A stretch of DNA of 64,000 nt from NCBI GenBank assembly GCA_023213235.1, contig CP096137.1:817587-881586 (forward strand), in the 5' to 3' direction. This document shows, one piece after another, positions 1 to 64,000 of the stretch (positions within the stretch are counted from its first letter, which is position 1; every line of letters starts with the position of its first letter). The translations under genes and the position numbers were made by a program. The DNA comes from Elusimicrobiota bacterium. GTDB taxonomy: Bacteria > Elusimicrobiota > Elusimicrobia > UBA1565 > UBA9628. The notes under the pieces are model-generated. The model was given only the letters and a program-made list of their open reading frames with translations. It did no database searches and was not told the origin of the DNA.

Positions 1-152
1 AGCCTGACTTGCATCAGGTGTTCGCGGCCCGAATATTTTAGAGCGTGCTCCGCCGCTACTCTGGGATGAAGGTCGGCGAGACGCGTGAGAGGGTAAAGGG
101 TCTCCCCAACAAGTTCATCGGGAACGTAATGATAGAGCGCAGATCTCTTCAT
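1..152 (-). CDS. Unknown protein, N-terminal 50 residues only
   Basis: The ATG overlaps the stop of the kinase/receiver gene (ATGA), so it is the last visible gene of the YcaO operon. It runs off the left edge. The visible start reads MKRSALYHYVPDEL and continues with ordinary soluble-protein composition. I do not recognise the family. The overlap suggests translational coupling and a role in the same pathway. Function cannot be assigned from 50 residues. Confidence 0.55.
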   Translation of the reverse strand, partial: MKRSALYHYVPDELVGETLYPLTRLADLHPRVAAEHALKYSGREHLMQVR

Positions 153-2165
153 TCGCTCCACGGCGGCTCCTTGCCGACCACCGCCCGGAGATATTTGAGA
201 TCGGAAAATCTTTCCGGTGGATGTCCCGACGCGAGGTATATTTCGCCGAATCCGAGAGAATAAATCCTCAATGACTCCGTCGCCCCGTCCGTCCCGCCCG
301 ACAAATTCACGTCCATGTAAACCGGCGTTCGCCGGTCGATATCTTCCGCTGCACGTAGAAAATCTGTCGGAGAGGAAAACGTGAGAAGAACCTTCCGAAA
401 ATCGGAAGCCGCGTTCTCCCATGTCATTCTCGTGAGGGGATCGTCGTCGATCAGAACGGCATCGAGCAGCCTGGGCTGCAAGCGGGGGCGCTGCGTCTGC
501 CAGGCGGATTGGGACCTGTAGCGCGAGCTCCTTCGGAAGCATCCGAATTCCATGCTGCCGGCACTCTTCCATGACGTTCGGGTCATCATATCGCCCTGTC
601 ACCAGAATCGCGCGCTGCTCCAAGCCGAGTTCGGAAGCTAGGCTAAGTCCCGTCTCCGGAAAACCGGCCAGATCATGGTCCAGAAGATACAGCGCGCGGG
701 AAGCCTCAGAAGCGTTGTTTTTGACCCACTCGCGAATATCCATCGGCTTGAACAAATCGCGAATCACGATGCTGTGACCGTCCGCGCCGATGGCATCGAG
801 ACGAGCTCTCCAGACTTGATGGATGCCTTCGTCGTCGTCAAGAATTACGACGGAACCTCCAGGAGTCAGCGCTATTTCTGGCACGAACCAGATCGGCGCG
901 GGCGCTGAGGGAAGCTCCAATGTAACGGTTGTGCCCTTGCCGATCTCGGATGCGATTTTTAAGCTTCCGCCCCAGGCGTCGACTTGGGCGCGGGCGTGAT
1001 GCAGCCCCAATCCGGACCCACCCGTTTTGCCATAGCTCGCGCCGCGTTGCCCGAGCTTTTCCATGATCTCGGGCGGTATGCCCTTGCCCGTGTCCTTTAT
1101 GACGAGGAGGATCTTGCCGTCGCTCCCTGAAACGCTCACCTGCACCGTCCCCGAGTGTTCACCCAATGCTTCTACTGCATTGTTGATGAGGTTGGATAAA
1201 ACCCGCGTTAACTCCACGGGCTGGACGCGAGCAAAAAGGCCATATGAGTCGGCATCGCTCGATGACTTTATGTCGATGTTCTGTCGAGCATCTAAAGCCA
1301 ATCGTTTTTCGGAGATGATGGAGTCAATGAGGCTCGATAGTTGGAAGGGGGAATCTGACTTGCTCGGTTCAGTCAAGGAGGCCCGCCGTTGATCGAGAAG
1401 GCCATTGGCGATGTCGCGGATGCGGGCAAGGGCCCCGCGAATTTGAAGGCGCTTCTTCTCGGGCAATGAGGCCATGTCGCCGGCAGTGGCTTCCAAGGCA
1501 GTGAGCGGGGACCGGATATCGTGCGCCACCTGCTCGGCTAGTTCGGCGCGGGCGCGAGTGTCTACTAATTGGCGCTCCTGCGCCTGGGCCACGTCGAGGC
1601 GCACGCGAATGTCGCGCATGTCCGCCATGATGCCGATGAGATCGCGTCCAGAGTCGATTTCCACTCCCGAGTCCCGCAGGAATTCGACGAGCGCGGCGGT
1701 CGTGCGGCGCTCGAGGCGCCGGACGAAGACGAGCGACATGCCCGAGATCAGGAGATAGACGAGAAGCACGGTCAAGATGGGCGCTGTCGAGAACCTGAAC
1801 GGGCGGCACATAGTGATCTTGGCCACGCCGCCGCCTCCGAGCGGGTAGGTTAGATCGCTGCAGTGACCGGGAAGGGGAGGCTTGCCGAACTGATATGTCT
1901 CGTCGGCAATGTTCAGCCGGACATGGAGATCGGAGAACTCGCGGCCGACGCCCTCGACGAAATCCCGGAACCGGCGGTTCTTGATGTCGTCGAAGCGCGA
2001 CTTGGTAAGCGTGATGGTTTGGCTGGCGACAAGACGCTGGTTGTCGGCCTGGGCCTGACGATAGAGCGTGTACCAACTGCTGGCGACCAAGGCGACGAAT
2101 AGGGCGTTGAAGATCAGCCAGACGCGCAGCGGCGAGACGAGCGTCAGGCGAGAGGGTGGGGCCAT
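149..2165 (-). CDS. Hybrid sensor histidine kinase with two C-terminal receiver domains, frame break before receiver 2
   Basis: Membrane sensor kinase. One membrane segment lies at residues about 14-34 and a second at about 126-147, with a roughly 90-residue sensor region between. The phospho-acceptor motif AHDIRSPL is near residue 217, the N box NLINNAVEAL near 330, and the ATP-binding motifs DTGKG and GGSGLGL follow. Receiver 1 starts near residue 438 (ILDDDEG, acceptor in YLLDHDLAG). Receiver 2 (VLIDDDPL, YMDVNLSGG, VVGKEPPW) lies one frame over and ends at 149. The break maps near the G5 run at 484-488, where one base less (or two more) joins the frames. The ATG lies 22 nt inside the YcaO gene, implying coupling. 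There is no DNA-binding output, so it must signal through a partner or by phosphorelay. Confidence 0.8.
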
Positions 2166-3100
2166 GGATTTCCGCCCTCCTTAAGCGACTCTTTTCCCCA
2201 ACTCAGAATGGGCCAACGTGGATTCGTCGCCGACGCGACGCAGGGAAATCCTTCGATATCGACCAGGACGCGAGTCTCGGTGTCGTCGTAGCCGCCGAGG
2301 ATGATGCCTTCGGCCGGCGCATCCTTCGCGTTCAGGAAGTCGAAGGCGGCGAGATTCCCCGGCTCCATGTAGAAGTCCCTATGCGAGGAGGGGGCGCCGC
2401 GTTCGGGAAGCGGCGCATATGATGCGGGCGAGTTTGAAAGGACGACCGCGGACCTGAGTAGCGAACGAAGAACCTTGGATTGGGCCTGGCCCATTCCGAC
2501 GCCATGGCGTTGATAGACGCAGTCGAAGAGCACGCCGCCGCTCTTGCGAGTGCCCAGCCCGCAGATCACGTCGCCCAATTTCTCTTCGGACAGGCGAAAC
2601 AGCTTGATTTTCCAGCCGAGGACTTCGAGGGAAGTGACAAGAACGCGGTTTAGAAGGCCGGTCGTTTGGATCGGAACCCAACCTTTGCGGGCATCCCACG
2701 CCGTCATATAAACGGCACGCTCGATGAGCTCGGCGCGTGCGGAGGCCTCAGCCTCTTGCGGCGTCGCTCCGCAGGCAAAGCCGTTGCTGCTGCGAAGCGG
2801 CGCGCCGGTGCCGTTTGGACAGTCACGAAGATGCTCGAACCACAGGCGCTCCCAAGCTTCAGCGAAGGCTTGGGTAAGAGAGTCGGCATAGAGCAGGCTG
2901 TCGCCGTAGCCGTAGGCTGTTCGGCCCATCCCGCCGAGACGGCATTCGACCACGGAAATAGGTAGGAGTTTGGCTGGAACCGTGAGGACCGACCAAGTAA
3001 GCTGTTCCGAACGGCCGGACTCCGGGGCCTTTATCTGTGCGGCGCCCTTTCGGATAAGGTTTAGGTCGAGGGTCCAGCGGCTACTTCCACTGGACTTCAT
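2144..3100 (-). CDS. YcaO-domain protein, probable peptide-backbone cyclodehydratase or thioamidation enzyme
   Basis: 318 residues. The YcaO ATP-binding signature sits at about 103-130: SSNGFACGATPQEA followed by an ELIER helix. The C terminus is proline-rich, ending PWPHPLA, as in many YcaO enzymes that need a Pro-rich tail. YcaO proteins use ATP to phosphorylate peptide amides, making azolines, thioamides or amidines. The usual ERD after the helix reads ERA here, so activity is not certain. It overlaps the binding-protein gene upstream by 20 nt and the kinase downstream by 22 nt. The upstream 46-residue peptide, with a Cys/Ser-containing tail, is a candidate substrate. RimO/ribosomal-type YcaO roles are less likely in this context. 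Confidence 0.75.
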   Translation of the reverse strand: MKSSGSSRWTLDLNLIRKGAAQIKAPESGRSEQLTWSVLTVPAKLLPISVVECRLGGMGRTAYGYGDSLLYADSLTQAFAEAWERLWFEHLRDCPNGTGAPLRSSNGFACGATPQEAEASARAELIERAVYMTAWDARKGWVPIQTTGLLNRVLVTSLEVLGWKIKLFRLSEEKLGDVICGLGTRKSGGVLFDCVYQRHGVGMGQAQSKVLRSLLRSAVVLSNSPASYAPLPERGAPSSHRDFYMEPGNLAAFDFLNAKDAPAEGIILGGYDDTETRVLVDIEGFPCVASATNPRWPILSWGKESLKEGGNPWPHPLA

Positions 3101-4550
3101 AGAACCGGAGACGCATGTCGAAAGGGTTTAGGCGGGAGAGATCGACACGATTGCTTGCCACGATGATGTCCGTCTCGATGAAAAGCGGCACGGCGTAGAC
3201 TTCCTTCAAGACGTGCCTGTGAAGAACGCGGACGTTCGCCTCTCGGGTATTCTTTTCCTCCGAGGTCATTATCTTGTCGAAAAACGGTTCGACCTTCGGC
3301 CGGAAATAGCGGAGATGCCCATTGTCCGGGGAGAACATGAACTGCCAACTGCCCATCGCGTCGCGTTGGTTGCCCGCGAATAAAGTCATCTGGAGGTCGG
3401 AGTCGGATTCCATCGCTGCGAGATCCTTGGCGTACCCGACGTCCAACGTGACTCCGGCCTTCGCGAACCCAGCTTTGAGAGCGGCCGCGATCTGCGGTCC
3501 ATCGGCGAATGAAGGCAGCAGGTAGAATTTCAGGCGCTTGCCGGCGAGGATGCCCCGGGATGATCCATTCGGCCCGCCGCCGTCTTCAAGGTGGCCTGAA
3601 TAACCTTTTGGGATCAATTGGCGCTCGCGGACGAGGTCTGAATACGAGAAGCCCATTAACGCCCGCTCGGTGATGAGTGCCAATTCCCGCCGTGCCTCGA
3701 CGTCGCGCCAGAGCGACCTCTCGGTATTGAAATACAGCTGATAAATCCACGTCGGGTAGCCGCGCAGCACCTGAGGCGCCTTGGCTAAGAGCTTCGGATT
3801 CGATCCACGAAAAGACGGGAGAGGTATCTTCAATAAGTCTATGTCGACGGAATCGAAGAAGTTCCCGATGGTGTCGAGCGTGAAGCCCACGAGTTCCACG
3901 CGTTCGGGATAGCCGCTTTGTACGCGATAGTGTGGATTGCTTCTCAGAACAAGACTTTTACCCGGCGCATACGATTCGACCGAGAAGGGGCCGGATGTGA
4001 CGCTCCAATCTTTCGTGAGATTGTCGGGATGGAGCAGGGCCGAGTCCGCCAGACTCAACTCGTGGACCAAGCCGTCGTTGGTGGGCGCAGAGAACTCGAG
4101 GATGAGATCCCGCTTCTCGATCTTGGCGCTGAGAAGTTTCTTCAGGTAGACGATGTGCCGGTGTTTCTCCCGGCTCAGCGACACGATATGGGCCGCGATC
4201 AGCGCGGGCTCGATCAGGGTACCGTCGCTCCAGGCCAATTCCGATCGCAAGCGGAATATCCAGCGCGTGGGCGAGAGGCGCTCCCAGGATTCCGCAATGC
4301 CGGGACCGTATCCCGACGGCGACTGACTTGAGTCTCGGACCAAGCCTACGGCCAGATTTTCGAGCAGGTAATACTGATAGACCAACTCCGTGTTCCGCGG
4401 GTCCAGTATCGTCTGGTCCTGCCGGAACACAAAGAGGAGGTATCCGACTCGGAGCGTCTTAGATTGTGTCATGCCGTGCCATGAGTAAACCAAAATCGCG
4501 CCTAATGCCGCGAACGCGAGAAGGATGAGACGACGCTTCATTGCATTCAT
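3081..4550 (-). CDS. Family 5 extracellular solute-binding protein (peptide type)
   Basis: 489 residues with one N-terminal hydrophobic segment (LILLAFAALGAILVYSW) that serves as a membrane anchor or signal. Family features are GYGPGIAESWERLSPTRWIF, then LAWSDGTLIEPALI and a TSGPFSVESYAPG segment, as in OppA/DppA/YejA proteins that bind oligopeptides for ABC import. No permease or ATPase genes are adjacent. It is therefore an orphan receptor, or works with a distant transporter. YejA-type proteins import microcin C, which makes its place in a peptide operon interesting. ATG at 4550 or 4541 are both possible. Confidence 0.75.
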   Translation of the reverse strand: MNAMKRRLILLAFAALGAILVYSWHGMTQSKTLRVGYLLFVFRQDQTILDPRNTELVYQYYLLENLAVGLVRDSSQSPSGYGPGIAESWERLSPTRWIFRLRSELAWSDGTLIEPALIAAHIVSLSREKHRHIVYLKKLLSAKIEKRDLILEFSAPTNDGLVHELSLADSALLHPDNLTKDWSVTSGPFSVESYAPGKSLVLRSNPHYRVQSGYPERVELVGFTLDTIGNFFDSVDIDLLKIPLPSFRGSNPKLLAKAPQVLRGYPTWIYQLYFNTERSLWRDVEARRELALITERALMGFSYSDLVRERQLIPKGYSGHLEDGGGPNGSSRGILAGKRLKFYLLPSFADGPQIAAALKAGFAKAGVTLDVGYAKDLAAMESDSDLQMTLFAGNQRDAMGSWQFMFSPDNGHLRYFRPKVEPFFDKIMTSEEKNTREANVRVLHRHVLKEVYAVPLFIETDIIVASNRVDLSRLNPFDMRLRFYEVQWK

Positions 4551-4584
4551 GGGCGAAACAATCGATGAGGCTCACTAAAACTAG

Positions 4585-4620
4585 CCGCCCAGCAAAGGCC
4601 GTATGGCCGTTGCTGGGCGG
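4585..4620 (-). promoter_or_regulatory. Strong hairpin between precursor-like peptide and binding-protein gene
   Basis: Arms CCGCCCAGCAA and TTGCTGGGCGG pair over 11 bp around a smaller GGCC/GGCC stem. No clean U tract follows. A hairpin here, after a tiny first gene, could stabilise its mRNA or attenuate downstream expression. Hairpins also follow both 17-residue peptides. Confidence 0.6.
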
Positions 4621-4645
4621 GTTCGCGGAGCAAGTATCCGACGGC

Positions 4646-4786
4646 TTAAATGCTGCCGCCGCAGTTGCTGTCGGCAGCGGCGACGCCCACGGAGGCTTTG
4701 GTGTAGACCATCGCCGAAAGGGACGCCACGAGAGAGAACGCGCCCAGCAGGTAGCCGACGATGAGGAACGGGAGCTTTTTATTCAT
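4646..4786 (-). CDS. 46-residue peptide with membrane leader, candidate precursor
   Basis: Starts at ATG 4784-4786 behind GGAGG (12 nt spacing). The sequence begins MNKKLPFLIVGYLLGAF, a long hydrophobic stretch, then ends VGVAAADSNCGGSI. It is the first gene of the binding-protein/YcaO/kinase operon and is followed by a hairpin. In YcaO loci a small gene at this position often encodes the modified peptide, and the only Cys lies in the last seven residues. The hydrophobic leader is unusual for a YcaO substrate, so a small membrane regulator is an alternative. No family recognised. Confidence 0.6.
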   Translation of the reverse strand: MNKKLPFLIVGYLLGAFSLVASLSAMVYTKASVGVAAADSNCGGSI

Positions 4787-4837
4787 GCTTGTTTCTAACC
4801 TCCGTGAAGTTATGAGTCTACCAAAATTAGCGGTTAC

Positions 4838-4886
4838 GAAAAATAAAAAGCCAGAGGCCTGGGCACAAGACGTGCCAAGCCTCTGG
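4838..4886 (-). terminator. Rho-independent terminator
   Basis: On the minus strand, a long imperfect stem (CCAGAGGC pairing with GCCTCTGG, plus an inner GGCAC/GTGCC stem) is followed by CTTTTTATTTTT. It lies about 160 nt beyond the TPR gene stop and just before the 46-residue peptide gene, so it separates the two transcripts. Confidence 0.8.
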
Positions 4887-5047
4887 TTTCATCCGATTGC
4901 GGTCGGATCGTGGATACCCCAGGGCCAATCCCCGGGCTACAGAGTCGCTGATTAGGCGATAATGGAGTTTAGTCGGTAAGCCTCTATTGGACGAGGGTCC
5001 AAGGACCCATTCACGGATAGGTCCTACCTCCTAGTTGCCTCGCAGGC
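4887..5047 (-). other. Non-coding 3' region with stacked short inverted repeats
   Basis: No reading frame is convincing. On the minus strand it contains GGGTCC/GGACCC, CCCGGGG/CCCTGGGG-type and CCGA/TCGG mini-hairpins between the TPR gene stop and the terminator. It could be a structured 3' UTR or a small RNA. No known riboswitch class was recognised. Confidence 0.35.
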
Positions 5048-6527
5048 TCAATTAGACGCTGTCACGGCGCCGCCTTTCCGTGACCAAAGCGGGGGCGCAC
5101 CCTCGCGCTGCGCCTGAACGAGTCGTTCGTAGAACCGCCGGAACCTGACTGGGTCGATGTCGGCCGCGCGCTTGAAATCGGCCAGCGCCCTTCCTCGCTG
5201 GCCCAGCGTTTCCATGGCCATCCCTCGATAGAGCAGGGCTTCGGCCGATCGGCTATCGGCTTTTAAGGCTAAAGTCGTTTCCTTGATCGCCTCCTCCACT
5301 TTTCCCGCCCGTGAGAAGACAGCTCCTCGGACCATGTGAGCCGTCGCGTCGCCGGCGTTACTCGCTAGGGCGCGGTCGGCGTCCTCCAGGGCCTGCTTGT
5401 CGTCTCCTTTGCCTAGGCCGCTGAGCGCTCGATGGCCGTAGAATCTCTTCTGGGCTTCCTGGTAGAGGTTTCGGTAGCGTTCAGGCGAGATAAGCGCGGC
5501 CTGCTTGAGATCCTCTAGAGCGAGTTCGTAGCGGCCGCGATCCGACCACAGGACTCTGCCCCGGATGGCGAGGGCGTCCGCGTCACCGGGATCGCTCTTT
5601 AAGGCACGGTCGGCCCAGGCAAAGGCCTCGCCGCGGCGGCGCGCCTGCATCATCAGAAGCGCCCTCTGGGACAAGGTCTCGGACTGCTCGCGGCTCAAGG
5701 CGACGGCCTTGAGGGAATCCTCGTCCGCTCCCTTGAGGTTCCCGGACATTCCGCGCGCCATCACCCGCGCGTAATAGAGCGGAGCCGAATCGCTATTTTT
5801 CCTGATAGCCCCGCTCAGTACCTGTTCTGCCTGAACGGGGTCGCCGCGGTCGAGCAAGGCATAACCGTTGTCGAGCGCTGTCCGCACGCCGGGACCGGGC
5901 TTGAGCGGGCGGGCCCCGCCGCTGCGCTCCTTCGCAAGTTCGATGGACCATTCGTCCTCCTCAATGGACTGTCCGGGCAGCCATTGTCGTCCAAAGAGCT
6001 TCCTGCTGTCTGTCAGCGTCCGGTCGAAGATTCCACGGATTTTTTCGTCGTGCAGCCGCAGCATTTGTCGATCGCGCACTTGGCGTAAATCCGGGTCGTT
6101 TGGAAAGTTGGCCAGTGCCTCCGCGAATAGTCGTTCAGCCGCGGGCGCGTCACCGCGGGTCAAGGCATCACGGATTGCGAGTTTGGCGGCGACGGCCTGC
6201 GGCTTGGCCGCAGCAGCTTGCGCCGTGGGCGCGACGGACTGGGTTCCAGCGGCCGCGGTCCGCGCTGCGGCTGCGGCGGCTTGCGCTCCGGCGGCGACAA
6301 GACTCCCGGCGGCAGACGCCTGCGGCGTGGCCTGATCGGCAGCAAGAGTGGAGTTGCCTCTCAAGCCGTTCTCCGGGGGCTTCGTAACTGGCGAGGGAGC
6401 GTCTTCATCGAGGTCGCCTAGAACGTCTGAAGAGGTGGCCGAGCCTTCTTGGTTTTTTCTTGGCAAAAGCCGGGGAAACGAAAAATACCGTGAGGGATGC
6501 GATCAGGAGGGAGCCCGCTCTGATCAT
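5048..6527 (-). CDS. Secreted TPR-repeat protein (frame break after signal peptide)
   Basis: About 492 residues if joined. From ATG 6525-6527 a classic signal peptide reads MIRAGSLLIASLTVFFVSPA then FAKK. The frame then breaks in an A6 run (T6 on the plus strand at 6453-6458), and the open frame continues to 5048. After an Ala/Gln-rich linker (about 50-110) come at least four to five TPR units with typical A..L..G...A pattern, for example ALASNAGDATAHMVRGAVFS. TPR proteins scaffold protein interactions. It is followed by a terminator at 4838-4886. Without the joined signal peptide it would look cytoplasmic, so the break matters for localisation. Confidence 0.75.
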
Positions 6528-6678
6528 CCTTCGGAGTATAGCCCCGGCCCACGGAATCCGCAATGACGAAGTCGACCAAAAGACCCGAAAAACTCACGGG
6601 CCTATAACGCTATTCCGGTGCCCTTGCGACCCAGGCGGACGAAGCCGGGCCCGAGTACAATTGCATTAAGGAAATCAA

Positions 6679-7281
6679 ATGACCATGAACATTCTTATCG
6701 CGGTGTTGGCGTTGCTGCCGATGACGGCGGCCGCCCAAGGTCGGGACTCCGGTTCACTTTTGCGCGGATCAATGCATGCCCTGGGGCAGGCCGGATTCGC
6801 AGGTATGGCAGACATCGCGATGCCGCAAGCTCCAAGCGCACCGTCGGTCTCGCTTGTCGCAGCGCCCGTTACAGAAACCGCACAAGCCATCGTAGCGTTA
6901 GTCGACGCCGTGAAAAAGATTGGTATCGACGGCTCATTTTCAGGCGCGGTCCTGCGAAAAGTTGGTCTTGCCTTCGTCGGTGAGACATATCCCTTCAAGG
7001 TTATTAAGATCTCTGATCCGGACGTGCGAAATTTCACAGTGACGGCGGTCCGTGGACAAAACGACATTCTCTTGGAGGCCGTCAAGAAGGTCGACGGTAA
7101 GAAACACCTCCGGTCCTACTTAATTTCCGCCGATGGGAAACTCCTCGGGGCGGCCGTTTCATGGAAGGAAAATGGATTGATCCTAACTGAATCAATCCCT
7201 CTGGTGGACGCCGAGGCCGACTACCGGGAGCAACTCGATTACTGGATGCGATACTATCGCGCCAACCTGAAGAAGCCGTAA
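6679..7281 (+). CDS. Secreted protein of unknown function
   Basis: 200 residues with signal peptide MTMNILIAVLALLPMTAAAQ. The mature part has a middle Ala/Pro-rich stretch, then a mixed alpha/beta region rich in Val/Lys. No family was recognised. It is the only plus-strand gene in the peptide locus, convergent with the SAM-enzyme gene whose stop is 13 nt away. ATG 6685 is an alternative start in the same frame. GGAA upstream is the likely ribosome site. Confidence 0.6.
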   Translation: MTMNILIAVLALLPMTAAAQGRDSGSLLRGSMHALGQAGFAGMADIAMPQAPSAPSVSLVAAPVTETAQAIVALVDAVKKIGIDGSFSGAVLRKVGLAFVGETYPFKVIKISDPDVRNFTVTAVRGQNDILLEAVKKVDGKKHLRSYLISADGKLLGAAVSWKENGLILTESIPLVDAEADYREQLDYWMRYYRANLKKP

Positions 7282-7294
7282 ACGGTACTGATGC

Positions 7295-8343
7295 CTAGAC
7301 AGTCTCGCAAGTAACGAACGAGCGGCGTAAATCCAATTCGGGGCAATTCGTCTTAGCCTGAGCGACCAATACGCGCGCGAGATAAGCGCGGCATGGGGCG
7401 GGGAGATTAAGACCCGGCGCCGTCGTCCATATGGCGAGCGTCTCCCACGCAAGTCTTTCACGCGGCGAGTCGGACGGCGCGGCCTCGAGTAAGCGAAGCG
7501 GAGTATCGCTCCAGGCATCCCAATCGGTGACGCCGCTTTCCGGTGATAGCCCGCAGCTCATGAGAGCCTTTGCGGCTGTCGGCTGATGCAACGCAGCGGA
7601 TAACTCAGTGACGCCGATCTCACGGGGTGACGCGCTCGATAGAGTTCGGAAAATCGGGAGCATGTAGTTCAGCAGCCAGTTCCGCAACGGCTCCCGTTGC
7701 GTCGAGGCAAGCTCCCGGAGTCGGGCTTGAATTTCAGGTCGCGGGCGGCGTGAAATGACCCATGTTTGCGAGGCGAAGCGGTCGAAAGAGAAGCGTGATA
7801 ACCCTGGGAAGCGAGATGCGCGAGCAGCAGCGCCTCGAATGGATCATGCTTCCGGGCGTAGCGGTAGAAGCGGTTCTCAGGGCGGAAGATATGGATGAAA
7901 CAGAGTCCGTCCGACGCCAGTCTTCCCGACAGCGCCTGGAGGAACTGCGTAGAGAGAATGTCCATCACCATCCCGCCTTTACCATCGTAGAGATCAATCC
8001 AGATGCTGTCGAATCGGTTCGTCCCATTCATGATGTAGTGGAGCGCGTCGCCCTCGATCGCTTCGGTTTGGGGAGGAAGGGTCTTGAGAACGCTCAGATT
8101 GAGATCTACTCCAGTCTGCCGATGCCCCGCGTCGACCCAGGCCAATCGCTGCAAGCCGGCGCCGCCGCCGATGCCGAGAGTCAAAGTATGTCCGCCGGGC
8201 GCCAAGAGCCCGGACAACGCCCAGTCATCCCAATAGTAGTACGAGAGCCGATCGCCGTCCGGAAGGTAGCTGACCATGATGTCCGACCCTTTAGGCTTTG
8301 AATCCGCCCGCCTGTCGGCGGAAGTTATCAAGATGCTTTCCAT
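7295..8343 (-). CDS. Spermidine-synthase-like SAM-dependent transferase (one frame break)
   Basis: About 349 residues when joined. SAM-binding core: LTLGIGGGAGLQRL, acidic residue in TGVDLN, EGDALHYI, and FDSIWIDLYDGKGG, the order seen in spermidine-synthase-fold enzymes. The second half (FDRFASQTWVISRR, then RELASTQREPLRNWLL) is one frame over. A missing base in the CCC run at 7802-7804 explains it. Start MESILIT was chosen because residues upstream belong to the MFS frame; the genes overlap by 16 nt. The fold suits aminopropyl or 3-amino-3-carboxypropyl transfer as well as methyl transfer. After an E1 and an MFS gene it sits where mccD does in microcin C, but sequence identity to MccD is not claimed. 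Confidence 0.7.
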
Positions 8344-9376
8344 AAAACCCCCTGCGCCATGGCCACGACATAAAATGAGCAGGCGATCGCCCCGAGCGGG
8401 TTCACAGCCGGCCACTGCATGATGAGGCCGGACAGAAGAATCCCGGAGGCTATGCCCGCATACTTCACGCTCAATGCTCGTTGGAGATCTCTCTGTCCGT
8501 AGAGGCAGTTGGTTTCGATGAAGCCGAGCAGGCCGCCCCAAACAAAAACCCCCAGCAGAATCGACGGGCCCGACAAGGCCAAGAACGCGAGCGGGACAAC
8601 CATCCAAAGTCCGAACATCTTTTTGGATTCCTTAGCGCCCAAATGGCCGCGCAACCATGATCCCCCGGCCGCGGAGAGAAGGGGGCGCTAGTCGCCAGTC
8701 CGACGGTCAAGGCTTTGCCATCGAGCATTTTGAGCGCGATGGGGTAGATCATATTGCTCAGGGCGCCGAAAGCCGCGCCCGCGAGGAATACCACGCCGAT
8801 GCCGCGCAATCCGTCAGCGGCTGCCGGAGCCTCCTTGCTTTGAGCAGCGACAGCCAACGCTGGCGCCGACTTGGGTAAGTTGAGAAGCAGGACGCATAGC
8901 AGGCTATACCCCGCGACACCGGCGATCGACACCCGATCGGCGCCGAGGAAGGCGCCGATCGCGGGCGCTAACAGCAGGCTCAGACAGCTCACCAGAAAAA
9001 TAGCGCTGTTGGCCCACGCCAACCCGCCTTCGGAGCGACGGGCTGACCAAGCCTGCACGGCGGGAATGAGCAACGACTCCATCATCCCGAGTAAAAGAGC
9101 CTGACTGGCCAAGAAGAACCATGGCTTCGGACGTCCGTATAGAGCTAGGCCCGTGAAGAGGATTCCACAGATGATCGCAAGCCAAGAGCGGCCTTTGCCC
9201 GTGATTCGATCCGCCCACGCGCGTGCCGACAACGCGGGTAAGAAGAGCAGGGCGGTGAAAACGGTGATCCCCGATGTCCCGGTCTGCTGAAGCACATCAT
9301 AGACCAAGCTGTAACGATAGGCTCCGGAGCCGAGAATACCTACGGTTAAAGCGGGGAAGAAGAATAGCGGGTTCAT
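8328..9376 (-). CDS. MFS transporter, probable peptide exporter (one frame break)
   Basis: About 350 residues with around ten to twelve hydrophobic segments, beginning MNPLFFFPALTVGILGSGAY. The first part ends at LTVGLATSA and continues as PLLSAAGGSWLRGHL in another frame. One base missing from the G5 run at 8681-8685 joins them. ATGA overlap with the E1 gene upstream indicates coupling. MFS pumps export small molecules by proton antiport; in microcin C clusters MccC is such a pump and gives self-immunity. Substrate here is inferred from context only. Confidence 0.75.
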
Positions 9377-10454
9377 GCTCTTCCCGTGCAGTGGCCGCAA
9401 TTCGGATCGGGAGGAACCTGTTCTATGGTGAGCGAGCAGTTGCTCACATCGAACTCAGCACGGCAATTGAGAAAGCGCGGCGGTTCGTATCCGGTGAGGA
9501 CCCGCACGACATCCGGCATCTGCAGGGCCGCCATCGCCGTCGTAGCAGGGAGAAAGATGCCGGCCGGCAGCTCCGAGAGCCTGTGTTCGAAAGAACCCGC
9601 CCCGGGCTTGCTCCGCCGGAGCTTATCGAAGCAGGGCCAGCAGGTGGACTGGCCGGGCAATATCGTCGGCGGTAGCGAGGACATATGCCCATTATACCCG
9701 CCCGCCGCGATCAGGGGACGCGATGCCTGTAGCAGGCCTCGAAAAGCCAGAGCGTGGTCTTGTCCATTGAAGGGTAGTCCGCGCAGTTGATCACGAGATC
9801 CGCCTGGGGCACGAGCTCATCGAGCCATGTCGCGCCCTCTTTCAACATATAAGGGTAGGCCACGACCTCCGTTTCCGGCGCCAGATGGCCTAGAAACCGC
9901 TGGAGCGCGTGAACCTTCAATGAACCGATTTGGTCGGCGTAATAAATCTGCCGGCCGAGGTTCGCCCTTTCGACCCGATCATAATCCAAGACGATGAGAC
10001 GACCGACGCCGATGCCGGCCGACTGCACGGCCATATGCGAGCCGCCGCCGCCCGCGCCGACGATGAGGATCGTGCTGCGGCGAAGGCTGTCTTGGAGGTT
10101 TCGGCCCGTCTTGCCGGAAGGCGCAAGGCCCGAAAGGTAGGGGAGTTGCCTTTGTAGGCGAGCCTCATAATGCGGCTCGAATTTCGGTTCGTGATCCGAG
10201 GCGGCGTTGCGGAATATCTTGTCTTCGCTCAGGCCTGAGAAGAAGGCGTCGATATCCTCGCGCGTGACATGCGCGGCCTTCATTTCGACGAGGATTTCAT
10301 CGATCGTTCGTCTCCCGTTGGCCAATGAGATCGCGCGTCCACCCGCCTCATCAATGTCGTAAGAGAGGATAAGACTCCGGTGGGAACAGAAGAACTTTGC
10401 GGTCGTGGGGCTTACGTCGAGCAGCATGACGTGTTCGCGGATCAATGGTTTCAT
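9373..10454 (-). CDS. E1/ThiF-like adenylating enzyme with N-terminal peptide-binding domain and zinc site (one frame break)
   Basis: About 360 residues when joined. Residues 1-75 resemble the winged RiPP-recognition/peptide-clamp fold of MccB and ocin-ThiF proteins. The nucleotide site is ILIVGAGGGGSHMAVQSAGI with VLDYDRVERANLGRQIYY, and VINCADYPSMDK follows. The protein then breaks at HRVP and resumes as LIAAGGYNGHMSSLPP. One base missing from the G4 run at 9714-9717 explains this. The C-terminal part has CWPC and CGHC, the expected Cys4 zinc site. Such enzymes adenylate a peptide C terminus (MccB) or present substrate to YcaO. ATG 10454 has GAGGAA upstream. Confidence 0.8.
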
Positions 10455-10477
10455 GGAATTCCTCAAACGGCATGATT

Positions 10478-10516
10478 GCCGCCTGCCCCGTGCGGATGCC
10501 GCACGGGACAGGCGGC
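10478..10516 (-). promoter_or_regulatory. 18-bp-stem hairpin after peptide copy 1
   Basis: Arms 10478-10495 and 10499-10516 pair with one mismatch around the loop ATG. It lies between the stop of the proximal 17-residue peptide and the E1 start. No U tract follows, so it is more likely an attenuator or mRNA stabiliser than a full terminator. It would raise peptide over enzyme expression. Confidence 0.75.
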
Positions 10517-10522
10517 GGATGC

Positions 10523-10576
10523 TTAGATCATCTTGATGTCGTTCAGCGCGACGACGGCGAGCTTCTTGAGTTTCAT
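10523..10576 (-). CDS. 17-residue peptide, copy 1 (candidate precursor)
   Basis: Encodes MKLKKLAVVALNDIKMI, then TAA. GGAGGCACC precedes the ATG, a strong ribosome site. The same peptide is encoded again 163 nt upstream with one silent change, so the protein sequence is maintained. Followed by a long hairpin and the E1 enzyme gene. Tiny genes before MccB-like enzymes encode the substrate peptide. Known MccA peptides end in Asn, whereas this ends in Ile, with Asn at position 12. A leader peptide controlling translation is the alternative. Confidence 0.65.
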   Translation of the reverse strand: MKLKKLAVVALNDIKMI

Positions 10577-10652
10577 GGTGCCTCCATTTTGCGGGGTTGT
10601 CGTTCAGTGCGCCTGCGTCGAACGTCTGAGTTTCGATTTTCCTGCTTCGATG

Positions 10653-10684
10653 CCGTCCGCCGTTCTTTGGCAGATGGCGGACGG
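10653..10684 (-). promoter_or_regulatory. Hairpin after peptide copy 2
   Basis: CCGTCCGCC (10653-10661) pairs with GGCGGACGG (10676-10684) around a 14-nt loop, directly after the TAA of the upstream peptide copy. It parallels the hairpin after copy 1 but is unrelated in sequence, which suggests selection for structure. Confidence 0.65.
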
Positions 10685-10685
10685 T

Positions 10686-10739
10686 TTAGATCATCTTGAT
10701 GTCGTTCAGCGCGACGACGGCGAGCTTCTTGAGCTTCAT
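10686..10739 (-). CDS. 17-residue peptide, copy 2 (candidate precursor)
   Basis: Encodes the same MKLKKLAVVALNDIKMI as the copy at 10523, with the same GGAGGCACC ribosome site. The first Lys/Leu codons differ by one base only. It is the promoter-proximal gene of the E1/MFS/SAM-enzyme operon. Its ATG is 60 nt from the left 17-bp inverted repeat, which may form part of its promoter. Confidence 0.65.
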   Translation of the reverse strand: MKLKKLAVVALNDIKMI

Positions 10740-10798
10740 GGTGCCTCCGTTTGCGGTTTGATTCGGTCCACCGGTTCTTCGTCAGCCGGCACCCTCAT

Positions 10799-10815
10799 GT
10801 GATCAATTTTTATGC
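10799..10815 (+). repeat. Left copy of perfect 17-bp inverted repeat
   Basis: GTGATCAATTTTTATGC; its exact reverse complement is at 13913-13929. The pair brackets the sigma-54-like cassette. No target-site duplication is visible outside. It lies just upstream of the peptide operon on the minus strand, so operator, promoter or transposon-end roles are all possible. Confidence 0.85.
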
Positions 10816-10891
10816 TGTTGCACGTAGGACGGGTCAGGGTGCGCTAGAATGTTCTGGGCGAATTGGGCCGGTGAATTGCAGGAGGGTGAAA

Positions 10892-11227
10892 ATGTTTTGC
10901 GAGATCAAGTCGGGCGAAACGGCGACCGCGAACGAGTGGTTCCGACGCTGCGAGCATGAGCGTTGGCCGTACATCGTCGTAACGCATCGAAGAAAATACG
11001 CCGCCGTGAACTGGGACCACGTTTCGTTGCCGAAAGAAGCGGATGCGAAACTCGATGGCTGCGAGGTGGCTTTGGAAGAGGTTTACGATCGGCACGCCGG
11101 GAAGAAATCCAAAGGCATTTTCTCCGCGAAGGTCGGAAGGTTCGATAACATGCTTCCCGAGGAGGCCCGAGCGGCCGCGCGAGAAATTTACGGCATTCTT
11201 ACCGCGGCTCTTTCCCGCATCGCCTGA
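10892..11227 (+). CDS. Small protein of unknown function
   Basis: 111 residues starting MFCEIKSGETATANEWFRRC behind AGGAGGG. It is Lys/Arg/Glu-rich and ends in an amphipathic helix (EEARAAAREIYGILTAAL). No family recognised. First gene of the repeat-bounded regulatory cassette. An in-frame extension upstream to 10751 exists but crosses the inverted repeat and lacks a ribosome site, so the shorter start was chosen. Confidence 0.6.
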   Translation: MFCEIKSGETATANEWFRRCEHERWPYIVVTHRRKYAAVNWDHVSLPKEADAKLDGCEVALEEVYDRHAGKKSKGIFSAKVGRFDNMLPEEARAAAREIYGILTAALSRIA

Positions 11228-11249
11228 AATTCCTGTAGAATTACAATCT

Positions 11250-12603
11250 GTGAGAAAGCTCAAGGTCTTGGTCATCGAGGACGATCCTCTCGCGCGCGAG
11301 CTCATGAAGGGGAGTTGCGAGAGCACGAGGTGGACTTCGCCGCAGATCTGGCGTCCGGCCGCAAGAAGATCGCCGCTCGCCGCAATGACATCTGCTTCAT
11401 CGACCTCAAGCTGGGAGCCAAGGACGACAAGTCCGGGCTGGAACTGCTCCCATTGGCGGCCAAGGCGGGGGCGTATTGCGTGGTGATGTCCGGCCATGAC
11501 TCGGAGGCGGTGGTCGAGCGCGCCTATGAGCTCGGCTGCGACGACTTCTACGCCAAGGGCAACGAAGAGGAGAACGTGAGCGCGGTCGTCGCTCGTTTCC
11601 TGCGCAAGCGCCCGGAGGGCGGCGAGGACCGCCTGTTCAAGGACCTCTTCATCACCGAGGACGCGGCCACGCGCGCCAGCGTCACCGAGACGCTCAAGTA
11701 CGCGGCCTCGGACCTGCCGGTCATCATCCTGGGGCCTTCCGGCACCGGCAAGACGAGTCTGGCCGAGGTCATTCATGGCCGCTCGGGCCGCACGGGGCAG
11801 TTCGTCGCCATCAACTGCGCCGCCTATACGGAGGATCTGCTTGAAGCGGAGCTCTTCGGCTACCGCAAGGGCGCCTTCACTGGTGCTGCGGACGGACGCA
11901 AGGGCAAGCTCCTCCTGGCGGACGGGGGAACGCTCTTCTTGGACGAGATCGGTTCTATGAGCCTTGCGATGCAGACCAAGCTTCTCAAGGCCATCGAGGA
12001 GAAGGCCTTCCATCCCCTCGGCTCGGACAGCGCCGTGAAGTCCCGCTTCCGCATTGTCAGCGCGACGTTGGAGAACCTCCAGAATCTCGTCAAAAGGGGC
12101 GTCTGCGTTTCGATTTCCTTCAACGCGTTCAAGGCGTGACCATCGAACTGAAGCCCTTGGCCCGGCGAAAGGACGACATCCTCCCTCTTATCTCCTTCTT
12201 CAACCGCGGCGGACTGCGGTTGTCCTTCACGGCGGACGCCAAAGAACTGCTTCTGCGCCACGACTGGCAGGGCAACGTTCGGGAGCTCAAGAAGTTCGTG
12301 GACTTGGCGGCGGGCGGCGAGTCCGGGCGCGTCACCGCCGATGCGGCGCGCCAGCTTTTGGCGACGACCCGCGCGGGCCAGTCCTCCGATGAGTTCCTGA
12401 CCGAGAAGCAGTACCACTATATCCTCGAAAACGGCCTCTACGCCGCGGTCAATCGCTTCGAAGACGGGGCGATCCAGCGCAACCTGACGGACAATGAGGG
12501 CCGAAAGACCAAGGTCATGGCCGACTTGAAGATAGACACCGGCCTACTCTACAAGTCCCTCAAGAGGACCGGTAAGCATCGGAGCAAGACCAATGGCGAC
12601 TGA
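11250..12603 (+). CDS. NtrC-type response regulator: receiver plus sigma-54-activator AAA domain (two frame breaks)
   Basis: About 451 residues when joined. The receiver (VLVIEDDPLARELM, acceptor Asp in FIDLKLG, Lys in FYAKGN) covers residues 1-115. The AAA domain follows: Walker A GPSGTGKTS near 163, the sigma-54 contact loop ELFGYRKGAFTGA near 205, and Walker B GGTLFLDEIGSM near 228. One base is missing near 11309-11312 (G4), and one near 12092-12099 (A4G4), after which TIELKPLARRKDDI continues. The C-terminal 60 residues may hold a Fis-like helix pair but are not typical. GTG at 11250 follows a TAGAAT box closely and has no ribosome site, so the transcript may be leaderless. It should activate a sigma-54-type polymerase, probably with the factor encoded two genes on. 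Confidence 0.8.
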
Positions 12604-12802
12604 TCTCGCCGCCGAACTGGCGGATTTGCGTCACGACATCAACGCCAAGTGTCCCAACCTCAAGACGGCGGCGGCGCAGCTGCGCGGCGAGTCCACGGAG
12701 AGGGAGATTAAGCTCGTGCGGCTGATGGAGGAGCAGGCGCGCTCGGTGGCCGAGCGGATCGCCGCTTACGGGGCGCTGCTGCGCGACGGCCGCCGGAAAT
12801 GA
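12593..12802 (+). CDS. Small helical protein with H-box-like motif
   Basis: 69 residues, two predicted helices. DLRHDINAKCPNL resembles the H box of histidine-kinase dimerisation or phosphotransfer helices, and the rest (KLVRLMEEQARSVAERIAAY) would be the second helix of a hairpin. No ATPase domain follows. It overlaps the activator gene by 11 nt and the sigma-54-like gene by 4 nt, so all three are co-translated. A phosphotransfer partner of the receiver is a reasonable inference; a simple coiled coil is the alternative. Confidence 0.55.
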   Translation: MATDLAAELADLRHDINAKCPNLKTAAAQLRGESTEREIKLVRLMEEQARSVAERIAAYGALLRDGRRK

Positions 12803-13848
12803 AGTTCCGGGCCGCGACCTCTGGCCGCGCCAGCGTCCAGGTCGGCATCAAGCTCGCCCGTCTTTTGGAACTGCCCGAAGGGGACTTCGCGGGCCGTGTG
12901 CGCGAACTCGAGGCCGATGTCCTGTTCCGACGCCTCCTTCACGCCAAGGTGATCTCGGTCCAGCCTTACGCCGGCGCGGGCTTCATGACGCAGAGGTTCG
13001 GCGGGTGGGGACTGAGCACGGCGAGCGACGGCGTCCCGGCGCTCGACGGACAAGGAGACCTCGCTAAACTCATCCAGAAGGTCGGTGAGAAGCGCTTCCA
13101 AGAATTCTTCTTGAGCGACGAGGGCTACACGGACGATGAGCGCGCGCGGATGTGCAAGGTAACGAAAGAAGAGGCCGGGCGGCTGAGGGAGCTCGTCAAC
13201 AGCCTCTACGTCCAGGCCGAGTTCGACGGGGCGTCGTCCACCGCCGCGCCCGCGAAGACCTACAGCGCGGTCGCGGGGATCACGGTGGACGGCGGAAAGC
13301 CCAGCCTCGCCTTCTTCAACCGCCAGATTTGGAAAGGACGCTACCAAGTCAACGAGGACAAGAGCCGCCGGATGCTCGACTCCCTTCCGGCCTCGGAAGC
13401 GCGGCGTTTGGAGGGTTTCCTGCGAGAACTGGGCCTGCTTGACCGCCGTAAGAGCACGCTTTACCGCGTGCTCGAAGCGCTAATTGAGGCCCAGGCACCG
13501 TTCTTCATCAGCGGCGACCCGGACCAGCGCCGGCCGCTGACCCAGCGCGACCTTTCGGACAAGCTCGACATATCGCCGAGCGTCCTCAATCGACTGATCT
13601 CGAACAAGTCGGTCCAGCTTCCCTGGGGACTTGAGGCGCCCATGAAGACGCTCGTTCCCAGCCGGAAGTCCTTGATCCGAGATCGTCTCCACGATCTCGT
13701 TCGCCTATATCCAGCCGCGACGGATGAAGATCTGGGCCGAAGGATCGACCGCCTCTATGGCGTTCGACTTTCCCTACGATCTATCGCGCAGTACCGCACG
13801 GAACTGGGTCTCGGCAACCTCCGCAAGCGCCGACAGACCTCCGCCTAA
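12799..13848 (+). CDS. Divergent, short sigma-54 (RpoN)-like factor
   Basis: 349 residues, against about 480 for ordinary RpoN. The N terminus (QVGIKLARLLELPEGDF then RELEADVLFRRLL) resembles the Gln/Leu-rich region I that meets the activator. The core includes LTQRDLSDKLDISPSVLNRL followed by ISNKSVQLPWG, matching the RpoN helix-turn-helix followed by a SNKYV-type segment. The end (SLRSIAQYRTELGL, GNLRKRR) aligns with the RpoN box, usually ARRTVAKYRE. The box is diverged, so promoter recognition probably differs. Immediately after a GAFTGA activator this makes a self-contained sigma-54 switch. Confidence rests on motif order, not on a search. Confidence 0.65.
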   Translation: MKFRAATSGRASVQVGIKLARLLELPEGDFAGRVRELEADVLFRRLLHAKVISVQPYAGAGFMTQRFGGWGLSTASDGVPALDGQGDLAKLIQKVGEKRFQEFFLSDEGYTDDERARMCKVTKEEAGRLRELVNSLYVQAEFDGASSTAAPAKTYSAVAGITVDGGKPSLAFFNRQIWKGRYQVNEDKSRRMLDSLPASEARRLEGFLRELGLLDRRKSTLYRVLEALIEAQAPFFISGDPDQRRPLTQRDLSDKLDISPSVLNRLISNKSVQLPWGLEAPMKTLVPSRKSLIRDRLHDLVRLYPAATDEDLGRRIDRLYGVRLSLRSIAQYRTELGLGNLRKRRQTSA

Positions 13849-14156
13849 GCGCCGCCCGGCGCTTCGCTTCCCAATCTCTCTCCCTCTCGCGGGATTGCTT
13901 CCGGCTTCAACTGCATAAAAATTGATCACCGGTGGCGTCAGGGTGACGCGCTTCGGGAGTCGTCGGTCCCGATGAGAGCGGAGGTGAAGTCCTCCGGCTC
14001 CCGAAAAGGGATGCGCCGCCCGCCCCTGGATCTTCCAGGCTTGGCGGGAACGGCCACGAGCGCGGTCCTTACAAGGCGCATTCGGCATCGCCGGACGCCT
14101 CAAATAACCGCTGAGCCCACCGAGAACCGGACGCCAAGTGAAGGGATGGTGCCTTC
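13849..14156 (+). other. Intergenic region with right inverted repeat
   Basis: Holds a GCGCCGCCCGGCGC hairpin just after the sigma-54-like gene, the right copy of the 17-bp repeat, and about 230 nt with no convincing frame before the next gene. Confidence 0.5.
13913..13929 (-). repeat. Right copy of perfect 17-bp inverted repeat
   Basis: Plus-strand GCATAAAAATTGATCAC, the reverse complement of 10799-10815. Similarity beyond the 17 bp is weak (a GTTG just inside each copy). Confidence 0.85.
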
Positions 14157-14912
14157 GTGGCCCACTTGCACAATGCCGTCGTCGTTTCCTCTGCCATTGC
14201 CTCTGCCGTTGCCGCCGCCGCTGTCGCTGAATCCACCCGGGACGTCGAACTCGCCCACCGCGCCGCAGCGCTCCTGGTCCGCCTCAAACCCTGCCTCGAC
14301 CCCGAGCAGGTCGTTCACGAGTTGCTTCGCCAGCAGCGGGTGGAGAAGCTATCGCGCGAGTCGCGCAACCTCAACCATTGGAGCGAGCACGCGCCGAAGT
14401 TCCTGGCCCTGATCGTGCGGCAGGCGCGGCTCGATCGTCTGCGCCGCTACCAGGAAGCCGAGGCTTTCTACAAGGCTAGGCACCGAGAGATCGTTCGGTT
14501 CGCGCGGGTGATCATCGGCGACTCTGCGGCGGCCGAGATCGTCGCCTCGGACACCTACCGGGAACTACTTGAGGGGAGCATTACCATCGCGGGTTTCTTC
14601 GCCGCTTTGGTCGCCAACGCCCGCAACTATCTGGCACGGCGGTCCTACCGGCAAGGCAAGTTCGTGCCGTTGGACGAGGCCTTTACTCCGAGCTTCGGAA
14701 GCACGGACATGGAAGGCGATGAGGGGGAAGCTCCGTCGTTCGAGCCCATCTCCCAGCGGCTCGACGACCAGGACCCGCTCGAAATCCTGATCGCCCGCGA
14801 GGAAGAAACCGCCCGCCGGCGGATGGTGGCGGCGGCCAAAGAGGACCCGCGTTGGCGCTACATCAAGCGGCGGGATTGGGCCGCGCCGCTGTCGAGAAAT
14901 GTGCGGAATTGA
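14157..14912 (+). CDS. ECF sigma-like protein (region 2-like)
   Basis: 251 residues from GTG. The middle segment (YQEAEAFYKARHREIVRFAR then VIIGDSAAAEIVASDTYREL) has the shape of ECF sigma region 2, including an aromatic/basic helix and the DAE-like acidic patch followed by DTYREL. An AALVANARNYLARRSYR helix follows. No clear region 4 is visible. The end (RRDWAAPLSRNVRN) may be shifted: a neighbouring frame reads AVEKCAELTSSWDR, so a base error near 14885 is possible. The N terminus is Ala/Val-rich. It lies between the sigma-54-like cassette and the transfer genes and may control transfer. Function is inference. Confidence 0.45.
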   Translation: MAHLHNAVVVSSAIASAVAAAAVAESTRDVELAHRAAALLVRLKPCLDPEQVVHELLRQQRVEKLSRESRNLNHWSEHAPKFLALIVRQARLDRLRRYQEAEAFYKARHREIVRFARVIIGDSAAAEIVASDTYRELLEGSITIAGFFAALVANARNYLARRSYRQGKFVPLDEAFTPSFGSTDMEGDEGEAPSFEPISQRLDDQDPLEILIAREEETARRRMVAAAKEDPRWRYIKRRDWAAPLSRNVRN

Positions 14913-15049
14913 CCAGCTCGTGGGATAGGTAAGTGCCGGGTCGATTTGCGGGCAGTCGGGTAGCCAGTCCGAACCAAACGGGGAGCAAGCTTCTCCACCT
15001 GCCCTGCAAGTTTGACCCAAGAGATTGAGAGCAGCAAGGAGAGACGAGC

Positions 15050-15262
15050 ATGGACGAGCCTGTGGAACTTGGAGGGGCAGCGCGCGGAGGCCGGCCGCCG
15101 AAGACGGTGGCGATCATGGTGAACCTGCCGGTGGCGGACCACGAAACCCTCGCCAAGGCGGGCATCAAGAAGATGCGCCTGACCGGCGAGGACGTACCGC
15201 GCGACCGTCTGATCTCCGAGGCGATCCAGCATTACGCCAAGAGCCTGAGCGCGGCGGAATAG
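15050..15262 (+). CDS. Small ribbon-helix-helix-like DNA-binding protein
   Basis: 70 residues. A short disordered start (MDEPVELGGAARGGRPPKTV) leads to a beta-strand AIMVNLPVADHETLAKAG and two helices (PRDRLISEAIQHYAKSL), the pattern of MetJ/Arc-type repressors and relaxosome accessory proteins. GGAGAG lies upstream of the ATG. First gene in front of the transfer module, where oriT-binding accessory proteins often sit. Confidence 0.6.
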   Translation: MDEPVELGGAARGGRPPKTVAIMVNLPVADHETLAKAGIKKMRLTGEDVPRDRLISEAIQHYAKSLSAAE

Positions 15263-15633
15263 GTGAAGCACCCCTCGGGCGGGTCCTCGGGCATGTCCGA
15301 GGGGGAGGAAGAAGAGTCGTGGGCGAGAAATCGAAGGTTTTGCTGCCAAACCTTGCCCTCTTCGTCCGCGCCGTTGGCGCGTTCGCCTCCTGACCCCTCC
15401 CTCCCAACCACAAAAGAGTGGTGTGGGATGAAGGGGTCAGGAGGACAGAGGGCAAAAGGCAGCAAAAAAGAGAAAGAAGAAAAAACAACAACAGCAACAG
15501 CAACAACAACGGAAACAGAAAACAGAAAAAACAAACAGAGAACGGAAAGAAAAACAGAAGGGAAAAGTCAGAAGGAACAGAAAGAAGGGAACGGGAAAAC
15601 AGCAACAGCAAAAGAGGGAGAACTCGATTGGCG
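15263..15633 (+). other. Non-coding region with A-rich, T-poor low-complexity tract
   Basis: From about 15460 to 15620 the plus strand is almost free of T and made of AAAG, CAACAA and AACAG units. A frame runs through it in phase with the next gene, but its product would be only Lys/Asn/Arg repeats. The start at 15634, with AGAGGGAG upstream, is preferred. The tract would be unstructured as RNA or easily melted as DNA. It could be a translation enhancer or part of an oriT. Confidence 0.5.
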
Positions 15634-16446
15634 ATGAAGACGACGGCGGATGTGCGGCGCGGGGAAATCCAGCTAACGGCGCGAGACATTAAGATGCTCG
15701 CGGCGCTCGAGAAGTGGATCGTGCTCGGCATCGGCCAGATGGTCGGGCTCGGCCTGGAGCCGACGCTGGGCGAGGCCGAACTCATCGAGCGCTTCTTCAA
15801 CAAGATGGAGCGAGAGGACTACAAGCTCGGCGTCTTCAACCGCGTCCACGCGCTGGAGGCCCAGGGCTATATCAATGGGCACTCCTTCCTGCGCCAGCCG
15901 AAGGCCTACACGCTGACCGAGCGGGGCTTTAACGCCCTGCGCGACGAGCCGGTCGAGCATCGTCCCGAGATCCGCGACGTCGTGAGCGAGGCCATGATCC
16001 GCCACGAACTGAAGGCCTCCGCCGTGGGCTTGGTCCTCACGGAAGTCCTGGGACTTCCCGCGGCGCGCCAGCACCCGAAGGCCGTCTGGACGCACACGGG
16101 CGGCCGCCGGCGTCTCGTGGTCGAGGGCGCCTCCGACCTCTGGATCGAGTCCTCCGAGCCCAAAGCGATCGAGGTCGAGCTGACGCAGAAGTCCAAAGGG
16201 CGCTACGAGGAGATCTTCGAGACCTACCGCCGCCGCCTGACGCGCGGCGGCGTGGTCCTCTATCTCACGGGCTGGCCGGGCGGGGCGGCCATCATCCTTA
16301 AGAACGCCCGCGCGCAGCGCGCGCCTTTCGTCTACGCCTGCGGCCTGGACGATTTCCGCCGCTCCGCGGGGCGCTGCGTCTTCCAAGGCGCGGTCGAGAG
16401 CCGCGCGATCGTTCTGGGCGCGGCCGGAGTGGAGGCCGCGCGATGA
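15634..16446 (+). CDS. Replication-relaxation family protein
   Basis: 270 residues. An N-terminal winged helix (LTARDIKMLAALEKW, then FNRVHALEAQGYING and PKAYTLTERGFNAL) is followed by an alpha/beta region with acidic/Lys residues (WIESSEPKAIEVELTQKSKG) that looks like a degenerate nuclease-like fold, as in the replication-relaxation family found beside TraG/VirD4 genes of Gram-positive and candidate-phylum elements. It overlaps the coupling-protein gene by 4 nt (ATGA). It may handle oriT DNA in place of a standard relaxase. Confidence 0.65.
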   Translation: MKTTADVRRGEIQLTARDIKMLAALEKWIVLGIGQMVGLGLEPTLGEAELIERFFNKMEREDYKLGVFNRVHALEAQGYINGHSFLRQPKAYTLTERGFNALRDEPVEHRPEIRDVVSEAMIRHELKASAVGLVLTEVLGLPAARQHPKAVWTHTGGRRRLVVEGASDLWIESSEPKAIEVELTQKSKGRYEEIFETYRRRLTRGGVVLYLTGWPGGAAIILKNARAQRAPFVYACGLDDFRRSAGRCVFQGAVESRAIVLGAAGVEAAR

Positions 16447-18192
16447 GCCCCTGGTCCTTCCTCGCCGTCATGACCGTGATGCTCGCGGGTTTAGCCGGCC
16501 TGCGCAGCGAGCGCCGGGCGCTCGGCGGCGCGCTGACGGGCCTTGCCGCCGCCCTATTCGTGGCCCTCATGCCCTGGCAGACGGTGGACTGGTTGAGCAG
16601 CGCGCACCGCGGCTTCGGCCGCTGGTACGAGCCGCGCCGGAGCGTCGTTCGGCTCGGCTGGACGGCGGCGTCCGCCTGCTTCGGCGCGGCCGTGGGACTC
16701 GGCGCCGCCGGACGTAAGACCGCCGCCCAGGACGAGAAGGACTGGGAGACGCCTGCGGATTCCAAGGTCGTGGACGAGGAACTCGGACGCAGGCTACAGG
16801 CGGGCCGGGGCGAGGAGACCTTCCTGGGACTGACGAGCGGCAAGCGCCGGATCACCTCACGGCGCGCGAGCGCGAGGGACACATGCAGGTCGTGGGCCCG
16901 ACGCGCTCGGGGAAGTCGCAGCTCCTGCTGGCGCTCGCCGCCCAGGATATGAAGGCGGGCCTGCCGCTCTTCTTTATGGAAGCCAAGGGCGACCGGGGGA
17001 CTTCGACCAGTTCCTCAAGACGGCATCGATCGCCGGACGGCTCGACTCGGTGCGCTACTTCAACCCGCAGGACGACCGCTCCATGACCTTCAACCCGATC
17101 CGGCCCGTCTCCGGACAGGACTCCACCGCCGTGGCGAACCAGATCGCCCGCGCCATCGGCCGCGAGCCCACCTCCTCGGGCGAGGGGCAGGACTACTACC
17201 GCGCGGTCGACTACGCGAAAGTGCAGACCATGGCCGAGGTGTTCTGCGCGACCGGCCGGGCCTTCACGCTGCGCGACTGCTACTACTACTTCGCCTTCCC
17301 CGAGGCGCGCACTGAGGCGTTCAAGCTCTGTCGCGACCGGCGGCTGGCGGAGCTCGCCCGCTCCGAGTTCGAGGCCAACCCCGATTCGAGCGGCCTCACC
17401 TCCGCGCTTCGCCCTTGGACGACCGGGCCTTTGGGCGAGCTCCTCAACAGCTATGCGCCCCAGATCCGCCTCGAGGATGTATTCGAGCGCGGCCATGCCG
17501 CCTACTTCGCGGTTCCCGTCGGACATCTCCAGGTGCTCGCCAACCCGCTCGGCCGCATGGTGATCTCAGGGCTCCTGTCGGTGGCGGCCGCGCGCCAGCG
17601 CACTGAGCCCAAGCCCGGGCCCGCCACCGTGATCTTGGACGAGTTCGCCGAGTTCGCCACGCCGGTCTTCGCCTCCTTCGTGGCGACCGTGGGCTCGGCC
17701 AAGCTGCGCACGATCCTCTCGCACCAGGACCTCGGCCAGCTCAAGCGCGTGGAGGGGATGGACGTCGCGGCCTTCGAGTCGGTCGTCTTCAACAACACCT
17801 CCGGCTGCAAGGTCTGCTTCCGCTCGCCTAACCCGGAGGACGCGGAGTTCTGGGCCTCGACCCTCGGCACGCGGACGACGACGAGCGACACGGAGCGCGT
17901 CGAGAGCGCGCTCCTGGGCGACCACCGGACCGGCGACCGCTCGCGGCGCGAGGTGGAGCGCTTCAAGGTCCATCCTAACCAACTCAAGTCGCTGGAGCCC
18001 GGCACGGCGCTCGTGCTCTCGCCCGGCCGCGCCGAGTGCCTGGTCCGCACCGCGCGCGTGCGCGAGGTCGCGCGACCGCTTTCAATCCCGCCGCTGAGAC
18101 CGGTGTCCCTCGACACGGAGAAGGGTCTCGATTTACGTGCTGCCGTTCCTGATTACGGCGCTCAACACGAATTCCCGGAGGTGAAGTCTTGA
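16443..18192 (+). CDS. traD: TraD/VirD4-type coupling ATPase (two frame breaks)
   Basis: About 583 residues when joined. Two N-terminal membrane segments (PWSFLAVMTVMLAGLAGL and LGWTAASACFGAAVGLG), then Walker A VGPTRSGKSQLLLAL, then FNPIRPVSG and Walker B-like TVILDEFAEFATP, and SHQDLGQLKR near the end, as in conjugation coupling proteins that bring DNA to the type IV channel. Breaks lie near 16855-16856 (ITLTARERE is restored by one added C) and in the G5 run at 16995-16999 (GDRGDFDQFLK restored by one G). It is coupled to the relaxation-family gene upstream. Confidence 0.85.
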
Positions 18193-20721
18193 AGAAACTC
18201 GTCCTAGTCGTCCTTGCCGCCGCGGCGGCCTCGTCCGCAAGGGCGGCATCCTATGTGGAGCAGGCGACCTTCAGCGTCGCCGCTTCGACGATCGCGGGCC
18301 TCGACCGCGACTCGGTGGGCAACCTCTACGCCCTCATGATGGCGCCGGGAGCGACGACCTACTCGGTGACGGCCTACCGGACGCCGAGCCTCGAACCGCT
18401 CTTCAACTTCAACACAGGTGTTCGCTCTCCTCTCGCCTTCGCGGTCGAGCCCTCCGGCGTCGTCAACGTGCTGGAAGGGGGTAACGACATCACGCTCAAG
18501 CGCTTCCTCAATACGGGTTACTTCCTCGGACAGTCGACTTATTCCCTGGGGCCGTATATCAGCTCGTCGAGCCTCCTGTCGGCCGCGATCGACAAGACCA
18601 ACGGACGGCTTCTGCTCGCCTTCCAGAACGTGAGGAGCTACTACTGCGTCCAGTGCGTGGGCTGCCCTTGCCCGCCGAGCGGGCTCAAGGGCTACGTCAA
18701 CGCCTACGACTTCTCGGGCAACCTCCTCAGTCAGATCGAGATGCCCGGCATCAGCGCCACGCCGAGCAGCTGCTACACGCCCTCGAAGATCGCCGTCGGG
18801 CTCCAAGGCGATCTTGTCGTCGCCGACGACGCCTGCCAGAAGCTCCTGCGATACTCGGCGCTTGGGGCGTTGGAGAGCGAGACTCCGGCCTCGCGTTTCG
18901 GCAACCTGCAGAATCCTCGGGGCCTGTGGCTGGACGGAGACTCCTCGGCGTACGTGAGCCAGATTACGTGCGGGCCCGGCGGCTGTCCCCTGAGCGTGGT
19001 CAAGGTCACGCCTGACGGCGACTTGGCGACGACGGTGACCGCGGACTCGGGTATCGGCTGCGGCTGGGACGGGCGCATCCTTTACCTTACTTCCGCGGGT
19101 CGCGCGCCCCTGCGCCGCATGATCCTCAACGAGGCGCCCACCGTCCCCGCGCCGTCCGCGCCGCACGGGGCGGTGGTCCAGCACTCCTCGGCCGCGTGGC
19201 TGCGCTGGCAGTCTTCTTCGGACGGCGAGGGCGACCCGCTTCTCTACACGCTTGAGATCGGAACCTCGCCGTTCGTTCTGCGCAGCACGGGGACCTCTGA
19301 GACGCCGGACTTCGTGACGGCGCCGCTCGTCTTCGGCACGACCTACTACTGGCGCGTGACCGCGCGGGATTCATACCTGGGCCTGCCGCTCCAGAGCCGC
19401 GCCTCCTCGGTCGAGAACTTCGTGCTGGGCCTTACGAACGGCCCGCCGGGCGCGTTCGCGGTCATTAAAGGCACCGGCACGGCGCTGACGCGGGACTCCT
19501 TCGTGCTCCTCACTTGGACGCTGGCGACGGACCCGGACGGCGACGCGCCGGTATACGAACTGTCCTGGCGCCGCCACGACCAAGCCCTGCCCGCGATCAC
19601 CACCACGACCGCGGCCGCCGTGACGATGAGCGGCCTCGCCTTCGGCTCGACCTACTATTGGTCGGTTCGCGCCCGTGACGACTATCAAGCCGCGAGCCTC
19701 ATGAACGGCGGGGCCTTGCAGAGCTATACACCGGTGCTCCGCAACACGCCGCCCACCATGCCGGTCTACGTCTCGACTAGCGCCATCTCGACGCGCGAGA
19801 GCCGCTACGAGCTCCGCTGGCTCGAATCGGAAGACGCCGATGAGGACCCGGTGAGCTACCGGCTCTACCTCTCGACCGCCCTCGCGGCCCCGGTGCTGGT
19901 TCAGGACGGCCCGCTGACCTCCTATCTGTTGGACCTCGCTTATGGCACGACCTTTTACTGGCGCGTCGCCGCCGCCGACGCAGTGGGGGCGTGGCCGACG
20001 CTGGAACGAGGACCTTCACCGCCACTTTCTTGAACGACCCGCCCGATCCGCTGCGCCTGACCGCGCCCTTCATGGCCGCGCCGACGGTCAAGACCATGCG
20101 CGACGGCGTCGAGGTCTCTTGGGAGCGCGTGACGAACCCGCAGGGAGATCCCATTTACTACACGGCCTTCCTTGGCCGCTCGCCCTTGGCGCTCGACGCG
20201 GTCGCGCGCATCGATCAGCCCGCCGGCGCGGGCACGGCCGCGCTGCGCGCCGTGGCCCTGGGCGTCAGGCCCCAGGCCGAGGCGCAAGTGGACGGAAACA
20301 CGGTCCGATTGCGTCTCACCGGCCTCGACTACTACCGCAGCTACTACTTCAAGGTCACGGCTGAGAATCCATACGGGGCCGCGAGCCAGACGCCGCTGCA
20401 GAGCTTCAGTTTGGCCTCGGCCGACAGCTTTCCGCGCGCCTACAACTACCCCAATCCGCTCAGCCCGGGGCGCGGGGAACGAACGTCGTCTTCAACGCGC
20501 CAGCCACCGGCTATTCCCGCGCCGTGCTGACGATCTATTCCGAGTTCGGACGGAAGCTCTACGAGCGCGACTACGGGGCCGTTCCTCCCGGCATAAGCTC
20601 GGTGCGCTTCGACGGCCGCGACCAGAATGGCCGCGCGCTCGCAAACGGCAGCTACGTCGGCCGCGTGCGCTTCGACGGACCCTCTGAGACGGCGACCTTC
20701 TTCCTCCTGGTGGTGAAATGA
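18189..20721 (+). CDS. Large secreted protein: beta-propeller, fibronectin-type repeats, FlgD-like end (two frame breaks)
   Basis: About 844 residues when joined. Signal peptide MKKLVLVVLAAAAASSARA. Residues about 20-310 carry propeller-type repeats, with Cys-rich loops (CVQCVGCPCP). Then three to four repeats with TTYYWRVTARD, STYYWSVRARD and TTFYWRVAAAD, typical of fibronectin-like modules in surface proteins. The end (AYNYPNPLSPG then SYVGRVRF) matches the FlgD-Ig/secretion-tail domain. Breaks sit in G5 at 19984-19988 and G4 at 20467-20470, each cured by one G. Inside the transfer operon it may be a mating-pair adhesin, which is inference. Confidence 0.7.
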
Positions 20722-22597
20722 TGACGAACATCCTCTTCAACTTCCTCATGCTCTACCTCGGCGCGCGGCCGCTCTACGCCGCGCCGACGATCCTGAGCCA
20801 GAGCCCCGGCGCGCAGGGCGCGGCCCTCGGACGCGCCGCCGTGGCCGTGATACAGGACCCAACCGCGCTCCACTGGAACCCCGCGGGGTTGGCCGGCGCG
20901 GGGGAGCCGTGACCGGCGAGCACCTTTTCCTTTATGACGGCGCGCGCTACGACTTCATCGGCCTGACCGTTCCCTCACGCCTCGGGACCTTCGGCATGGG
21001 CGCGGTCCAGCTCTACCGCGGATACATCACTGCGCGCGGCGCGATCGACGATCCGGGCTATCAGGTCACGGCCTCTCAGGCTGACTACAGGGCGGGTTTC
21101 GCCAAGAACTTCGGCGACCATTGGGCGGCCGGGGGAACCTTCAACATGCTCAGCTCTAACCTCGCGGGCTACAAGGACCGAGGCTTCGGCGCGGACGCGG
21201 GCGCGCGCTACGAGTCCCGTAGCGACGACCTATGGCTGCTGGGGCGGCCGTCTTGGTCGGCGGGCGCCGTCATCAAGAACCTGGTCGCGCCACGCCTCAA
21301 GCTCGACTCGGACCCCGAGGTCCTGCCGCGCGAGCTGCGCGGCGGCGTGAGCGTCTCCTTCGACGGCTTCTCGCGGGTGTCCCTCAACGCGGGCTCGATC
21401 CGAAAGGACCGGGCGATGCTCGGCGTCGGCATGAGCAAGCTCGTTGGGGAGACCGAGTTGCGGCTAGGTCTCGGCGCCTCATACACACTTCAAGACGTGC
21501 TGACCTTGCGCCTCGGGCTCGACGAGGGCTTCGCCGTGGGCGCGGGCTTCAAGACCGCCGACGGTCGCTTCGGCGTGGACTACGCGCTCGAGGACCGGCC
21601 GCTCGCCAAGAACCACCGCTTCACGCTCACCTACCGCTTCCTTAGATCCGCGACCGTTCCGGCCGCCCCGGCGGCGGAGGTTCAAGACGAGGAGTACGCC
21701 CGCGCCAAGGGGCGCGCTGAAGGGCTCGGCGCCGAGGCCTTCACGCGGGGCCAGGAGCTGTTCAAGGCCCAGCACTACGAGGAGGCGGTCGAGAGCCTGG
21801 CCTCGGCGGCGCTCCTCAAGCCCGAGGACCGCGAAGCGCGCGAGCTGTATCGCCGCTCGGTCGAGGTTCGCCAGCGCGAGGACGTTCGACTCCTGCGCCA
21901 GCAACTCGATCAGCAGGCCATGGCCGGTGATACGGCGGAGACTTATCGCATGCTCGCCAAGCTCCTGCGATACAAGACCGCGGACCACGAATACCTTCTC
22001 GACCTGGCGCGGCGCATCGTCGAGAAGCTGGACGCCGGCGCTCGCGACGCGGTCTCGGCTGAGATCGTTTCCGCCGGGGCGGAAGAGGTCCGCGCAGGTC
22101 TGGCGCGCGGCTTCGATGCTGAGGCGATTAACGACGCGGGATGGATCGAGTCCGTGGCGGCGAGCACCCAGGCGGCCAGCGTCGCGCGCAAGTTGAGCGC
22201 CGAGACGGCGCGGCTGACCAAGGAGCACCGTGCGCGGCTTGAACGGACCATCGGAAGCGCCCGCAAGTCCGGACAGCACGGACGGGCGCTGCTCGCGGCA
22301 TTCTCGCTGTCGCGTTCCTATCCGGGCGATGCGGCGGCGGCCCGAACCCTCGACGCGGCGCGGCGCGACTACGCGGCCATGCTGCAGTTGAGCGACAAGG
22401 ACCGTATTTACGTCCGCAAGCTCTATTACCTCGCGGCCGTGGCCTGGACGAAGAAGGACGCGGAACGGGCGCGCGACCTGCTCGACGAGTTGCGGCGGCG
22501 CGACGCGACGGACGCGAATGCTTCGGCCCTCATGGACGCGATGGTCCGCGCGGGCGCCGTCTACGAGACGTTCGATGACAACGGAGGTGCACAGTGA
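20718..22597 (+). CDS. PorV-like outer-membrane barrel with C-terminal TPR/helical region (one frame break)
   Basis: About 626 residues when joined. The start MMTNILFNFLMLYLGARPLY acts as a signal peptide; QGAALGRAAVAVIQDPTALH then WNPAGLAG is the usual opening of PorV/PorQ barrels. The first 310 residues alternate hydrophobic and polar strands with Gly/Tyr. After TYRF come helical repeats (GQELFKAQHYEEAVESLASA, LKPEDREARELYRRS). The break is in the G5 run at 20900-20904, cured by one G. ATGA coupling to the propeller protein and to VirB2. It could secrete or anchor the propeller protein on the surface. Confidence 0.65.
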
Positions 22598-22901
22598 TCA
22601 AGAAGATGACGGGCGCGGCCCTGGCGGCCGCGAGCATGACGATGACGGCGACGCAGGCCTTCGCGCAGTACGGCGGCAACGAGGGCCAGCTCGGCAACTT
22701 CCTCAACGGGTCGGCCAACTGGCTCATCACGATCCTGGGGCCGGGCATATTCCTGCTCGGGATCATCTGGGTCGGCATCAGCCTTGCCGCCGGCGACCAA
22801 GACGCGATGAGGAAGGGCGGCTTCGTGGTGGGCGGGGAGCGCTGATCTTCCTCGCGCCCTCGCTGATGGCGCTGATGAAGCGGCTGGCCGGCGGGTTCTG
22901 A
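22594..22901 (+). CDS. virB2: VirB2/TrbC-type pilin (one frame break)
   Basis: About 102 residues when joined. A long cleavable leader (MIKKMTGAALAAASMTMTAT), then a short loop and two hydrophobic helices, WLITILGPGIFLLGIIWVGI and, after the break, ALIFLAPSLMALMKRL. This is the pilin layout. One base is missing in the G4 run at 22834-22837. ATGA overlap with the preceding gene. VirB2 subunits build the conjugative pilus. Confidence 0.75.
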
Positions 22902-22902
22902 G

Positions 22903-23409
22903 ATGGCCGGGTACGAGTACCAGAGCGCGGGGCAGATCCTCGCGCCCTGGATGAAGAAGATGAACGAGGGGAGGCAACGCATGGAAAACGAAGGGCAGGC
23001 GGGCGGGACGCTGCCGGGCATGGAGGGCGGCGGCGCACCGATCGGCGAGGAGAACTCGACGCGCGTGATCGGGCGGCTGACGCGCAAGCCGCTGACGGTG
23101 GAGGTGACGGGCGGCCACAAGAAGGCGATCTTCACGCTGGCGGTCACGCGCAGCTACCGCGACGGCGAGAACCGTCCGAAGCAGCAGAAGGCCTTCGTGC
23201 CGGTCGTGGCCTGGCGGGCGCTGGCGGCACAGGTCGAGACGCTCGGCAAGGACAGCGCGGTGCTCATCGAGGGCCACCTGCGCACTTGGTCCGACCCGAA
23301 GGGCAAGAACTTCCGCTGGGAGGTGGAGGCGGAAGTGCTCGAAGTCCTCGAGCGCCGCGAGTCGCCGTCGGATGAGCGCGCTCCGAGACCGGAGGCGTCA
23401 GCCGCCTGA
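22903..23409 (+). CDS. ssb: Single-stranded DNA-binding protein
   Basis: 168 residues from ATG 22903; ATG 22981, directly behind GGGGAGG, is a good alternative start. OB-fold pattern: STRVIGRLTRKPLTVEVTGG, then IFTLAVTRSY, KAFVPVVAWRALAAQVET, GKDSAVLIEGHLRTW and FRWEVEAEVLEVLE. The acidic C-terminal tip of replicative SSB is missing (ends ERAPRPEASAA), as in many element-borne SSBs. It probably protects transferred strand DNA in donor or recipient. Confidence 0.8.
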   Translation: MAGYEYQSAGQILAPWMKKMNEGRQRMENEGQAGGTLPGMEGGGAPIGEENSTRVIGRLTRKPLTVEVTGGHKKAIFTLAVTRSYRDGENRPKQQKAFVPVVAWRALAAQVETLGKDSAVLIEGHLRTWSDPKGKNFRWEVEAEVLEVLERRESPSDERAPRPEASAA

Positions 23410-23470
23410 ACACGGTCCCGTCCGGCTCGCGGCGAGAAAAGCCGCGGGCCGGTCGGGCCACGATTTCATA

Positions 23471-23770
23471 ATGGAAAGCGTCAAAGTCTATCGCAGCGTC
23501 AACAGTGGCGACCGCTTCTTCGGCCTGGAACTGGCCGATGGAGCGGTGCTCCTGCTCGTATTCTTCTTCACGTTCAGCTTCAACCGTGAGGGGTTGTTCG
23601 GCAACGGTGTCGTCCTGCTGCTGGCGTACTTCGGCATCCGCGCGCTCAAGCGCAACAAGCCGGAGGGCTACGTGTTGGACCTGACGCGCTACGTCCTCGC
23701 AAGCCGCTTCAAATCGGTCGGTGCGTTCGATGAATCTGAGTCGGTGGATGGAGAGGAACCTCGAAAATGA
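23471..23770 (+). CDS. virB3: VirB3/TraL-like membrane protein
   Basis: 99 residues from ATG 23471. Charged start (MESVKVYRSVNSGDRFFGL), then two hydrophobic segments (AVLLLVFFFTFSFN and GNGVVLLLAYFGIRAL) and a basic tail, the VirB3/TraL layout, directly upstream of VirB4. Ribosome site is weak. Confidence 0.6.
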   Translation: MESVKVYRSVNSGDRFFGLELADGAVLLLVFFFTFSFNREGLFGNGVVLLLAYFGIRALKRNKPEGYVLDLTRYVLASRFKSVGAFDESESVDGEEPRK

Positions 23771-24009
23771 CCGCGACACTGAACAAACGGCCGATGCCTT
23801 CCGCGAAAATCGACACCTCAGGGTTTCGCAGCGCCGCGCAGAACGAGGGCGTGAAGATGACGACGGCTGTCCGGCCATCTATCCGATCGAAGTCCCGGAA
23901 CGACGTGATGCTGACGATCAACACGGGCTACCTCCTTCATGCGGCTCTGCCTATAGCGAGCTTTTCGACCACTTTTGAGGAATTTTCGCAGTCGCGGAGG
24001 AACGCTTGA
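23767..24009 (+). CDS. Small protein of unknown function between VirB3 and VirB4
   Basis: 80 residues, overlapping both neighbours by 4 nt, which supports real translation. Ser/Thr/Arg-rich start, then a weak hydrophobic stretch (GYLLHAALPIASFSTTF). No family recognised. Confidence 0.45.
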   Translation: MTATLNKRPMPSAKIDTSGFRSAAQNEGVKMTTAVRPSIRSKSRNDVMLTINTGYLLHAALPIASFSTTFEEFSQSRRNA

Positions 24010-26443
24010 ATAGGGTCGAGCTGGGACTGACCGCGCTGCGCCTGGCGATCCACGGACCCAAGGTCCCGCCGCTGGCCCAGTTCCTTAATCTCTGGAGCCT
24101 GGGAGATGGCGTGCTGGTCGGCGTGGACCTCGCTATGTCCTCGGCCTACGAACTGGAGCTCGACAGCCTGCGCTTGGCCGACCCGGCGCGCGCCGATCTC
24201 TTCGAGACTCAGGCGCGGGCCTTTCTCAATGCGCTCCCGGGCGAAGTGACGCTGCAGTTCGTCGTCCAGGTCCGCAAGGGCGATTCGGAGACGATTCGCG
24301 CCTTCCGCGAGGCCAACGCCCCGCCGGAGGCGGACGCCCTGTCGCGCCTTGTCATCGAGAAGAAGTGCGAAGCTCTGGAACGCAAGTTCCTCCAGCGGCG
24401 GCGCTGCCTGCTCTTCGTGACGAGCCATCCCAAGGACGGGCTCGTGCCGGTCTCGCCCATCATCCCGCGCTTCAAGCGGCCCCTGCGTCACGTTTCGGCC
24501 GAGTTCGACCTTCTGCGCCGCAAGGAGCACGCGGCGCTCGACCAGATCGTCTCCGAGCGCCTGCACAACCTGGGGCTCAAGTCGCGGCGACTCGACTCGC
24601 AGGAGCTGCTCGACCTCGCCTACCGGCACTTAAATCCGGCCAAGACTGACGGCCTGCCGCTGTCGCGCGTCTCGCCTCTGCGCACTCTGCGCGAGCAGGC
24701 CGCCGCGACGCCCCTGCGTGAGGAGTTCGACCACGTGCGGGTGGGCGACTCCTACTACCGGGGCGTGAGCCTTCTTCGCCTGCCCGAGACGGCGCACCCG
24801 GGCTACGCCTGGCGGCTGCTCGACAGCCTGTGGCCGGACTGCGACTTGAACTTGACCGTCCACACGCTCGACGCGGAGAAGGCGGTCTCAAGCCTCAAGC
24901 TCAAGAACAACATCACGCGAACGCTCGCCTTCTCGGCCATGAGCAAGAACTACGAGGCCGAGCGCAAGCATCAGGAGCTCGACGAGCTTCTGACCGAGAT
25001 CCGCGCGACCGCGCAACGTCTGTTCCGCTTCTCGCTCTCGGTGCTCGTTCGCGCCGAGGACCCCGAGACCTTGCGCGACAAGACCGCCGCGGTGCTGGGC
25101 TCCTTCCACGACTTCGCCTCGGCCGAGGGCCTCTCCGATGACATGAACCACTTCCGACTCTTCCTTGGTTCGGTGCCCGGCCACGCGCGGCTCAACAACC
25201 GGCAGTTCTACATTCAGACCGACGCCCTCTCGGGCTTCCTGCCGCTATCGGGCTCCTGGCGGGGAAGCCGGCAGAAGAAGATGCTCTTCGAGACGCCGCT
25301 CGGCGAGCTGGTCGGCCTCGATCCCTTCGACGACGACCTTCCCGCCAAGCATGGGCTCATCCTGGGCACGACCGGTTCGGGCAAGAGCTTCACGACCAAC
25401 TACATCTTGAGCGCCTACTTGGCCGAGTCCCCGGAGAACCACGTCGTCGTCATCGACGTGGGCGGCTCCTACCGCAAGCTCGCCCGCGCCTTCGGCGGCG
25501 AGTACCTGGAGGTCGAACTGTCGGAGAAGTTCGGCTTCAACCCCTTCCCGCCGCGTGCTGAGATCGCGCCGGAGGGGAATTTGACGGGGACGCCGTGGCC
25601 TACCTATCTCTGCTCATCTCGCGCATGTGCCTTAAGCCCGGGGAAAGCGTCAGCACCACGGAAAAGGCGTTCCTCGAGACCGCCATCAAGGCGGCCTACG
25701 CGGGCAAGGAGGAGGTCAAGCTCTCGGACGTGCGCCGCGAGTTGGCCCGACTCGCGAGTGAGCGGCCGAAAGCCAAGGCTTACGCCGACGCTCTTGAGCT
25801 GTGGACGAGCGGCATGTATGGCCCCCTGTTCGACCGGAAGGGGCGCCTCGATCTCAAGAACCGGCTCGTGGTCTTCGACCTTCAGAACCTCGAAAACCAC
25901 CCGGACCTGCAGGGCGTGTACTTCTTCGTCATCCGTTCGGTCATCTGGGCCAAGCTGCAGAACCGGCGCTTGAAGAAGATCATCGCCATCGACGAGGGCT
26001 GGAAGTTCTTCAACGACGACGTGGGCTCGGAGCTTATCGAGGATCTCTACCGCACGGCGCGCAAGTTCAATGGCGCCATCTTCTCCATCTCGCAGTCGCC
26101 CAAGGACTTCCTCGACACGAAGGCGGCGAACGCCATCATCGCCAACTCCTACGTGAAGTACGTGCTCAAGCTCGCCAAGGGACACGAGCTGCTGTCGCAG
26201 TTCGACTTGAACGAGAACGAGGTGGAGGCGGTCAAGCTGCTCCAGGCCAAGCCTCGCGTCTTCTCGGACTTGTTCGTGAAGTTCGGAAGCCGCGCCGTCG
26301 TCGCGCGCGTCGAGCCCTGCCCGCTCGACTACTGGATCTGCACGACCGACGCCAAGGACCACGTCACCGAGGAGAAGGTCCGCGCGGAGAACCCCGGCCT
26401 GTCGGAGACGGACATCCTGCTCAAGCTCGCGGAGGGAAAGTGA
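24006..26443 (+). CDS. virB4: VirB4/TraC-type conjugation ATPase (one frame break)
   Basis: About 812 residues when joined, close to the family length. N-terminal domain without motif to about residue 440; then Walker A LILGTTGSGKSFTTNYIL and HVVVIDVGGSYRKLA; after the break at the G4 run 25574-25577 (EFDGDAVAYLSLLISR restored), Walker B KKIIAIDEGWKFF and the SQSPKDFLD segment typical of VirB4/TraC. TTG start at 24006 overlaps the upstream stop. It powers pilus assembly and substrate transfer at the inner membrane. Confidence 0.85.
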
Positions 26444-27144
26444 GAAACAAGATCGTCCTGGCCGCGGCGCTGCTGCTCCTGTGGGGGCAGCCCGCGCACG
26501 CGCTCATCTTCGACACGGCGATGTCCGGCCTTCAATACGCCGAGCAGAAGGCCTACCAAGCCTTCATGAAGCTCAAGGTCATCGAGCAGATCAGGATGAT
26601 GAAGCAGAACTACGACGCCTCGGTGCGCTACTACAAGGAGTTCGAGCGCCTCAACAGCGGCAAAGGGCTCCTTCACAACGTGGGGGACATGCTCAAGACG
26701 ACCGCCGAGCAGATGGGCGACGAGCTCAAGAACAACGTAGACCGCGACTTCATCAACACCTACAACACGGACACGAAGGTTGATCGCTTCTTCGGCAGCG
26801 TCGACCGCAGCATCGCCAACAACATGCGCTACGCCGGCGACGGATTGGCCGACGTGATCTCGGGGCGCAAGGTGGGCATCCAGATCGCCCAGCAGGCCAA
26901 GGGACTTTCGCCCAAGGACGCGGCGAACCTCTCGGCCAAGGCCGCGGGGCTGCAGATCCAGATGATGACCCAGCTCCACGAGGACAACCTGCGCCTCATC
27001 GAGATCAACTCGATGCGCCTGGCGGCCGAGATGCGCCAGCAGCAGGGAGAGCAACGCCTCATCGAGAGCATCCGAAAGAGCGTCGAGAAGCGCGCGCCCG
27101 GGGCCTTGCCCCGAAAGACCGAGAAGGAAGGAGGCGACCAGTGA
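26440..27144 (+). CDS. virB5: VirB5/TrbJ-like periplasmic protein
   Basis: 234 residues from a GTG overlapping the VirB4 stop. Signal peptide (VLAAALLLLWGQPAHA), then long helices (KAYQAFMKLKVIEQIRMMKQ, AAGLQIQMMTQLHEDNLRLI). This position and helical make-up match VirB5/TrbJ, the minor pilus tip or mating-pair protein. Sequence likeness is weak, so the call relies partly on order. Confidence 0.6.
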   Translation: MRNKIVLAAALLLLWGQPAHALIFDTAMSGLQYAEQKAYQAFMKLKVIEQIRMMKQNYDASVRYYKEFERLNSGKGLLHNVGDMLKTTAEQMGDELKNNVDRDFINTYNTDTKVDRFFGSVDRSIANNMRYAGDGLADVISGRKVGIQIAQQAKGLSPKDAANLSAKAAGLQIQMMTQLHEDNLRLIEINSMRLAAEMRQQQGEQRLIESIRKSVEKRAPGALPRKTEKEGGDQ

Positions 27145-28145
27145 ACACGGGACTAATTCTCGACATCACCCAGATTCCGCTGAAGCTCTCGGGGCTGGCG
27201 GCCGTCAGCAAGACGCTCGCCGTGGCGGGACTGGGGTTCCTCATCCCGTTCACCATCCTCGAGATGAACGTCCGCTCGCTCCAGAGCAAGGAGTTCCCGA
27301 GCTACAGCGGCCTCATGACCCGGGTTCTCGTCGCGTGCATGTGCCTCATCGCGTACAAAGGCCTATTCGGCTTCATCTTGAAGCTTTCCCAGATCATGTC
27401 CTTCGCCATCCTGAGCGAGGAGCAATGGGGGAACTTCCTGGCGCAGAGCCTCAAGGGCAGCGACTCGACCTACCCGACTTTGATGATCCTCATCAAGAAC
27501 GTGGCCTCGATCCAAGGCATGCTCCTCTTTCTGAGCAGCCTCCTGACGATGGTCGTGCGCGAGGTCGTCATCATGCTCCAGGTCTGCTTTCTGAGCCTGC
27601 TCTACGCCTTCGGGCCGCTCGCGCTCGCCTGCGCCGTCAACGAGAAGACCCTCCAGGTGACGCGCGGCTGGCTCGTCAACACCTTCCAGGTGGCGTTCTG
27701 GAGCTTCTTCCTGCGGCTGGCCGTGCGCGTGTGGCTGACCCTCGCCCCCATGAGCGGCTCGACCGGCGCCGGGATGGCGGATGACTACATCGGCGTCCTG
27801 ACGGTGAACGTGACCTTCCTCATCCTGATCCTGGGTACGCCGGTCCTCACCGCGCGCCTTCTCTCCGGCGAGAACATCGCCGCCTTCGGCGAGGCGGCCA
27901 TGGGCGCTGTCAGCACCGTAATGGTGGCCCGCAAGATGGGCGCCGCGACCTCGATCAGCAAGGAGCTCAGCGGCTACCGCAAGGCCAAGGCCGACGGCAA
28001 GGGCAGGCAACCTTACTTCCAGTATCCCATCCCCGCGACGATGAGCCGGACCTACGACGCGATGTTCGGCCGCAAGAATAAGTCCGTGCCGGCGGCGGCC
28101 AAGCCCGCCGCGGCCGCGGCGGCGCCGCGAGGTAAATCAGCGTGA
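27141..28145 (+). CDS. virB6: VirB6/TrbL-like polytopic membrane protein
   Basis: 334 residues with six or more hydrophobic segments (for example LAVAGLGFLIPFTIL, VLVACMCLIAYKGLFGFIL, EVVIMLQVCFLSLLYAFGPL, NVTFLILILGTPVL) and an Ala/Lys-rich cytoplasmic tail. Fits the VirB6/TrbL channel protein. ATGA overlap on both sides. Confidence 0.7.
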   Translation: MNTGLILDITQIPLKLSGLAAVSKTLAVAGLGFLIPFTILEMNVRSLQSKEFPSYSGLMTRVLVACMCLIAYKGLFGFILKLSQIMSFAILSEEQWGNFLAQSLKGSDSTYPTLMILIKNVASIQGMLLFLSSLLTMVVREVVIMLQVCFLSLLYAFGPLALACAVNEKTLQVTRGWLVNTFQVAFWSFFLRLAVRVWLTLAPMSGSTGAGMADDYIGVLTVNVTFLILILGTPVLTARLLSGENIAAFGEAAMGAVSTVMVARKMGAATSISKELSGYRKAKADGKGRQPYFQYPIPATMSRTYDAMFGRKNKSVPAAAKPAAAAAAPRGKSA

Positions 28146-28792
28146 CGGCCTCTACTCCCGCTTCCGAGACGCTGCCGCTCGGCCGACCGGCCTACTACGA
28201 GGTCTGGGGCGGCCTCGAGAGCGCTAACAAGGCGCTCTGGACCGCGCTGTGGCTCGCGATTACGGTCGCGATCCTGGCGCTCGCCTTGCTGCGCGTCCAG
28301 TCGCGCCGGCCGCCCGTCGTCATCAAGGTGGACGGCAGCGGCCAGTCAGTCGCGCTGTCGGGCGTCGACCGCGAGCCGCCGGTGGGGGAGGCCGAGGTCC
28401 GCAACTTCCTGGCGCTCTACGAGCGCTTCTTCATCGAGCTCAACGCTTATACCTACGACGCCGACCTGCGCTTGGCCTTCACGATGATGACTCCCGAGTA
28501 CCAGGGCAAGGCCAACGACCTGCTCAAGCGCGAGAACACGGTCGAGAACCTGAAGGCGAATCAGACCAAGACGACGTTGTTCTTGACCGAGCTGCGCGTC
28601 CTGCGCGACACGCCCCAGGTCTTCGAGTGCAAGGTGAAGGGCTACCGGCAGGTGGGCTCCTATAAACCCGACGCGGCGGCCGGCGAGGTGGTCTTCGAGC
28701 ATGACATCGTGCTCCTGAAGGTCCCGCGCTCGCAGCAGTCGCCCTACGGTATCCTCGTCCAGGACTTCCATGAGAGCGTCTTTAAGCGATAA
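28142..28792 (+). CDS. virB8: VirB8/TraE/TrbF-like inner-membrane protein
   Basis: 216 residues with one N-terminal membrane helix (WTALWLAITVAILALALL) and a periplasmic NTF2-like domain (NFLALYERFFIELNAYTYDA then MMTPEYQGKAN). This is the VirB8 layout. It overlaps the next gene by 23 nt. Confidence 0.65.
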   Translation: MTASTPASETLPLGRPAYYEVWGGLESANKALWTALWLAITVAILALALLRVQSRRPPVVIKVDGSGQSVALSGVDREPPVGEAEVRNFLALYERFFIELNAYTYDADLRLAFTMMTPEYQGKANDLLKRENTVENLKANQTKTTLFLTELRVLRDTPQVFECKVKGYRQVGSYKPDAAAGEVVFEHDIVLLKVPRSQQSPYGILVQDFHESVFKR

Positions 28793-29585
28793 CGCCCCGG
28801 CGTTTTTCCTGGTGTTGGCGAGCGCGATCCTCGTGGTTGCGTTCAGCTTGCCCATTGGCACGGAGCGCTTGGCGCGCACGCAGTACCAGCGCTTGGAGGG
28901 GTTCGTGGGCTCCTTCGAGCCGCAGGCGACGGACGCGGCTGTGAAAGGTCCGCCCACCACGGGCACGGAGACCTGGGGGCTCGTCGCTCAGGCCGTGCGT
29001 CAGAGGTACACGCCGATCGAGGCCATTGCCCTCTTGAGCCGCGTCGAGTCTTTGACTACGCCCAAGAAGCCCGCCGAGAAGTTGGACGCGAGTTCGGCGC
29101 CCGTCAAGAAGCGAAGGCTCGCTGCTCCTGCGGTTCCTGCGGCAGTGGCCGCGAGTTCCAGCGCGGTCAAGCCGGAGACGCACGTCCCGCCGGCCGCCGC
29201 GACTCCCGCAGCCGAGACCGTGGACTCGGTGGGCGAGATCTACGCGAACGATCCCGCGAAATACTCCCTGGACGCGAGCGCCGTGCAGGGCTCCATCGCC
29301 CTGCGCCTGCGTGGTATGAGCCGCTCCGGCGGCCGCCACATCCTCAAGGTCGCGGTGACCAACCGCGGAGGCGACGACTTCTTCGTGCGCGAGTTCGTCC
29401 TGCGCGACGGACAAGAAGTCATCGGTTCCAAGTCTCTCGTCCGGCTCTTCGTCGAGCCGGGACGCACGCGGGAAGGTTTCGTCGTCTTCGAGAAGCCCCG
29501 GACCGGGGCCGCCGTCCATGTCGCACTCAAGGAGGATAAGGAGAAGGGGCGGGTCGTTGAGGTGGCCGTCCCCTATCCATTCTAA
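28770..29585 (+). CDS. virB9: VirB9/TraK-like protein
   Basis: 271 residues. One N-terminal hydrophobic segment (FFLVLASAILVVAFSLPIG), an Ala/Pro/Lys linker (about 95-145), and a C-terminal beta domain (KVAVTNRGGDDFFVREFVLR, VRLFVEPGRTREGFVVFEKP) resembling the VirB9/TraK outer-ring fold. The call is by order and by this Ig-like end. Confidence 0.55.
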   Translation: MRASLSDNAPAFFLVLASAILVVAFSLPIGTERLARTQYQRLEGFVGSFEPQATDAAVKGPPTTGTETWGLVAQAVRQRYTPIEAIALLSRVESLTTPKKPAEKLDASSAPVKKRRLAAPAVPAAVAASSSAVKPETHVPPAAATPAAETVDSVGEIYANDPAKYSLDASAVQGSIALRLRGMSRSGGRHILKVAVTNRGGDDFFVREFVLRDGQEVIGSKSLVRLFVEPGRTREGFVVFEKPRTGAAVHVALKEDKEKGRVVEVAVPYPF

Positions 29586-29589
29586 AACC

Positions 29590-29985
29590 ATGCAACACAC
29601 GTCACTGTCGCCGTTGCCGCCCATGCCCGTGCTCCGGCCCTTGCCGCCCAGCGGAAAGGACAAGCCGGCCGTCATCCCTCTGTTCCGCTTCGACTACAAG
29701 CGGCGCTACGAGGGTATCTTCACCAACCGGCACGACAGGTTCGTGCTGCGCGACGAGCACGTCGCCGAGCTCAAGCGCGTGATGAAGGACTACAACCGCG
29801 ATCGCCCGCGCCTGATGCCGGCGCTGAGCGCCTCGGACATCATCAACGCGGCGCTCGACTTCGCGTTCGAGCACCCGGTCGCCCTGGCGCGGCTGGGAAA
29901 CCCCGAAGAGTACCGCGACGCGCTGGCCCGCGAAGTGTACCGCAAAGCGTTCTTCCACTTCGCCTTCAATGACCTGCTTCCCTAA
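29590..29985 (+). CDS. Small protein of unknown function between VirB9 and VirB10
   Basis: 131 residues. Pro-rich start, then FDYKRRYEGIFTNRHDRFVL and two helices (LSASDIINAALDFAFEHP, YRDALAREVYRKAFFHFAF). No family recognised. It overlaps the VirB10-like gene by 17 nt. The ATG at 29590 follows the preceding stop by 4 nt. The helical second half could be a ribbon-helix-helix or adaptor domain. Confidence 0.5.
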   Translation: MQHTSLSPLPPMPVLRPLPPSGKDKPAVIPLFRFDYKRRYEGIFTNRHDRFVLRDEHVAELKRVMKDYNRDRPRLMPALSASDIINAALDFAFEHPVALARLGNPEEYRDALAREVYRKAFFHFAFNDLLP

Positions 29986-30649
29986 GCTGCTGGCGGCGGC
30001 CCTGTTTGCGGCGGCGCCCGTCTCGGCCCAGGAGACGGTCGTCAGCCGCGCGTTCCGCGACAAGAAGGAGAACGCGGGGCCACCGGCTAAGTTCATGGGC
30101 GTCACGCAGAAGACGCCTACGAAGACCAACTACTTCCTGCCGACCGGGTTCACCTTCCCGGTGCGGCTGGAAAACGCCGTCTACTCGTACAACGCGGAGA
30201 CCCCGGCGATCGGCATTGTGGAGCGCGACGTGGTCTATCTGCGTCGCGTGACTATCTCGGCGGGCACGCGCGTCATCGGCACGGTCGCGGTCATCAAGAG
30301 CCACGACCGCGTGCTCGTCAACTTCCACACACTCGTCTTCGAGACGGGCGACGAGGTGAAGTTCACAGGCATGGCGCTGTCGCTCGACGGGGCCGCGGGC
30401 CTTAAAGGGAAAGTCGAGACGCACAAGGACGCGGCGGTCGCCAACACGGTGCTGCGCTCCTTCGTCAACGGCACGCAAGCGGCGCTCGACATGAGCGGTG
30501 TCAGCCCCGTCGCCTCGTCGGCGACTCAGGGGATCACGCAGGAGGCGGTCAAGGAGCTGGATGTCCAGCGCCAAGAAGTCACGCAGAGCATCACGATCGA
30601 AGCGGAGACCGGACTGCGGGTCTACATCCCGCAAAGGTTCGAGTTTTAA
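29969..30649 (+). CDS. virB10: VirB10/TrbI-like protein, periplasmic domain only
   Basis: 226 residues with signal peptide MTCFPKLLAAALFAAAPVSA. The mature part (GFTFPVRLENAVYSYNAETP, then ISAGTRVIGTVAVIKSHDR, VNFHTLVFETGDEVKFTGMA) matches the beta-barrel/antenna domain of VirB10/TraB/TrbI. The usual cytoplasmic tail, membrane helix and Pro-rich linker are absent, so it is exported rather than spanning the envelope. Last gene of the transfer operon. Confidence 0.65.
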   Translation: MTCFPKLLAAALFAAAPVSAQETVVSRAFRDKKENAGPPAKFMGVTQKTPTKTNYFLPTGFTFPVRLENAVYSYNAETPAIGIVERDVVYLRRVTISAGTRVIGTVAVIKSHDRVLVNFHTLVFETGDEVKFTGMALSLDGAAGLKGKVETHKDAAVANTVLRSFVNGTQAALDMSGVSPVASSATQGITQEAVKELDVQRQEVTQSITIEAETGLRVYIPQRFEF

Positions 30650-30657
30650 GGAGGCGA

Positions 30658-31005
30658 ATGGAAGAGATCGATCTTAAGGCCGTGCAGATCACGAAGGAGG
30701 CCGTCCTGCGTCTCATCGCGGAGGCTTCGCGCGCCGCGAAGAAGAAGGAACCTGACCTGCTCCTTGTCGATGAAGTGGCCAAGAAGCTTCGCCTGTCCAA
30801 GTGGCGCTTTTACCACGTCTACAAGGAACTCGGACTTGTGCCCGTCCGGGGGTTGGGGCGCAAGCTTTTGTTCCCGCGCGTTCAGGTGGAACGTCTCCTC
30901 AGCCAGGAACCGGCTCGACCTGGTCGGCCCAGGAGCTCTTTCTCTCGGCCCCTCGCCCGGGACGCCGCTAATTTACCGGGAACTTTTCAGGGGCCCAGCG
31001 CGTAG
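30658..31005 (+). CDS. Helix-turn-helix protein, excisionase-like
   Basis: 115 residues behind GGAGGCGA. LLVDEVAKKLRLSKWRFYHV then YKELGLVPVRGLGRKLLFPR is the winged excisionase/MerR-like helix-turn-helix. The C-terminal 30 residues are Arg/Pro-rich and disordered. It lies 8 nt before the integrase start, the usual place of a recombination directionality factor. Confidence 0.65.
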   Translation: MEEIDLKAVQITKEAVLRLIAEASRAAKKKEPDLLLVDEVAKKLRLSKWRFYHVYKELGLVPVRGLGRKLLFPRVQVERLLSQEPARPGRPRSSFSRPLARDAANLPGTFQGPSA

Positions 31006-31012
31006 GTTAGGT

Positions 31013-32092
31013 ATGAGCAAGAAGGTCATCGACGGCGCCTACGAGGTCGACTTCACCTACAACGGCCAGCGCTACCGCGGCTCGCTGCCGTGTCAGACCC
31101 TCATTGCCTTGATCTCGGGGCGCTCGACCGAGGACAACACAAAGAATCTCGGACGCGCGGGCGCGGCGGGATTCTCCCGGTTCGTGGATGAGTATTTCAT
31201 GCCGCAGCATTCCCTCGTCAACAAGAAGCCGTCGGCGCACTATGCAGACGTGTGCTCCATCGTAGCTCTGAAGCTGTTCTTGGGCGACACGCCTCTGCAC
31301 GAGGTCACTAAGAACCTGCGTGAGGAATTCAAGCAGAAGCGCTTGTCCGGCAAGCTGTCTCCACGCGGCATCAAGTGCGCCAACAACACAGTCAATCGCG
31401 AGCTTTCCTGCCTTACCCAGGTTCTCGAGTATGCCGTCCAAGTGGACTACCTCAAAGAGAACACCCTTACAGGTCTAAAGCGCCTGCCGACCATCCACCG
31501 CGATATGTTCTGGCTGACTAAGGAGCAGTTCGATGGCCAACTCGTGCCCGTGGCGACGGCTTATGAGGCAGGCCGCTATCGCGGATTGATCGAATTCGCG
31601 GCCTACACGGGAGCCCGTCGCAACGAGATATTGCTATTCCATAAGGACCACGTCGACTGGGCTCGTGGAGAAATCCGCCTCGCGACCCTCAAAAAGCGCC
31701 GCCGGGCCATGGCCGAACGCTTTCTATCCATTAAGGACATCGGTCCGCGTCTGGAGAATCTCTTGAGGCGGATGAAGCCGCATCCGGAGACCGGCTATTT
31801 CTTCGCCACTCGGGACGGCAAGCCTTGGAACGAGCACTACGTCAACAAGGTGTTCATCGTCCTCCGCAAAAAGGCGAATCTGACGCAGTACCGCTTTCAC
31901 GACCTTCGCCACACCTTCGCCATGCACCGGGTCATGACGCGGATCACCTTCCGGCAGCTGCAGATCGAGCTCGGCCATTCGTCCCCGCAGTCGGTGCAGG
32001 CGTACCTCGACCAGGCTACGCGCTTCGACCCGAAGGAGTCAATATTCTACGTAGAGGCTGCCGCGGGGCCGAGCTTCGCGATTTCCAGCTGA
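31013..32092 (+). CDS. int: Tyrosine recombinase (integrase)
   Basis: 359 residues from ATG 31013. N-terminal SAM-like arm/core-binding domain (about 35-150), then the catalytic domain: Arg in YTGARRNEILLF, Lys in ATLKKRRR, HDLRHTFAMH, the second His in ELGHSSPQSVQAYLD, and the nucleophile Tyr probably in QAYLDQ. All five catalytic residues are present. It should recombine attP with the tRNA-like site. It ends 46 bp inside the convergent jetD gene. Confidence 0.85.
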   Translation: MSKKVIDGAYEVDFTYNGQRYRGSLPCQTLIALISGRSTEDNTKNLGRAGAAGFSRFVDEYFMPQHSLVNKKPSAHYADVCSIVALKLFLGDTPLHEVTKNLREEFKQKRLSGKLSPRGIKCANNTVNRELSCLTQVLEYAVQVDYLKENTLTGLKRLPTIHRDMFWLTKEQFDGQLVPVATAYEAGRYRGLIEFAAYTGARRNEILLFHKDHVDWARGEIRLATLKKRRRAMAERFLSIKDIGPRLENLLRRMKPHPETGYFFATRDGKPWNEHYVNKVFIVLRKKANLTQYRFHDLRHTFAMHRVMTRITFRQLQIELGHSSPQSVQAYLDQATRFDPKESIFYVEAAAGPSFAISS

Positions 32093-33249
32093 ACGTGCCT
32101 GAAGCCGACGCGTTCCTGCTCTAGGCGGACGTTCCGCCCCCAACGATCGCTTCGCAAAGCCTGGAAGAGCGCGAGTTCATCGGCCGTCAGCCGTTCCAGG
32201 TCCTTGGTGAAGCGTTGAGCGGCTTCTTCTTGCCCCCAAAGCTCCCTATGGGCCAGAAGCGTCCGCTCGTCCATTAGGAAGGAGCGCATATCGGGAAAAA
32301 ACTCCCGAAGCTGGCTTAAGATGGCGAACCCATGCGTGTCGATGTCTCCCCAGTAGTAGACCTGCGCTTCGCGCAACCACGGGACGCTCGCTAAGGAGCT
32401 AGCGCCGTAACCGAGACCGAAGATGACCAGGGAATCCCGGCAATTGGGAAAGGATAATCCGTTCATCTTGTTCTCGGTGATGAATACTCGTTTCGGTCGG
32501 ACCGACAATCTCGTGAGTTCGATCAGCGGCATGGAGAGGTCGGTCGCGCCGGTCAGATCGCCGTCGAGCATGCGGAAGCGTACCAGCGCAGGCTCGACTT
32601 TCAAGCCGAATCGTTCCCCGAAGCCGTGGTCGGAAAGACCGCGGCTTGTCGCCGTCACGGCCTCCGCCGGGAGGATCGCCGAGAGCAGGTCGGCGATGAT
32701 CGCGCGGCGGGTCTCGATGAACTTGGTGTCCACACCTGGAATGTCGAGTTGACGCATGTAAAGGTCCGGCCTCGGGTTGTTCTGAAAGTAGCGGCAGACG
32801 GCGAGCAGCCTGCTCCAGTCATCGGCATGGTCCAGCACGAGGGCTGGACGGCGGCACAGCAGGGGCTTGAGCTCTGGACGTTCCGTCAGGATGCGGGCGG
32901 CGAGCTCGGAGAACTTCTCATGCTGGCGGCGCTTGCCGGTCAAGTGCAGGTAATCGTCAAGACCGGAGACGACGACCTTGCGGGGGAAAGTCTGGTTGCC
33001 GAGGCGTCGGTGATTGATCTGCGTGTACTCAATGGCATAGCCACTGCCTGCCGCGGTCTTCGCGCTCTTCTCCAGTTGTTGAATCGAGGCGCGCAGGCGG
33101 GCGAATCCATCCGCCAGTTCTTTGGACGTGGGCCTGGGGATGCTGAGTTCCCAGGGGAACAAGGAGAGGCCTTCCAGGTGCGCGCGCTGGATGCGTTGAG
33201 TCTCCCACAGCTTGAGCGCCCTGGAGCGGATGTCCTCGGGTGAGATCAT
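32047..33249 (-). CDS. jetD: Wadjet JetD, Toprim-type nuclease subunit
   Basis: 400 residues. N-terminal DUF3322-type helical region, C-terminal DUF2220/Toprim domain with the conserved Glu in VFITENKMNG and the DxD in YYWGDIDTHGF. JetD cuts DNA trapped by the JetABC motor and so removes plasmids. It overlaps jetC by 4 nt and the integrase by 46 bp tail to tail. Confidence 0.9.
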   Translation of the reverse strand: MISPEDIRSRALKLWETQRIQRAHLEGLSLFPWELSIPRPTSKELADGFARLRASIQQLEKSAKTAAGSGYAIEYTQINHRRLGNQTFPRKVVVSGLDDYLHLTGKRRQHEKFSELAARILTERPELKPLLCRRPALVLDHADDWSRLLAVCRYFQNNPRPDLYMRQLDIPGVDTKFIETRRAIIADLLSAILPAEAVTATSRGLSDHGFGERFGLKVEPALVRFRMLDGDLTGATDLSMPLIELTRLSVRPKRVFITENKMNGLSFPNCRDSLVIFGLGYGASSLASVPWLREAQVYYWGDIDTHGFAILSQLREFFPDMRSFLMDERTLLAHRELWGQEEAAQRFTKDLERLTADELALFQALRSDRWGRNVRLEQERVGFRHVQLEIAKLGPAAAST

Positions 33250-36200
33250 GACGAGACGGCCTGCTGCTTCTTCCGCGCCTGCTCGGAGCGGAACTGCTCG
33301 ATAGTGATCTTCTTCAGCATTGAGCAGTTCTGGTCGGGGTTGTGCACGAAGTGGACCGAGCGGACGTAGTCCTCGATGACGTGGATCTTCTGCAGTGGGG
33401 TGACGACGAGAAGCTGGATGTTGAGCTGGTTGAACAGAGTCAGGGCGTAGCGCGCCGACTCGTCGGAGCCGCGCCCGAACGCCTCGTCGATCATCACGAA
33501 GCGGAAGGCTTTGGAATGCTTCTCGGCCCAGCCGAGGCCGAACTGGTAGGCGAGCGCCGAGGCCAGGATCGTGTAGGCCAGCTTCTCCTTCTGACCGCCC
33601 GACTTGCCCGCGGAGTCCGAGTAGGTCTCCTTGATCTCGTTGTTCTCTCGCCAGCGCTCATAGACGATGAACTCGAACCAGTTGCGCACGTCGGTGACCT
33701 TCTTGGCCCATTTCTGGTCGATCTCCGTCATCCCTTCGCGGCCGTTGAAGCGGTCGATGACGGCTTTCACCTGTAGGAACTTGTGCTCGGTGTAGAACTC
33801 GGCGTCTTGCCCAGAGAGGGTCCCGCCAAGGCACTCTTTGAGCTTCTTCTGGAACTCGCGGATCTCCACGTCGTGGGCCTGCTCGGTCACAAGTTCGATG
33901 AAAGTCCCTGGGTTATAGGGGACGTCGCGCAGAGATTGGTTGATGCGGGTGATTTTATCGCCGATCTCCTGGCACTCCTTCTCGAGCTGGTTCTGGAAGA
34001 GGGCGATATCGTTGATCGTGCCTTCGTTGAGGAGCTGCTTGAACCGCTCCTCGTGGCGTGGCAGGTCCTCGCCGCGCAGTCGCGCCAACATGCCCCTGAA
34101 CTCGTCGGCCGACTCAAGGCTGGCGTCGACGTCGCGGGTCTCGACGGGGTTCTCCGTCTTGTACTCGTGCATCTGGCGCAGAATCTTCTCTCTCAGGCGC
34201 TCCAACTTCTTGTCTTCCTCGTCCACCCGGGCCTGCAGCCACTCGCGCATGTCCGTCTGGCAGTTGTCGCAGCTCTCGATGGTCAGCTTGCGCCCGGAGG
34301 GCGCTTCGTCACGCAGCTCCTCCAGCCGTGGGAAGAGGCTCGTTCTGTCGGTCTCGGCAACCTTCGCCAGCTCTTGGACGGAATCGTTCCGGAGTTCCTC
34401 CGCGGCGGCGAGCTTGTCGTCGATCGAACGCTGCTCCAGCTGCAGTTCGGTCTTTACATTGTCGGCCGCCTCGAACTTCTGTTCCGCCTCCTTAAGGGAG
34501 GCCTGGAGCGTTCGCAGGACGTCGGACTCGGCGGTGATCTTCTTGCGCTCCTCCTCCAGGTCGGCGATGCGACGGGCCGAAGTCTTCCAGTCTATGTCCT
34601 GGAACTCGGTGACGCCCAAAAGGTCGCGCGCGGCGTCGCGCCGGGCCTCAAGCTCCTCGATCCGGTCCAAGGCCTTTTTGACCGCGAGCAGGTCATTCTT
34701 CTCGTCTTCGACCAGCGTTGTGAGCTGCTGTTCAAGCGCCTGGACCTTATCCTCGTTGCTCCACCCGAGGATGTAGCGTTTCCGGTCGTCGATGGGGAAT
34801 CGGTCGTCCTTCTCGTGCCGCCCGCCGGGCGTCTTCGCCTGACCTTGCCGGGTGAGGGCCTTGGTCTCGCGCTGGAACTCCTCCAGGCTCTCGCAGCAGA
34901 GGTAGTCGAAGCGCTTGATGAGCTCCTGCTCCAGCCACGGCTGGAAGGCGCTGCCGGGCTTGACCTGGAGCTTGTGCGCCAGGTGGCGCGCATCGGAGGG
35001 GCGGCCGGCGGCGCCGGTTTCCTGACGCACCCGGATGTAAACGAGACGCCCGCGCAGGTCGGTCTTGTCGACGAAGCGGGCGACGGCGGCGTAGGACTCC
35101 TCCGGGACGAGCAGGCTCAGTCCGAAGTTGTGCAGCACGCGCTCCAGCGCGCCCTCCCAGGCGGCGTGCTCGGGGCGGACCTGAAGAAGTTCGCCGACGA
35201 ACGGCAGCGCTTCCTCCGGGATGTCGAGGGATCGGGAGATCAGCAGCCGAATCTGTAGGCTGTGGGAAGGGATGTTCGACGCGCGCCCGTGCAGGGACTC
35301 CAATTCCCCTTGGATTTCCTTGACGCGCTTCTCTCGGTCGCGGTGCTCGATCGCCAGGTCGACGCGCAGTTCCTCCGCGCGCTTCTTTTCGGCTTCAGTC
35401 TCGGCGCGGATGGATTGCGCCTTGGCCTTGTTCGCGTGGAAGGACTCGATGGCGTCTGCGGGGCGCAGACTGAGTTTCTTGCAGTATCCGGCGTAGACCT
35501 GCGCACGCTGTTCGCGGGCCGCTTTCTCGCCCTCGCTTCGTTCGATCTCTCGGGCGATCGTCTCCAGACGCCCGCCGCCTTGCGCGCGGATGCTCTCGTG
35601 CAGTTCCTCTTTCTTCTGGGCGAGCCCCGCGATCTCCTCGCGTTGCTGCGTCAGGCGGTCCGCGAGCTTCGCTTTGTCGGAGTTCAGCCGCCGCAGCCGC
35701 TCATCAAGGAGCTCTATCTTCTTCGCGGCGAAGAAGGCGTGCAGCGCTTTGCGGCACTGAACGAACTCCTCCCGTCCCTTCGAGACCTCCCGCCAACGGT
35801 CGCAGTCCGCCGCCAGGGGCTCGAGCCGCTGGATCTGGTCTTTGGCCTTCTTGACAGCCGCGTGCGCGCGGTTGAGGTTGTCGAAGTTCTGGCGGATCTC
35901 GGCCAGCCGCTCCTCGATCTGCGGCTTCTCGAGCATGTGCTCCCGCACGAAGGCGGTGAGGTTCTCCACGGTCTTGAGCGCCACGGTCTGGTAGAAGAGG
36001 TCCAGCGCCTGCTCGCTTCGGATGTCCATGCGCCGACGGAACTCGCGGGCGTACTGCACGTACGAATCGAACAGATGGACGTCGGTCTCCTTGCGGAGAC
36101 GCTTCTTGAGGCCTGCGATCTCCGGGCCGAAGTTGCTGAAGTGCTCGGCGATCGTCAGCGGCCGGTCGGAGATCACGAACAGCTTCTCGGGCTGGGCGTT

Positions 36201-36605
36201 GTCGCCCTTGGTCCAGAAGACTTGCGCTAGCGTCACGTCCTGACCGTAGCCGTCGTTGTGAAAGTGGCCGAGGATGACGCTGTAGCTGGGCCCCGGGCGC
36301 AGCGAGATGACTTTGGCGGCCGAGCGGGTCTTGTCTTCCTTCCAATCGCCGCGCACGTAAGAGAGAAGGTCGCGCTCCGAGCGCTCCGCCCCAGCGGCGC
36401 GATTGTAGACGATGCGATGAGACGGCACCAGGAGCGTCGTCAGGGCGTCGACCAGCGAGGACTTGCCCGAGCCGATGTCTCCGGTCAGGAACGAGTTATG
36501 TCCCAGGGGCTCGATCTTCCAAACCTTCCGGTCGAAGGTCCCCCAATTGAAGACCTCGAAGCGGTGGAGCCGGAAGCCGGTGAGTTCAGTCGGCTCGGTT
36601 TCCAT
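33246..36605 (-). CDS. jetC: Wadjet JetC, SMC/MukB-like motor
   Basis: About 1119 residues from ATG 36605; an in-frame start at 36632 is also open. Walker A SFLTGDIGSGKSSLVDAL near the start, long coiled coils (about 280-760), the signature SGGQKEKLAYTILASAL, and Walker B FRFVMIDEAFGRGSD near the end. MukB-like condensin that extrudes loops on circular DNA. Confidence 0.9.
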   Translation of the reverse strand: METEPTELTGFRLHRFEVFNWGTFDRKVWKIEPLGHNSFLTGDIGSGKSSLVDALTTLLVPSHRIVYNRAAGAERSERDLLSYVRGDWKEDKTRSAAKVISLRPGPSYSVILGHFHNDGYGQDVTLAQVFWTKGDNAQPEKLFVISDRPLTIAEHFSNFGPEIAGLKKRLRKETDVHLFDSYVQYAREFRRRMDIRSEQALDLFYQTVALKTVENLTAFVREHMLEKPQIEERLAEIRQNFDNLNRAHAAVKKAKDQIQRLEPLAADCDRWREVSKGREEFVQCRKALHAFFAAKKIELLDERLRRLNSDKAKLADRLTQQREEIAGLAQKKEELHESIRAQGGGRLETIAREIERSEGEKAAREQRAQVYAGYCKKLSLRPADAIESFHANKAKAQSIRAETEAEKKRAEELRVDLAIEHRDREKRVKEIQGELESLHGRASNIPSHSLQIRLLISRSLDIPEEALPFVGELLQVRPEHAAWEGALERVLHNFGLSLLVPEESYAAVARFVDKTDLRGRLVYIRVRQETGAAGRPSDARHLAHKLQVKPGSAFQPWLEQELIKRFDYLCCESLEEFQRETKALTRQGQAKTPGGRHEKDDRFPIDDRKRYILGWSNEDKVQALEQQLTTLVEDEKNDLLAVKKALDRIEELEARRDAARDLLGVTEFQDIDWKTSARRIADLEEERKKITAESDVLRTLQASLKEAEQKFEAADNVKTELQLEQRSIDDKLAAAEELRNDSVQELAKVAETDRTSLFPRLEELRDEAPSGRKLTIESCDNCQTDMREWLQARVDEEDKKLERLREKILRQMHEYKTENPVETRDVDASLESADEFRGMLARLRGEDLPRHEERFKQLLNEGTINDIALFQNQLEKECQEIGDKITRINQSLRDVPYNPGTFIELVTEQAHDVEIREFQKKLKECLGGTLSGQDAEFYTEHKFLQVKAVIDRFNGREGMTEIDQKWAKKVTDVRNWFEFIVYERWRENNEIKETYSDSAGKSGGQKEKLAYTILASALAYQFGLGWAEKHSKAFRFVMIDEAFGRGSDESARYALTLFNQLNIQLLVVTPLQKIHVIEDYVRSVHFVHNPDQNCSMLKKITIEQFRSEQARKKQQAVSS

Positions 36606-37190
36606 GTTCCTGGTAGGCCTTGATGGCCTCATCGAGGTTCTGCAGCCAGTCAGCCGTCGCCAGCGCCTTGAGGATCGGCCGCACCTCGTAGGCCGGCGGA
36701 GTGGACTCCAGCGGCTTTAGCACCTCCATCGCGACCGCCTTGTTGATCTGGGCTTCGATCTGCTGCTCGGTAAAGGCCTCGTTGGCCCGCTGCGGGAAGA
36801 AGACTTTCATCATCTCGACGATCTGCTCGTGCGTCAAGACGACGCGGTTGCCGGCGCCGCTGCCGCCGGCGTCGGCCTCGACCATCCTCTTGCGCAGCAA
36901 TACGCAGAGCACGCTCAAGGCGTAACCCAGCGGTCTCCGTTGTATGAGGCGCGGGATGCCTGAATCATCGTCCAGCGGCGCCTGTTTCAAATAGGCGAAG
37001 CCCTCGGCTTGATCGATCATCAGGTCCAGGCCGACCAACTTGAAATAGTCCAGCACCTGGGCTTCGAGAGCCTCCAGGTCATGCCAGACTTGCGGATGCT
37101 GGTCGCGGTAGAGCACGCCCTTGAGCAGGTGGACGAGGATGGGGGCAGCTTCGGCGCCCGCGAGGCCGGCTCGGCCGCTTTCTCAGGCAT
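36586..37190 (-). CDS. jetB: Wadjet JetB, MukE-like subunit (one frame break)
   Basis: About 202 residues when joined. The start MPEKAAEPASRAPKLPP (ATG 37188-37190, overlapping the jetA stop) joins ILVHLLKGVLYRDQHPQVW if one base is added to the G5 run at 37141-37145. Then the DUF4194 winged-helix pattern (FAYLKQAP, RLIQRRPLGYALSVLCVLLR). Overlaps jetC. MukE-like adaptor between kleisin and SMC. Confidence 0.85.
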
Positions 37191-38640
37191 CTTGGGTCAC
37201 CCGCTCTCGGACGAAGATCACGCGCGGGATGGTCGCCCGCTTTTCATTTCCCGCGGCGTCCCGCCACGAGACGCCGTAGCGCTCCTCCTGCTCGATGATC
37301 GACGCGCGGTCCTTGGCGGCGATGTTGAGGTAGGTCAGGAGCTCGGCCAACCCCTTCTCCAGCGGATGGCGCTCGCAGATCTCCTGGAGCGTCACCTGCG
37401 AGGCCCCCTCCAGCGCCTGCTCGATGCGCCGCCGCAACTCCCGTTCGTCCACGAAATGGACGCTGTAGAGGGCGTCGCTCTCGAAGTCCGCCACGCCTTC
37501 GTCCACCTGGACCTGCTCCAGCAGCGCCTTCTTGTTCTTCGCCGGGTCGAACAAGCCTCGGGCCATCGTGAGGTCCCAATTGGGACGCACGTCATCGAGC
37601 GAGGCGAATTGACCGTCGCTGGGCGTCCGGCCCAGCTCGATGGCACGCTTCTCGATGCTTCGGATGAGCTCCATGATGCGCCTGTTCTCCAGCCAGGCGC
37701 GGCCTTCTATGAACCGGCGGAGGCTGTCCGTGAGCGATCCGGTCGTCTTGTTGATCTTCTCGCCCGACTCCATCAGGCGGTACTTGAGGCGGACCAGGAG
37801 GTCGTCCGGCCCGAGCGCTTTCACGTCCTCCAGCGCGGTCAGTTTGCCCGCCATCTCCTGAAGTTCCTGCTGGCGGTCGGGCGACATCAGAAACTCCCAG
37901 AAGGCCTTGAAGCTTCGGCCTTCGTCGGAGGAAGTGATCGTGCTCTCCTCGCCGAAGATCTCGTCGAGCAGTTGCCCCTTGCTCTTCTCGCTCGTCGCGA
38001 TCTTTTCTCGGGTACGCCGGTCGAGTTGCCGGAAGTTCTCCTCGACCTGGCGGAAGTCGGCGAGGAGCCTGCGGGCCGCATCTTCGACCTGGAGATACTG
38101 CTCCTTGATGCGCGTCGGGTCGTAGGAGAGGTCCTCGCCGCCCTTCAGGCGCCGAATCTTGTCCTCGAGCTCGGCGCGCTGTTTCTCCAACAGGGCAATG
38201 CGGGCCGCGCGGTCGGTCTCAGCCGCTTGCGTGACCTGCCGCAGAAGCTCGAAGATCGTGAGCAGGCGGGACTCCGTGCCGACGAAGGGCCTCTGCTCCA
38301 GGCTGCGCAGCCACTCGATGGCCTTCTCCGTCGCCGGAGTCAGATCGAACTCCGGCTCCTCGCCCTTGGCGGGGTAATACTTGCGCAGGTGGGCGTTCTC
38401 GCCGCGCGCCCAGTCGTCCAGGTAGTCCTGCGCCGGCTTGGGGTAGCGGTTGTCGTGGGCGGCGTTCAGATGGAAGAGGTGGTCCTCAAGTTGGGCGGCC
38501 AGTTGCGGCTGCTTGATGGAGCGGGCATTGGACTTTAGGAAAGCTTGGTCGAAGAAGCTGATGATTAGCGGCGCCGTCTCGGCGTTGAGTAGGCGCCAAG
38601 CCGGGTATTTTCGAAGTCGCTCTAGGTAGTCGTGATCCAT
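37183..38640 (-). CDS. jetA: Wadjet JetA, kleisin-like subunit
   Basis: 485 residues of the DUF3375 type. It begins MDHDYLERLRKYPAWRLLNA, has SFFDQAFLKSNARSI, then coiled-coil middle (EKQRAELEDKIRRLKGGEDL) and winged-helix end. JetA is the MukF-like kleisin that bridges the JetC heads. First gene of the jetABCD operon, divergent from the helicase operon. Confidence 0.88.
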   Translation of the reverse strand: MDHDYLERLRKYPAWRLLNAETAPLIISFFDQAFLKSNARSIKQPQLAAQLEDHLFHLNAAHDNRYPKPAQDYLDDWARGENAHLRKYYPAKGEEPEFDLTPATEKAIEWLRSLEQRPFVGTESRLLTIFELLRQVTQAAETDRAARIALLEKQRAELEDKIRRLKGGEDLSYDPTRIKEQYLQVEDAARRLLADFRQVEENFRQLDRRTREKIATSEKSKGQLLDEIFGEESTITSSDEGRSFKAFWEFLMSPDRQQELQEMAGKLTALEDVKALGPDDLLVRLKYRLMESGEKINKTTGSLTDSLRRFIEGRAWLENRRIMELIRSIEKRAIELGRTPSDGQFASLDDVRPNWDLTMARGLFDPAKNKKALLEQVQVDEGVADFESDALYSVHFVDERELRRRIEQALEGASQVTLQEICERHPLEKGLAELLTYLNIAAKDRASIIEQEERYGVSWRDAAGNEKRATIPRVIFVRERVTQDA

Positions 38641-38835
38641 CGGATGTCACCACACGAATCCGAGTCACGAATGGATGGGCGGGTGCGAGAGATGATTTTA
38701 CTATAACTACACGGCGATGTTCTCCTCGATTCCAGATGCCATTCGTAAATTTGAAAAGCCTGTTTGATTCGCTCGCGTGAATTTCCGCGAATGGTGTTAG
38801 ATTGCTAAGATAATGCCTACATTTTTCGCAATACG
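38641..38835. promoter_or_regulatory. Divergent promoter region between Wadjet and helicase operons
   Basis: 195 bp, clearly more AT-rich than the flanking genes. GATAAT near 38808 on the plus strand and TATAGT near 38700 on the minus strand are possible -10 boxes; no confident -35 partner was seen for either. Confidence 0.4.
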
Positions 38836-41751
38836 ATGGGCACCCCATTCCATTCAAAATATTTTGCGCATGAGCTGACCAAGCGCTGCTCCTCCGACAA
38901 CCTGGATAAGTTGTCGCAGTCGCTCAACAACGCGACAATCGACCTGAACCCGCACCAGGTGGACGCCGCTCTTTTCGCCTTCAGATCGCCGCTCTCCCGG
39001 GGCGCTATCCTGGCGGACGAGGTCGGGCTGGGGAAAACGATCGAGGCCGGCTTGATCATGAGCCAGCTTTGGGCGGAAGGCAGGCGTCGCATCCTGTGCA
39101 TCATGCCGGCCGCTCTCCGGCAGCAATGGGATCGTGAACTGGCCGAGAAGTTCTTCATCGACGCTCTGATCCTGGAGTCGTCGAGCTACAAAACGCTTCA
39201 GGCCCAAGGGCAGGCGAATCCTTTCGAGCAGAGGAACCGCGTGATTTTGTGCTCGTTCCAATTCGCCCGTAGGGAAGCGGCCATCATCCAGCGGACTCCT
39301 TGGGACCTCGTAGTGGTGGATGAGGCGCATCGTCTTCGCAACGTCTACAAGACCGGCAACAAGATCGCGCGGACCATCCGTGACGCCATCGGGCCACGGC
39401 CGAAGATTCTGCTGACGGCCACTCCCCTCCAGAACTCTCTGATGGAGCTTTACGGCCTGACGAGTTTCATTGATCAGCACCTCTTCGGCAGCGCCGAGTC
39501 CTTCCGCGATCAATTCGCCAAGCGGATCGCCGACGGCCGCGGCGACGAATTCGCCGATTTGAAGCGGCGCATCCAGCCGGTGTGCCAGCGGACTCTGAGA
39601 CGGCAGGTTTCGGAATACGTCCGCTACACCAACCGGGTCTCCCACACGCAGGACTTCACGCCCACCGACCAGGAATGGGAGCTGTACGAGTCCGTTTCCG
39701 CCTATCTCCAGCGGCCGCAGTCCTACGCGTTGCCCGTCAGCCAGCGGGCCCTGATCACTCTCGTGCTGCGGAAGATTCTGGCTTCCTCATCCTTCGCCAT
39801 TGCCGATACCCTCGGAACGATGATCGAGCGCCTGGAGGCGAAGGCGAAGAGCCTTGCTCCTGCCGATGGCGACGCCACGGCCGCCCTCGAATCGGAATAC
39901 GAGTCTTTGGCCGAAACCAAGGAAGAGTGGGAAGGGGACGCTCCTGAGCCCGCTGCTCCTGCGGGTAATGCAGACGCGCAGGCGAACGAAGCGGAGCGCG
40001 CCGCGATCAATCAGGAGTTGGAAGACCTCAAGAACTACAAGAAGCTGGCGGAGTCCATCACGCGCAACGAGAAAGGCAGCGCGTTGCTCACGGCCCTCAA
40101 GACGGGCCTCGCGCGCGCCGAGGAGTTGGGCGCGAAGCAGAAGGCCCTCATCTTCACGGAGTCCCGCCGGACGCAGACGTATCTCAAGGAACTGCTCGTC
40201 GCCAACGGCTATGCGGGCAGATTGGTCACCTTCAACGGGACCAATACCGATCCCGAGTCGCAGAAGATCTACAAAGCGTGGTTGGAACGTCACGCGGGGC
40301 AGGACTGCGTGACCGGTTCCGTGAGCGCGGACATCCGTTCCGCGTTGGTGGAAGAGTTCCGGGATGGCGCGGCGATCATGATCGCCACGGAGTCCGCCGC
40401 GGAGGGCATCAACCTTCAGTTCTGCAGTTTGGTCGTGAACTACGACCTCCCCTGGAATCCGCAGCGCATCGAGCAGCGGATCGGCCGATGCCATCGGTAC
40501 GGCCAGCAACATGACGTGGTGGTAATTAACTTCGTCAACCGCAAGAACGCCGCCGACAAGCGCGTCTACGAGTTGCTCTCGCAGAAATTCAGGCTCTTCG
40601 AGGGCATCTTCGGGGCTTCTGACCAGGTGCTGGGCGCCTTGGAGTCAGGCGTCGATTTCGAGAAGCGGGTCAACGACATCTATCAGTCCTGCCGCACGAC
40701 CGAGGAGATCAACGAGGCTTTCGACAAGCTTCAGCAGGAGCTTGAGCTTCAGATTCAGTCGCGCATGGAGACGGCCAAGAGCCAGTTACTGGAGCATTTC
40801 GACGTGGATGTGCAAGAGCGCCTACGCCTCAGCCAGGACGGCAAGAAGCGTCAGAGAAGCCGCTTTCATCAGTTGCTATGGTGGTTCGCCAAAGGCGAGC
40901 TGGCCGGGCACGCGGAATTCTCCTCGGACGAGGCGATGGAGTTCAATCTCAAGAGCCTGCCCTCCTCGATACAAGCCGACGATGTGCGCGTCGGGTCCTA
41001 TGCGCTCGTGCCCGAGAACATGCCTGAAGGCACGCATCATTTCCGTGTCGGCCATCCGTTGGCGGAACGCCTCATCACGGCTTCGCGGCAGCGAGCCCTG
41101 GAGCCGCAGTCCGTCCGATTCGACTACGACCGCCTCCGCAAGGTGAGCGTCGTCGAGGCTTTGCAGGGAAGCTCCGGCTGGCTGAACCTGCATCTCGTCT
41201 CCCTGGAGTCGCTCGAGCCCGAGGATCACCTTCTCTTCACCGGCGTGAAGGATGACGGCCAGCCCTTGACCGAAGAATGCTGCCGACGGCTATTCGATTT
41301 CTCCGCCGAAGCGCTCGGCGCTGCGCAGATTCCGGCCGATACCGTTAAGAAGCTCGAAACGGGCGTGGAAAACGGCGTGAAGGCTTTGATGGACGACACT
41401 CAGGCGCGCAACCGCAATTTCTTCGACTCCGAGATCGAGAAGCTTGAGAACTGGGCGGCCGACCTTAAGGACGGCTTGGAGTCCGAGTTGCGCGAGTTGC
41501 AGCGCGAGATCGCGGCCGCGAAGCGCGAGTTCCGCCAGGCGGTGGATTTGCAGACGAAGGTCGACCTACAGCGCAAGGTCGCCGATCTTGAGCGCAGGCG
41601 CAACGAGAAGCGGCGAGGCATTTTCGAAGCCCAGGACCGGATCGACAGCCAGAAGGACGAGGTCTTGTCGAAGGTCGAGGAGAGCTTGAAGCTCCGCCTC
41701 AAGCGGGAGCCCCTATTCACGATCCGTTGGCAAGTGGGAGCGAAGGCATGA
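38836..41751 (+). CDS. SNF2-family DEAH helicase of a defence operon
   Basis: 971 residues. Walker A ILADEVGLGKTIEAGLIM, DEAH in LVVVDEAHRLRN, motif III LLTATPLQNSLMELYG, C-lobe motif IATESAAEGINLQF and QRIGRCHRYGQQHDV. The last 300 residues are coiled (ELRELQREIAAAKREFRQAV). Similar helicases occur in DISARM (DrmD) and in helicase-methylase-ATPase (Hma-type) systems. No DISARM DrmA/B/C is present. Ends ATGA on the small gene. Confidence 0.8.
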   Translation: MGTPFHSKYFAHELTKRCSSDNLDKLSQSLNNATIDLNPHQVDAALFAFRSPLSRGAILADEVGLGKTIEAGLIMSQLWAEGRRRILCIMPAALRQQWDRELAEKFFIDALILESSSYKTLQAQGQANPFEQRNRVILCSFQFARREAAIIQRTPWDLVVVDEAHRLRNVYKTGNKIARTIRDAIGPRPKILLTATPLQNSLMELYGLTSFIDQHLFGSAESFRDQFAKRIADGRGDEFADLKRRIQPVCQRTLRRQVSEYVRYTNRVSHTQDFTPTDQEWELYESVSAYLQRPQSYALPVSQRALITLVLRKILASSSFAIADTLGTMIERLEAKAKSLAPADGDATAALESEYESLAETKEEWEGDAPEPAAPAGNADAQANEAERAAINQELEDLKNYKKLAESITRNEKGSALLTALKTGLARAEELGAKQKALIFTESRRTQTYLKELLVANGYAGRLVTFNGTNTDPESQKIYKAWLERHAGQDCVTGSVSADIRSALVEEFRDGAAIMIATESAAEGINLQFCSLVVNYDLPWNPQRIEQRIGRCHRYGQQHDVVVINFVNRKNAADKRVYELLSQKFRLFEGIFGASDQVLGALESGVDFEKRVNDIYQSCRTTEEINEAFDKLQQELELQIQSRMETAKSQLLEHFDVDVQERLRLSQDGKKRQRSRFHQLLWWFAKGELAGHAEFSSDEAMEFNLKSLPSSIQADDVRVGSYALVPENMPEGTHHFRVGHPLAERLITASRQRALEPQSVRFDYDRLRKVSVVEALQGSSGWLNLHLVSLESLEPEDHLLFTGVKDDGQPLTEECCRRLFDFSAEALGAAQIPADTVKKLETGVENGVKALMDDTQARNRNFFDSEIEKLENWAADLKDGLESELRELQREIAAAKREFRQAVDLQTKVDLQRKVADLERRRNEKRRGIFEAQDRIDSQKDEVLSKVEESLKLRLKREPLFTIRWQVGAKA

Positions 41752-41942
41752 CCCAAACCGACCAGACGCCGGACTCGATCTTGACGGAGGAAGTCATCGC
41801 CAGTCTGCGCAGGGATAAGCTCCTCCCGGAAAAGCAGCTCGAATCGCTGAAGGCGAAGATCGCCTCCGGAAAGATGAAGGCTGAGGACTGGCAGGTGATG
41901 ATCGAGCTCGCCGTGGACGCGGAGGCCAAGAAGGATGCCTAA
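41748..41942 (+). CDS. Small acidic helical protein
   Basis: 64 residues, ATGA overlap upstream and 8-nt overlap downstream, so co-translated. SILTEEVIASLRRDKLLPEK and the rest form two or three charged helices. No family recognised. Probably a subunit linking helicase and ATPase. Confidence 0.6.
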   Translation: MTQTDQTPDSILTEEVIASLRRDKLLPEKQLESLKAKIASGKMKAEDWQVMIELAVDAEAKKDA

Positions 41943-44277
41943 ACGCATCGAGAAGCTGTCCTTGGCCGGATTCCGGGGCGCGTCGAAAGACGTGGATATT
42001 CCTTTCGACCCGCATAAGCCCATCACAATGATCTTCGGCGAGAACGGGACCGGCAAATCCTCGATCATCGACGGGATCGACTTCGTCTGCAACAAGGAGT
42101 ACGGGTCCATCGCCGACCGGAGCGGCACCAAGCCGCGAGAGCACATCGTCGCGCTGAAATCGGCAGCCAAGGACCTCCGTGTCACGCTTCATCACGACGG
42201 CTCCGCCTGGACCGGCGCGCTTGACAAGGGGCTTCCCTCGATCACCGGCACGGGAACGCCGCCTCGCGCGCGAATCCTGCGCCGCGGCCAGATCCAGAAG
42301 GTGATTAACGCGCCGGCCGCCGAGCGCTACAAAGAGCTTCAGGACTTCATCGTTCCTCCGAAGGTCGAGGCCGCCGAGAGCGCACTGAGAGATTGTGTCA
42401 AGTCGCTCAAGGGCGACTTGGAGCAGGCGGTTTTCGCGAAGTCCCACGCCGAGGAGCAGCTAAACGAATTCTGGAAGACCGCGGGGAGTCCGGGCAAAGA
42501 CTGCTTCGAATGGGCGAAGGAGCGCGCCAAGGAGAACGAGGCGGGCTTGACGGCCGTCTCTTCCGAGGCGAAGACTCTCCTCGCGGCGCTGGATAAAGCT
42601 CAGCTCTCCGTGGATGCGTGGACTGCCGCCCTCAAGGTTCATTCGGACGCCGTCGGCAAGCAGGAGAAGGCCCAGACCGCTTTGGACGGGGCCGAAGCGG
42701 CGCAGGAATCCGATTTGGTGGAGCTGCTGACGGCCGCTCAGAAGTATCTGCCGAAGGCGGCCAAGACCGACGAATGCCCGTTGTGCGAGCGCCCGGGTAT
42801 TACTCTGGAAGCCTTGCTCAGGCGCATCGCCGACCGCCTCGCGGCGATGAAGCGCCTGGTCCTGCTCAAGCAGGAGCTGGACACGACGCGTAAAGCGGCC
42901 GAAGCCGCGGCTTCCGTTTTGAAGCATAGCCGTAGTGGCCTGGTCGCCGCCGCGCGCGAATTGGCGAAGGAGCTCGACAAATCAAAGCTGGCGGAAGTGG
43001 CGGCCTTGAAGCTGGATTGGGCTCAATTTCCCGCGATGCGCTCTGAAGCGGAGCCCGAGGCCAATGACGCCGTCTTGAAGGAAGCCCAGAAGGTCCAGCT
43101 CGCCGCCAAGCCGTGCTCCGCGGACGTAAAGACGAGGCAGGAGACCGCGTCACGCGAGGCAAGTCAGCTCGGCATGATCAAGAAGGCCCTGGCCTCCGTC
43201 GATGAGAATACAAAGAAGGCCGAGGGCGTCGATGCCCGTCTAAGGCGGGGAGAGGCGATTCGCTTGATCGTGGAAAAGGGCCGCAAGGATTTCGTGGACG
43301 GCATCTTGGACGCAATCTCGGGGGACGTCGGCGACCTCTGCGATAAGATTCATCCGGGCGAAGGCATCAAGATTCGCCTCTACCTCAACCCCAAGACCCG
43401 CGGCTCGCTTGAGTCCGACGGGGAGTTCGAGGGCGTGAAAGGCGTTCCGCCGCAGGCGTACTACAGTGAATCGCACCTGGACACCCTGGGCGTCTGCATC
43501 TTTCTGGCTTTGACGAAGAAGTTCGGCGGCAAGGAGACGATCGTCGTCCTCGACGACGTGGTGACCTCCGTTGACGCGCCCCATATGGGCCGATTCCTGG
43601 ACCTGCTTCTGGAGCAGGCCGAACACTTCGGCGAGATCATCGTCGCGACTCACTATCGTCCGTGGCTGGAGCGTGTGCGCCACGCCAGAGGCCCGAGCGC
43701 CCAGGTGCAGATTCTTCACCTGTCGCATTGGACTTTGGCGCATGGAATCCGCCCGGGCATAGCTAAGCTGGCGATCCAGGATTTGCGTGACGCCATGAAG
43801 GGCGCGCCTCTCGATCGGCAAGCGGTCGCGTCGAAGGCGGGTGTCTTTTTGGAGAGCTTGCTTGACCAGCTGGCGCTACTCTATGAGTGCCATGTGCCGC
43901 GCCGCCCGGACCCCGAGTATACGCTTGGAGAGCTTCTGGACTGCATCGGGAAGAAGCTTCGCGCCGCCTTGAAGTGCGAGATTCATGTTGCGGGGAAAGT
44001 GCAGGCGGAAGTTCCGCTGAAGCCGCTTTTGGATGTGATCTCCGAGACCGGTTGGATACGCAATAAGGTTGGTTGCCATTGGGACATGAAGGGCTTCGAC
44101 GTGCCCGATAAGGACGTGCTGGCCTTCGCCGAGCATACGATCAAGTTTGCGGAAGCGCTGATTTGCTCCGCTTGCGGGTCGTTGCCGACGAAGAACAAGA
44201 CCGGGACCTGCTGGCAATGCCGCTGCACCGGGGCTGATGGGCTCCGCATGGTCCCGTTGGATGCGCCGGAAAAATAG
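41935..44277 (+). CDS. Rad50/SMC-like ATPase with zinc-hook motif
   Basis: 780 residues. Walker A MIFGENGTGKSSIIDGIDF; coiled region about 140-430 with a CPLC hook near 281; signature-like YYSESHLDTLGVCIFLAL; Walker B ETIVVLDDVVTSVDAPH; H-loop IVATHYRPWL. A C-terminal helical domain ends in a zinc ribbon (CSACG, then CWQC). Such ATPases gate DNA ends in RecN/Rad50-type machines and serve in several defence systems. No nuclease domain is evident, so a partner (YhcG or Res) may cut. Confidence 0.75.
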   Translation: MPKRIEKLSLAGFRGASKDVDIPFDPHKPITMIFGENGTGKSSIIDGIDFVCNKEYGSIADRSGTKPREHIVALKSAAKDLRVTLHHDGSAWTGALDKGLPSITGTGTPPRARILRRGQIQKVINAPAAERYKELQDFIVPPKVEAAESALRDCVKSLKGDLEQAVFAKSHAEEQLNEFWKTAGSPGKDCFEWAKERAKENEAGLTAVSSEAKTLLAALDKAQLSVDAWTAALKVHSDAVGKQEKAQTALDGAEAAQESDLVELLTAAQKYLPKAAKTDECPLCERPGITLEALLRRIADRLAAMKRLVLLKQELDTTRKAAEAAASVLKHSRSGLVAAARELAKELDKSKLAEVAALKLDWAQFPAMRSEAEPEANDAVLKEAQKVQLAAKPCSADVKTRQETASREASQLGMIKKALASVDENTKKAEGVDARLRRGEAIRLIVEKGRKDFVDGILDAISGDVGDLCDKIHPGEGIKIRLYLNPKTRGSLESDGEFEGVKGVPPQAYYSESHLDTLGVCIFLALTKKFGGKETIVVLDDVVTSVDAPHMGRFLDLLLEQAEHFGEIIVATHYRPWLERVRHARGPSAQVQILHLSHWTLAHGIRPGIAKLAIQDLRDAMKGAPLDRQAVASKAGVFLESLLDQLALLYECHVPRRPDPEYTLGELLDCIGKKLRAALKCEIHVAGKVQAEVPLKPLLDVISETGWIRNKVGCHWDMKGFDVPDKDVLAFAEHTIKFAEALICSACGSLPTKNKTGTCWQCRCTGADGLRMVPLDAPEK

Positions 44278-44295
44278 GTAGCGAGGAAGATTATC

Positions 44296-46086
44296 GTGCA
44301 AAAGACGAAACTCGAATTGAATTGGATTGGCAAAGAGAATCGGCCCAAACTAGAACCGCGAATTCTAGTGGAAGAAAAGGGGAAGTCCTATCACGCCTCT
44401 TTCCGCGTGGATGGCAGCGGAGGTTTTGAGAATAGACTCATCTTTGGTGATAACCTTTTGGCTCTCAGAGCGTTAGAGCAGGAGTTTTCCGGGAAAATAA
44501 AATGCATCTACATTGATCCGCCGTTCAATACGGGCGCGGCTTTTGAGCATTATGATGATGGCGTTGAGCATTCGCTGTGGCTCAATCTCATGTATCAGCG
44601 ATTTGAAATTCTTTATCGCTTGCTGAGCCCAGATGGAGTCCTATGGGTACACCTGGATGACAACGAGTCCGCCTACACGAAGGTCATCTTGGACGAAATT
44701 TTTGGACGAGGGAAGGCATTCTACCGGAATACTATTACCGTGAAGGCCAACAGCCCCTTTGGCTTTAAGCATACTTCCGGCAGCATCTTTAAATCTGCGA
44801 ACCATATTTTGGTGTATGCGAAATCTGAACAGTTCGATTTCAACCGTGTTTTTGTCGAACGCGATTACGATACCGCCTATCGATTTGTTCTGAAAGATAG
44901 GAAATCCGATTGGAAGAAATGGGAATGGGAATCTATTGGCGATGTTATTGCGCGGCAGGAGAAATTTGAATCGGCTCGCGAGGCAAAGAAGACTCTGGGG
45001 GAAGAATCCTTCACGCGGTTGGTGGCCGAATTCGCTATTTTGAATGCGGAAAGAGTTTTCAGGACCGCATCAGTTACGGGTGGCGCGAGACAAAAGAGGC
45101 TGGTAACTCTTGAGAAGTCTGCAAAAGAACGGGACAAGGTTTTCCGCCACCCGAACGATGACATGGACTATTACTTCATCGGTGGTGAACGGGTTCTATT
45201 TTACGACGAGCGCCTCGTTGAGATCGATGGACAAAAACTGCCTGGAGAGACGCTCACGGATATCTGGACGGATATTTCCTGGGAAGGGATAGCCCGGGAA
45301 GGCGGGGTAGATTTCCCGAAAGGTAAGAAGCCTGAACAACTGTTGAGGCGGATAATCGAGTTTTCGACGCGCCGTGGCGACTGGGTTCTTGACTCATTTG
45401 GCGGCTCTGGGACGACGGGCGCCGTGGCCCATAAAATGGGTCGCAAATGGATTTTGGTTGAGTTCGGCGAGCACTGCCAGACCCACATTATCCCGAGACT
45501 TCAAGGCGTCATCGATGGCAGGGACAAGGGCGTGGTCACCGAAGCGGTCGGATGGAAGGGAGGGGGCGGCTTCCGATATTATCGGATTGCGCCTTCTCTG
45601 CTAGAAAAGGACAAGTTCGGCAACTGGGTCATCAGCAAGGAGTACGACGCTGTGATGCTTGCGGAGGCGATCTGTAAGTTGGAGGGATTCGCTTACGCAC
45701 CGAGCGACGAAGTGTATTGGCGACACGGGCATTCAACTGAAAAGGACTTCATCTACGTTACGACGCAAACGCTGTCGCGCGAGCAGCTTCAAAAGCTTTC
45801 CGACGAGGTGGGCGAGGAGCGGAGTCTTCTTGTCATGTGCGGGGCGTTTCGTGTCAAAGACCCTGATGAGTTCCCTAACCTGACGGTCAAGAAGATCCCC
45901 AAGGCGGTGCTCTCGCGCTGTGAATGGGGGCAGGACGACTATAGTCTTGAGATTAAAAATCTACCTTTGAAGGTCGAGGCTGATGAGAAAAGTGTGGCGC
46001 CTATTCCCAAGCCGCGATCCAAGATAGAACGCCGAGAAGAAGCTTTGCTGTTTGACCTGTCCGGAGCGGAAAGGGAGCCGTCATGA
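44296..46086 (+). CDS. mod: Type III-like adenine DNA methyltransferase (Mod)
   Basis: 596 residues from GTG behind GAGGAA. Motif IV DPPFNTGAAFEHYDD comes before motif I DSFGGSGTTGAVAHKMGR, the beta-class order of type III Mod and orphan adenine methylases. HLDDNESAYTKVILDEIFG lies between. It methylates host DNA so that the Res partner spares it. The first two-thirds is visibly more AT-rich than its neighbours, suggesting separate acquisition. ATGA overlap to the YhcG gene. Confidence 0.85.
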   Translation: MQKTKLELNWIGKENRPKLEPRILVEEKGKSYHASFRVDGSGGFENRLIFGDNLLALRALEQEFSGKIKCIYIDPPFNTGAAFEHYDDGVEHSLWLNLMYQRFEILYRLLSPDGVLWVHLDDNESAYTKVILDEIFGRGKAFYRNTITVKANSPFGFKHTSGSIFKSANHILVYAKSEQFDFNRVFVERDYDTAYRFVLKDRKSDWKKWEWESIGDVIARQEKFESAREAKKTLGEESFTRLVAEFAILNAERVFRTASVTGGARQKRLVTLEKSAKERDKVFRHPNDDMDYYFIGGERVLFYDERLVEIDGQKLPGETLTDIWTDISWEGIAREGGVDFPKGKKPEQLLRRIIEFSTRRGDWVLDSFGGSGTTGAVAHKMGRKWILVEFGEHCQTHIIPRLQGVIDGRDKGVVTEAVGWKGGGGFRYYRIAPSLLEKDKFGNWVISKEYDAVMLAEAICKLEGFAYAPSDEVYWRHGHSTEKDFIYVTTQTLSREQLQKLSDEVGEERSLLVMCGAFRVKDPDEFPNLTVKKIPKAVLSRCEWGQDDYSLEIKNLPLKVEADEKSVAPIPKPRSKIERREEALLFDLSGAEREPS

Positions 46087-47237
46087 AATCCAAGAAGCCG
46101 GCGGCTCTTCACGATAGGGTTCGGGAGATCATCGAGTCGGCGCGGCTAGGCGCGGCGCGTTCAGTCAATACGGCTCAGGTTGTCTCGAATTGGCTCATCG
46201 GCCGTGAGATCGTGGAAGAGGAGCAAGAAGGGCACCAGAGAGCGGGTTACGGAGACGGGCTCATGCGTGGCTTGGCCGATCGCCTGCGGCAAGAATATGG
46301 AACCGGATATGGCTTGGCGAACTTGAAGATGTTCAAGCAGTTCTACCTCGGCTATATTTCTTTGCTACCTGCTTCCAAAGGCCACGCGGCGCGTAGCCTT
46401 TTCTTGGGACACCAAGACGTAGAGAAAGGCCACGCAGTGCGTAGCCTTTCCGCAGAGTCTGCTCCCCAGGGAAAGGCCTGGGCTCCGGGCGCGCTGCATC
46501 CCAATCTGTCGTGGACTCACTATCGGACGCTCTTGAAGGCGGACGAACCAGGTAAGCGTGCCTTCTACGAGATCGAGGCGATCAAGAACAACTGGTCGGC
46601 GCGAGAGTTGGAGCGCCAGATGGCCAGCTTGCTTTACGAGCGGCTGGCGAAGAGCCGCGACAAGGCCGGTTTGATGAAGCTGGCGACTAAGGGACACGAA
46701 GTGCAGGGGGCCGCCGACGTATTCAAGGACCCCGTGGTTATCGAGTTCCTGGGGCTTCCCGAGTCGCACAAGCTGGTCGAGTCGAAGCTGGAAGATGCCC
46801 TTATCGGCAACCTCCAAGAGTTCCTACTGGAGATGGGCAAGGGCTTCGCCTTCGTGTCCCGCCAGGAGCGGCTGACGCTGGAAGGCGATCATTTTTACGT
46901 CGATCTGGTTTTCTATCACGCGGTCCTGAAGTGCTTCGTGCTCATAGACCTGAAAGTCGGCAAGCTCACCCATCAGGATCTCGGGCAAATGCAGCTTTAC
47001 GTCAACTACTTCGACCGCGAGCGCCGCTCCGAAGGGGACAATCCCACGCTGGGCCTCATCCTTTGCGCCGACAAGAACGACGCCGTGGTCCGCTATACCC
47101 TCGGTCCGGATCAGCAGAAAACCATCTTCGCCAGCCGGTATAAGCTGCATCTACCGAGCGAGGCGGAGCTGCGGGCCGAGTTGAAGCGCGAGGTCAAGGA
47201 GCTGTCCGGTCCGTCTGATGGCGGAGAGACGAAATGA
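46083..47237 (+). CDS. YhcG/DUF1016-type PDDEXK nuclease
   Basis: 384 residues. The N-terminal DUF1016 domain starts with HDRVREIIESARLGAARSVN, then QVVSNWLIGREIVEEEQEG and YGDGLMRGLADRLRQEYG. A variable segment holds two palindromic insertions (see the repeat). The C-terminal PDDEXK fold reads GDHFYVDLVFYHAVLKCFVL and IDLKVGKLTHQDLGQMQLYV. Such nucleases are frequent in restriction islands. Coupled by ATGA to both Mod and Res, so it is part of the same system rather than a bystander. Confidence 0.85.
   Translation: MKSKKPAALHDRVREIIESARLGAARSVNTAQVVSNWLIGREIVEEEQEGHQRAGYGDGLMRGLADRLRQEYGTGYGLANLKMFKQFYLGYISLLPASKGHAARSLFLGHQDVEKGHAVRSLSAESAPQGKAWAPGALHPNLSWTHYRTLLKADEPGKRAFYEIEAIKNNWSARELERQMASLLYERLAKSRDKAGLMKLATKGHEVQGAADVFKDPVVIEFLGLPESHKLVESKLEDALIGNLQEFLLEMGKGFAFVSRQERLTLEGDHFYVDLVFYHAVLKCFVLIDLKVGKLTHQDLGQMQLYVNYFDRERRSEGDNPTLGLILCADKNDAVVRYTLGPDQQKTIFASRYKLHLPSEAELRAELKREVKELSGPSDGGETK
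46377..46449 (+). repeat. Two in-frame palindromic 25-mers inside the nuclease gene
   Basis: 46377-46401 and 46425-46449 match at 23 of 25 positions; both differences fall in the central loop. Each is nearly a perfect hairpin: AAAGGC-CACGC against GCGTA-GCCTTT. Both are read as KGHAxRSL in the protein. This looks like a mobile palindromic element tolerated in a linker. Confidence 0.75.
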
Positions 47238-49918
47238 ATCCTCAAGTGAACGCGATTTCCAATCGCCTTAGCCTGCGGCCGCCGCAGCGAACCTCCCTTG
47301 AGATTCTGGCGCGCATCGCGGACATGCTCTCTCTGGAGAAGGGTGCCGATGTTCCCAAGGCTCTTGAAGCGATCAAGGCGGAGTTCTCTACCGTTACCGA
47401 CTTCGAGCGCGAATTCCCGTCGCTTTGCTTCGCGCTGGCGACGGGAGTAGGCAAGACGCGCTTGATGGGCGCGTTCATCGCCTATCTGTACAAGAAGGAG
47501 GGCATGCGGCACTTCTTCGTCCTCGCGCCCAACCTCACCATCTACAATAAGCTCATCAAAGATTTCACGCCCAACACGCCGAAGTATGTTTTCCAAGGAA
47601 TTTCCGAGTTTGCCGTCGAGGCTCCCTGGATCGTGACCGGAGAGAACTACGCCGACGGTCGAGGCGTCCGCGGCGGAGACCTCTTCGAGACGGCTGTCCA
47701 TATCAACATCTTCAACATCGGCAAGATCACGCGCTCCGAGGCCGCAAAATTTCATCGCCTACAGGAATATATCGGGCAGAGCTACTTCGAATATCTCTCG
47801 GGCCTAGACGATTTAGTTTTGATTATGGACGAGTCTCATCGCTACCGAGCTTCTGCGGGCATGAAGGCCATCAATGAACTGAAGCCGGTACTCGGCCTTG
47901 AGCTGACGGCTACGCCGCAAATCGAGCGCGCTGGCGGGTCAGAAGTGTTCCGTAACGTGATTTACAGCTACCCCTTGTCGAACGCCATGGAGGACGGCTT
48001 CGTTAAGGAGCCCGCCGTCGCCACGCGTGAGAACTTCGAGGCTCGCAATTACGATGCGGCCGGCTTGGAAAGGCTGAAGCTCGAGGACGGCGTGCGCATC
48101 CATGAGAATACCAAGGTCGAGCTGGAAGTCTACGCGCGCGAGAACGGAGTCCCTGTCGTTAAGCCGTTCATGCTCGTCGTCGCCAAGGACACGGACCACG
48201 CTAATAATCTGCTCAAGCTGATCGAGGACGAAGCCTTCTTCGAGGGTCGCTATAAGGGTAAAGTCATTACGGTCCACTCCAACATGAAGGGCGAGGAGAA
48301 GGACGAGACCGTCGAGCAGTTGATCGGCGTGGAGAATCCCGCGAATCCGACCGAGATCGTCGTTCACGTGAACATGCTCAAAGAAGGCTGGGATGTTACC
48401 AACCTCTATACCATCGTGCCGCTCAGGGCAGCGAACTCGAAAACGCTCGTCGAGCAGTCCATCGGTCGCGGACTGCGGCTACCCTACGGCAAGCGCACGG
48501 GCGTGGATTCCGTGGACCGACTGACCATCGTCTCCCACGACAAGTTCCAAGAGATCGTGGACTACGCGAACAGCCCCGAGTCCATCGTCCGCGGCGGCCT
48601 CAAGATCGTCGGCATACCCATGGAGAGAACCCGCGTGGTCATCTCCCAGCCGGCGATCTACGGCTTGCTGGGCGAGCCTTCGCCTTTGCCCGCTGGCGGA
48701 GCCAGCATCACGGGCGACCAGCCCGCGCTCGCGTTCGAGTCTCCGAGGGACCAAGAAGCTGCAAAAGCCACGTTAGAGATCATCCGGCGCGAATATGAGC
48801 GATTGCCGCGCTCCTCGGATTTGACGAAGCCCGAGATTCAGAAGGAGATCGCCGCGAAGGTTCGGGCCGCGATTATCCCGACGCAGGGCGAGTTAGACGG
48901 AGTAGTCGAGAAGGTAGATGTGGCGCAGGTCGTGGCCAAGACCATCAAGCTCCGAAACGACCTGTCCATCGATATTCCGCGAATCACGATCCAGCCTATC
49001 GGTGACGTGTCGCGCGGCTACAAGGACTTCAAGTTGGACCTGTCGGGCGTACGACTCCAGCCGGTTGATAACGAGATTCTTATTCAAGAGTTGCATCGGC
49101 GTGGCCAGCATCGCCTCATGAGCGGGACGGGTGTCGTCCTCGAGCAGAAGCCGGAGGACTACCTGGTTCGTGGCCTCATGGAATTCAATGACATCAGCTA
49201 CGATGAGCACTCAGTGCTTCTTTACAAGTTGGCTGGGCAAATCGTCGTTCACTTGGGCGATTACCTGAGGGACCAGGACGATGTCTTGAACGTCTTGCAG
49301 TATCACCAGCAGGCTCTGGCGAAACTCATCCATGCACAGATGCAGAATCATTACGAGGATAAGGCCGCTGCGTACGAGGCGCATGTCAGTAGGGGATTTA
49401 GCACCCTGCGACCCAATCCCTACTCGGCCGCCGCCGGTGAAGCGTGCCGCGATTTTCGGGCGCCTGTGACGGAGAAGCAGGATATTCGAAAGATGATCTT
49501 CGGGGGCTTCAAGAAGTGCCTCTATGACGTCCAGAAATTCGACTCGGACTCGGAGCGGCGGTTCGCTGTCGTTCTGGAGGGTGACAAGGACGTTCTGAAG
49601 TGGCTTCGTCCCGCCAAGGGAGATCTTCATATCCATCATAGCGGCGAGTCTTCTTACGAGCCGGACTTCGTCGTTGAGACCAAGGACGCGAAGCTCATCT
49701 GCGAGGTTAAGAGTGCCGCGGAGCTTGATGATGTCGAAGTCCTCGCCAAAGCTCGTGCGGCGACAAATTGGTGCGGCCACGCAAGCGAGCATGCCAAGGC
49801 TCACGGCGGTAAACCCTGGTCGTACCTGCTGATTCCGCATGATCGGATTACAGACAACAAGACGTTGGATGCCTTGATTGCGGCTCATGTCTTCCGGGTC
49901 AGCAGCCCTCCAGTTTGA
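47234..49918 (+). CDS. res: Type III-like restriction subunit Res (helicase plus PDDEXK)
   Basis: 894 residues. Walker A ALATGVGKTRLMGAFIAY, DESH in LVLIMDESHRYRAS, LTATPQIERAGG, HVNMLKEGWDVTNLYTIVPL, motif VI EQSIGRGLRLPYGKR. C-terminal nuclease: YEPDFVVETKDAKLICEVKS carries the D...ExK set. Res translocates DNA and cuts when Mod sites are unmodified. ATGA overlap with YhcG. Confidence 0.88.
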   Translation: MNPQVNAISNRLSLRPPQRTSLEILARIADMLSLEKGADVPKALEAIKAEFSTVTDFEREFPSLCFALATGVGKTRLMGAFIAYLYKKEGMRHFFVLAPNLTIYNKLIKDFTPNTPKYVFQGISEFAVEAPWIVTGENYADGRGVRGGDLFETAVHINIFNIGKITRSEAAKFHRLQEYIGQSYFEYLSGLDDLVLIMDESHRYRASAGMKAINELKPVLGLELTATPQIERAGGSEVFRNVIYSYPLSNAMEDGFVKEPAVATRENFEARNYDAAGLERLKLEDGVRIHENTKVELEVYARENGVPVVKPFMLVVAKDTDHANNLLKLIEDEAFFEGRYKGKVITVHSNMKGEEKDETVEQLIGVENPANPTEIVVHVNMLKEGWDVTNLYTIVPLRAANSKTLVEQSIGRGLRLPYGKRTGVDSVDRLTIVSHDKFQEIVDYANSPESIVRGGLKIVGIPMERTRVVISQPAIYGLLGEPSPLPAGGASITGDQPALAFESPRDQEAAKATLEIIRREYERLPRSSDLTKPEIQKEIAAKVRAAIIPTQGELDGVVEKVDVAQVVAKTIKLRNDLSIDIPRITIQPIGDVSRGYKDFKLDLSGVRLQPVDNEILIQELHRRGQHRLMSGTGVVLEQKPEDYLVRGLMEFNDISYDEHSVLLYKLAGQIVVHLGDYLRDQDDVLNVLQYHQQALAKLIHAQMQNHYEDKAAAYEAHVSRGFSTLRPNPYSAAAGEACRDFRAPVTEKQDIRKMIFGGFKKCLYDVQKFDSDSERRFAVVLEGDKDVLKWLRPAKGDLHIHHSGESSYEPDFVVETKDAKLICEVKSAAELDDVEVLAKARAATNWCGHASEHAKAHGGKPWSYLLIPHDRITDNKTLDALIAAHVFRVSSPPV

Positions 49919-49937
49919 AGGTCACTCCGGCAAATCA

Positions 49938-50741
49938 ATGTCTGAAACCGAAAACAAGGTCGTTCTGTTTGCAGACATGCTCGGATTCGCATCGCTAACG
50001 GAGTCGCATCCGCTCGACGTTGATCGCTTGCGGGCTCACGACCGATTCATTTCCTACATCGACAATTATCTGGGCACGCCTGAGAACCCGCTGACCGATA
50101 AGTTTTTCCGCTTTCACAATGGCCTCAAGAACGCAACGTCGATAGCCAATATGCGGCACCCACTGACGGCCATCAGTTTCTCTGATTCGGCTTTTATTGC
50201 CACGACGCATCTTCACGAGGTTGTAGCTATTGCCGCGGATCTCCTTCGTTATGTGATCTCTTCAGGGGTTCCTGTCCGTGCGGGTATCGCTTATGGGTCG
50301 TTTGCAACACTCCGATTCAAATCGGATATCACCTCCGATGGTGGAGATCATTCCGTCCAATTTCTTGGAACGGCAGTGGTTCGTGCGACCGTCGCTGAGA
50401 AATGTGGAATCAAGGGATTTCGTATCTTGCTCCACCCATCGGTGGCACCACTATTGAATGATCCCCGACACAATCCTCCCAGCGGTAAAGACTCGATTCG
50501 TATTCTTGCGTGCGCGGATGGTGAGTCGAATAAAGCCGGCGTCCAGCATGAAGTCGACTACTGGGATTTCCCAATCACCAGAGAAGCGTCCGCATGGAGG
50601 TCGCTCCAGGACATGTGGGATAGGACTCCCTTATCGGAGCAGAATCATTACGAGGCCACTGCTGGAGCGATTGATCGTATGCGAATTGGCCGAGGACGTG
50701 CACCGCTAGATAAGTTGCGAAGACGCACGCTCCCCAAATGA
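49938..50741 (+). CDS. Class III nucleotide-cyclase-like protein
   Basis: 267 residues from ATG 49938, 19 nt after res. VVLFADMLGFASLTE resembles the first metal-binding strand of class III cyclases, ISFSDSAFIATT the second, and VPVRAGIAYGSF the following strand. The usual cyclase transition-state Arg/Asn are not obvious. Pycsar cyclases (PycC) share this fold, but no Pycsar effector is next to it. Could be a signal generator for the operon or a degenerate, nucleotide-binding relative. Confidence 0.5.
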   Translation: MSETENKVVLFADMLGFASLTESHPLDVDRLRAHDRFISYIDNYLGTPENPLTDKFFRFHNGLKNATSIANMRHPLTAISFSDSAFIATTHLHEVVAIAADLLRYVISSGVPVRAGIAYGSFATLRFKSDITSDGGDHSVQFLGTAVVRATVAEKCGIKGFRILLHPSVAPLLNDPRHNPPSGKDSIRILACADGESNKAGVQHEVDYWDFPITREASAWRSLQDMWDRTPLSEQNHYEATAGAIDRMRIGRGRAPLDKLRRRTLPK

Positions 50742-50894
50742 GGGGAAGCTAAGACGCATTTTCGTTCGCCTGCCGGATTTCCGGTGGGTGGCTTTGTCGA
50801 GATGTTTGTCGAGATGACGGCAAAAACGCCCATCCAACGACAAAATACGACAAATCGCGATTTGCTGGATTACGCTGAAAACACAGCGCTATTC
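50742..50894. other. Probable attachment region with inverted heptamers
   Basis: Tandem TTTGTCGAGATG at 50793-50804 and 50805-50816 faces CGACAAA at 50838-50844 and 50848-50854, i.e. two direct and two inverted copies of TTTGTCG. Two palindromes follow: AATCGCGATT (50853-50862) and TATTCGAATA near 50891. No gene. The layout suits integrase or excisionase arm sites at the element end. Confidence 0.55.
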
Positions 50895-50967
50895 GAATAT
50901 AGGCGGGAATCGGAGGGGTAGCCATCCGTCTTTTCAGACCGGTGCTCTACCACTGAGCTACCTCGCC
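50895..50967 (-). pseudogene. tRNA-Phe(GAA)-like gene with degenerate 3' half
   Basis: On the minus strand, GGCGAGG, then TAGCTCAGTGGTAGAGC (intact D arm) and CTGAAAA, an anticodon loop reading GAA. After the loop the anticodon stem has a mismatch. The T stem (ACCCC against CCCGC) does not pair, and the 3' acceptor strand does not match GGCGAGG. The good half faces the chromosome and the bad half faces the element, with the change near the anticodon loop where tyrosine integrases often cross over. Probably an attachment-site remnant. Confidence 0.5.
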
Positions 50968-51052
50968 GACGCGGACATCATACCACATCGCCCCGGGCCC
51001 CTTGAACAAGCATTGACTCGGCGTTCCCGCGCGCCTATGCTACAGCCGTGAT

Positions 51053-53168
51053 ATGGACGAGCTGAGCGCGCGCGGCATCGAGCACTACAACGCGGGCCGC
51101 TTCGCCGAGGCGCTGCGCTGCTTTCGGGCCGCCGGCGGGCCCGAGGCGCGCGTGTTCGCGGCGCACGTGCTCGACTCCGCGGGACGGGCGGAGGAGTCCG
51201 CGGCCGAATTCGCCGGCGCCATCGAGGCGTTCCCGCTGCATCTTCCCGCCTACGAGGGCCTGGCCAAGCTGATCATCCGCGGGGCGGCGCCCGGCGGGGC
51301 CGCGGCGTTGCGCGGCATCCTCTCGGCCGGGGCCTCAGGCTCCTCCGGGACCCTGAGGCTGTGCGCCCGGGCCTTCGCCGCCTGCGGCGACGACGCGGCC
51401 GCCGAGAAGGCCCTGCGCGCGGCGCTGCGCCGCTCGCCTCGCGACGCGGAGAGCCGCGCGCTGCTCGCGGACCTGCTCGGCGCGCGCGAGAAGGCCGCGC
51501 TCGCGGAGCTGCACCGGCGCGCGCTCGCGAGCGTCGGGGCCGGCCGTTTCGCCGAAGCGGAACGGACGTACCGGCGGGCCCTGCGCCTGTCGCCGCGCGA
51601 CGCGGAGGCCGCGAAGGGGCTCGACGGCGTCCTGCGGTCCCGGGCGCGCTCCGCCGCGTCGGCCGGGAGGCTCGCGGCGGCCGACGCTCTCCTGCGGGAG
51701 GCGTTGGCGCGTTCGCCGCGCGACGCGGAACTGCGCGGCGAACGCGCGCTGATCGCGGCGCGCCGGGGCGACGTGCGCCGCGCGCTGTCCTTCCGGCCCG
51801 CCTCCGGCGAGGTCCTGCTGCTCTGCGCCGAGGCCCGGCTCGCCGGAGGCCGCGAGGCCGAGGCGGAGAAGCTCCTGCGCCGAGTCCCGGCCGGCGATCC
51901 CGCGGAGGCGAAGGCCCGCAAGCGGCTCGCGGCGATCCTGCGCGCGCGCGCGATCGCGCACGACGTGCCCAACGCCCCGCTGCGCCGGGAACGCGCGCGC
52001 CGGGCGTGGGAGGAGGTCGTCCGCGCCGACCCCGAGGACGGCGCGGCTCGCGTCTCGCTGAGCCTGCTCGAGCGCTGGACCGGCACGGCGCAGGGGGAGC
52101 GGGCGTACCTCGGCGAGGCCGTCGCCCCCGGGAGATCTCTGAGCCGCCCGGAGCGTTTCATGGCCTTGATGCGCCTGGGCCGCTTCGCGGAGGCCGTCGG
52201 GCTCGCGGAGGCCGCGCTCGACGACGGCATGACGCTCGCGGATTTCCGCGCGTTCATCGACCCGTGGGAGAAGGACAACCGCCCGGACCGCACGGCGCCG
52301 CAGACGGACGTCGCGGCGCTCGACGCCGCGCTGCGGGACGCTCCCGGGCCTTGGCGCGCCTTCTACCTCGGCAGCCTCGGGGGCCGCTCGAGCATTTCGA
52401 CGCGGTGCCGCCCGGGGACCGCTACCGCTGGATGAACTACAACGCGGCGATGGAGGCGCTGTTCCGCGAGAGCTTCTCCCGCGCGGTCGCCTGGTTCGAG
52501 GCCGCGCTGCGCGAGCCGCTCGTGGATTGGCGGGCGCACGGCTATTTCGCCGAGGCCCTGCTCTGTGTCGACCGTCCGGCCGAGGCGCGGCGGCAGATGA
52601 AGCTCGCGCTGGCGGCCGCGCCGGAGAACGAGCGCGCGCAGGTGTTCGCCTGGTGGGGGAGCTCGAGCTGTGGCTCGGCGGCTACGCGCGCGCGCTCGAG
52701 CTGACCGCGCGCGCCTGCCGCATGGGCGCTCCGTTCGCCCACGGCTGGAAGGGCGCGGCGCTCCTCAAGCTCGGCAGGCCCGCGCGCGCGCTCAAGCAGC
52801 TCGATCACGCCCTGAGCCTCTTTCCCAACGACGCCGAGGCCCGGCTCTGGCGCGCGGAGACCAATCGCGAGCTGGGACGACATCGCGAAGCGCTCAAGGA
52901 GCTCGAGACCGTCCTGCCGGAGCACCGGGTCTGGGTTCTCGTCAACCGGGCCCTCTGCAGATACGCGCTCGGCGACGCGGCGGGCATGGCGTCCGACGTC
53001 GAAAGCCTGCCGGAGAACGTCGTCGCGCACGTGCGCGCGCGCTCCGGCCTCGAAGGGCCGCTCGACCCCGCGCGGACCGCGAGGCTTCTCGAGGCCGCCC
53101 TGCGCCTGGGCCGCGGGTTCCGGCGGGCCGAGTACGGCCAGGCCGTCTGGCTGTCGCGCGCCCATTGA
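51053..53168 (+). CDS. Large TPR-repeat protein, paralogue 1 (two frame breaks)
   Basis: About 705 residues when joined. Starts MDELSARGIEHYNAGRFAEA; many 34-residue helical pairs (YRRALRLSPRDAEAAKGLDG), and ends FRRAEYGQAVWLSRAH. Breaks lie in G5 runs at 52379-52383 and 52655-52659, each cured by one G. No signal peptide, so cytoplasmic. First chromosomal gene beyond the element. A paralogue with the same ends lies at 58751. Role unknown; TPR proteins mediate protein contacts. Confidence 0.75.
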
Positions 53169-53225
53169 TTTTCCGCGGTCGAAGGGGTACGCTTCGTCAT
53201 TCGCCGCGCGTCAAAGGAGACTAAG

Positions 53226-53819
53226 ATGATCGCTTCGCCGCTGGCCATCGCCCTGCTCGCCGCCCCGCTGTTCGCCGCTCCCGCCAAGGCTCCCGTCCCG
53301 CCGGTCCGGGAGCTCGTCGAGGCCTCCGGCGCGGGCAACGTCGCGGAGATCGGCCGGCTGCTCAAGGCCGGCGTCCCCGTCAACGGCCGCCTCGCGGCCT
53401 CCGATAACGGCATGACCGCGCTCACGGCCGCCGCGGCGCTTGGCCGCGCCGATTCCGCCAAGGCTTTGCTCGCCGCGGGCGCCGACGTCAACCTGGCCGA
53501 CGCGCTCGGCAGCACGCCCCTGCACAAGGCCGCCTTCCTGCCGATCGGCAAGGACCTGGCGGCGGCGGGCAAGGCCAAGCGCGAGGTCGCCGCGGTCCTG
53601 CTCGCGGCCAAGCCCAAGCTCAACGCGAAGGACAAGCAGGGCTGGACCCCGCTGATGCTCGCGGCCGCCAACGGCGACGCGGAGCTCGTCGGTGCGCTTC
53701 TGTCCGCGGGCGCCGACGCCGCGGTCAAGCTGCCCACCGGCAAGAACGCCCGCGAGCTCGCCGAGCAGGGCGGCCACGCGGCCGCCGCCGCGCTGTTGGC
53801 GCCGAAGAAGAAGAAATAG
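53226..53819 (+). CDS. Secreted ankyrin-repeat protein
   Basis: 197 residues. Signal peptide MIASPLAIALLAAPLFA, then about four ankyrin units (GMTALTAAAALGRADSAKAL, GSTPLHKAAFLP, GWTPLMLAAANGDAELVGAL). Poly-Lys end. Ribosome site AAAGGAG. Exported ankyrin proteins often bind partner proteins in the periplasm. Partner unknown. Confidence 0.75.
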   Translation: MIASPLAIALLAAPLFAAPAKAPVPPVRELVEASGAGNVAEIGRLLKAGVPVNGRLAASDNGMTALTAAAALGRADSAKALLAAGADVNLADALGSTPLHKAAFLPIGKDLAAAGKAKREVAAVLLAAKPKLNAKDKQGWTPLMLAAANGDAELVGALLSAGADAAVKLPTGKNARELAEQGGHAAAAALLAPKKKK

Positions 53820-53833
53820 AGGCGCGCGGGGCC

Positions 53834-53890
53834 TTGACGCGCGCGCGGGCCTCTGATATACTTCGATTGTCGAAGTATTCGACAACCGAA
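53834..53890 (+). promoter_or_regulatory. Promoter and operator of the MarR-family gene
   Basis: TTGACG (53834-53839), 17-nt spacer, TATACT (53857-53862). TTCGATTGTCGAA (53862-53874) and TTCGACAACCGAA (53878-53890) are inverted copies that overlap the -10 box and the expected start of transcription. A repressor bound here would block polymerase, consistent with MarR autoregulation. Confidence 0.75.
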
Positions 53891-53892
53891 AC

Positions 53893-54342
53893 ATGAGCCT
53901 CGAAGACCGCGCCCGCAAGCTCGTCGGCCACCTCCAGACGGTGATGGAGGAGGCGGAGGCCGTGGACAAGAAGGACTCGGCCGTGCGCGAGAAGCTGACC
54001 TGGCAGGAGAGGCGCGTGCTGCGCGCCGTCAGCCGCGAGGACTGCTGCTCGATGAGCACCTTGGCCGACAAGATCTGCCTGACGCTCTCGAGCGTGACCG
54101 GCCTCATCGACCGCCTCGTCGACCGGAAGCTCGTCAAGCGCGACCGCTCGAGCGAGGACCGGCGCGTCGTGCAGGTCGAGCTCACCGAGCACGGCCGCGC
54201 GCTCAACGAGGAGGCGATGGAGGGGCCGACGCGCTTCTCGCGCGAGCTGCTCAAGGGCCTCAACGCCGAGGAGCAGGAGTCCCTGCTCGCGCTGTTCCGC
54301 AAGATCTCGGAGCGCATCGAGTCGGAGAAGAAGGCCGCGTGA
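53893..54342 (+). CDS. MarR-family transcriptional regulator
   Basis: 149 residues. Winged helix with LTWQERRVLRAVSREDC, MSTLADKICLTLSSVTGLID, RLVDRKLVKRDRSSEDRRVV and the wing QVELTEHGRAL. The DRSSEDRR wing is diagnostic for MarR. A Cys pair (EDCCSM) before the recognition helix could sense redox or metal. It probably represses itself and the Cys-rich small gene downstream. Confidence 0.85.
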   Translation: MSLEDRARKLVGHLQTVMEEAEAVDKKDSAVREKLTWQERRVLRAVSREDCCSMSTLADKICLTLSSVTGLIDRLVDRKLVKRDRSSEDRRVVQVELTEHGRALNEEAMEGPTRFSRELLKGLNAEEQESLLALFRKISERIESEKKAA

Positions 54343-54360
54343 TTTTTTTGCCGTAAACAG

Positions 54361-54373
54361 TTCGAAAATCGAA
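54361..54373 (+). promoter_or_regulatory. Second MarR-type operator
   Basis: TTCGAAAATCGAA has the same outer bases and spacing as TTCGATTGTCGAA in front of the regulator, and lies 22 nt before the next start codon. Confidence 0.55.
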
Positions 54374-54394
54374 ACATTCGGAAGGAGAAATAAA

Positions 54395-54580
54395 ATGGAG
54401 AACGAGACCAAAGACGGGAAGGGCTGCTGCGACAAGTCCAAGTGCTGCGGGGGCAAGGCGCTCGCCGCGTTCGCGCTGCTGCTCGTCGGCGGCGCCGGCG
54501 GCTACCTCGCGGGCAAGTGCTGCGCGGCGAAGTCCGCGGCTCCGGCCGCGGCGGAAGCCCCGGCCCAGCCGGCGAAGTAG
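54395..54580 (+). CDS. Small Cys-rich single-span membrane protein
   Basis: 61 residues: a Cys-rich head (GCCDKSKCCGGK), one membrane helix with small residues (LAAFALLLVGGAGGYLAG), then KCCAAKS and an Ala/Pro tail. GGAAGGAG ribosome site. The paired Cys on both sides suggest metal or thiol chemistry. Operator copy upstream links it to the MarR regulator. Confidence 0.65.
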   Translation: MENETKDGKGCCDKSKCCGGKALAAFALLLVGGAGGYLAGKCCAAKSAAPAAAEAPAQPAK

Positions 54581-54657
54581 GACGACGAGCTCCGCTCCCG
54601 CCGGGATTTGAACCGGATTTGGTGGCCGCCCGGCGGGGGCGGGGCTATACTTTTAGT

Positions 54658-54836
54658 GCCGACGATCGAACTCGAAGCCAAGAGCTGAGAGCCGGTTCTC
54701 GAAAGAGGATTCAGGAGATCGCCGACCCTGGCCGAACGCAGCGTCGATGTCTCGAAAGAGACATCTGGGAACCTGACCGAGGGGTAAGGAACCTGAGAAG
54801 AACCGCGAGGAACTTCGACGAGACGCTCGGCCTCGT
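54658..54836 (+). ncRNA. Probable structured RNA, 6S-like rod
   Basis: TATACT at 54646-54651 would start transcription near 54658. No reading frame. Distant segments pair: GCCGA with TCGGC at the ends, TCGAAG with CTTCGA, GGTTCT with AGAACC, and the tip GATGTCTC-GAAA-GAGACATC is perfect. A small stem then TATTTT ends it. A long rod with internal bubbles of about 180 nt recalls 6S RNA, but conserved 6S residues were not checked. It could be another small RNA. Confidence 0.4.
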
Positions 54837-55755
54837 TATTTTCCGGAGAGCGCGGCGAGCGCGCGGGCGTAGGCGGGCTCGTCGGAGCGCAGGGTGTCGG
54901 GGCTCACGCCGAGGCCCCGGCACGCCGCGACGGCGAGGCGTTGCCCCCACAGGATCTGCGCGAGCCAGTCCGCGCTCGACGCCTCGGTCAGCGGGACGCC
55001 GACGGTCTTGAGGTAGCGGCGCGCGTCGGCCCAGCGCGGCTCGCCCGGCGCCGAAAAGGCGACCACGCGCGTGCCCTTGCCGACCGATATCTGCGGCCCG
55101 TGCAGGAACTCCTCGAGGCCGTAGGTGCGCACGCGCAGCGACGCGGTCTCGAGCAGCTTCAGCGCGGTCTCGCGCGCCACCCACTCGCGGATCCCGTCGC
55201 CGACGAGGACGAGGTCGGTCCCCGCGCTCACGCGGGGGAACGCCGGACCCCAGGACAGCTTGGGTGAGCGGAACGGAGCGAGCAAGGAGGGGCGCCGGCC
55301 CAGCGCAGCAGCCAGGCCATCGTCGTCGTGAAGGACTTGGTGAACGCGCCCGTGTCCTCGAGCGAGCAGGTGTCGAGGCGCCGCCGCGGCCCCTTCCAGA
55401 CCGCTCCGTCCGCGCACACGGCGACGGTCTCCGCGCCCGCGCGGCGCGCGAGCGCCTCGGCGCGCACCGTGTACGAGCGCGAGCCGCCGCGGTGCGAGAG
55501 GAAGACTCCGAGGTCGCCCTTCGACAGGCGATAGGGGCGCGACACGAAATCGTGCGCGTGGACGGCGCGCGCGTCGAAGCCCTTCGAGCTCCACAGCCAC
55601 GCGGCGATCTGCGCGGCGTGGTGGTTGGTGCCGACGCCGCAGAAGAACACCTTGCGGGACCGCGCCGGGGGCTTGAGCCAGGCCGGCGCGGGCCGCTCGA
55701 GCGCGGCCGCGAGGAGTTCGGGCTGGCGAAGGACGTTCGCCTCGAAGCGGCTCAT
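54836..55755 (-). CDS. SIS-domain protein, GlmS-isomerase-like (one frame break)
   Basis: About 306 residues when joined. First SIS half: KVFFCGVGTNHHAAQIAAWL and VFLSHRGGSRSYT. After the break at the G4 run 55289-55292 (APSLLAPFRSPK restored) the second half has VLVGDGIREWVARETALKLL and TYGLEEFLHGP. The EEFLHGP segment is the sugar-phosphate-binding loop of GlmS/AgaS-type isomerases or deaminases. Overlaps the methyltransferase stop by ATGA. Confidence 0.7.
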
Positions 55756-56607
55756 CGCTTGTGGCCCCGGGCCATCATGAACTCGTACGGAATCTCGATG
55801 CGCGAGCCGACCTTGTTCTTCAAGGCGCGGCGCAGCACGGTCTTCTTGACCCAGGCCTGCCCCTTCTCGTCCAGCGAGCGCAGCATGGCGCCCGTCTTGC
55901 CGGCGCCCGACGTCATCGTGTCCCAGTACTCCTCCGGGGAGGAGAACCGGAACGTGCCGTTGAGGCGCTTGGTCGAGAGCTCGGCGAGGCCCGCGCGCGC
56001 GAACGCCGCCTCGAGCGCGCCGTCGGGGCCGAAGGTGTACAAGGTCGGCGCGCCCTCGGGCGCGCGCAGATCGGGCTCGCACTCGACGATCGCGTGCAGG
56101 ACGAGCGAGGTGAACAGCATCTTCTCGCGGCGGCCCTGCACGAGGCAGGCGACGACGCCGCCCGGCTTGACGACGCGCGTCATCTCCGAGAGCGCGCGGT
56201 CGGGCTCGGCGAACAGCATGAGGCCGAGCTGGGAGATCGCCGCGTCGAAGGACGCGTCGGGCAGCGGCAGCGCGTGGACGTCCATCTCCGCGTACTCGAT
56301 CGGCGCGGCGCGCCGCGCGGGGGACGGCCCGCGCGCGGGCGAGCATGCCGGGCGCGAGGTCGGTCGCGAGCACGGAGCCGTTCTCGTCGATCCTCTTGGC
56401 GGCCGCGCGGGAGGCGATGCCCGGGCCGCACGCGACGTCGAGCACGCGCCACTTCTTCTTGAGCCCGGCGAACGCGACGAATTCCTCGGCCGTCGGGCCG
56501 AACAGCGCGTTCGAGAGCTTCTCGTAGCGTTCGGCGGCCTCGTCCCAGGTCGCGCGGGCGTCGGCCGTGTGCTTGGCGGCGTCGAAGTTCGTCACGCCGA
56601 GGATCAT
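55752..56607 (-). CDS. Class I SAM methyltransferase, UbiE-like (one frame break)
   Basis: About 285 residues when joined. Motif I WRVLDVACGPGIASRAAA, acidic residue in VLATDLAPGML, then after a frame break near 56320-56345 MDVHALPLPDASFDAAISQL and VVKPGGVVACLVQG. Typical of UbiE/menaquinone-type and many small-molecule methyltransferases. Substrate unknown. Confidence 0.75.
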
Positions 56608-56692
56608 ACGAATTTCGCGGGTCCCTTCGGACCCACCCGACGGGGGCCGCGAGACCCTCGTGCTTGCCCCCGCCGGAGCCTATCCTTTGAGC

Positions 56693-57295
56693 ATGAGAAA
56701 CGCCTTGCCCCTGTTGGCCCTCGTCCTCGCGCTGCCGGCCTCCGCGCAGTTCGCCGGAACCGACGCCGAAGAGCTCGCCGCCGCCGCCCGCCGCGCCGCC
56801 GCCATGCGCGAGAAGCTGCGGCCGGCCGCCGTCGAGCGGGCGCCCGTCGAGGCGCTGTTCTCCAAGCTCGCCGACGAAGGCGACCAGATCGAGGTCGAGA
56901 ACGGAATCGGAAACGTGCTGACCCGCATGGGGAAGCCCGATGCGGGCGGTCGGTTCCGGAACGTCCAGGCGACCTTGGTCGAGATTCCGGCGGAGGCCGC
57001 GGAGGAGCCGTCGGACTCGATGATGCGGCACGCGGTCATGCGCCGATACTTCTCGCATCTCGAGGCGTCGAGCGAGAGCTGGAGCGCGGGCCGCGTCGAC
57101 ATCTGGCGCTGGACCGTCGGCCTCGACGGAACCTTGATCGCCGTCGAGCACCAGATCGTCCCCGTCGAAGGCGGCGAGCCCGTCGAGGCGAAGCTGCGCG
57201 CCTACCGCATGTCGCCTTCGGACCCGAGCGTCCAGAGGCGCTGGAAGTCGCTCTCGAAAGAGCTGCTCACGCTCGGCAAGCTGATCGAGGCCTAG
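56693..57295 (+). CDS. Secreted protein of unknown function
   Basis: 200 residues with signal peptide MRNALPLLALVLALPASAQ. Mature part is helical then beta (GRVDIWRWTVGLDGTLIAVE, HQIVPVEGGEPVEAKLRAYR). No family recognised. Tail to tail with the acyl-CoA dehydrogenase gene. Confidence 0.65.
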   Translation: MRNALPLLALVLALPASAQFAGTDAEELAAAARRAAAMREKLRPAAVERAPVEALFSKLADEGDQIEVENGIGNVLTRMGKPDAGGRFRNVQATLVEIPAEAAEEPSDSMMRHAVMRRYFSHLEASSESWSAGRVDIWRWTVGLDGTLIAVEHQIVPVEGGEPVEAKLRAYRMSPSDPSVQRRWKSLSKELLTLGKLIEA

Positions 57296-57296
57296 G

Positions 57297-58704
57297 CTAC
57301 TCGGTCAGCAGGGCGTAGGCGGCCTCGGCGATGCGCTCGTCGCCGAGGCTGCGCTGCTCGTCGTCCCACTCCTTGCTGCTCTCGACGAGGCGCGACAGCT
57401 CCTTGCCGGCCTTGCGGCCGGACTGCTCGGCGGCGCGCGCGAGGAAGGCCTCGAGCGTCGCGGGCCGGCGCAGGGCCTTCGCCGCGTGGCCGGCGAGCAC
57501 CGGGTGCGTTCCTTCCCAGATCTCGTTGACGAGGGCGTCGTCGGCCAAGCGATTGAGCGGGGAGAAATCGTCGAGGATGCCGTGGCCGCCGATGAGCAGC
57601 TGCGCCTCGCGCACGAGCACGCTGCTGCGGCGCGAGATCGCGGTCTTGAGCAGCGGCACGAGCGCATCGGCGTCGGCGCCGCCGTCCTCGAGCGCGGCGA
57701 GGCCGGTATAGAACGCGACGACCATGCGCGCGTGCAGGCCGCTCATCGACTCGAGGCGGGCGCGCACCGACGGGATGTCGGCGAGCTGTTTTCCGTAGGC
57801 CTCGCGCCAATTCGCCCACGCGCGCGCCTCGAGCACGGCGCGCCCCGCGAAGCCGAGCGCGGCCGCGGCCACGTGCAGGCGCGAGACCGACAGGACCTCG
57901 TTGACGAGGATGACGAGGCCCTCGCGCGGCTTGCCGATGAGCTCGGCGGCGGCGCCGTCGTACTCGACCTCGACGGTCGCCTTGCCGCGCGTGCCGCCGA
58001 TCGGCTTGAGCCGGACGATGCGGTGGCCGTTGAGCTTGCCGCCCTTGGCCGTGCGCCGCACGAGGAACAGGCCGACGACGCCGGTCTCGCCGACCTTGGC
58101 CGTCGTCACCCAAGCCTCGCCGGGGTTCGAGCAGAACCACTTGAGGCCCTTGAGCGACCAGGTTCCGTCCTTGCGCTGCGTCGCGCGCGTCTCGTTGGCG
58201 GCGACGTTCGAGCCGCCCTGCCGCTCGGTGACGAACTGGCCGCCCGTCAACGCCCACTCGGGCTCGTCGGAGCGGAGCTTCGGGAGCAGGTTTTTCTTCT
58301 GCTCGGCGGTTCCCCGCTTCTCCAACAAGCCGATCAGCCCCTCGGTCATCGCGAGCGGGCAGGTGATCCCGCCCTCGCCGCAGTAGTTGGCGAGGACGGC
58401 GCGCGTCATTCGTTCGGTGAGCGACAGCTCGCCTTCCTGATAGATCGCGCGCGCGAGGAGCCGGCGCGCCTCGATCTGCTCCGGGCAGTAGCGGACCTCG
58501 CCCTTCACGAGGCGGGGAGGTTCTCGGCGACGTGGGCCGTCCGCACCAGCGCCTCGAGCTTGGTCGCCGCCGTCGCGCCGAAGGCCTCGCAGCGCGCCTT
58601 CGCGGCGTCGTCGAGCGACTGGGAGGCGACGTGCCGCAGCGTCTCGTCGCTCTCCCAGAAGTTCGCGGAGACCGGCGGGTAGCCCGGCAGGGCCGCGTTG
58701 TCCA
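57297..58704 (-). CDS. Acyl-CoA dehydrogenase-like flavoprotein (one frame break)
   Basis: About 468 residues when joined. The start (MDNAALPGYPPVSANFWESD) joins the body at ENLPRLVKGEVRY if one base is added to the G4 run at 58514-58517. Then the family motifs: CPLAMTEG, ALTGGQFVTERQGGSNVAA, WSLKGLKWFCSNPGEAWVTT, and LIGGHGILDDF, with EIWEGTHPVLAG near the active site. The long N-terminal extension and RQGGSDV-type loop match the AidB/DnrA group. It oxidises acyl thioesters or protects DNA like AidB. Confidence 0.8.
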
Positions 58705-58750
58705 TGCCCGGAGGATAGGAAATCGGACCGCCAAGCGCTACTATGGTTTC

Positions 58751-60793
58751 GTGAACGGACGACTGGCCCGCGGGATCGAGGCGTTCAACGCCGGCCGGCA
58801 CGCGGAGGCGGCGCGCCTGTTCCGCGCCGCGATCGCCGCGGGCGAGGACGCCGCGTCCGCGCGCGGGTTCCTCGCGCACGCGCTGGACGCCTCGGGACGG
58901 ACGATGGAGGCGGTGCGCCTGCTGTCGCGCCTTTCCCCGTCCGCGGGCCTGGCGGACGTGGCCGTGCGCGCGCTGGCGCGCGAGGACGGGCCCGCGCCGC
59001 GCGCGCTTCTGCGCGCCCTGGCTCCGCTGCTGCGCCGCCGCGACGTCCGGGACGCGGCCGTTCGGGCGCTCGTCGGCCGCGGGCAGGGCGCGGGCAGCGC
59101 CCGCCGCTGGAAGGAGGCGGAGCCGCCCCTGCGCCTCGCGCTCGGGCTCTCGCCGCGCGACGCCGGCGCCTCGCTTTGGCTCGGGCGCGTCTTGGCGGCG
59201 TCGGGGCGTCTCGCGGAGGCCGCGCGGCTCCTGCGCGCGGCGGGGGACGCCGCGCGCGAGGACCTTCTCGGCGTCGAGCTCGAGCTCGCGCGCGCGGAGA
59301 GCAATCCCGGCCGCGCGAAGGCGCGCCTGCGCGCCGCCGCGCGGCTGAGCCCGTCCGACCCGCGCCCGCGCGAGGCGCTCGCCGCGCTCGACGCCGCGCA
59401 GGCGCGGGCCGCGCTCGCCGCCGGGAACTGGGCGCGGGCCGAGAGGCTCCTGCGCGCGCGCGGCAGAAATCCCGCGGCGCTCGCCTCGGCGTTGGCCGCC
59501 CGCGCCTGGGACGACGCCGCGCGCGGGCGCGCCGCCGCGGGGCAGGCCCGCCTGCGCGAGGCGGACGCGCTCGATCCCGCGCGCGCCGCGTCCCGCGCCC
59601 GCCTGCTCGCCGCGCTCGACGCGCGCTCGCGCGAGCACCGGCGCGGGCCCGACGACGGCGAAGAGGCCCTGTACCGGCTCAAGCTGCGCGAGCAACGCTG
59701 CCGGCTGACCGGCGAACTCGTCCGGCGCGAGGGCCTTCTGCGCGCGATCGCGCGGGCCGCGTCCCCGGAGTCGCCGGAGCGCTTCAAGGCCTTGATGAAT
59801 CTGCGGCGCTACCCGCAGGCCCTCGCCCTCGCCGAGCGCGTCCTCGACGCCGGGGCGACGCAGGCCGACGCCTGGGCGTTTTCGAACCCGTGGGACTGGG
59901 AGGACTGGACCTCGCGCGACGCGCGGATGCGGGGAATCCTGCGCGACCTCGAGCGCCGCCTCGCCGGCCGCCCGGGCCCATGGCTCGACTTTTATCGGGG
60001 CATACTCGGCCAAGAGACGGGGCTCGCGGCCTTCGCGCGGCTGGCGCGGCGGCCGCGCGCGCGCTACGCCTGGATGCTCACGATGGCCGGCCGCTGCGCG
60101 CTCGTCGAGGGCCGCCTTTCCGAGGCGGAGAGCTGGCTTCGCGGCGCGCGCTCGGCCGAGCCGCCGGAGTGGCGCGCGCGCGCCTGCTCGCGGAAATCCT
60201 CCTCGTGCGCGGCCGCGCGGCGGCCGCCGAGGCGCAGATGGACGCGGCCGCGAAGATCGCGCCGCCGCGCGACGCCGGGCTCGTGCTCGCCTGGCGCGGC
60301 GCCTTCGACCTGTGGAGCGGGGACTACGCCGCGGCCCTGCGCCGTCTCGACGAGGCCCGCGCGCTCGGCGCCCCGCACGCCTGGTGCTGGCGCGGCGCCG
60401 CCCTGCTGCTGCTCGGCCGGACCGAGGCGGCGCTCGCCGCGCTCGACGAGACCGTCGCCCTTCACCCCGGCGACCTTGAGGCCTTCTTGTGGCGCGCCGA
60501 GGCCAAGCTGCGGCTCGGGCGGCCCGCCGAGGCGCTCGAGGATCTCGGCCGCTCCCCGGCGGGCGTGTGGTCGACGGTCCTGCGCGGTCTGGCCTCGGAC
60601 CCGGAGGCGGCGCTGGCCGCCTTGCCCGCCCCGGTCGCGGCCCGGCTCAAGAAGCAGGGGGCCGGCGCGGCGCGCGCTCGAGGCCGCGCTCGCCCTCGCG
60701 CGCGGCTGGCGGCGCGAGGAGTACGGCCAGGCGCTCTGGCTTTCCCGGCCGCCCTTGCGGCGGCGACGGGCTTTTGCTTCAATGGCGCCATGA
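58751..60793 (+). CDS. Large TPR-repeat protein, paralogue 2 (two frame breaks)
   Basis: About 682 residues when joined. GTG start. Start [20 protein letters not shown] and end [14 protein letters not shown] mirror the protein at 51053. Breaks are in a CG-dinucleotide run near 60171-60182 and a G5 run near 60657; they compensate so the end is back in frame. Very high GC and Arg/Ala content. The end overlaps the clpP start by 4 nt. Confidence 0.7.
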
Positions 60794-61418
60794 ACCTGAT
60801 CCCCAAGTCATCGAGCGCGCCACGCAGGGCTCCGTCATCGGCTACGACATCTACTCGCGGCTGCTGAAGGACCGCATCATCTTCGTCGGCGGCTACGAGG
60901 GCGAGTTCACGACGGACTCCGCCAACACCCTCATCGCCCAGCTCCTCTATCTCGACAGCGACGACAACACCAAGGACATCAACCTCTACATCAACAGCCC
61001 CGGCGGCATGGTCACGGCCGGCCTCGCGGTCTACGACACGATGCAGTTCATCAAGTCGCCGATCACGACGATCTGCATGGGCATGGCGATGAGCTTCGGC
61101 GCCGTCATCCTCGCCGCGGGCTCGAAGGGCAAGCGCTACGCGCTCCCCAACTCGCGCATCATGATCCACCAGCCGCTCGTCGGCGGCATCTCCGGCCAGG
61201 CGACCGACATCCTCGTCGAGGCCAAGGAAATGGCCCACACGCGCAAGACGCTCGAGGAGATCATGGCCAAGCACACCGGCCAGTCCTTCGAGAAGATCAA
61301 CCGCGACATGGAGCGCAACAACTACATGTCCGCCGAGGAAGCCATGAAGTACGGCATCATCGACGAGGTCATCCAGGGCGCGAAGGCCGTGGCCCTCAAC
61401 GGCGCCGGCAAGAAGTAA
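60790..61418 (+). CDS. clpP: ATP-dependent Clp protease, proteolytic subunit (one frame break)
   Basis: About 209 residues when joined. The start MNLIP joins [17 protein letters not shown] if one base is added to the C4 run at 60801-60804. Catalytic Ser in [16 protein letters not shown], His in [11 protein letters not shown], Asp in [16 protein letters not shown]. The Ser motif reads GMAMSFG, where GMAASMG is usual. [20 protein letters not shown] is conserved. ClpP degrades misfolded proteins with ClpX or ClpA. Confidence 0.92.
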
Positions 61419-61433
61419 AAGAATCGTCCGGAG

Positions 61434-61470
61434 AAAGGCCCCGGCTCTCGCGAGCCGGGGCCTTTTCTTT
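61434..61470 (+). terminator. Rho-independent terminator after clpP
   Basis: AAAGGCCCCGGCTC pairs with GAGCCGGGGCCTTTT over about 14 bp around TCGC, followed by CTTT. Confidence 0.93.
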
Positions 61471-61493
61471 ATATTGGCAATCGGAGGGGAGGA

Positions 61494-61549
61494 TTGACAG
61501 TTTTCAGGCCTCGTGCTATAATCTAGCAGTCGACTGATTTGACTGCCAA
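61494..61549 (+). promoter_or_regulatory. Sigma-70 promoter and CIRCE-like operator of hrcA operon
   Basis: TTGACA (61494-61499), 17 nt, TATAAT (61517-61522), both perfect consensus. CTAGCAGTC (61523-61531), 9-nt spacer, GACTGCCAA (61541-61549). CIRCE is TTAGCACTC-N9-GAGTGCTAA, so spacing and outline are kept with changed central bases. HrcA would bind here and repress the operon. Confidence 0.9.
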
Positions 61550-61567
61550 CTATCAGCGAGACCATCC

Positions 61568-62656
61568 ATGAGACAGCTCAAACCCGAGGTCGTCGAGCAG
61601 CGCAAGCGCCACTTGCTCCAGTGGATCGTCCACTATTACATCAAGACCTCGAAGCCGGTCTCGTCGGGTCAGATCGCCGAGGAGGCGGGCCTCGACCTCT
61701 CGAGCGCGACGATCCGCTCCATCCTGCAGGACCTCGAGGATGAGGGTTATCTGGCCCAGCCGCACACGTCGGCCGGCCGCGAGCCGACCGACAAGGGCTA
61801 CCGCTTCTTCGTCGACTACCTCTCCGACGTGCAGCGCCTGGCCTCCGGCGAGAAGGAGCGCATCGAGGAGCAGTACGACCGCCGCATCGGCGAGCTCGAC
61901 ACCTTGCTCGTGGAGACCTCGAAGCTGCTCTCGCGCGTCTCGCACAGCGCGGGCATCGTGCTCTCGCCGCAGACCAAGCGCCAGACGCTCAAGCGCCTGG
62001 AGCTGATCCCGCTCGGCGGGCGCAACGTGCTCGGCGTGATGATCACGGACTCCGGCATGGTGCGCCACTGGCCGCTGCAGCTGGGCTTCGTGCCGACCGG
62101 CCGCCAGCTCTCCGTCCTTAATAAGTTCCTCAACGAGCAGGTCCGCGGCGTGCCCGTCGACCGCGCGCAGGCGCAGGTCGCCGCCAAGCTCGGCGCCTTC
62201 GAGAACGAGTTCTCCGCGCTCGCGGGCCTGGCCGGCGAGCTGCTGCGCGAGGTCGGGCGCGCGTCGTCGCCCGACTCGCTGTACGTCGAGGGCGCGGACA
62301 ACATCCTGTCGCAAGCCTCGCAGTTCGGCGACATCAAGGACGTCCAGTCGCTGATGCGCGTCATCGGCGAGAAGGACCGCCTGGCCGGCGTGCTCGAGCG
62401 CGAGATCTCCGAGGCCGGCAAGAACAACCTCCCGGCCCGCGTGCGCGTGCGCATCGGAGAGGAGGCCGGCCTGCCGGAGCTCAAGGCCGCCTCCCTCGTC
62501 ACGCACGTCTACCGCCACAACGAACGCGTCGTCGGCGTGCTCGGCATCCTCGGCTCCAAGCGCATGGAGTACTCGCGCATGATGGGCCTCGTCGACTACA
62601 TCGGCAAGCTCGTCGAGACCCGGCTGCAGGAGTGGGACGAGGAGGACGCCCAGTGA
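61568..62656 (+). CDS. hrcA: Heat-inducible repressor HrcA
   Basis: 362 residues. Winged helix (TSKPVSSGQIAEEAGLDL, SSATIRSILQDLEDEGYLAQ, PHTSAGREPTDKGYRFFVDY) is strongly conserved. The central GAF-like and dimer regions follow (LELIPLGGRNVLGVMITDSG). It represses hrcA-grpE-dnaK at the CIRCE-like site and is released under heat stress. Confidence 0.95.
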   Translation: MRQLKPEVVEQRKRHLLQWIVHYYIKTSKPVSSGQIAEEAGLDLSSATIRSILQDLEDEGYLAQPHTSAGREPTDKGYRFFVDYLSDVQRLASGEKERIEEQYDRRIGELDTLLVETSKLLSRVSHSAGIVLSPQTKRQTLKRLELIPLGGRNVLGVMITDSGMVRHWPLQLGFVPTGRQLSVLNKFLNEQVRGVPVDRAQAQVAAKLGAFENEFSALAGLAGELLREVGRASSPDSLYVEGADNILSQASQFGDIKDVQSLMRVIGEKDRLAGVLEREISEAGKNNLPARVRVRIGEEAGLPELKAASLVTHVYRHNERVVGVLGILGSKRMEYSRMMGLVDYIGKLVETRLQEWDEEDAQ

Positions 62657-63180
62657 GCGACGAATCTCAGAAGGCTCCGACCGAGCCCATAGGCGAGGAA
62701 GTGTCCCTTCCACACGCCGTTGAAAAGGGACCGAAGGCGGAGCAGCCGGACTACTACGGCCAGCTGCTGCGCCTGAAAGCCGAGTTCGAGAATTTCCGCA
62801 AGCGCACCGACCGAGAGAAGCCCGAGTGGATCAAGCTCGGCGCGGCCGGCGTGCTCGTCAAGCTGCTGCCGCTCTACGACCTCGTGCGCCACGCGCACGA
62901 CGACGTCAAGGCCGGCTACGGCGACACGCCGCTCGCGAAGGGCATGGACGCGATCTTCAAGGAGTACGACAAGCTCTTTAAAGAAGAAGGCATCGTTCTC
63001 GTCGATCCTCTCGGCAAGCCGTTCGATCCGCACTATCACGAGGCCTTCGGGTTCGTCGACAAGGAAGGCTACGAGGAAGGAAGCGTCGCCGACGTCCTGC
63101 AGGCCGGATTCCTGCACGGCGACAAGGTTTTGCGCACCGCGAAGGTGCGCCTGCAGCAGAAGAAGGAACAGAAGCCTTAA
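62653..63180 (+). CDS. grpE: Nucleotide exchange factor GrpE
   Basis: 175 residues. GTG start overlaps the hrcA stop (GTGA). Coiled coil ([23 protein letters not shown]) and the beta domain ([24 protein letters not shown]) are typical; ends [20 protein letters not shown]. GrpE exchanges ADP for ATP on DnaK. Confidence 0.93.
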
Positions 63181-63194
63181 TCTTAGGAGGAAGT

Positions 63195-64000
63195 ATGAGC
63201 AAGATCATCGGAATCGACCTGGGCACGTCCAACACCGCCGCCTCCGTCATGGAGGGCGGCAAGTCCACCATCATCCCGTCCGCCGAGGGCACCTCGGTCG
63301 GCGGCAAGGCGTTCCCGTCGTACGTCGCGTTCGCCAAGGACGGGCAGCTGCTCGTCGGCGAGCCGGCGCGCCGCCAGGCCGTCGCGAACCCCGGTTCCAC
63401 CTTCATGGCGTTCAAGCGGAAGATGGGCACCGACCACAAGTTCAAGGCCGCCGACGGCAAGGAGTACACGCCGCAGCAGCTCTCCGCCTTCCTCCTGCAG
63501 AAGGTCAAGCGCGACGCGGAGGCCTTCCTCGGCGACAAGATCGAGAAGGCGGTCATCACCGTCCCCGCCTACTTCAACGACAACCAGCGCCAGGCGACGA
63601 AGGACGCGGGCACCATCGCGGGCCTCGACGTCGTGCGCATCGTCAACGAGCCGACGGCCGCGTGCCTGGCCTACGGCATCGACAAGAAGGGCAAGGACGA
63701 GAAGATCATGGTCTTCGACTTGGGCGGCGGAACGCTCGACGTCACGGTCATGGACTTCGGCGGCGGCGTCTTCGAAGTCGTCTCGACCTCCGGCGACACG
63801 CAGCTCGGCGGCACCGACATGGACAAGGCGCTCGTCGACTACATCCTCTCCGAGTTCAAGAAGGACACGGGCGCCGACGTCTCCAAGGACCCGATGGCCT
63901 ACCAGCGCGTGCGCGAGGCCGCCGAGAAGGCGAAGATCGAGCTCTCGACGACGTTCGAGACCGACCTGAACCTCCCGTACCTCACGGCGATCGACAACGC
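63195..64000 (+). CDS. dnaK: Chaperone DnaK (Hsp70), C terminus outside window
   Basis: Starts [20 protein letters not shown] behind [69 protein letters not shown] and [11 protein letters not shown] are Hsp70 signatures. About 268 of some 640 residues are visible. No dnaJ is seen before the edge. Confidence 0.95.

Follow-up and report, generated by a model that had tools for sequence, protein, structure and literature searches.

All MccB substrates end in Asn, and in E. coli a terminator lies between mccA and mccB of the microcin C operon (PMC6495379). The enterofaecin system EnfA/EnfB also uses an MccB-like enzyme, here on a peptide with a C-terminal Ile (WWIVI), with a single-ATP acyl-adenylate and a macrocyclic imide or amide (PMC12250964). 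The thiolactone (Grc) and indolylamide (Ind) RiPPs, of the ThiF-like adenylyltransferase (TLAT) type, employ Cys or Trp as the nucleophile. Pantocin chemistry uses Glu-Glu-Asn. In streptococcal Blp/Com-type loci, a pheromone, a kinase and a regulator drive exchangeable bacteriocin cassettes.

The locus described here is part of a window of 64,000 nucleotides from an Elusimicrobiota bacterium (contig CP096137.1, positions 817,587 to 881,586); all coordinates below are window coordinates. Its peptide cassette probably uses an MccB-related enzyme to convert a 17-residue peptide into a modified product that is secreted. With some reserve, we favour the reading that a peptide-sensing circuit dependent on sigma-54 controls this locus as its exchangeable RiPP output cassette.

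The cassette shares several features with microcin C mccABCD. The precursor is very short, has a Shine-Dalgarno of its own and is followed by a hairpin, there is an E1 enzyme with a clamp domain and a Cys4 site as in MccB, and the genes run in the order peptide, E1, transporter, SAM enzyme. However, the precursor here has 17 residues ending in K-x-Ile/Val, versus 7 ending in Asn. It is also duplicated, the cassette is embedded in a sigma-54 sensor circuit, and the transporter and SAM enzyme are not detectably homologous to MccC and MccD.

Enterofaecin likewise pairs an MccB-like enzyme with a C-terminal Ile substrate. The 17-mers differ from it in that they are without a Trp pair or WWIVI-like motif, have an invariant Lys at position -3 and come with Gram-negative export genes; the two are set apart by description. 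The window 17-mer contains neither nucleophile of the Grc and Ind systems, and unlike pantocin A it has no Glu. The proposed circuit would drive exchangeable cassettes as Blp/Com-type loci do, but with sigma-54/NtrC control, a periplasmic binding protein, RiPP maturases and a riboswitch gate.

Two further ThiF+MFS loci, of Pantoea piersonii and Salmonella pRM11060-2, similarly have a 17-residue ORF directly before ThiF (MKFTKFNASNATLAAVG, MKFTKHATSNAKLALVG), and in the Pantoea locus the gene after ThiF is annotated as MFS. These loci differ in having another C-terminus, a separate E1 clade and no sigma-54 circuit in the stretch read.

The window offers a specific, testable substrate peptide for an MccB-like enzyme unable to do Asn/succinimide chemistry. 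Because that option is missing, the enzyme should reveal another way to resolve a C-terminal acyl-adenylate. It also points to a RiPP system, regulated and exchangeable, in a phylum of which few members have been cultivated.

The cassette is on the minus strand. Precursor peptide 1, MKLKKLAVVALNDIKMI, is at 10686..10739, and peptide 2, with identical residues, at 10523..10576. The two ORFs differ by one synonymous base, and the tandem identical peptides reported in the initial annotation are indeed both present. Each ORF carries a GGAGG Shine-Dalgarno and has a hairpin after it. The attenuator-like hairpin after peptide 1 (10653..10684, minus) comes to -28.8 kcal/mol, and the strong one that separates peptide 2 from E1 (10478..10516, minus), placed like the terminator between mccA and mccB in E. 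coli, to -44.7 kcal/mol with flanks.

Intact relatives of the cassette are found in 4 other Elusimicrobia genomes, each with 1-2 17-mers, so the short peptide is kept in homologous loci and the family MKL.{7}L...K.[IV] is seen in 5 genomes. The relatives' ORFs are exactly 17 codons long, with good ribosome-binding sites and the same position as in the window (seven peptides, MKL.......L...K.[IV]). Since such ORFs recur in the same place, and since the motif is absent from the rest of the loci scanned, the 17-mers are more than chance.

Every peptide of the family ends in Ile or Val, and there are no Asn-ending precursors. The duplication and the terminal Ile in place of Asn, both pointed out earlier, therefore hold. 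The Lys at position -3 is invariant across the 17-mers. Cys, Ser, Thr and Glu are all absent from the window 17-mer; Trp occurs in none of the 17-mers, and Cys in only two family peptides, neither of them the window's.

The next gene encodes an E1/ThiF-like candidate peptide adenylyltransferase (9373..10454, minus, one frameshift near 9690-9715). It matches Pfam ThiF at 1.9e-28, and the clamp-like N-terminal domain and Cys4 site that had been claimed for it are conserved among the relatives. A structure-based search against MccB, as the initial annotation proposed, gives a full-length fold match to 3h5n (Foldseek 3.7e-21, TM 0.68/0.72); the second-best full-length match is Pantocin A PaaA (5.4e-18, TM 0.70/0.77). 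By profile, too, MccB scores best, at 3.7e-29 versus 9.2e-27 and 2.2e-25 for MoeB/ThiF. A housekeeping MoeB/ThiF identity is rejected because MccB matches better and the clamp domain is present. Of the two outcomes by which the initial annotation could have failed, a better housekeeping match and homologous loci lacking the short peptide, neither occurred. R168, K180 and D226, equivalents of ATP/Mg residues in MccB/EnfB, are invariant. Judged by its residues, with the clamp domain and an intact ATP/Mg site, the E1 plus short precursor fits the TLAT RiPPs in the broad sense.

The peptide cassette lies opposite an NtrC-type response regulator (11250..12603, plus) and a dedicated sigma-54 paralog (12799..13848, plus). 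The regulator is frameshifted here, but GAFTGA is intact in relatives; the G018 ortholog matches Sigma54_activat at 3e-51, and the window copy is 96% identical to that of G013. The sigma-54 paralog matches TIGR02395 at 2.1e-15 and, in G013, Sigma54_DBD at 8.7e-14. It is 34% identical to a separate RpoN-type paralog elsewhere in the genome.

A sigma-54-like promoter of the cassette, CAGCATAAAAATTGATC, is at 10801..10817 (minus). Across the 3.8 Mb genome, with 0 mismatches allowed, the motif GCATARAAATTGATCNC has exactly 2 occurrences and the reversed control 0. The second copy (13911..13927, plus) stands before a T4SS gene block and is conserved in G013. Upstream of the 17-mers the motif is conserved in all relatives. 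Resemblance and the neighbouring genes suggest that the promoter is of sigma-54 type; on that assignment the locus, with a GAFTGA activator, a sigma-54 factor and the promoter nearby, fits a sigma-54-regulated system.

The cassette is also linked to an operon headed by a 2'-dG-II riboswitch, again on the minus strand. The aptamer is at 4878..4947 (RF03165, 75.6 bits). It is predicted to be an ON switch because, in folds of four loci, the terminator that comes next takes up the 3' strand of P1. Behind it come a small secreted peptide, MNKKLPFLIVGYLLGAFSLVASLSAMVYTKASVGVAAADSNCGGSI (4646..4786), a candidate pheromone precursor that is conserved in G003, and a family-5 (oligopeptide-type) solute-binding protein (3081..4550, Pfam SBP_bac_5 1.1e-19), which has no ABC transporter of its own and is the likely receptor. 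The operon continues with a YcaO protein (2144..3100, Pfam YcaO 1.4e-7), which may mature the small secreted peptide, and a hybrid sensor histidine kinase with receiver domains (152..2165), frameshifted here and intact in relatives.

The role of the cassette is judged by how these parts are combined in other genomes. G003 keeps the riboswitch and small peptide, the binding protein (67%), YcaO (79%), the kinase (74% from residue 1), and the regulator and sigma-54 (83%). In the same slot and behind the same promoter, a B12-rSAM RiPP methyltransferase (TIGR03975, 3.4e-197) replaces the E1 cassette, together with an MFS exporter and a short ORF that resembles a precursor. G006 has B12-rSAM and MFS as in G003, and in G004 the slot is filled by a ryptide-type rSAM cassette. 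The promoter motif precedes the replacement cassettes in all three.

G013 and G018 have the E1 cassette in common (E1 identity 84%), with near-identical 17-mers, but their binding proteins are unrelated, and they differ in rSAM versus YcaO: the G013 sensor operon has a radical SAM enzyme, and no YcaO was seen there. Given the swaps in G003 and G004, and the same cassette with unrelated sensors in G013 and G018, it is most likely that the E1 cassette provides the sensing circuit with an exchangeable output RiPP and not with its signal. The initial annotation was partly right, in seeing an MccB-like peptide locus, and missed that this is one of several RiPP cassettes that replace one another on a sensor/sigma-54 circuit. 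In G014, a 75% complete genome, cassette and promoter are present and the sigma-54 paralog was not found.

That the 17-mers are themselves the pheromone is unlikely. The E1 would then mature them into a signal; after export, the binding protein would capture it and kinase, regulator and sigma-54 would respond, so that the operon induces itself in positive feedback. The operon does adjoin a sensor circuit that is complete and carries that circuit's promoter, and the binding protein belongs to a peptide-binding family. G000 vs G013, taken alone, also resembles a pherotype swap, and the pherotype reading was first favoured on this comparison. It was demoted because sensor and cassette do not co-vary: the sensors of G000 and G003 are orthologous and the cassettes different, and the reverse holds for G013 and G018. 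In G057, whose contigs are broken, neither a riboswitch nor a small secreted peptide turned up around the circuit, and the 17-mers are the sole peptide observed next to the sensor genes; in that genome they could act as the signal.

What the analysis shows is gene content, conservation, promoter copies, fold and cassette replacement; the chemistry, phosphotransfer, export and function of an exchangeable output cassette are proposed as follows. The small secreted peptide (4646-4786) would be the pheromone, matured probably by YcaO and in G013 by the radical SAM enzyme. Its operon, gated by 2'-deoxyguanosine in an ON-switch-like way, would also encode the receptor, made up of the family-5 binding protein and the hybrid kinase. 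The NtrC-type regulator would receive phosphate from the kinase and, together with the dedicated sigma-54, fire both the cassette promoter (10801-10817) and that of the T4SS (13911). The hairpins would provide for an excess of 17-mers. These may be held by the E1 clamp domain, with the C-terminal Ile/Val carboxylate being adenylated. The acyl-AMP would be resolved without Asn/succinimide chemistry, most likely through a lactam or imide to the Lys that is invariant at position -3, or else through amidation. The SAM enzyme may then modify the product, and the membrane protein export it. The predicted function is most likely competitive, bacteriocin-like. A toxin usually needs an immunity gene; none was recognised here.

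A wider claim is made tentatively. It is of a lineage-wide Elusimicrobiota RiPP communication system. In it, production of a RiPP pheromone and of the matching receptor would depend on a 2'-deoxyguanosine ON riboswitch, and a slot in which whole RiPP cassettes are swapped would be fired by a private sigma-54/NtrC pair. The MccB-like E1 of one cassette would make a new Lys -3-to-terminal-carboxylate linkage on leaderless-looking 17-mers.

The T4SS/conjugation-type block (14157..30649, plus) has TraG/D, TraC, TrbL/VirB6, VirB8 and TrbI genes; no relaxase was identified in it. Most of its genes encode proteins about 85-98% identical to those of G013. The cassette could serve a mobile element, with peptide and T4SS co-induced for transfer or mating, as the second promoter copy before the T4SS in G000 and G013 would allow. 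The T4SS-carrying block common to these two has 88.8% DNA identity over 19.7 kb, versus only about 55-64% protein identity for the chromosomal RpoN-type gene, which is the baseline as RpoB and RecA yielded none. But the circuit is kept without the T4SS in the stretches read of G018, G003 and G057, which makes this role quite improbable.

Less probable still is that the product is a microcin C family antibiotic proper, with a peptide-nucleotide conjugate made by MccB, aminopropylation by MccD and export by MccC. The MccB fold of the E1, the hairpin after the peptide and the gene order would agree with it; the order annotated initially equals that of the E. coli operon, and the annotated coupling by overlaps is borne out in the window. 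Homology, however, is shown for the E1 only. The supposed MFS pump (8328..9376, minus, one frameshift) is a polytopic membrane protein and probable exporter, but its MFS likeness is weak (MFS_1 E=0.039, in one relative of four), and a match to MccC has a probability of 0.2%. The supposed spermidine-synthase-fold SAM enzyme (7295..8343, minus, one frameshift) stands, if weakly: NCBIfam PRK04457 at 5.6e-8 and Pfam Spermine_synth at 5.8e-7 in the G013 copy. Its AlphaFold2 model was poor (pLDDT 46.6). Against MccD, whose aminocarboxypropyl transfer is optional in the family, hhalign gives a probability of 0.5% (E 0.12), so the mccC/mccD equivalence is not supported. The E1s form their own clade (100/100) on a long stem and do not appear to nest with MccB, itself a long branch, in a tree whose deep forks are weak (65/50). 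No MccE/MccF/HIT immunity gene was noticed. Microcin C proper is rejected for the undetectable MccD homology and for the lack of the C-terminal Asn that N-P bond chemistry needs (PMC6495379, PMC12250964).

That E1 and YcaO are a split thiazole/oxazole (TOMM) cyclodehydratase acting on the 17-mer is scarcely credible and was rejected, despite YcaO being in the same region and a weak TOMM match at the E1 C-terminus (1.9e-4): the window peptide has no Cys, Ser or Thr to cyclise, the E1 retains its own ATP site, and the two genes segregate independently, G003 having YcaO without E1, and G013 a cassette of this kind although its sensor operon showed no YcaO.

Five window genes, those for the E1, membrane protein, SAM enzyme, regulator and kinase, have one frameshift each. 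Decay was rejected, since the relatives' copies are intact and unrelated genes of the same assembly also have single-base breaks; this suggests single-base long-read errors.

Literature searches on quorum sensing, sigma-54 or radical SAM in Elusimicrobia turned up no relevant work. For 2'-dG-II riboswitches few gene associations are published (PMC8872408). They now gain a frequent genomic home: of the 235 genomes in the class, 93 contain them, and they cluster with the sigma-54 paralog.

The operon described in the initial annotation as microcin-C-like is present at 7295-10739, on the minus strand. It opens with two 17-codon ORFs (10686-10739 and 10523-10576, both minus), each with a GGAGG ribosome-binding site and a hairpin after it. 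Both encode the residues MKLKKLAVVALNDIKMI, and they differ by one synonymous base. Three larger genes follow these putative precursor peptides, for an E1/ThiF enzyme, a polytopic membrane protein and a SAM enzyme, and each contains one frameshift. Since the window's regulator and kinase genes are also broken, and the counterparts in relatives are intact, sequencing error is the simplest reading.

To judge by its named relatives, the genome (3.8 Mb in one contig) is one of the Elusimicrobia. This type of E1 is found in only 5 of the 235 genomes of the class, and in all five there are 17-mers immediately 5' of it. Besides the genome of the window (G000), these are G014 (MKLKKLAVVALNDNKCI, directly upstream of E1, as are all that follow), G013 (MKLIKTQTAALDIIKGV and MKLIKTAARRLDLVKGV), G018 (MKLIKTQSAGLDIIKGV and MKLIKTEAARLDIIKGV) and G057 (MKLVAAEVYELKCTKNI and MKLIKTDVSGLKDIKLI). 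Length, the MKL start, Leu11, Lys15 and a C-terminal Ile or Val are constant.

A 17-residue ORF also lies immediately 5' of a ThiF gene in Pantoea piersonii (MKFTKFNASNATLAAVG, locus L157 2368-2421; the next gene is annotated MFS) and on a Salmonella plasmid (MKFTKHATSNAKLALVG, locus L159 1627-1680; an unnamed gene follows). In Patescibacteria and an uncultured bacterium (loci L040, L042, L043), ThiF-like genes stand in tandem, and in front of each pair is a short ORF whose product ends in R-x-R-A or RRRRA.

A profile search of the PDB with the E1 gives MccB (3.7e-29), MoeB (9.2e-27), ThiF (2.2e-25) and PaaA (1.8e-24). The fold predicted by AlphaFold2 (pLDDT 82.6) matches MccB 3h5n over its full length (E 3.7e-21, TM 0.68/0.72), with PaaA next; the matches to ThiF and MoeB cover the catalytic domain only. 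The ATP/Mg residues R168, K180 and D226 and four cysteines are identical in all of ten E1s. A tree places the Elusimicrobia E1s in a single clade (100/100) on a long stem, and its deep forks toward MccB are weak.

The gene order equals that of the E. coli mcc plasmid (MRTGNAN, ThiF, MFS, SAM-methyltransferase). Profile comparisons found no homology between the window's SAM enzyme and MccD, nor between its membrane protein and MccC. The operon is real and conserved and probably works like an MccB RiPP; it is not microcin C, and the initial annotation is off only in detail.

By its established mechanism, the succinimide route of MccB requires a C-terminal Asn, which the 17-mers do not have, and it is therefore excluded (PMC12250964). 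The window 17-mer also has no Cys, Trp or Glu, which excludes thiolactone, indolylamide and pantocin-type chemistry for it. The remaining candidates are a lactam to Lys15, Lys2 or the N-terminus, an enterofaecin-like backbone imide, and amidation. As lactam partner Lys15 would be favoured, being invariant and near the C-terminus.

Opposite the cassette, the gene of an NtrC-type response regulator is followed by one for a sigma-54. The genome has a separate RpoN-type gene at another place, 34% identical to this sigma-54. The 17-base sigma-54-promoter-like motif GCATAAAAATTGATCAC has exactly two copies without mismatch in the 3.8 Mb genome. One is before the 17-mers, the other behind the sigma-54 gene, ahead of a T4SS block (14157-30649). 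In all relatives, too, the 17-mers have this same motif in front of them.

Most T4SS genes have about 85-98% protein identity to G013, closer than the much more diverged chromosomal genes. The block is possibly an integrative element; its ends and a relaxase were not found. From regulator through T4SS, G000 and G013 share 19.7 kb at 88.8% DNA identity. Their RpoN-type chromosomal genes have only about 55-64% protein identity, so this stretch was probably shared recently by transfer. In the E1 gene the DNA identity is 67%, and the membrane-protein, SAM and binding-protein genes have none that is detectable.

The sensor operon lies downstream on the cassette's strand, with two other genes in between. 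It consists of a 2'-dG-II riboswitch (4878-4947, minus, 75.6 bits), a small secreted peptide, a family-5 binding protein, YcaO and a hybrid kinase. In four loci the P1 3' strand doubles as part of the terminator, which predicts that ligand would switch the operon on.

Sensors and cassettes assort independently. G013 and G018 have similar cassettes (E1 84%, membrane protein 74%, SAM enzyme 74%, first 17-mers near-identical) and different sensors: the binding proteins are unrelated, and one genome has rSAM where the other has YcaO. Conversely, G000 and G003 have orthologous sensor operons (small peptide, binding protein 67%, YcaO 79%, kinase 74% including the sensor end) and a conserved regulator and sigma-54. 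Behind the same promoter, G003 has genes for a RiPP methyltransferase of the B12-rSAM type and an MFS exporter, together with a short precursor-like ORF. This B12-rSAM and the MFS recur at that place in G006; G004 has a ryptide-type rSAM maturase, a transporter-like protein and a methyltransferase. The E1 product is therefore more likely output than signal, and the operon is best understood as an output cassette for a RiPP, under regulation and open to exchange.

In G004 a further copy of the sigma-54-like motif lies ahead of two genes (locus L161 3-635, 949-1773), one for a TPR protein and one for an ATP-grasp protein of the MvdD type (Pfam 3.1e-10), which suggests a graspetide output as well.

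Within the class, 93 of 235 genomes have 2'-dG-II riboswitches and 59 have the sigma-54 paralog. Both occur together in 50 (Fisher 1.7e-16, without correction for ancestry). In the 15 same-contig pairs examined, the distance between the two is 1 to 24 kb. In another family, several of the riboswitches are followed by small ORFs, by genes for rSAM or YcaO proteins and by family-5 binding proteins.

The published 2'-dG-II gene list names receiver, PLD, ComEC and EndI (PMC8872408), and does not contain the association with small secreted peptides, maturases and peptide-binding proteins. Such riboswitches precede small secreted peptides, rSAM/YcaO maturases and peptide-binding proteins in the window and in loci L033, L034, L160, L142 and L143. 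In one case (L143 6717-9393), TldD- and PmbA-like proteases are beside the riboswitch and a radical SAM/binding-protein operon. A conserved protein of no known family, with EYxYCTMYGVNIVxGNIxSCxNIQRSL (L033 4641-5078, L034 213-803, L160 2102-2641), has its own 2'-dG-II riboswitch in front and a kinase gene adjacent.
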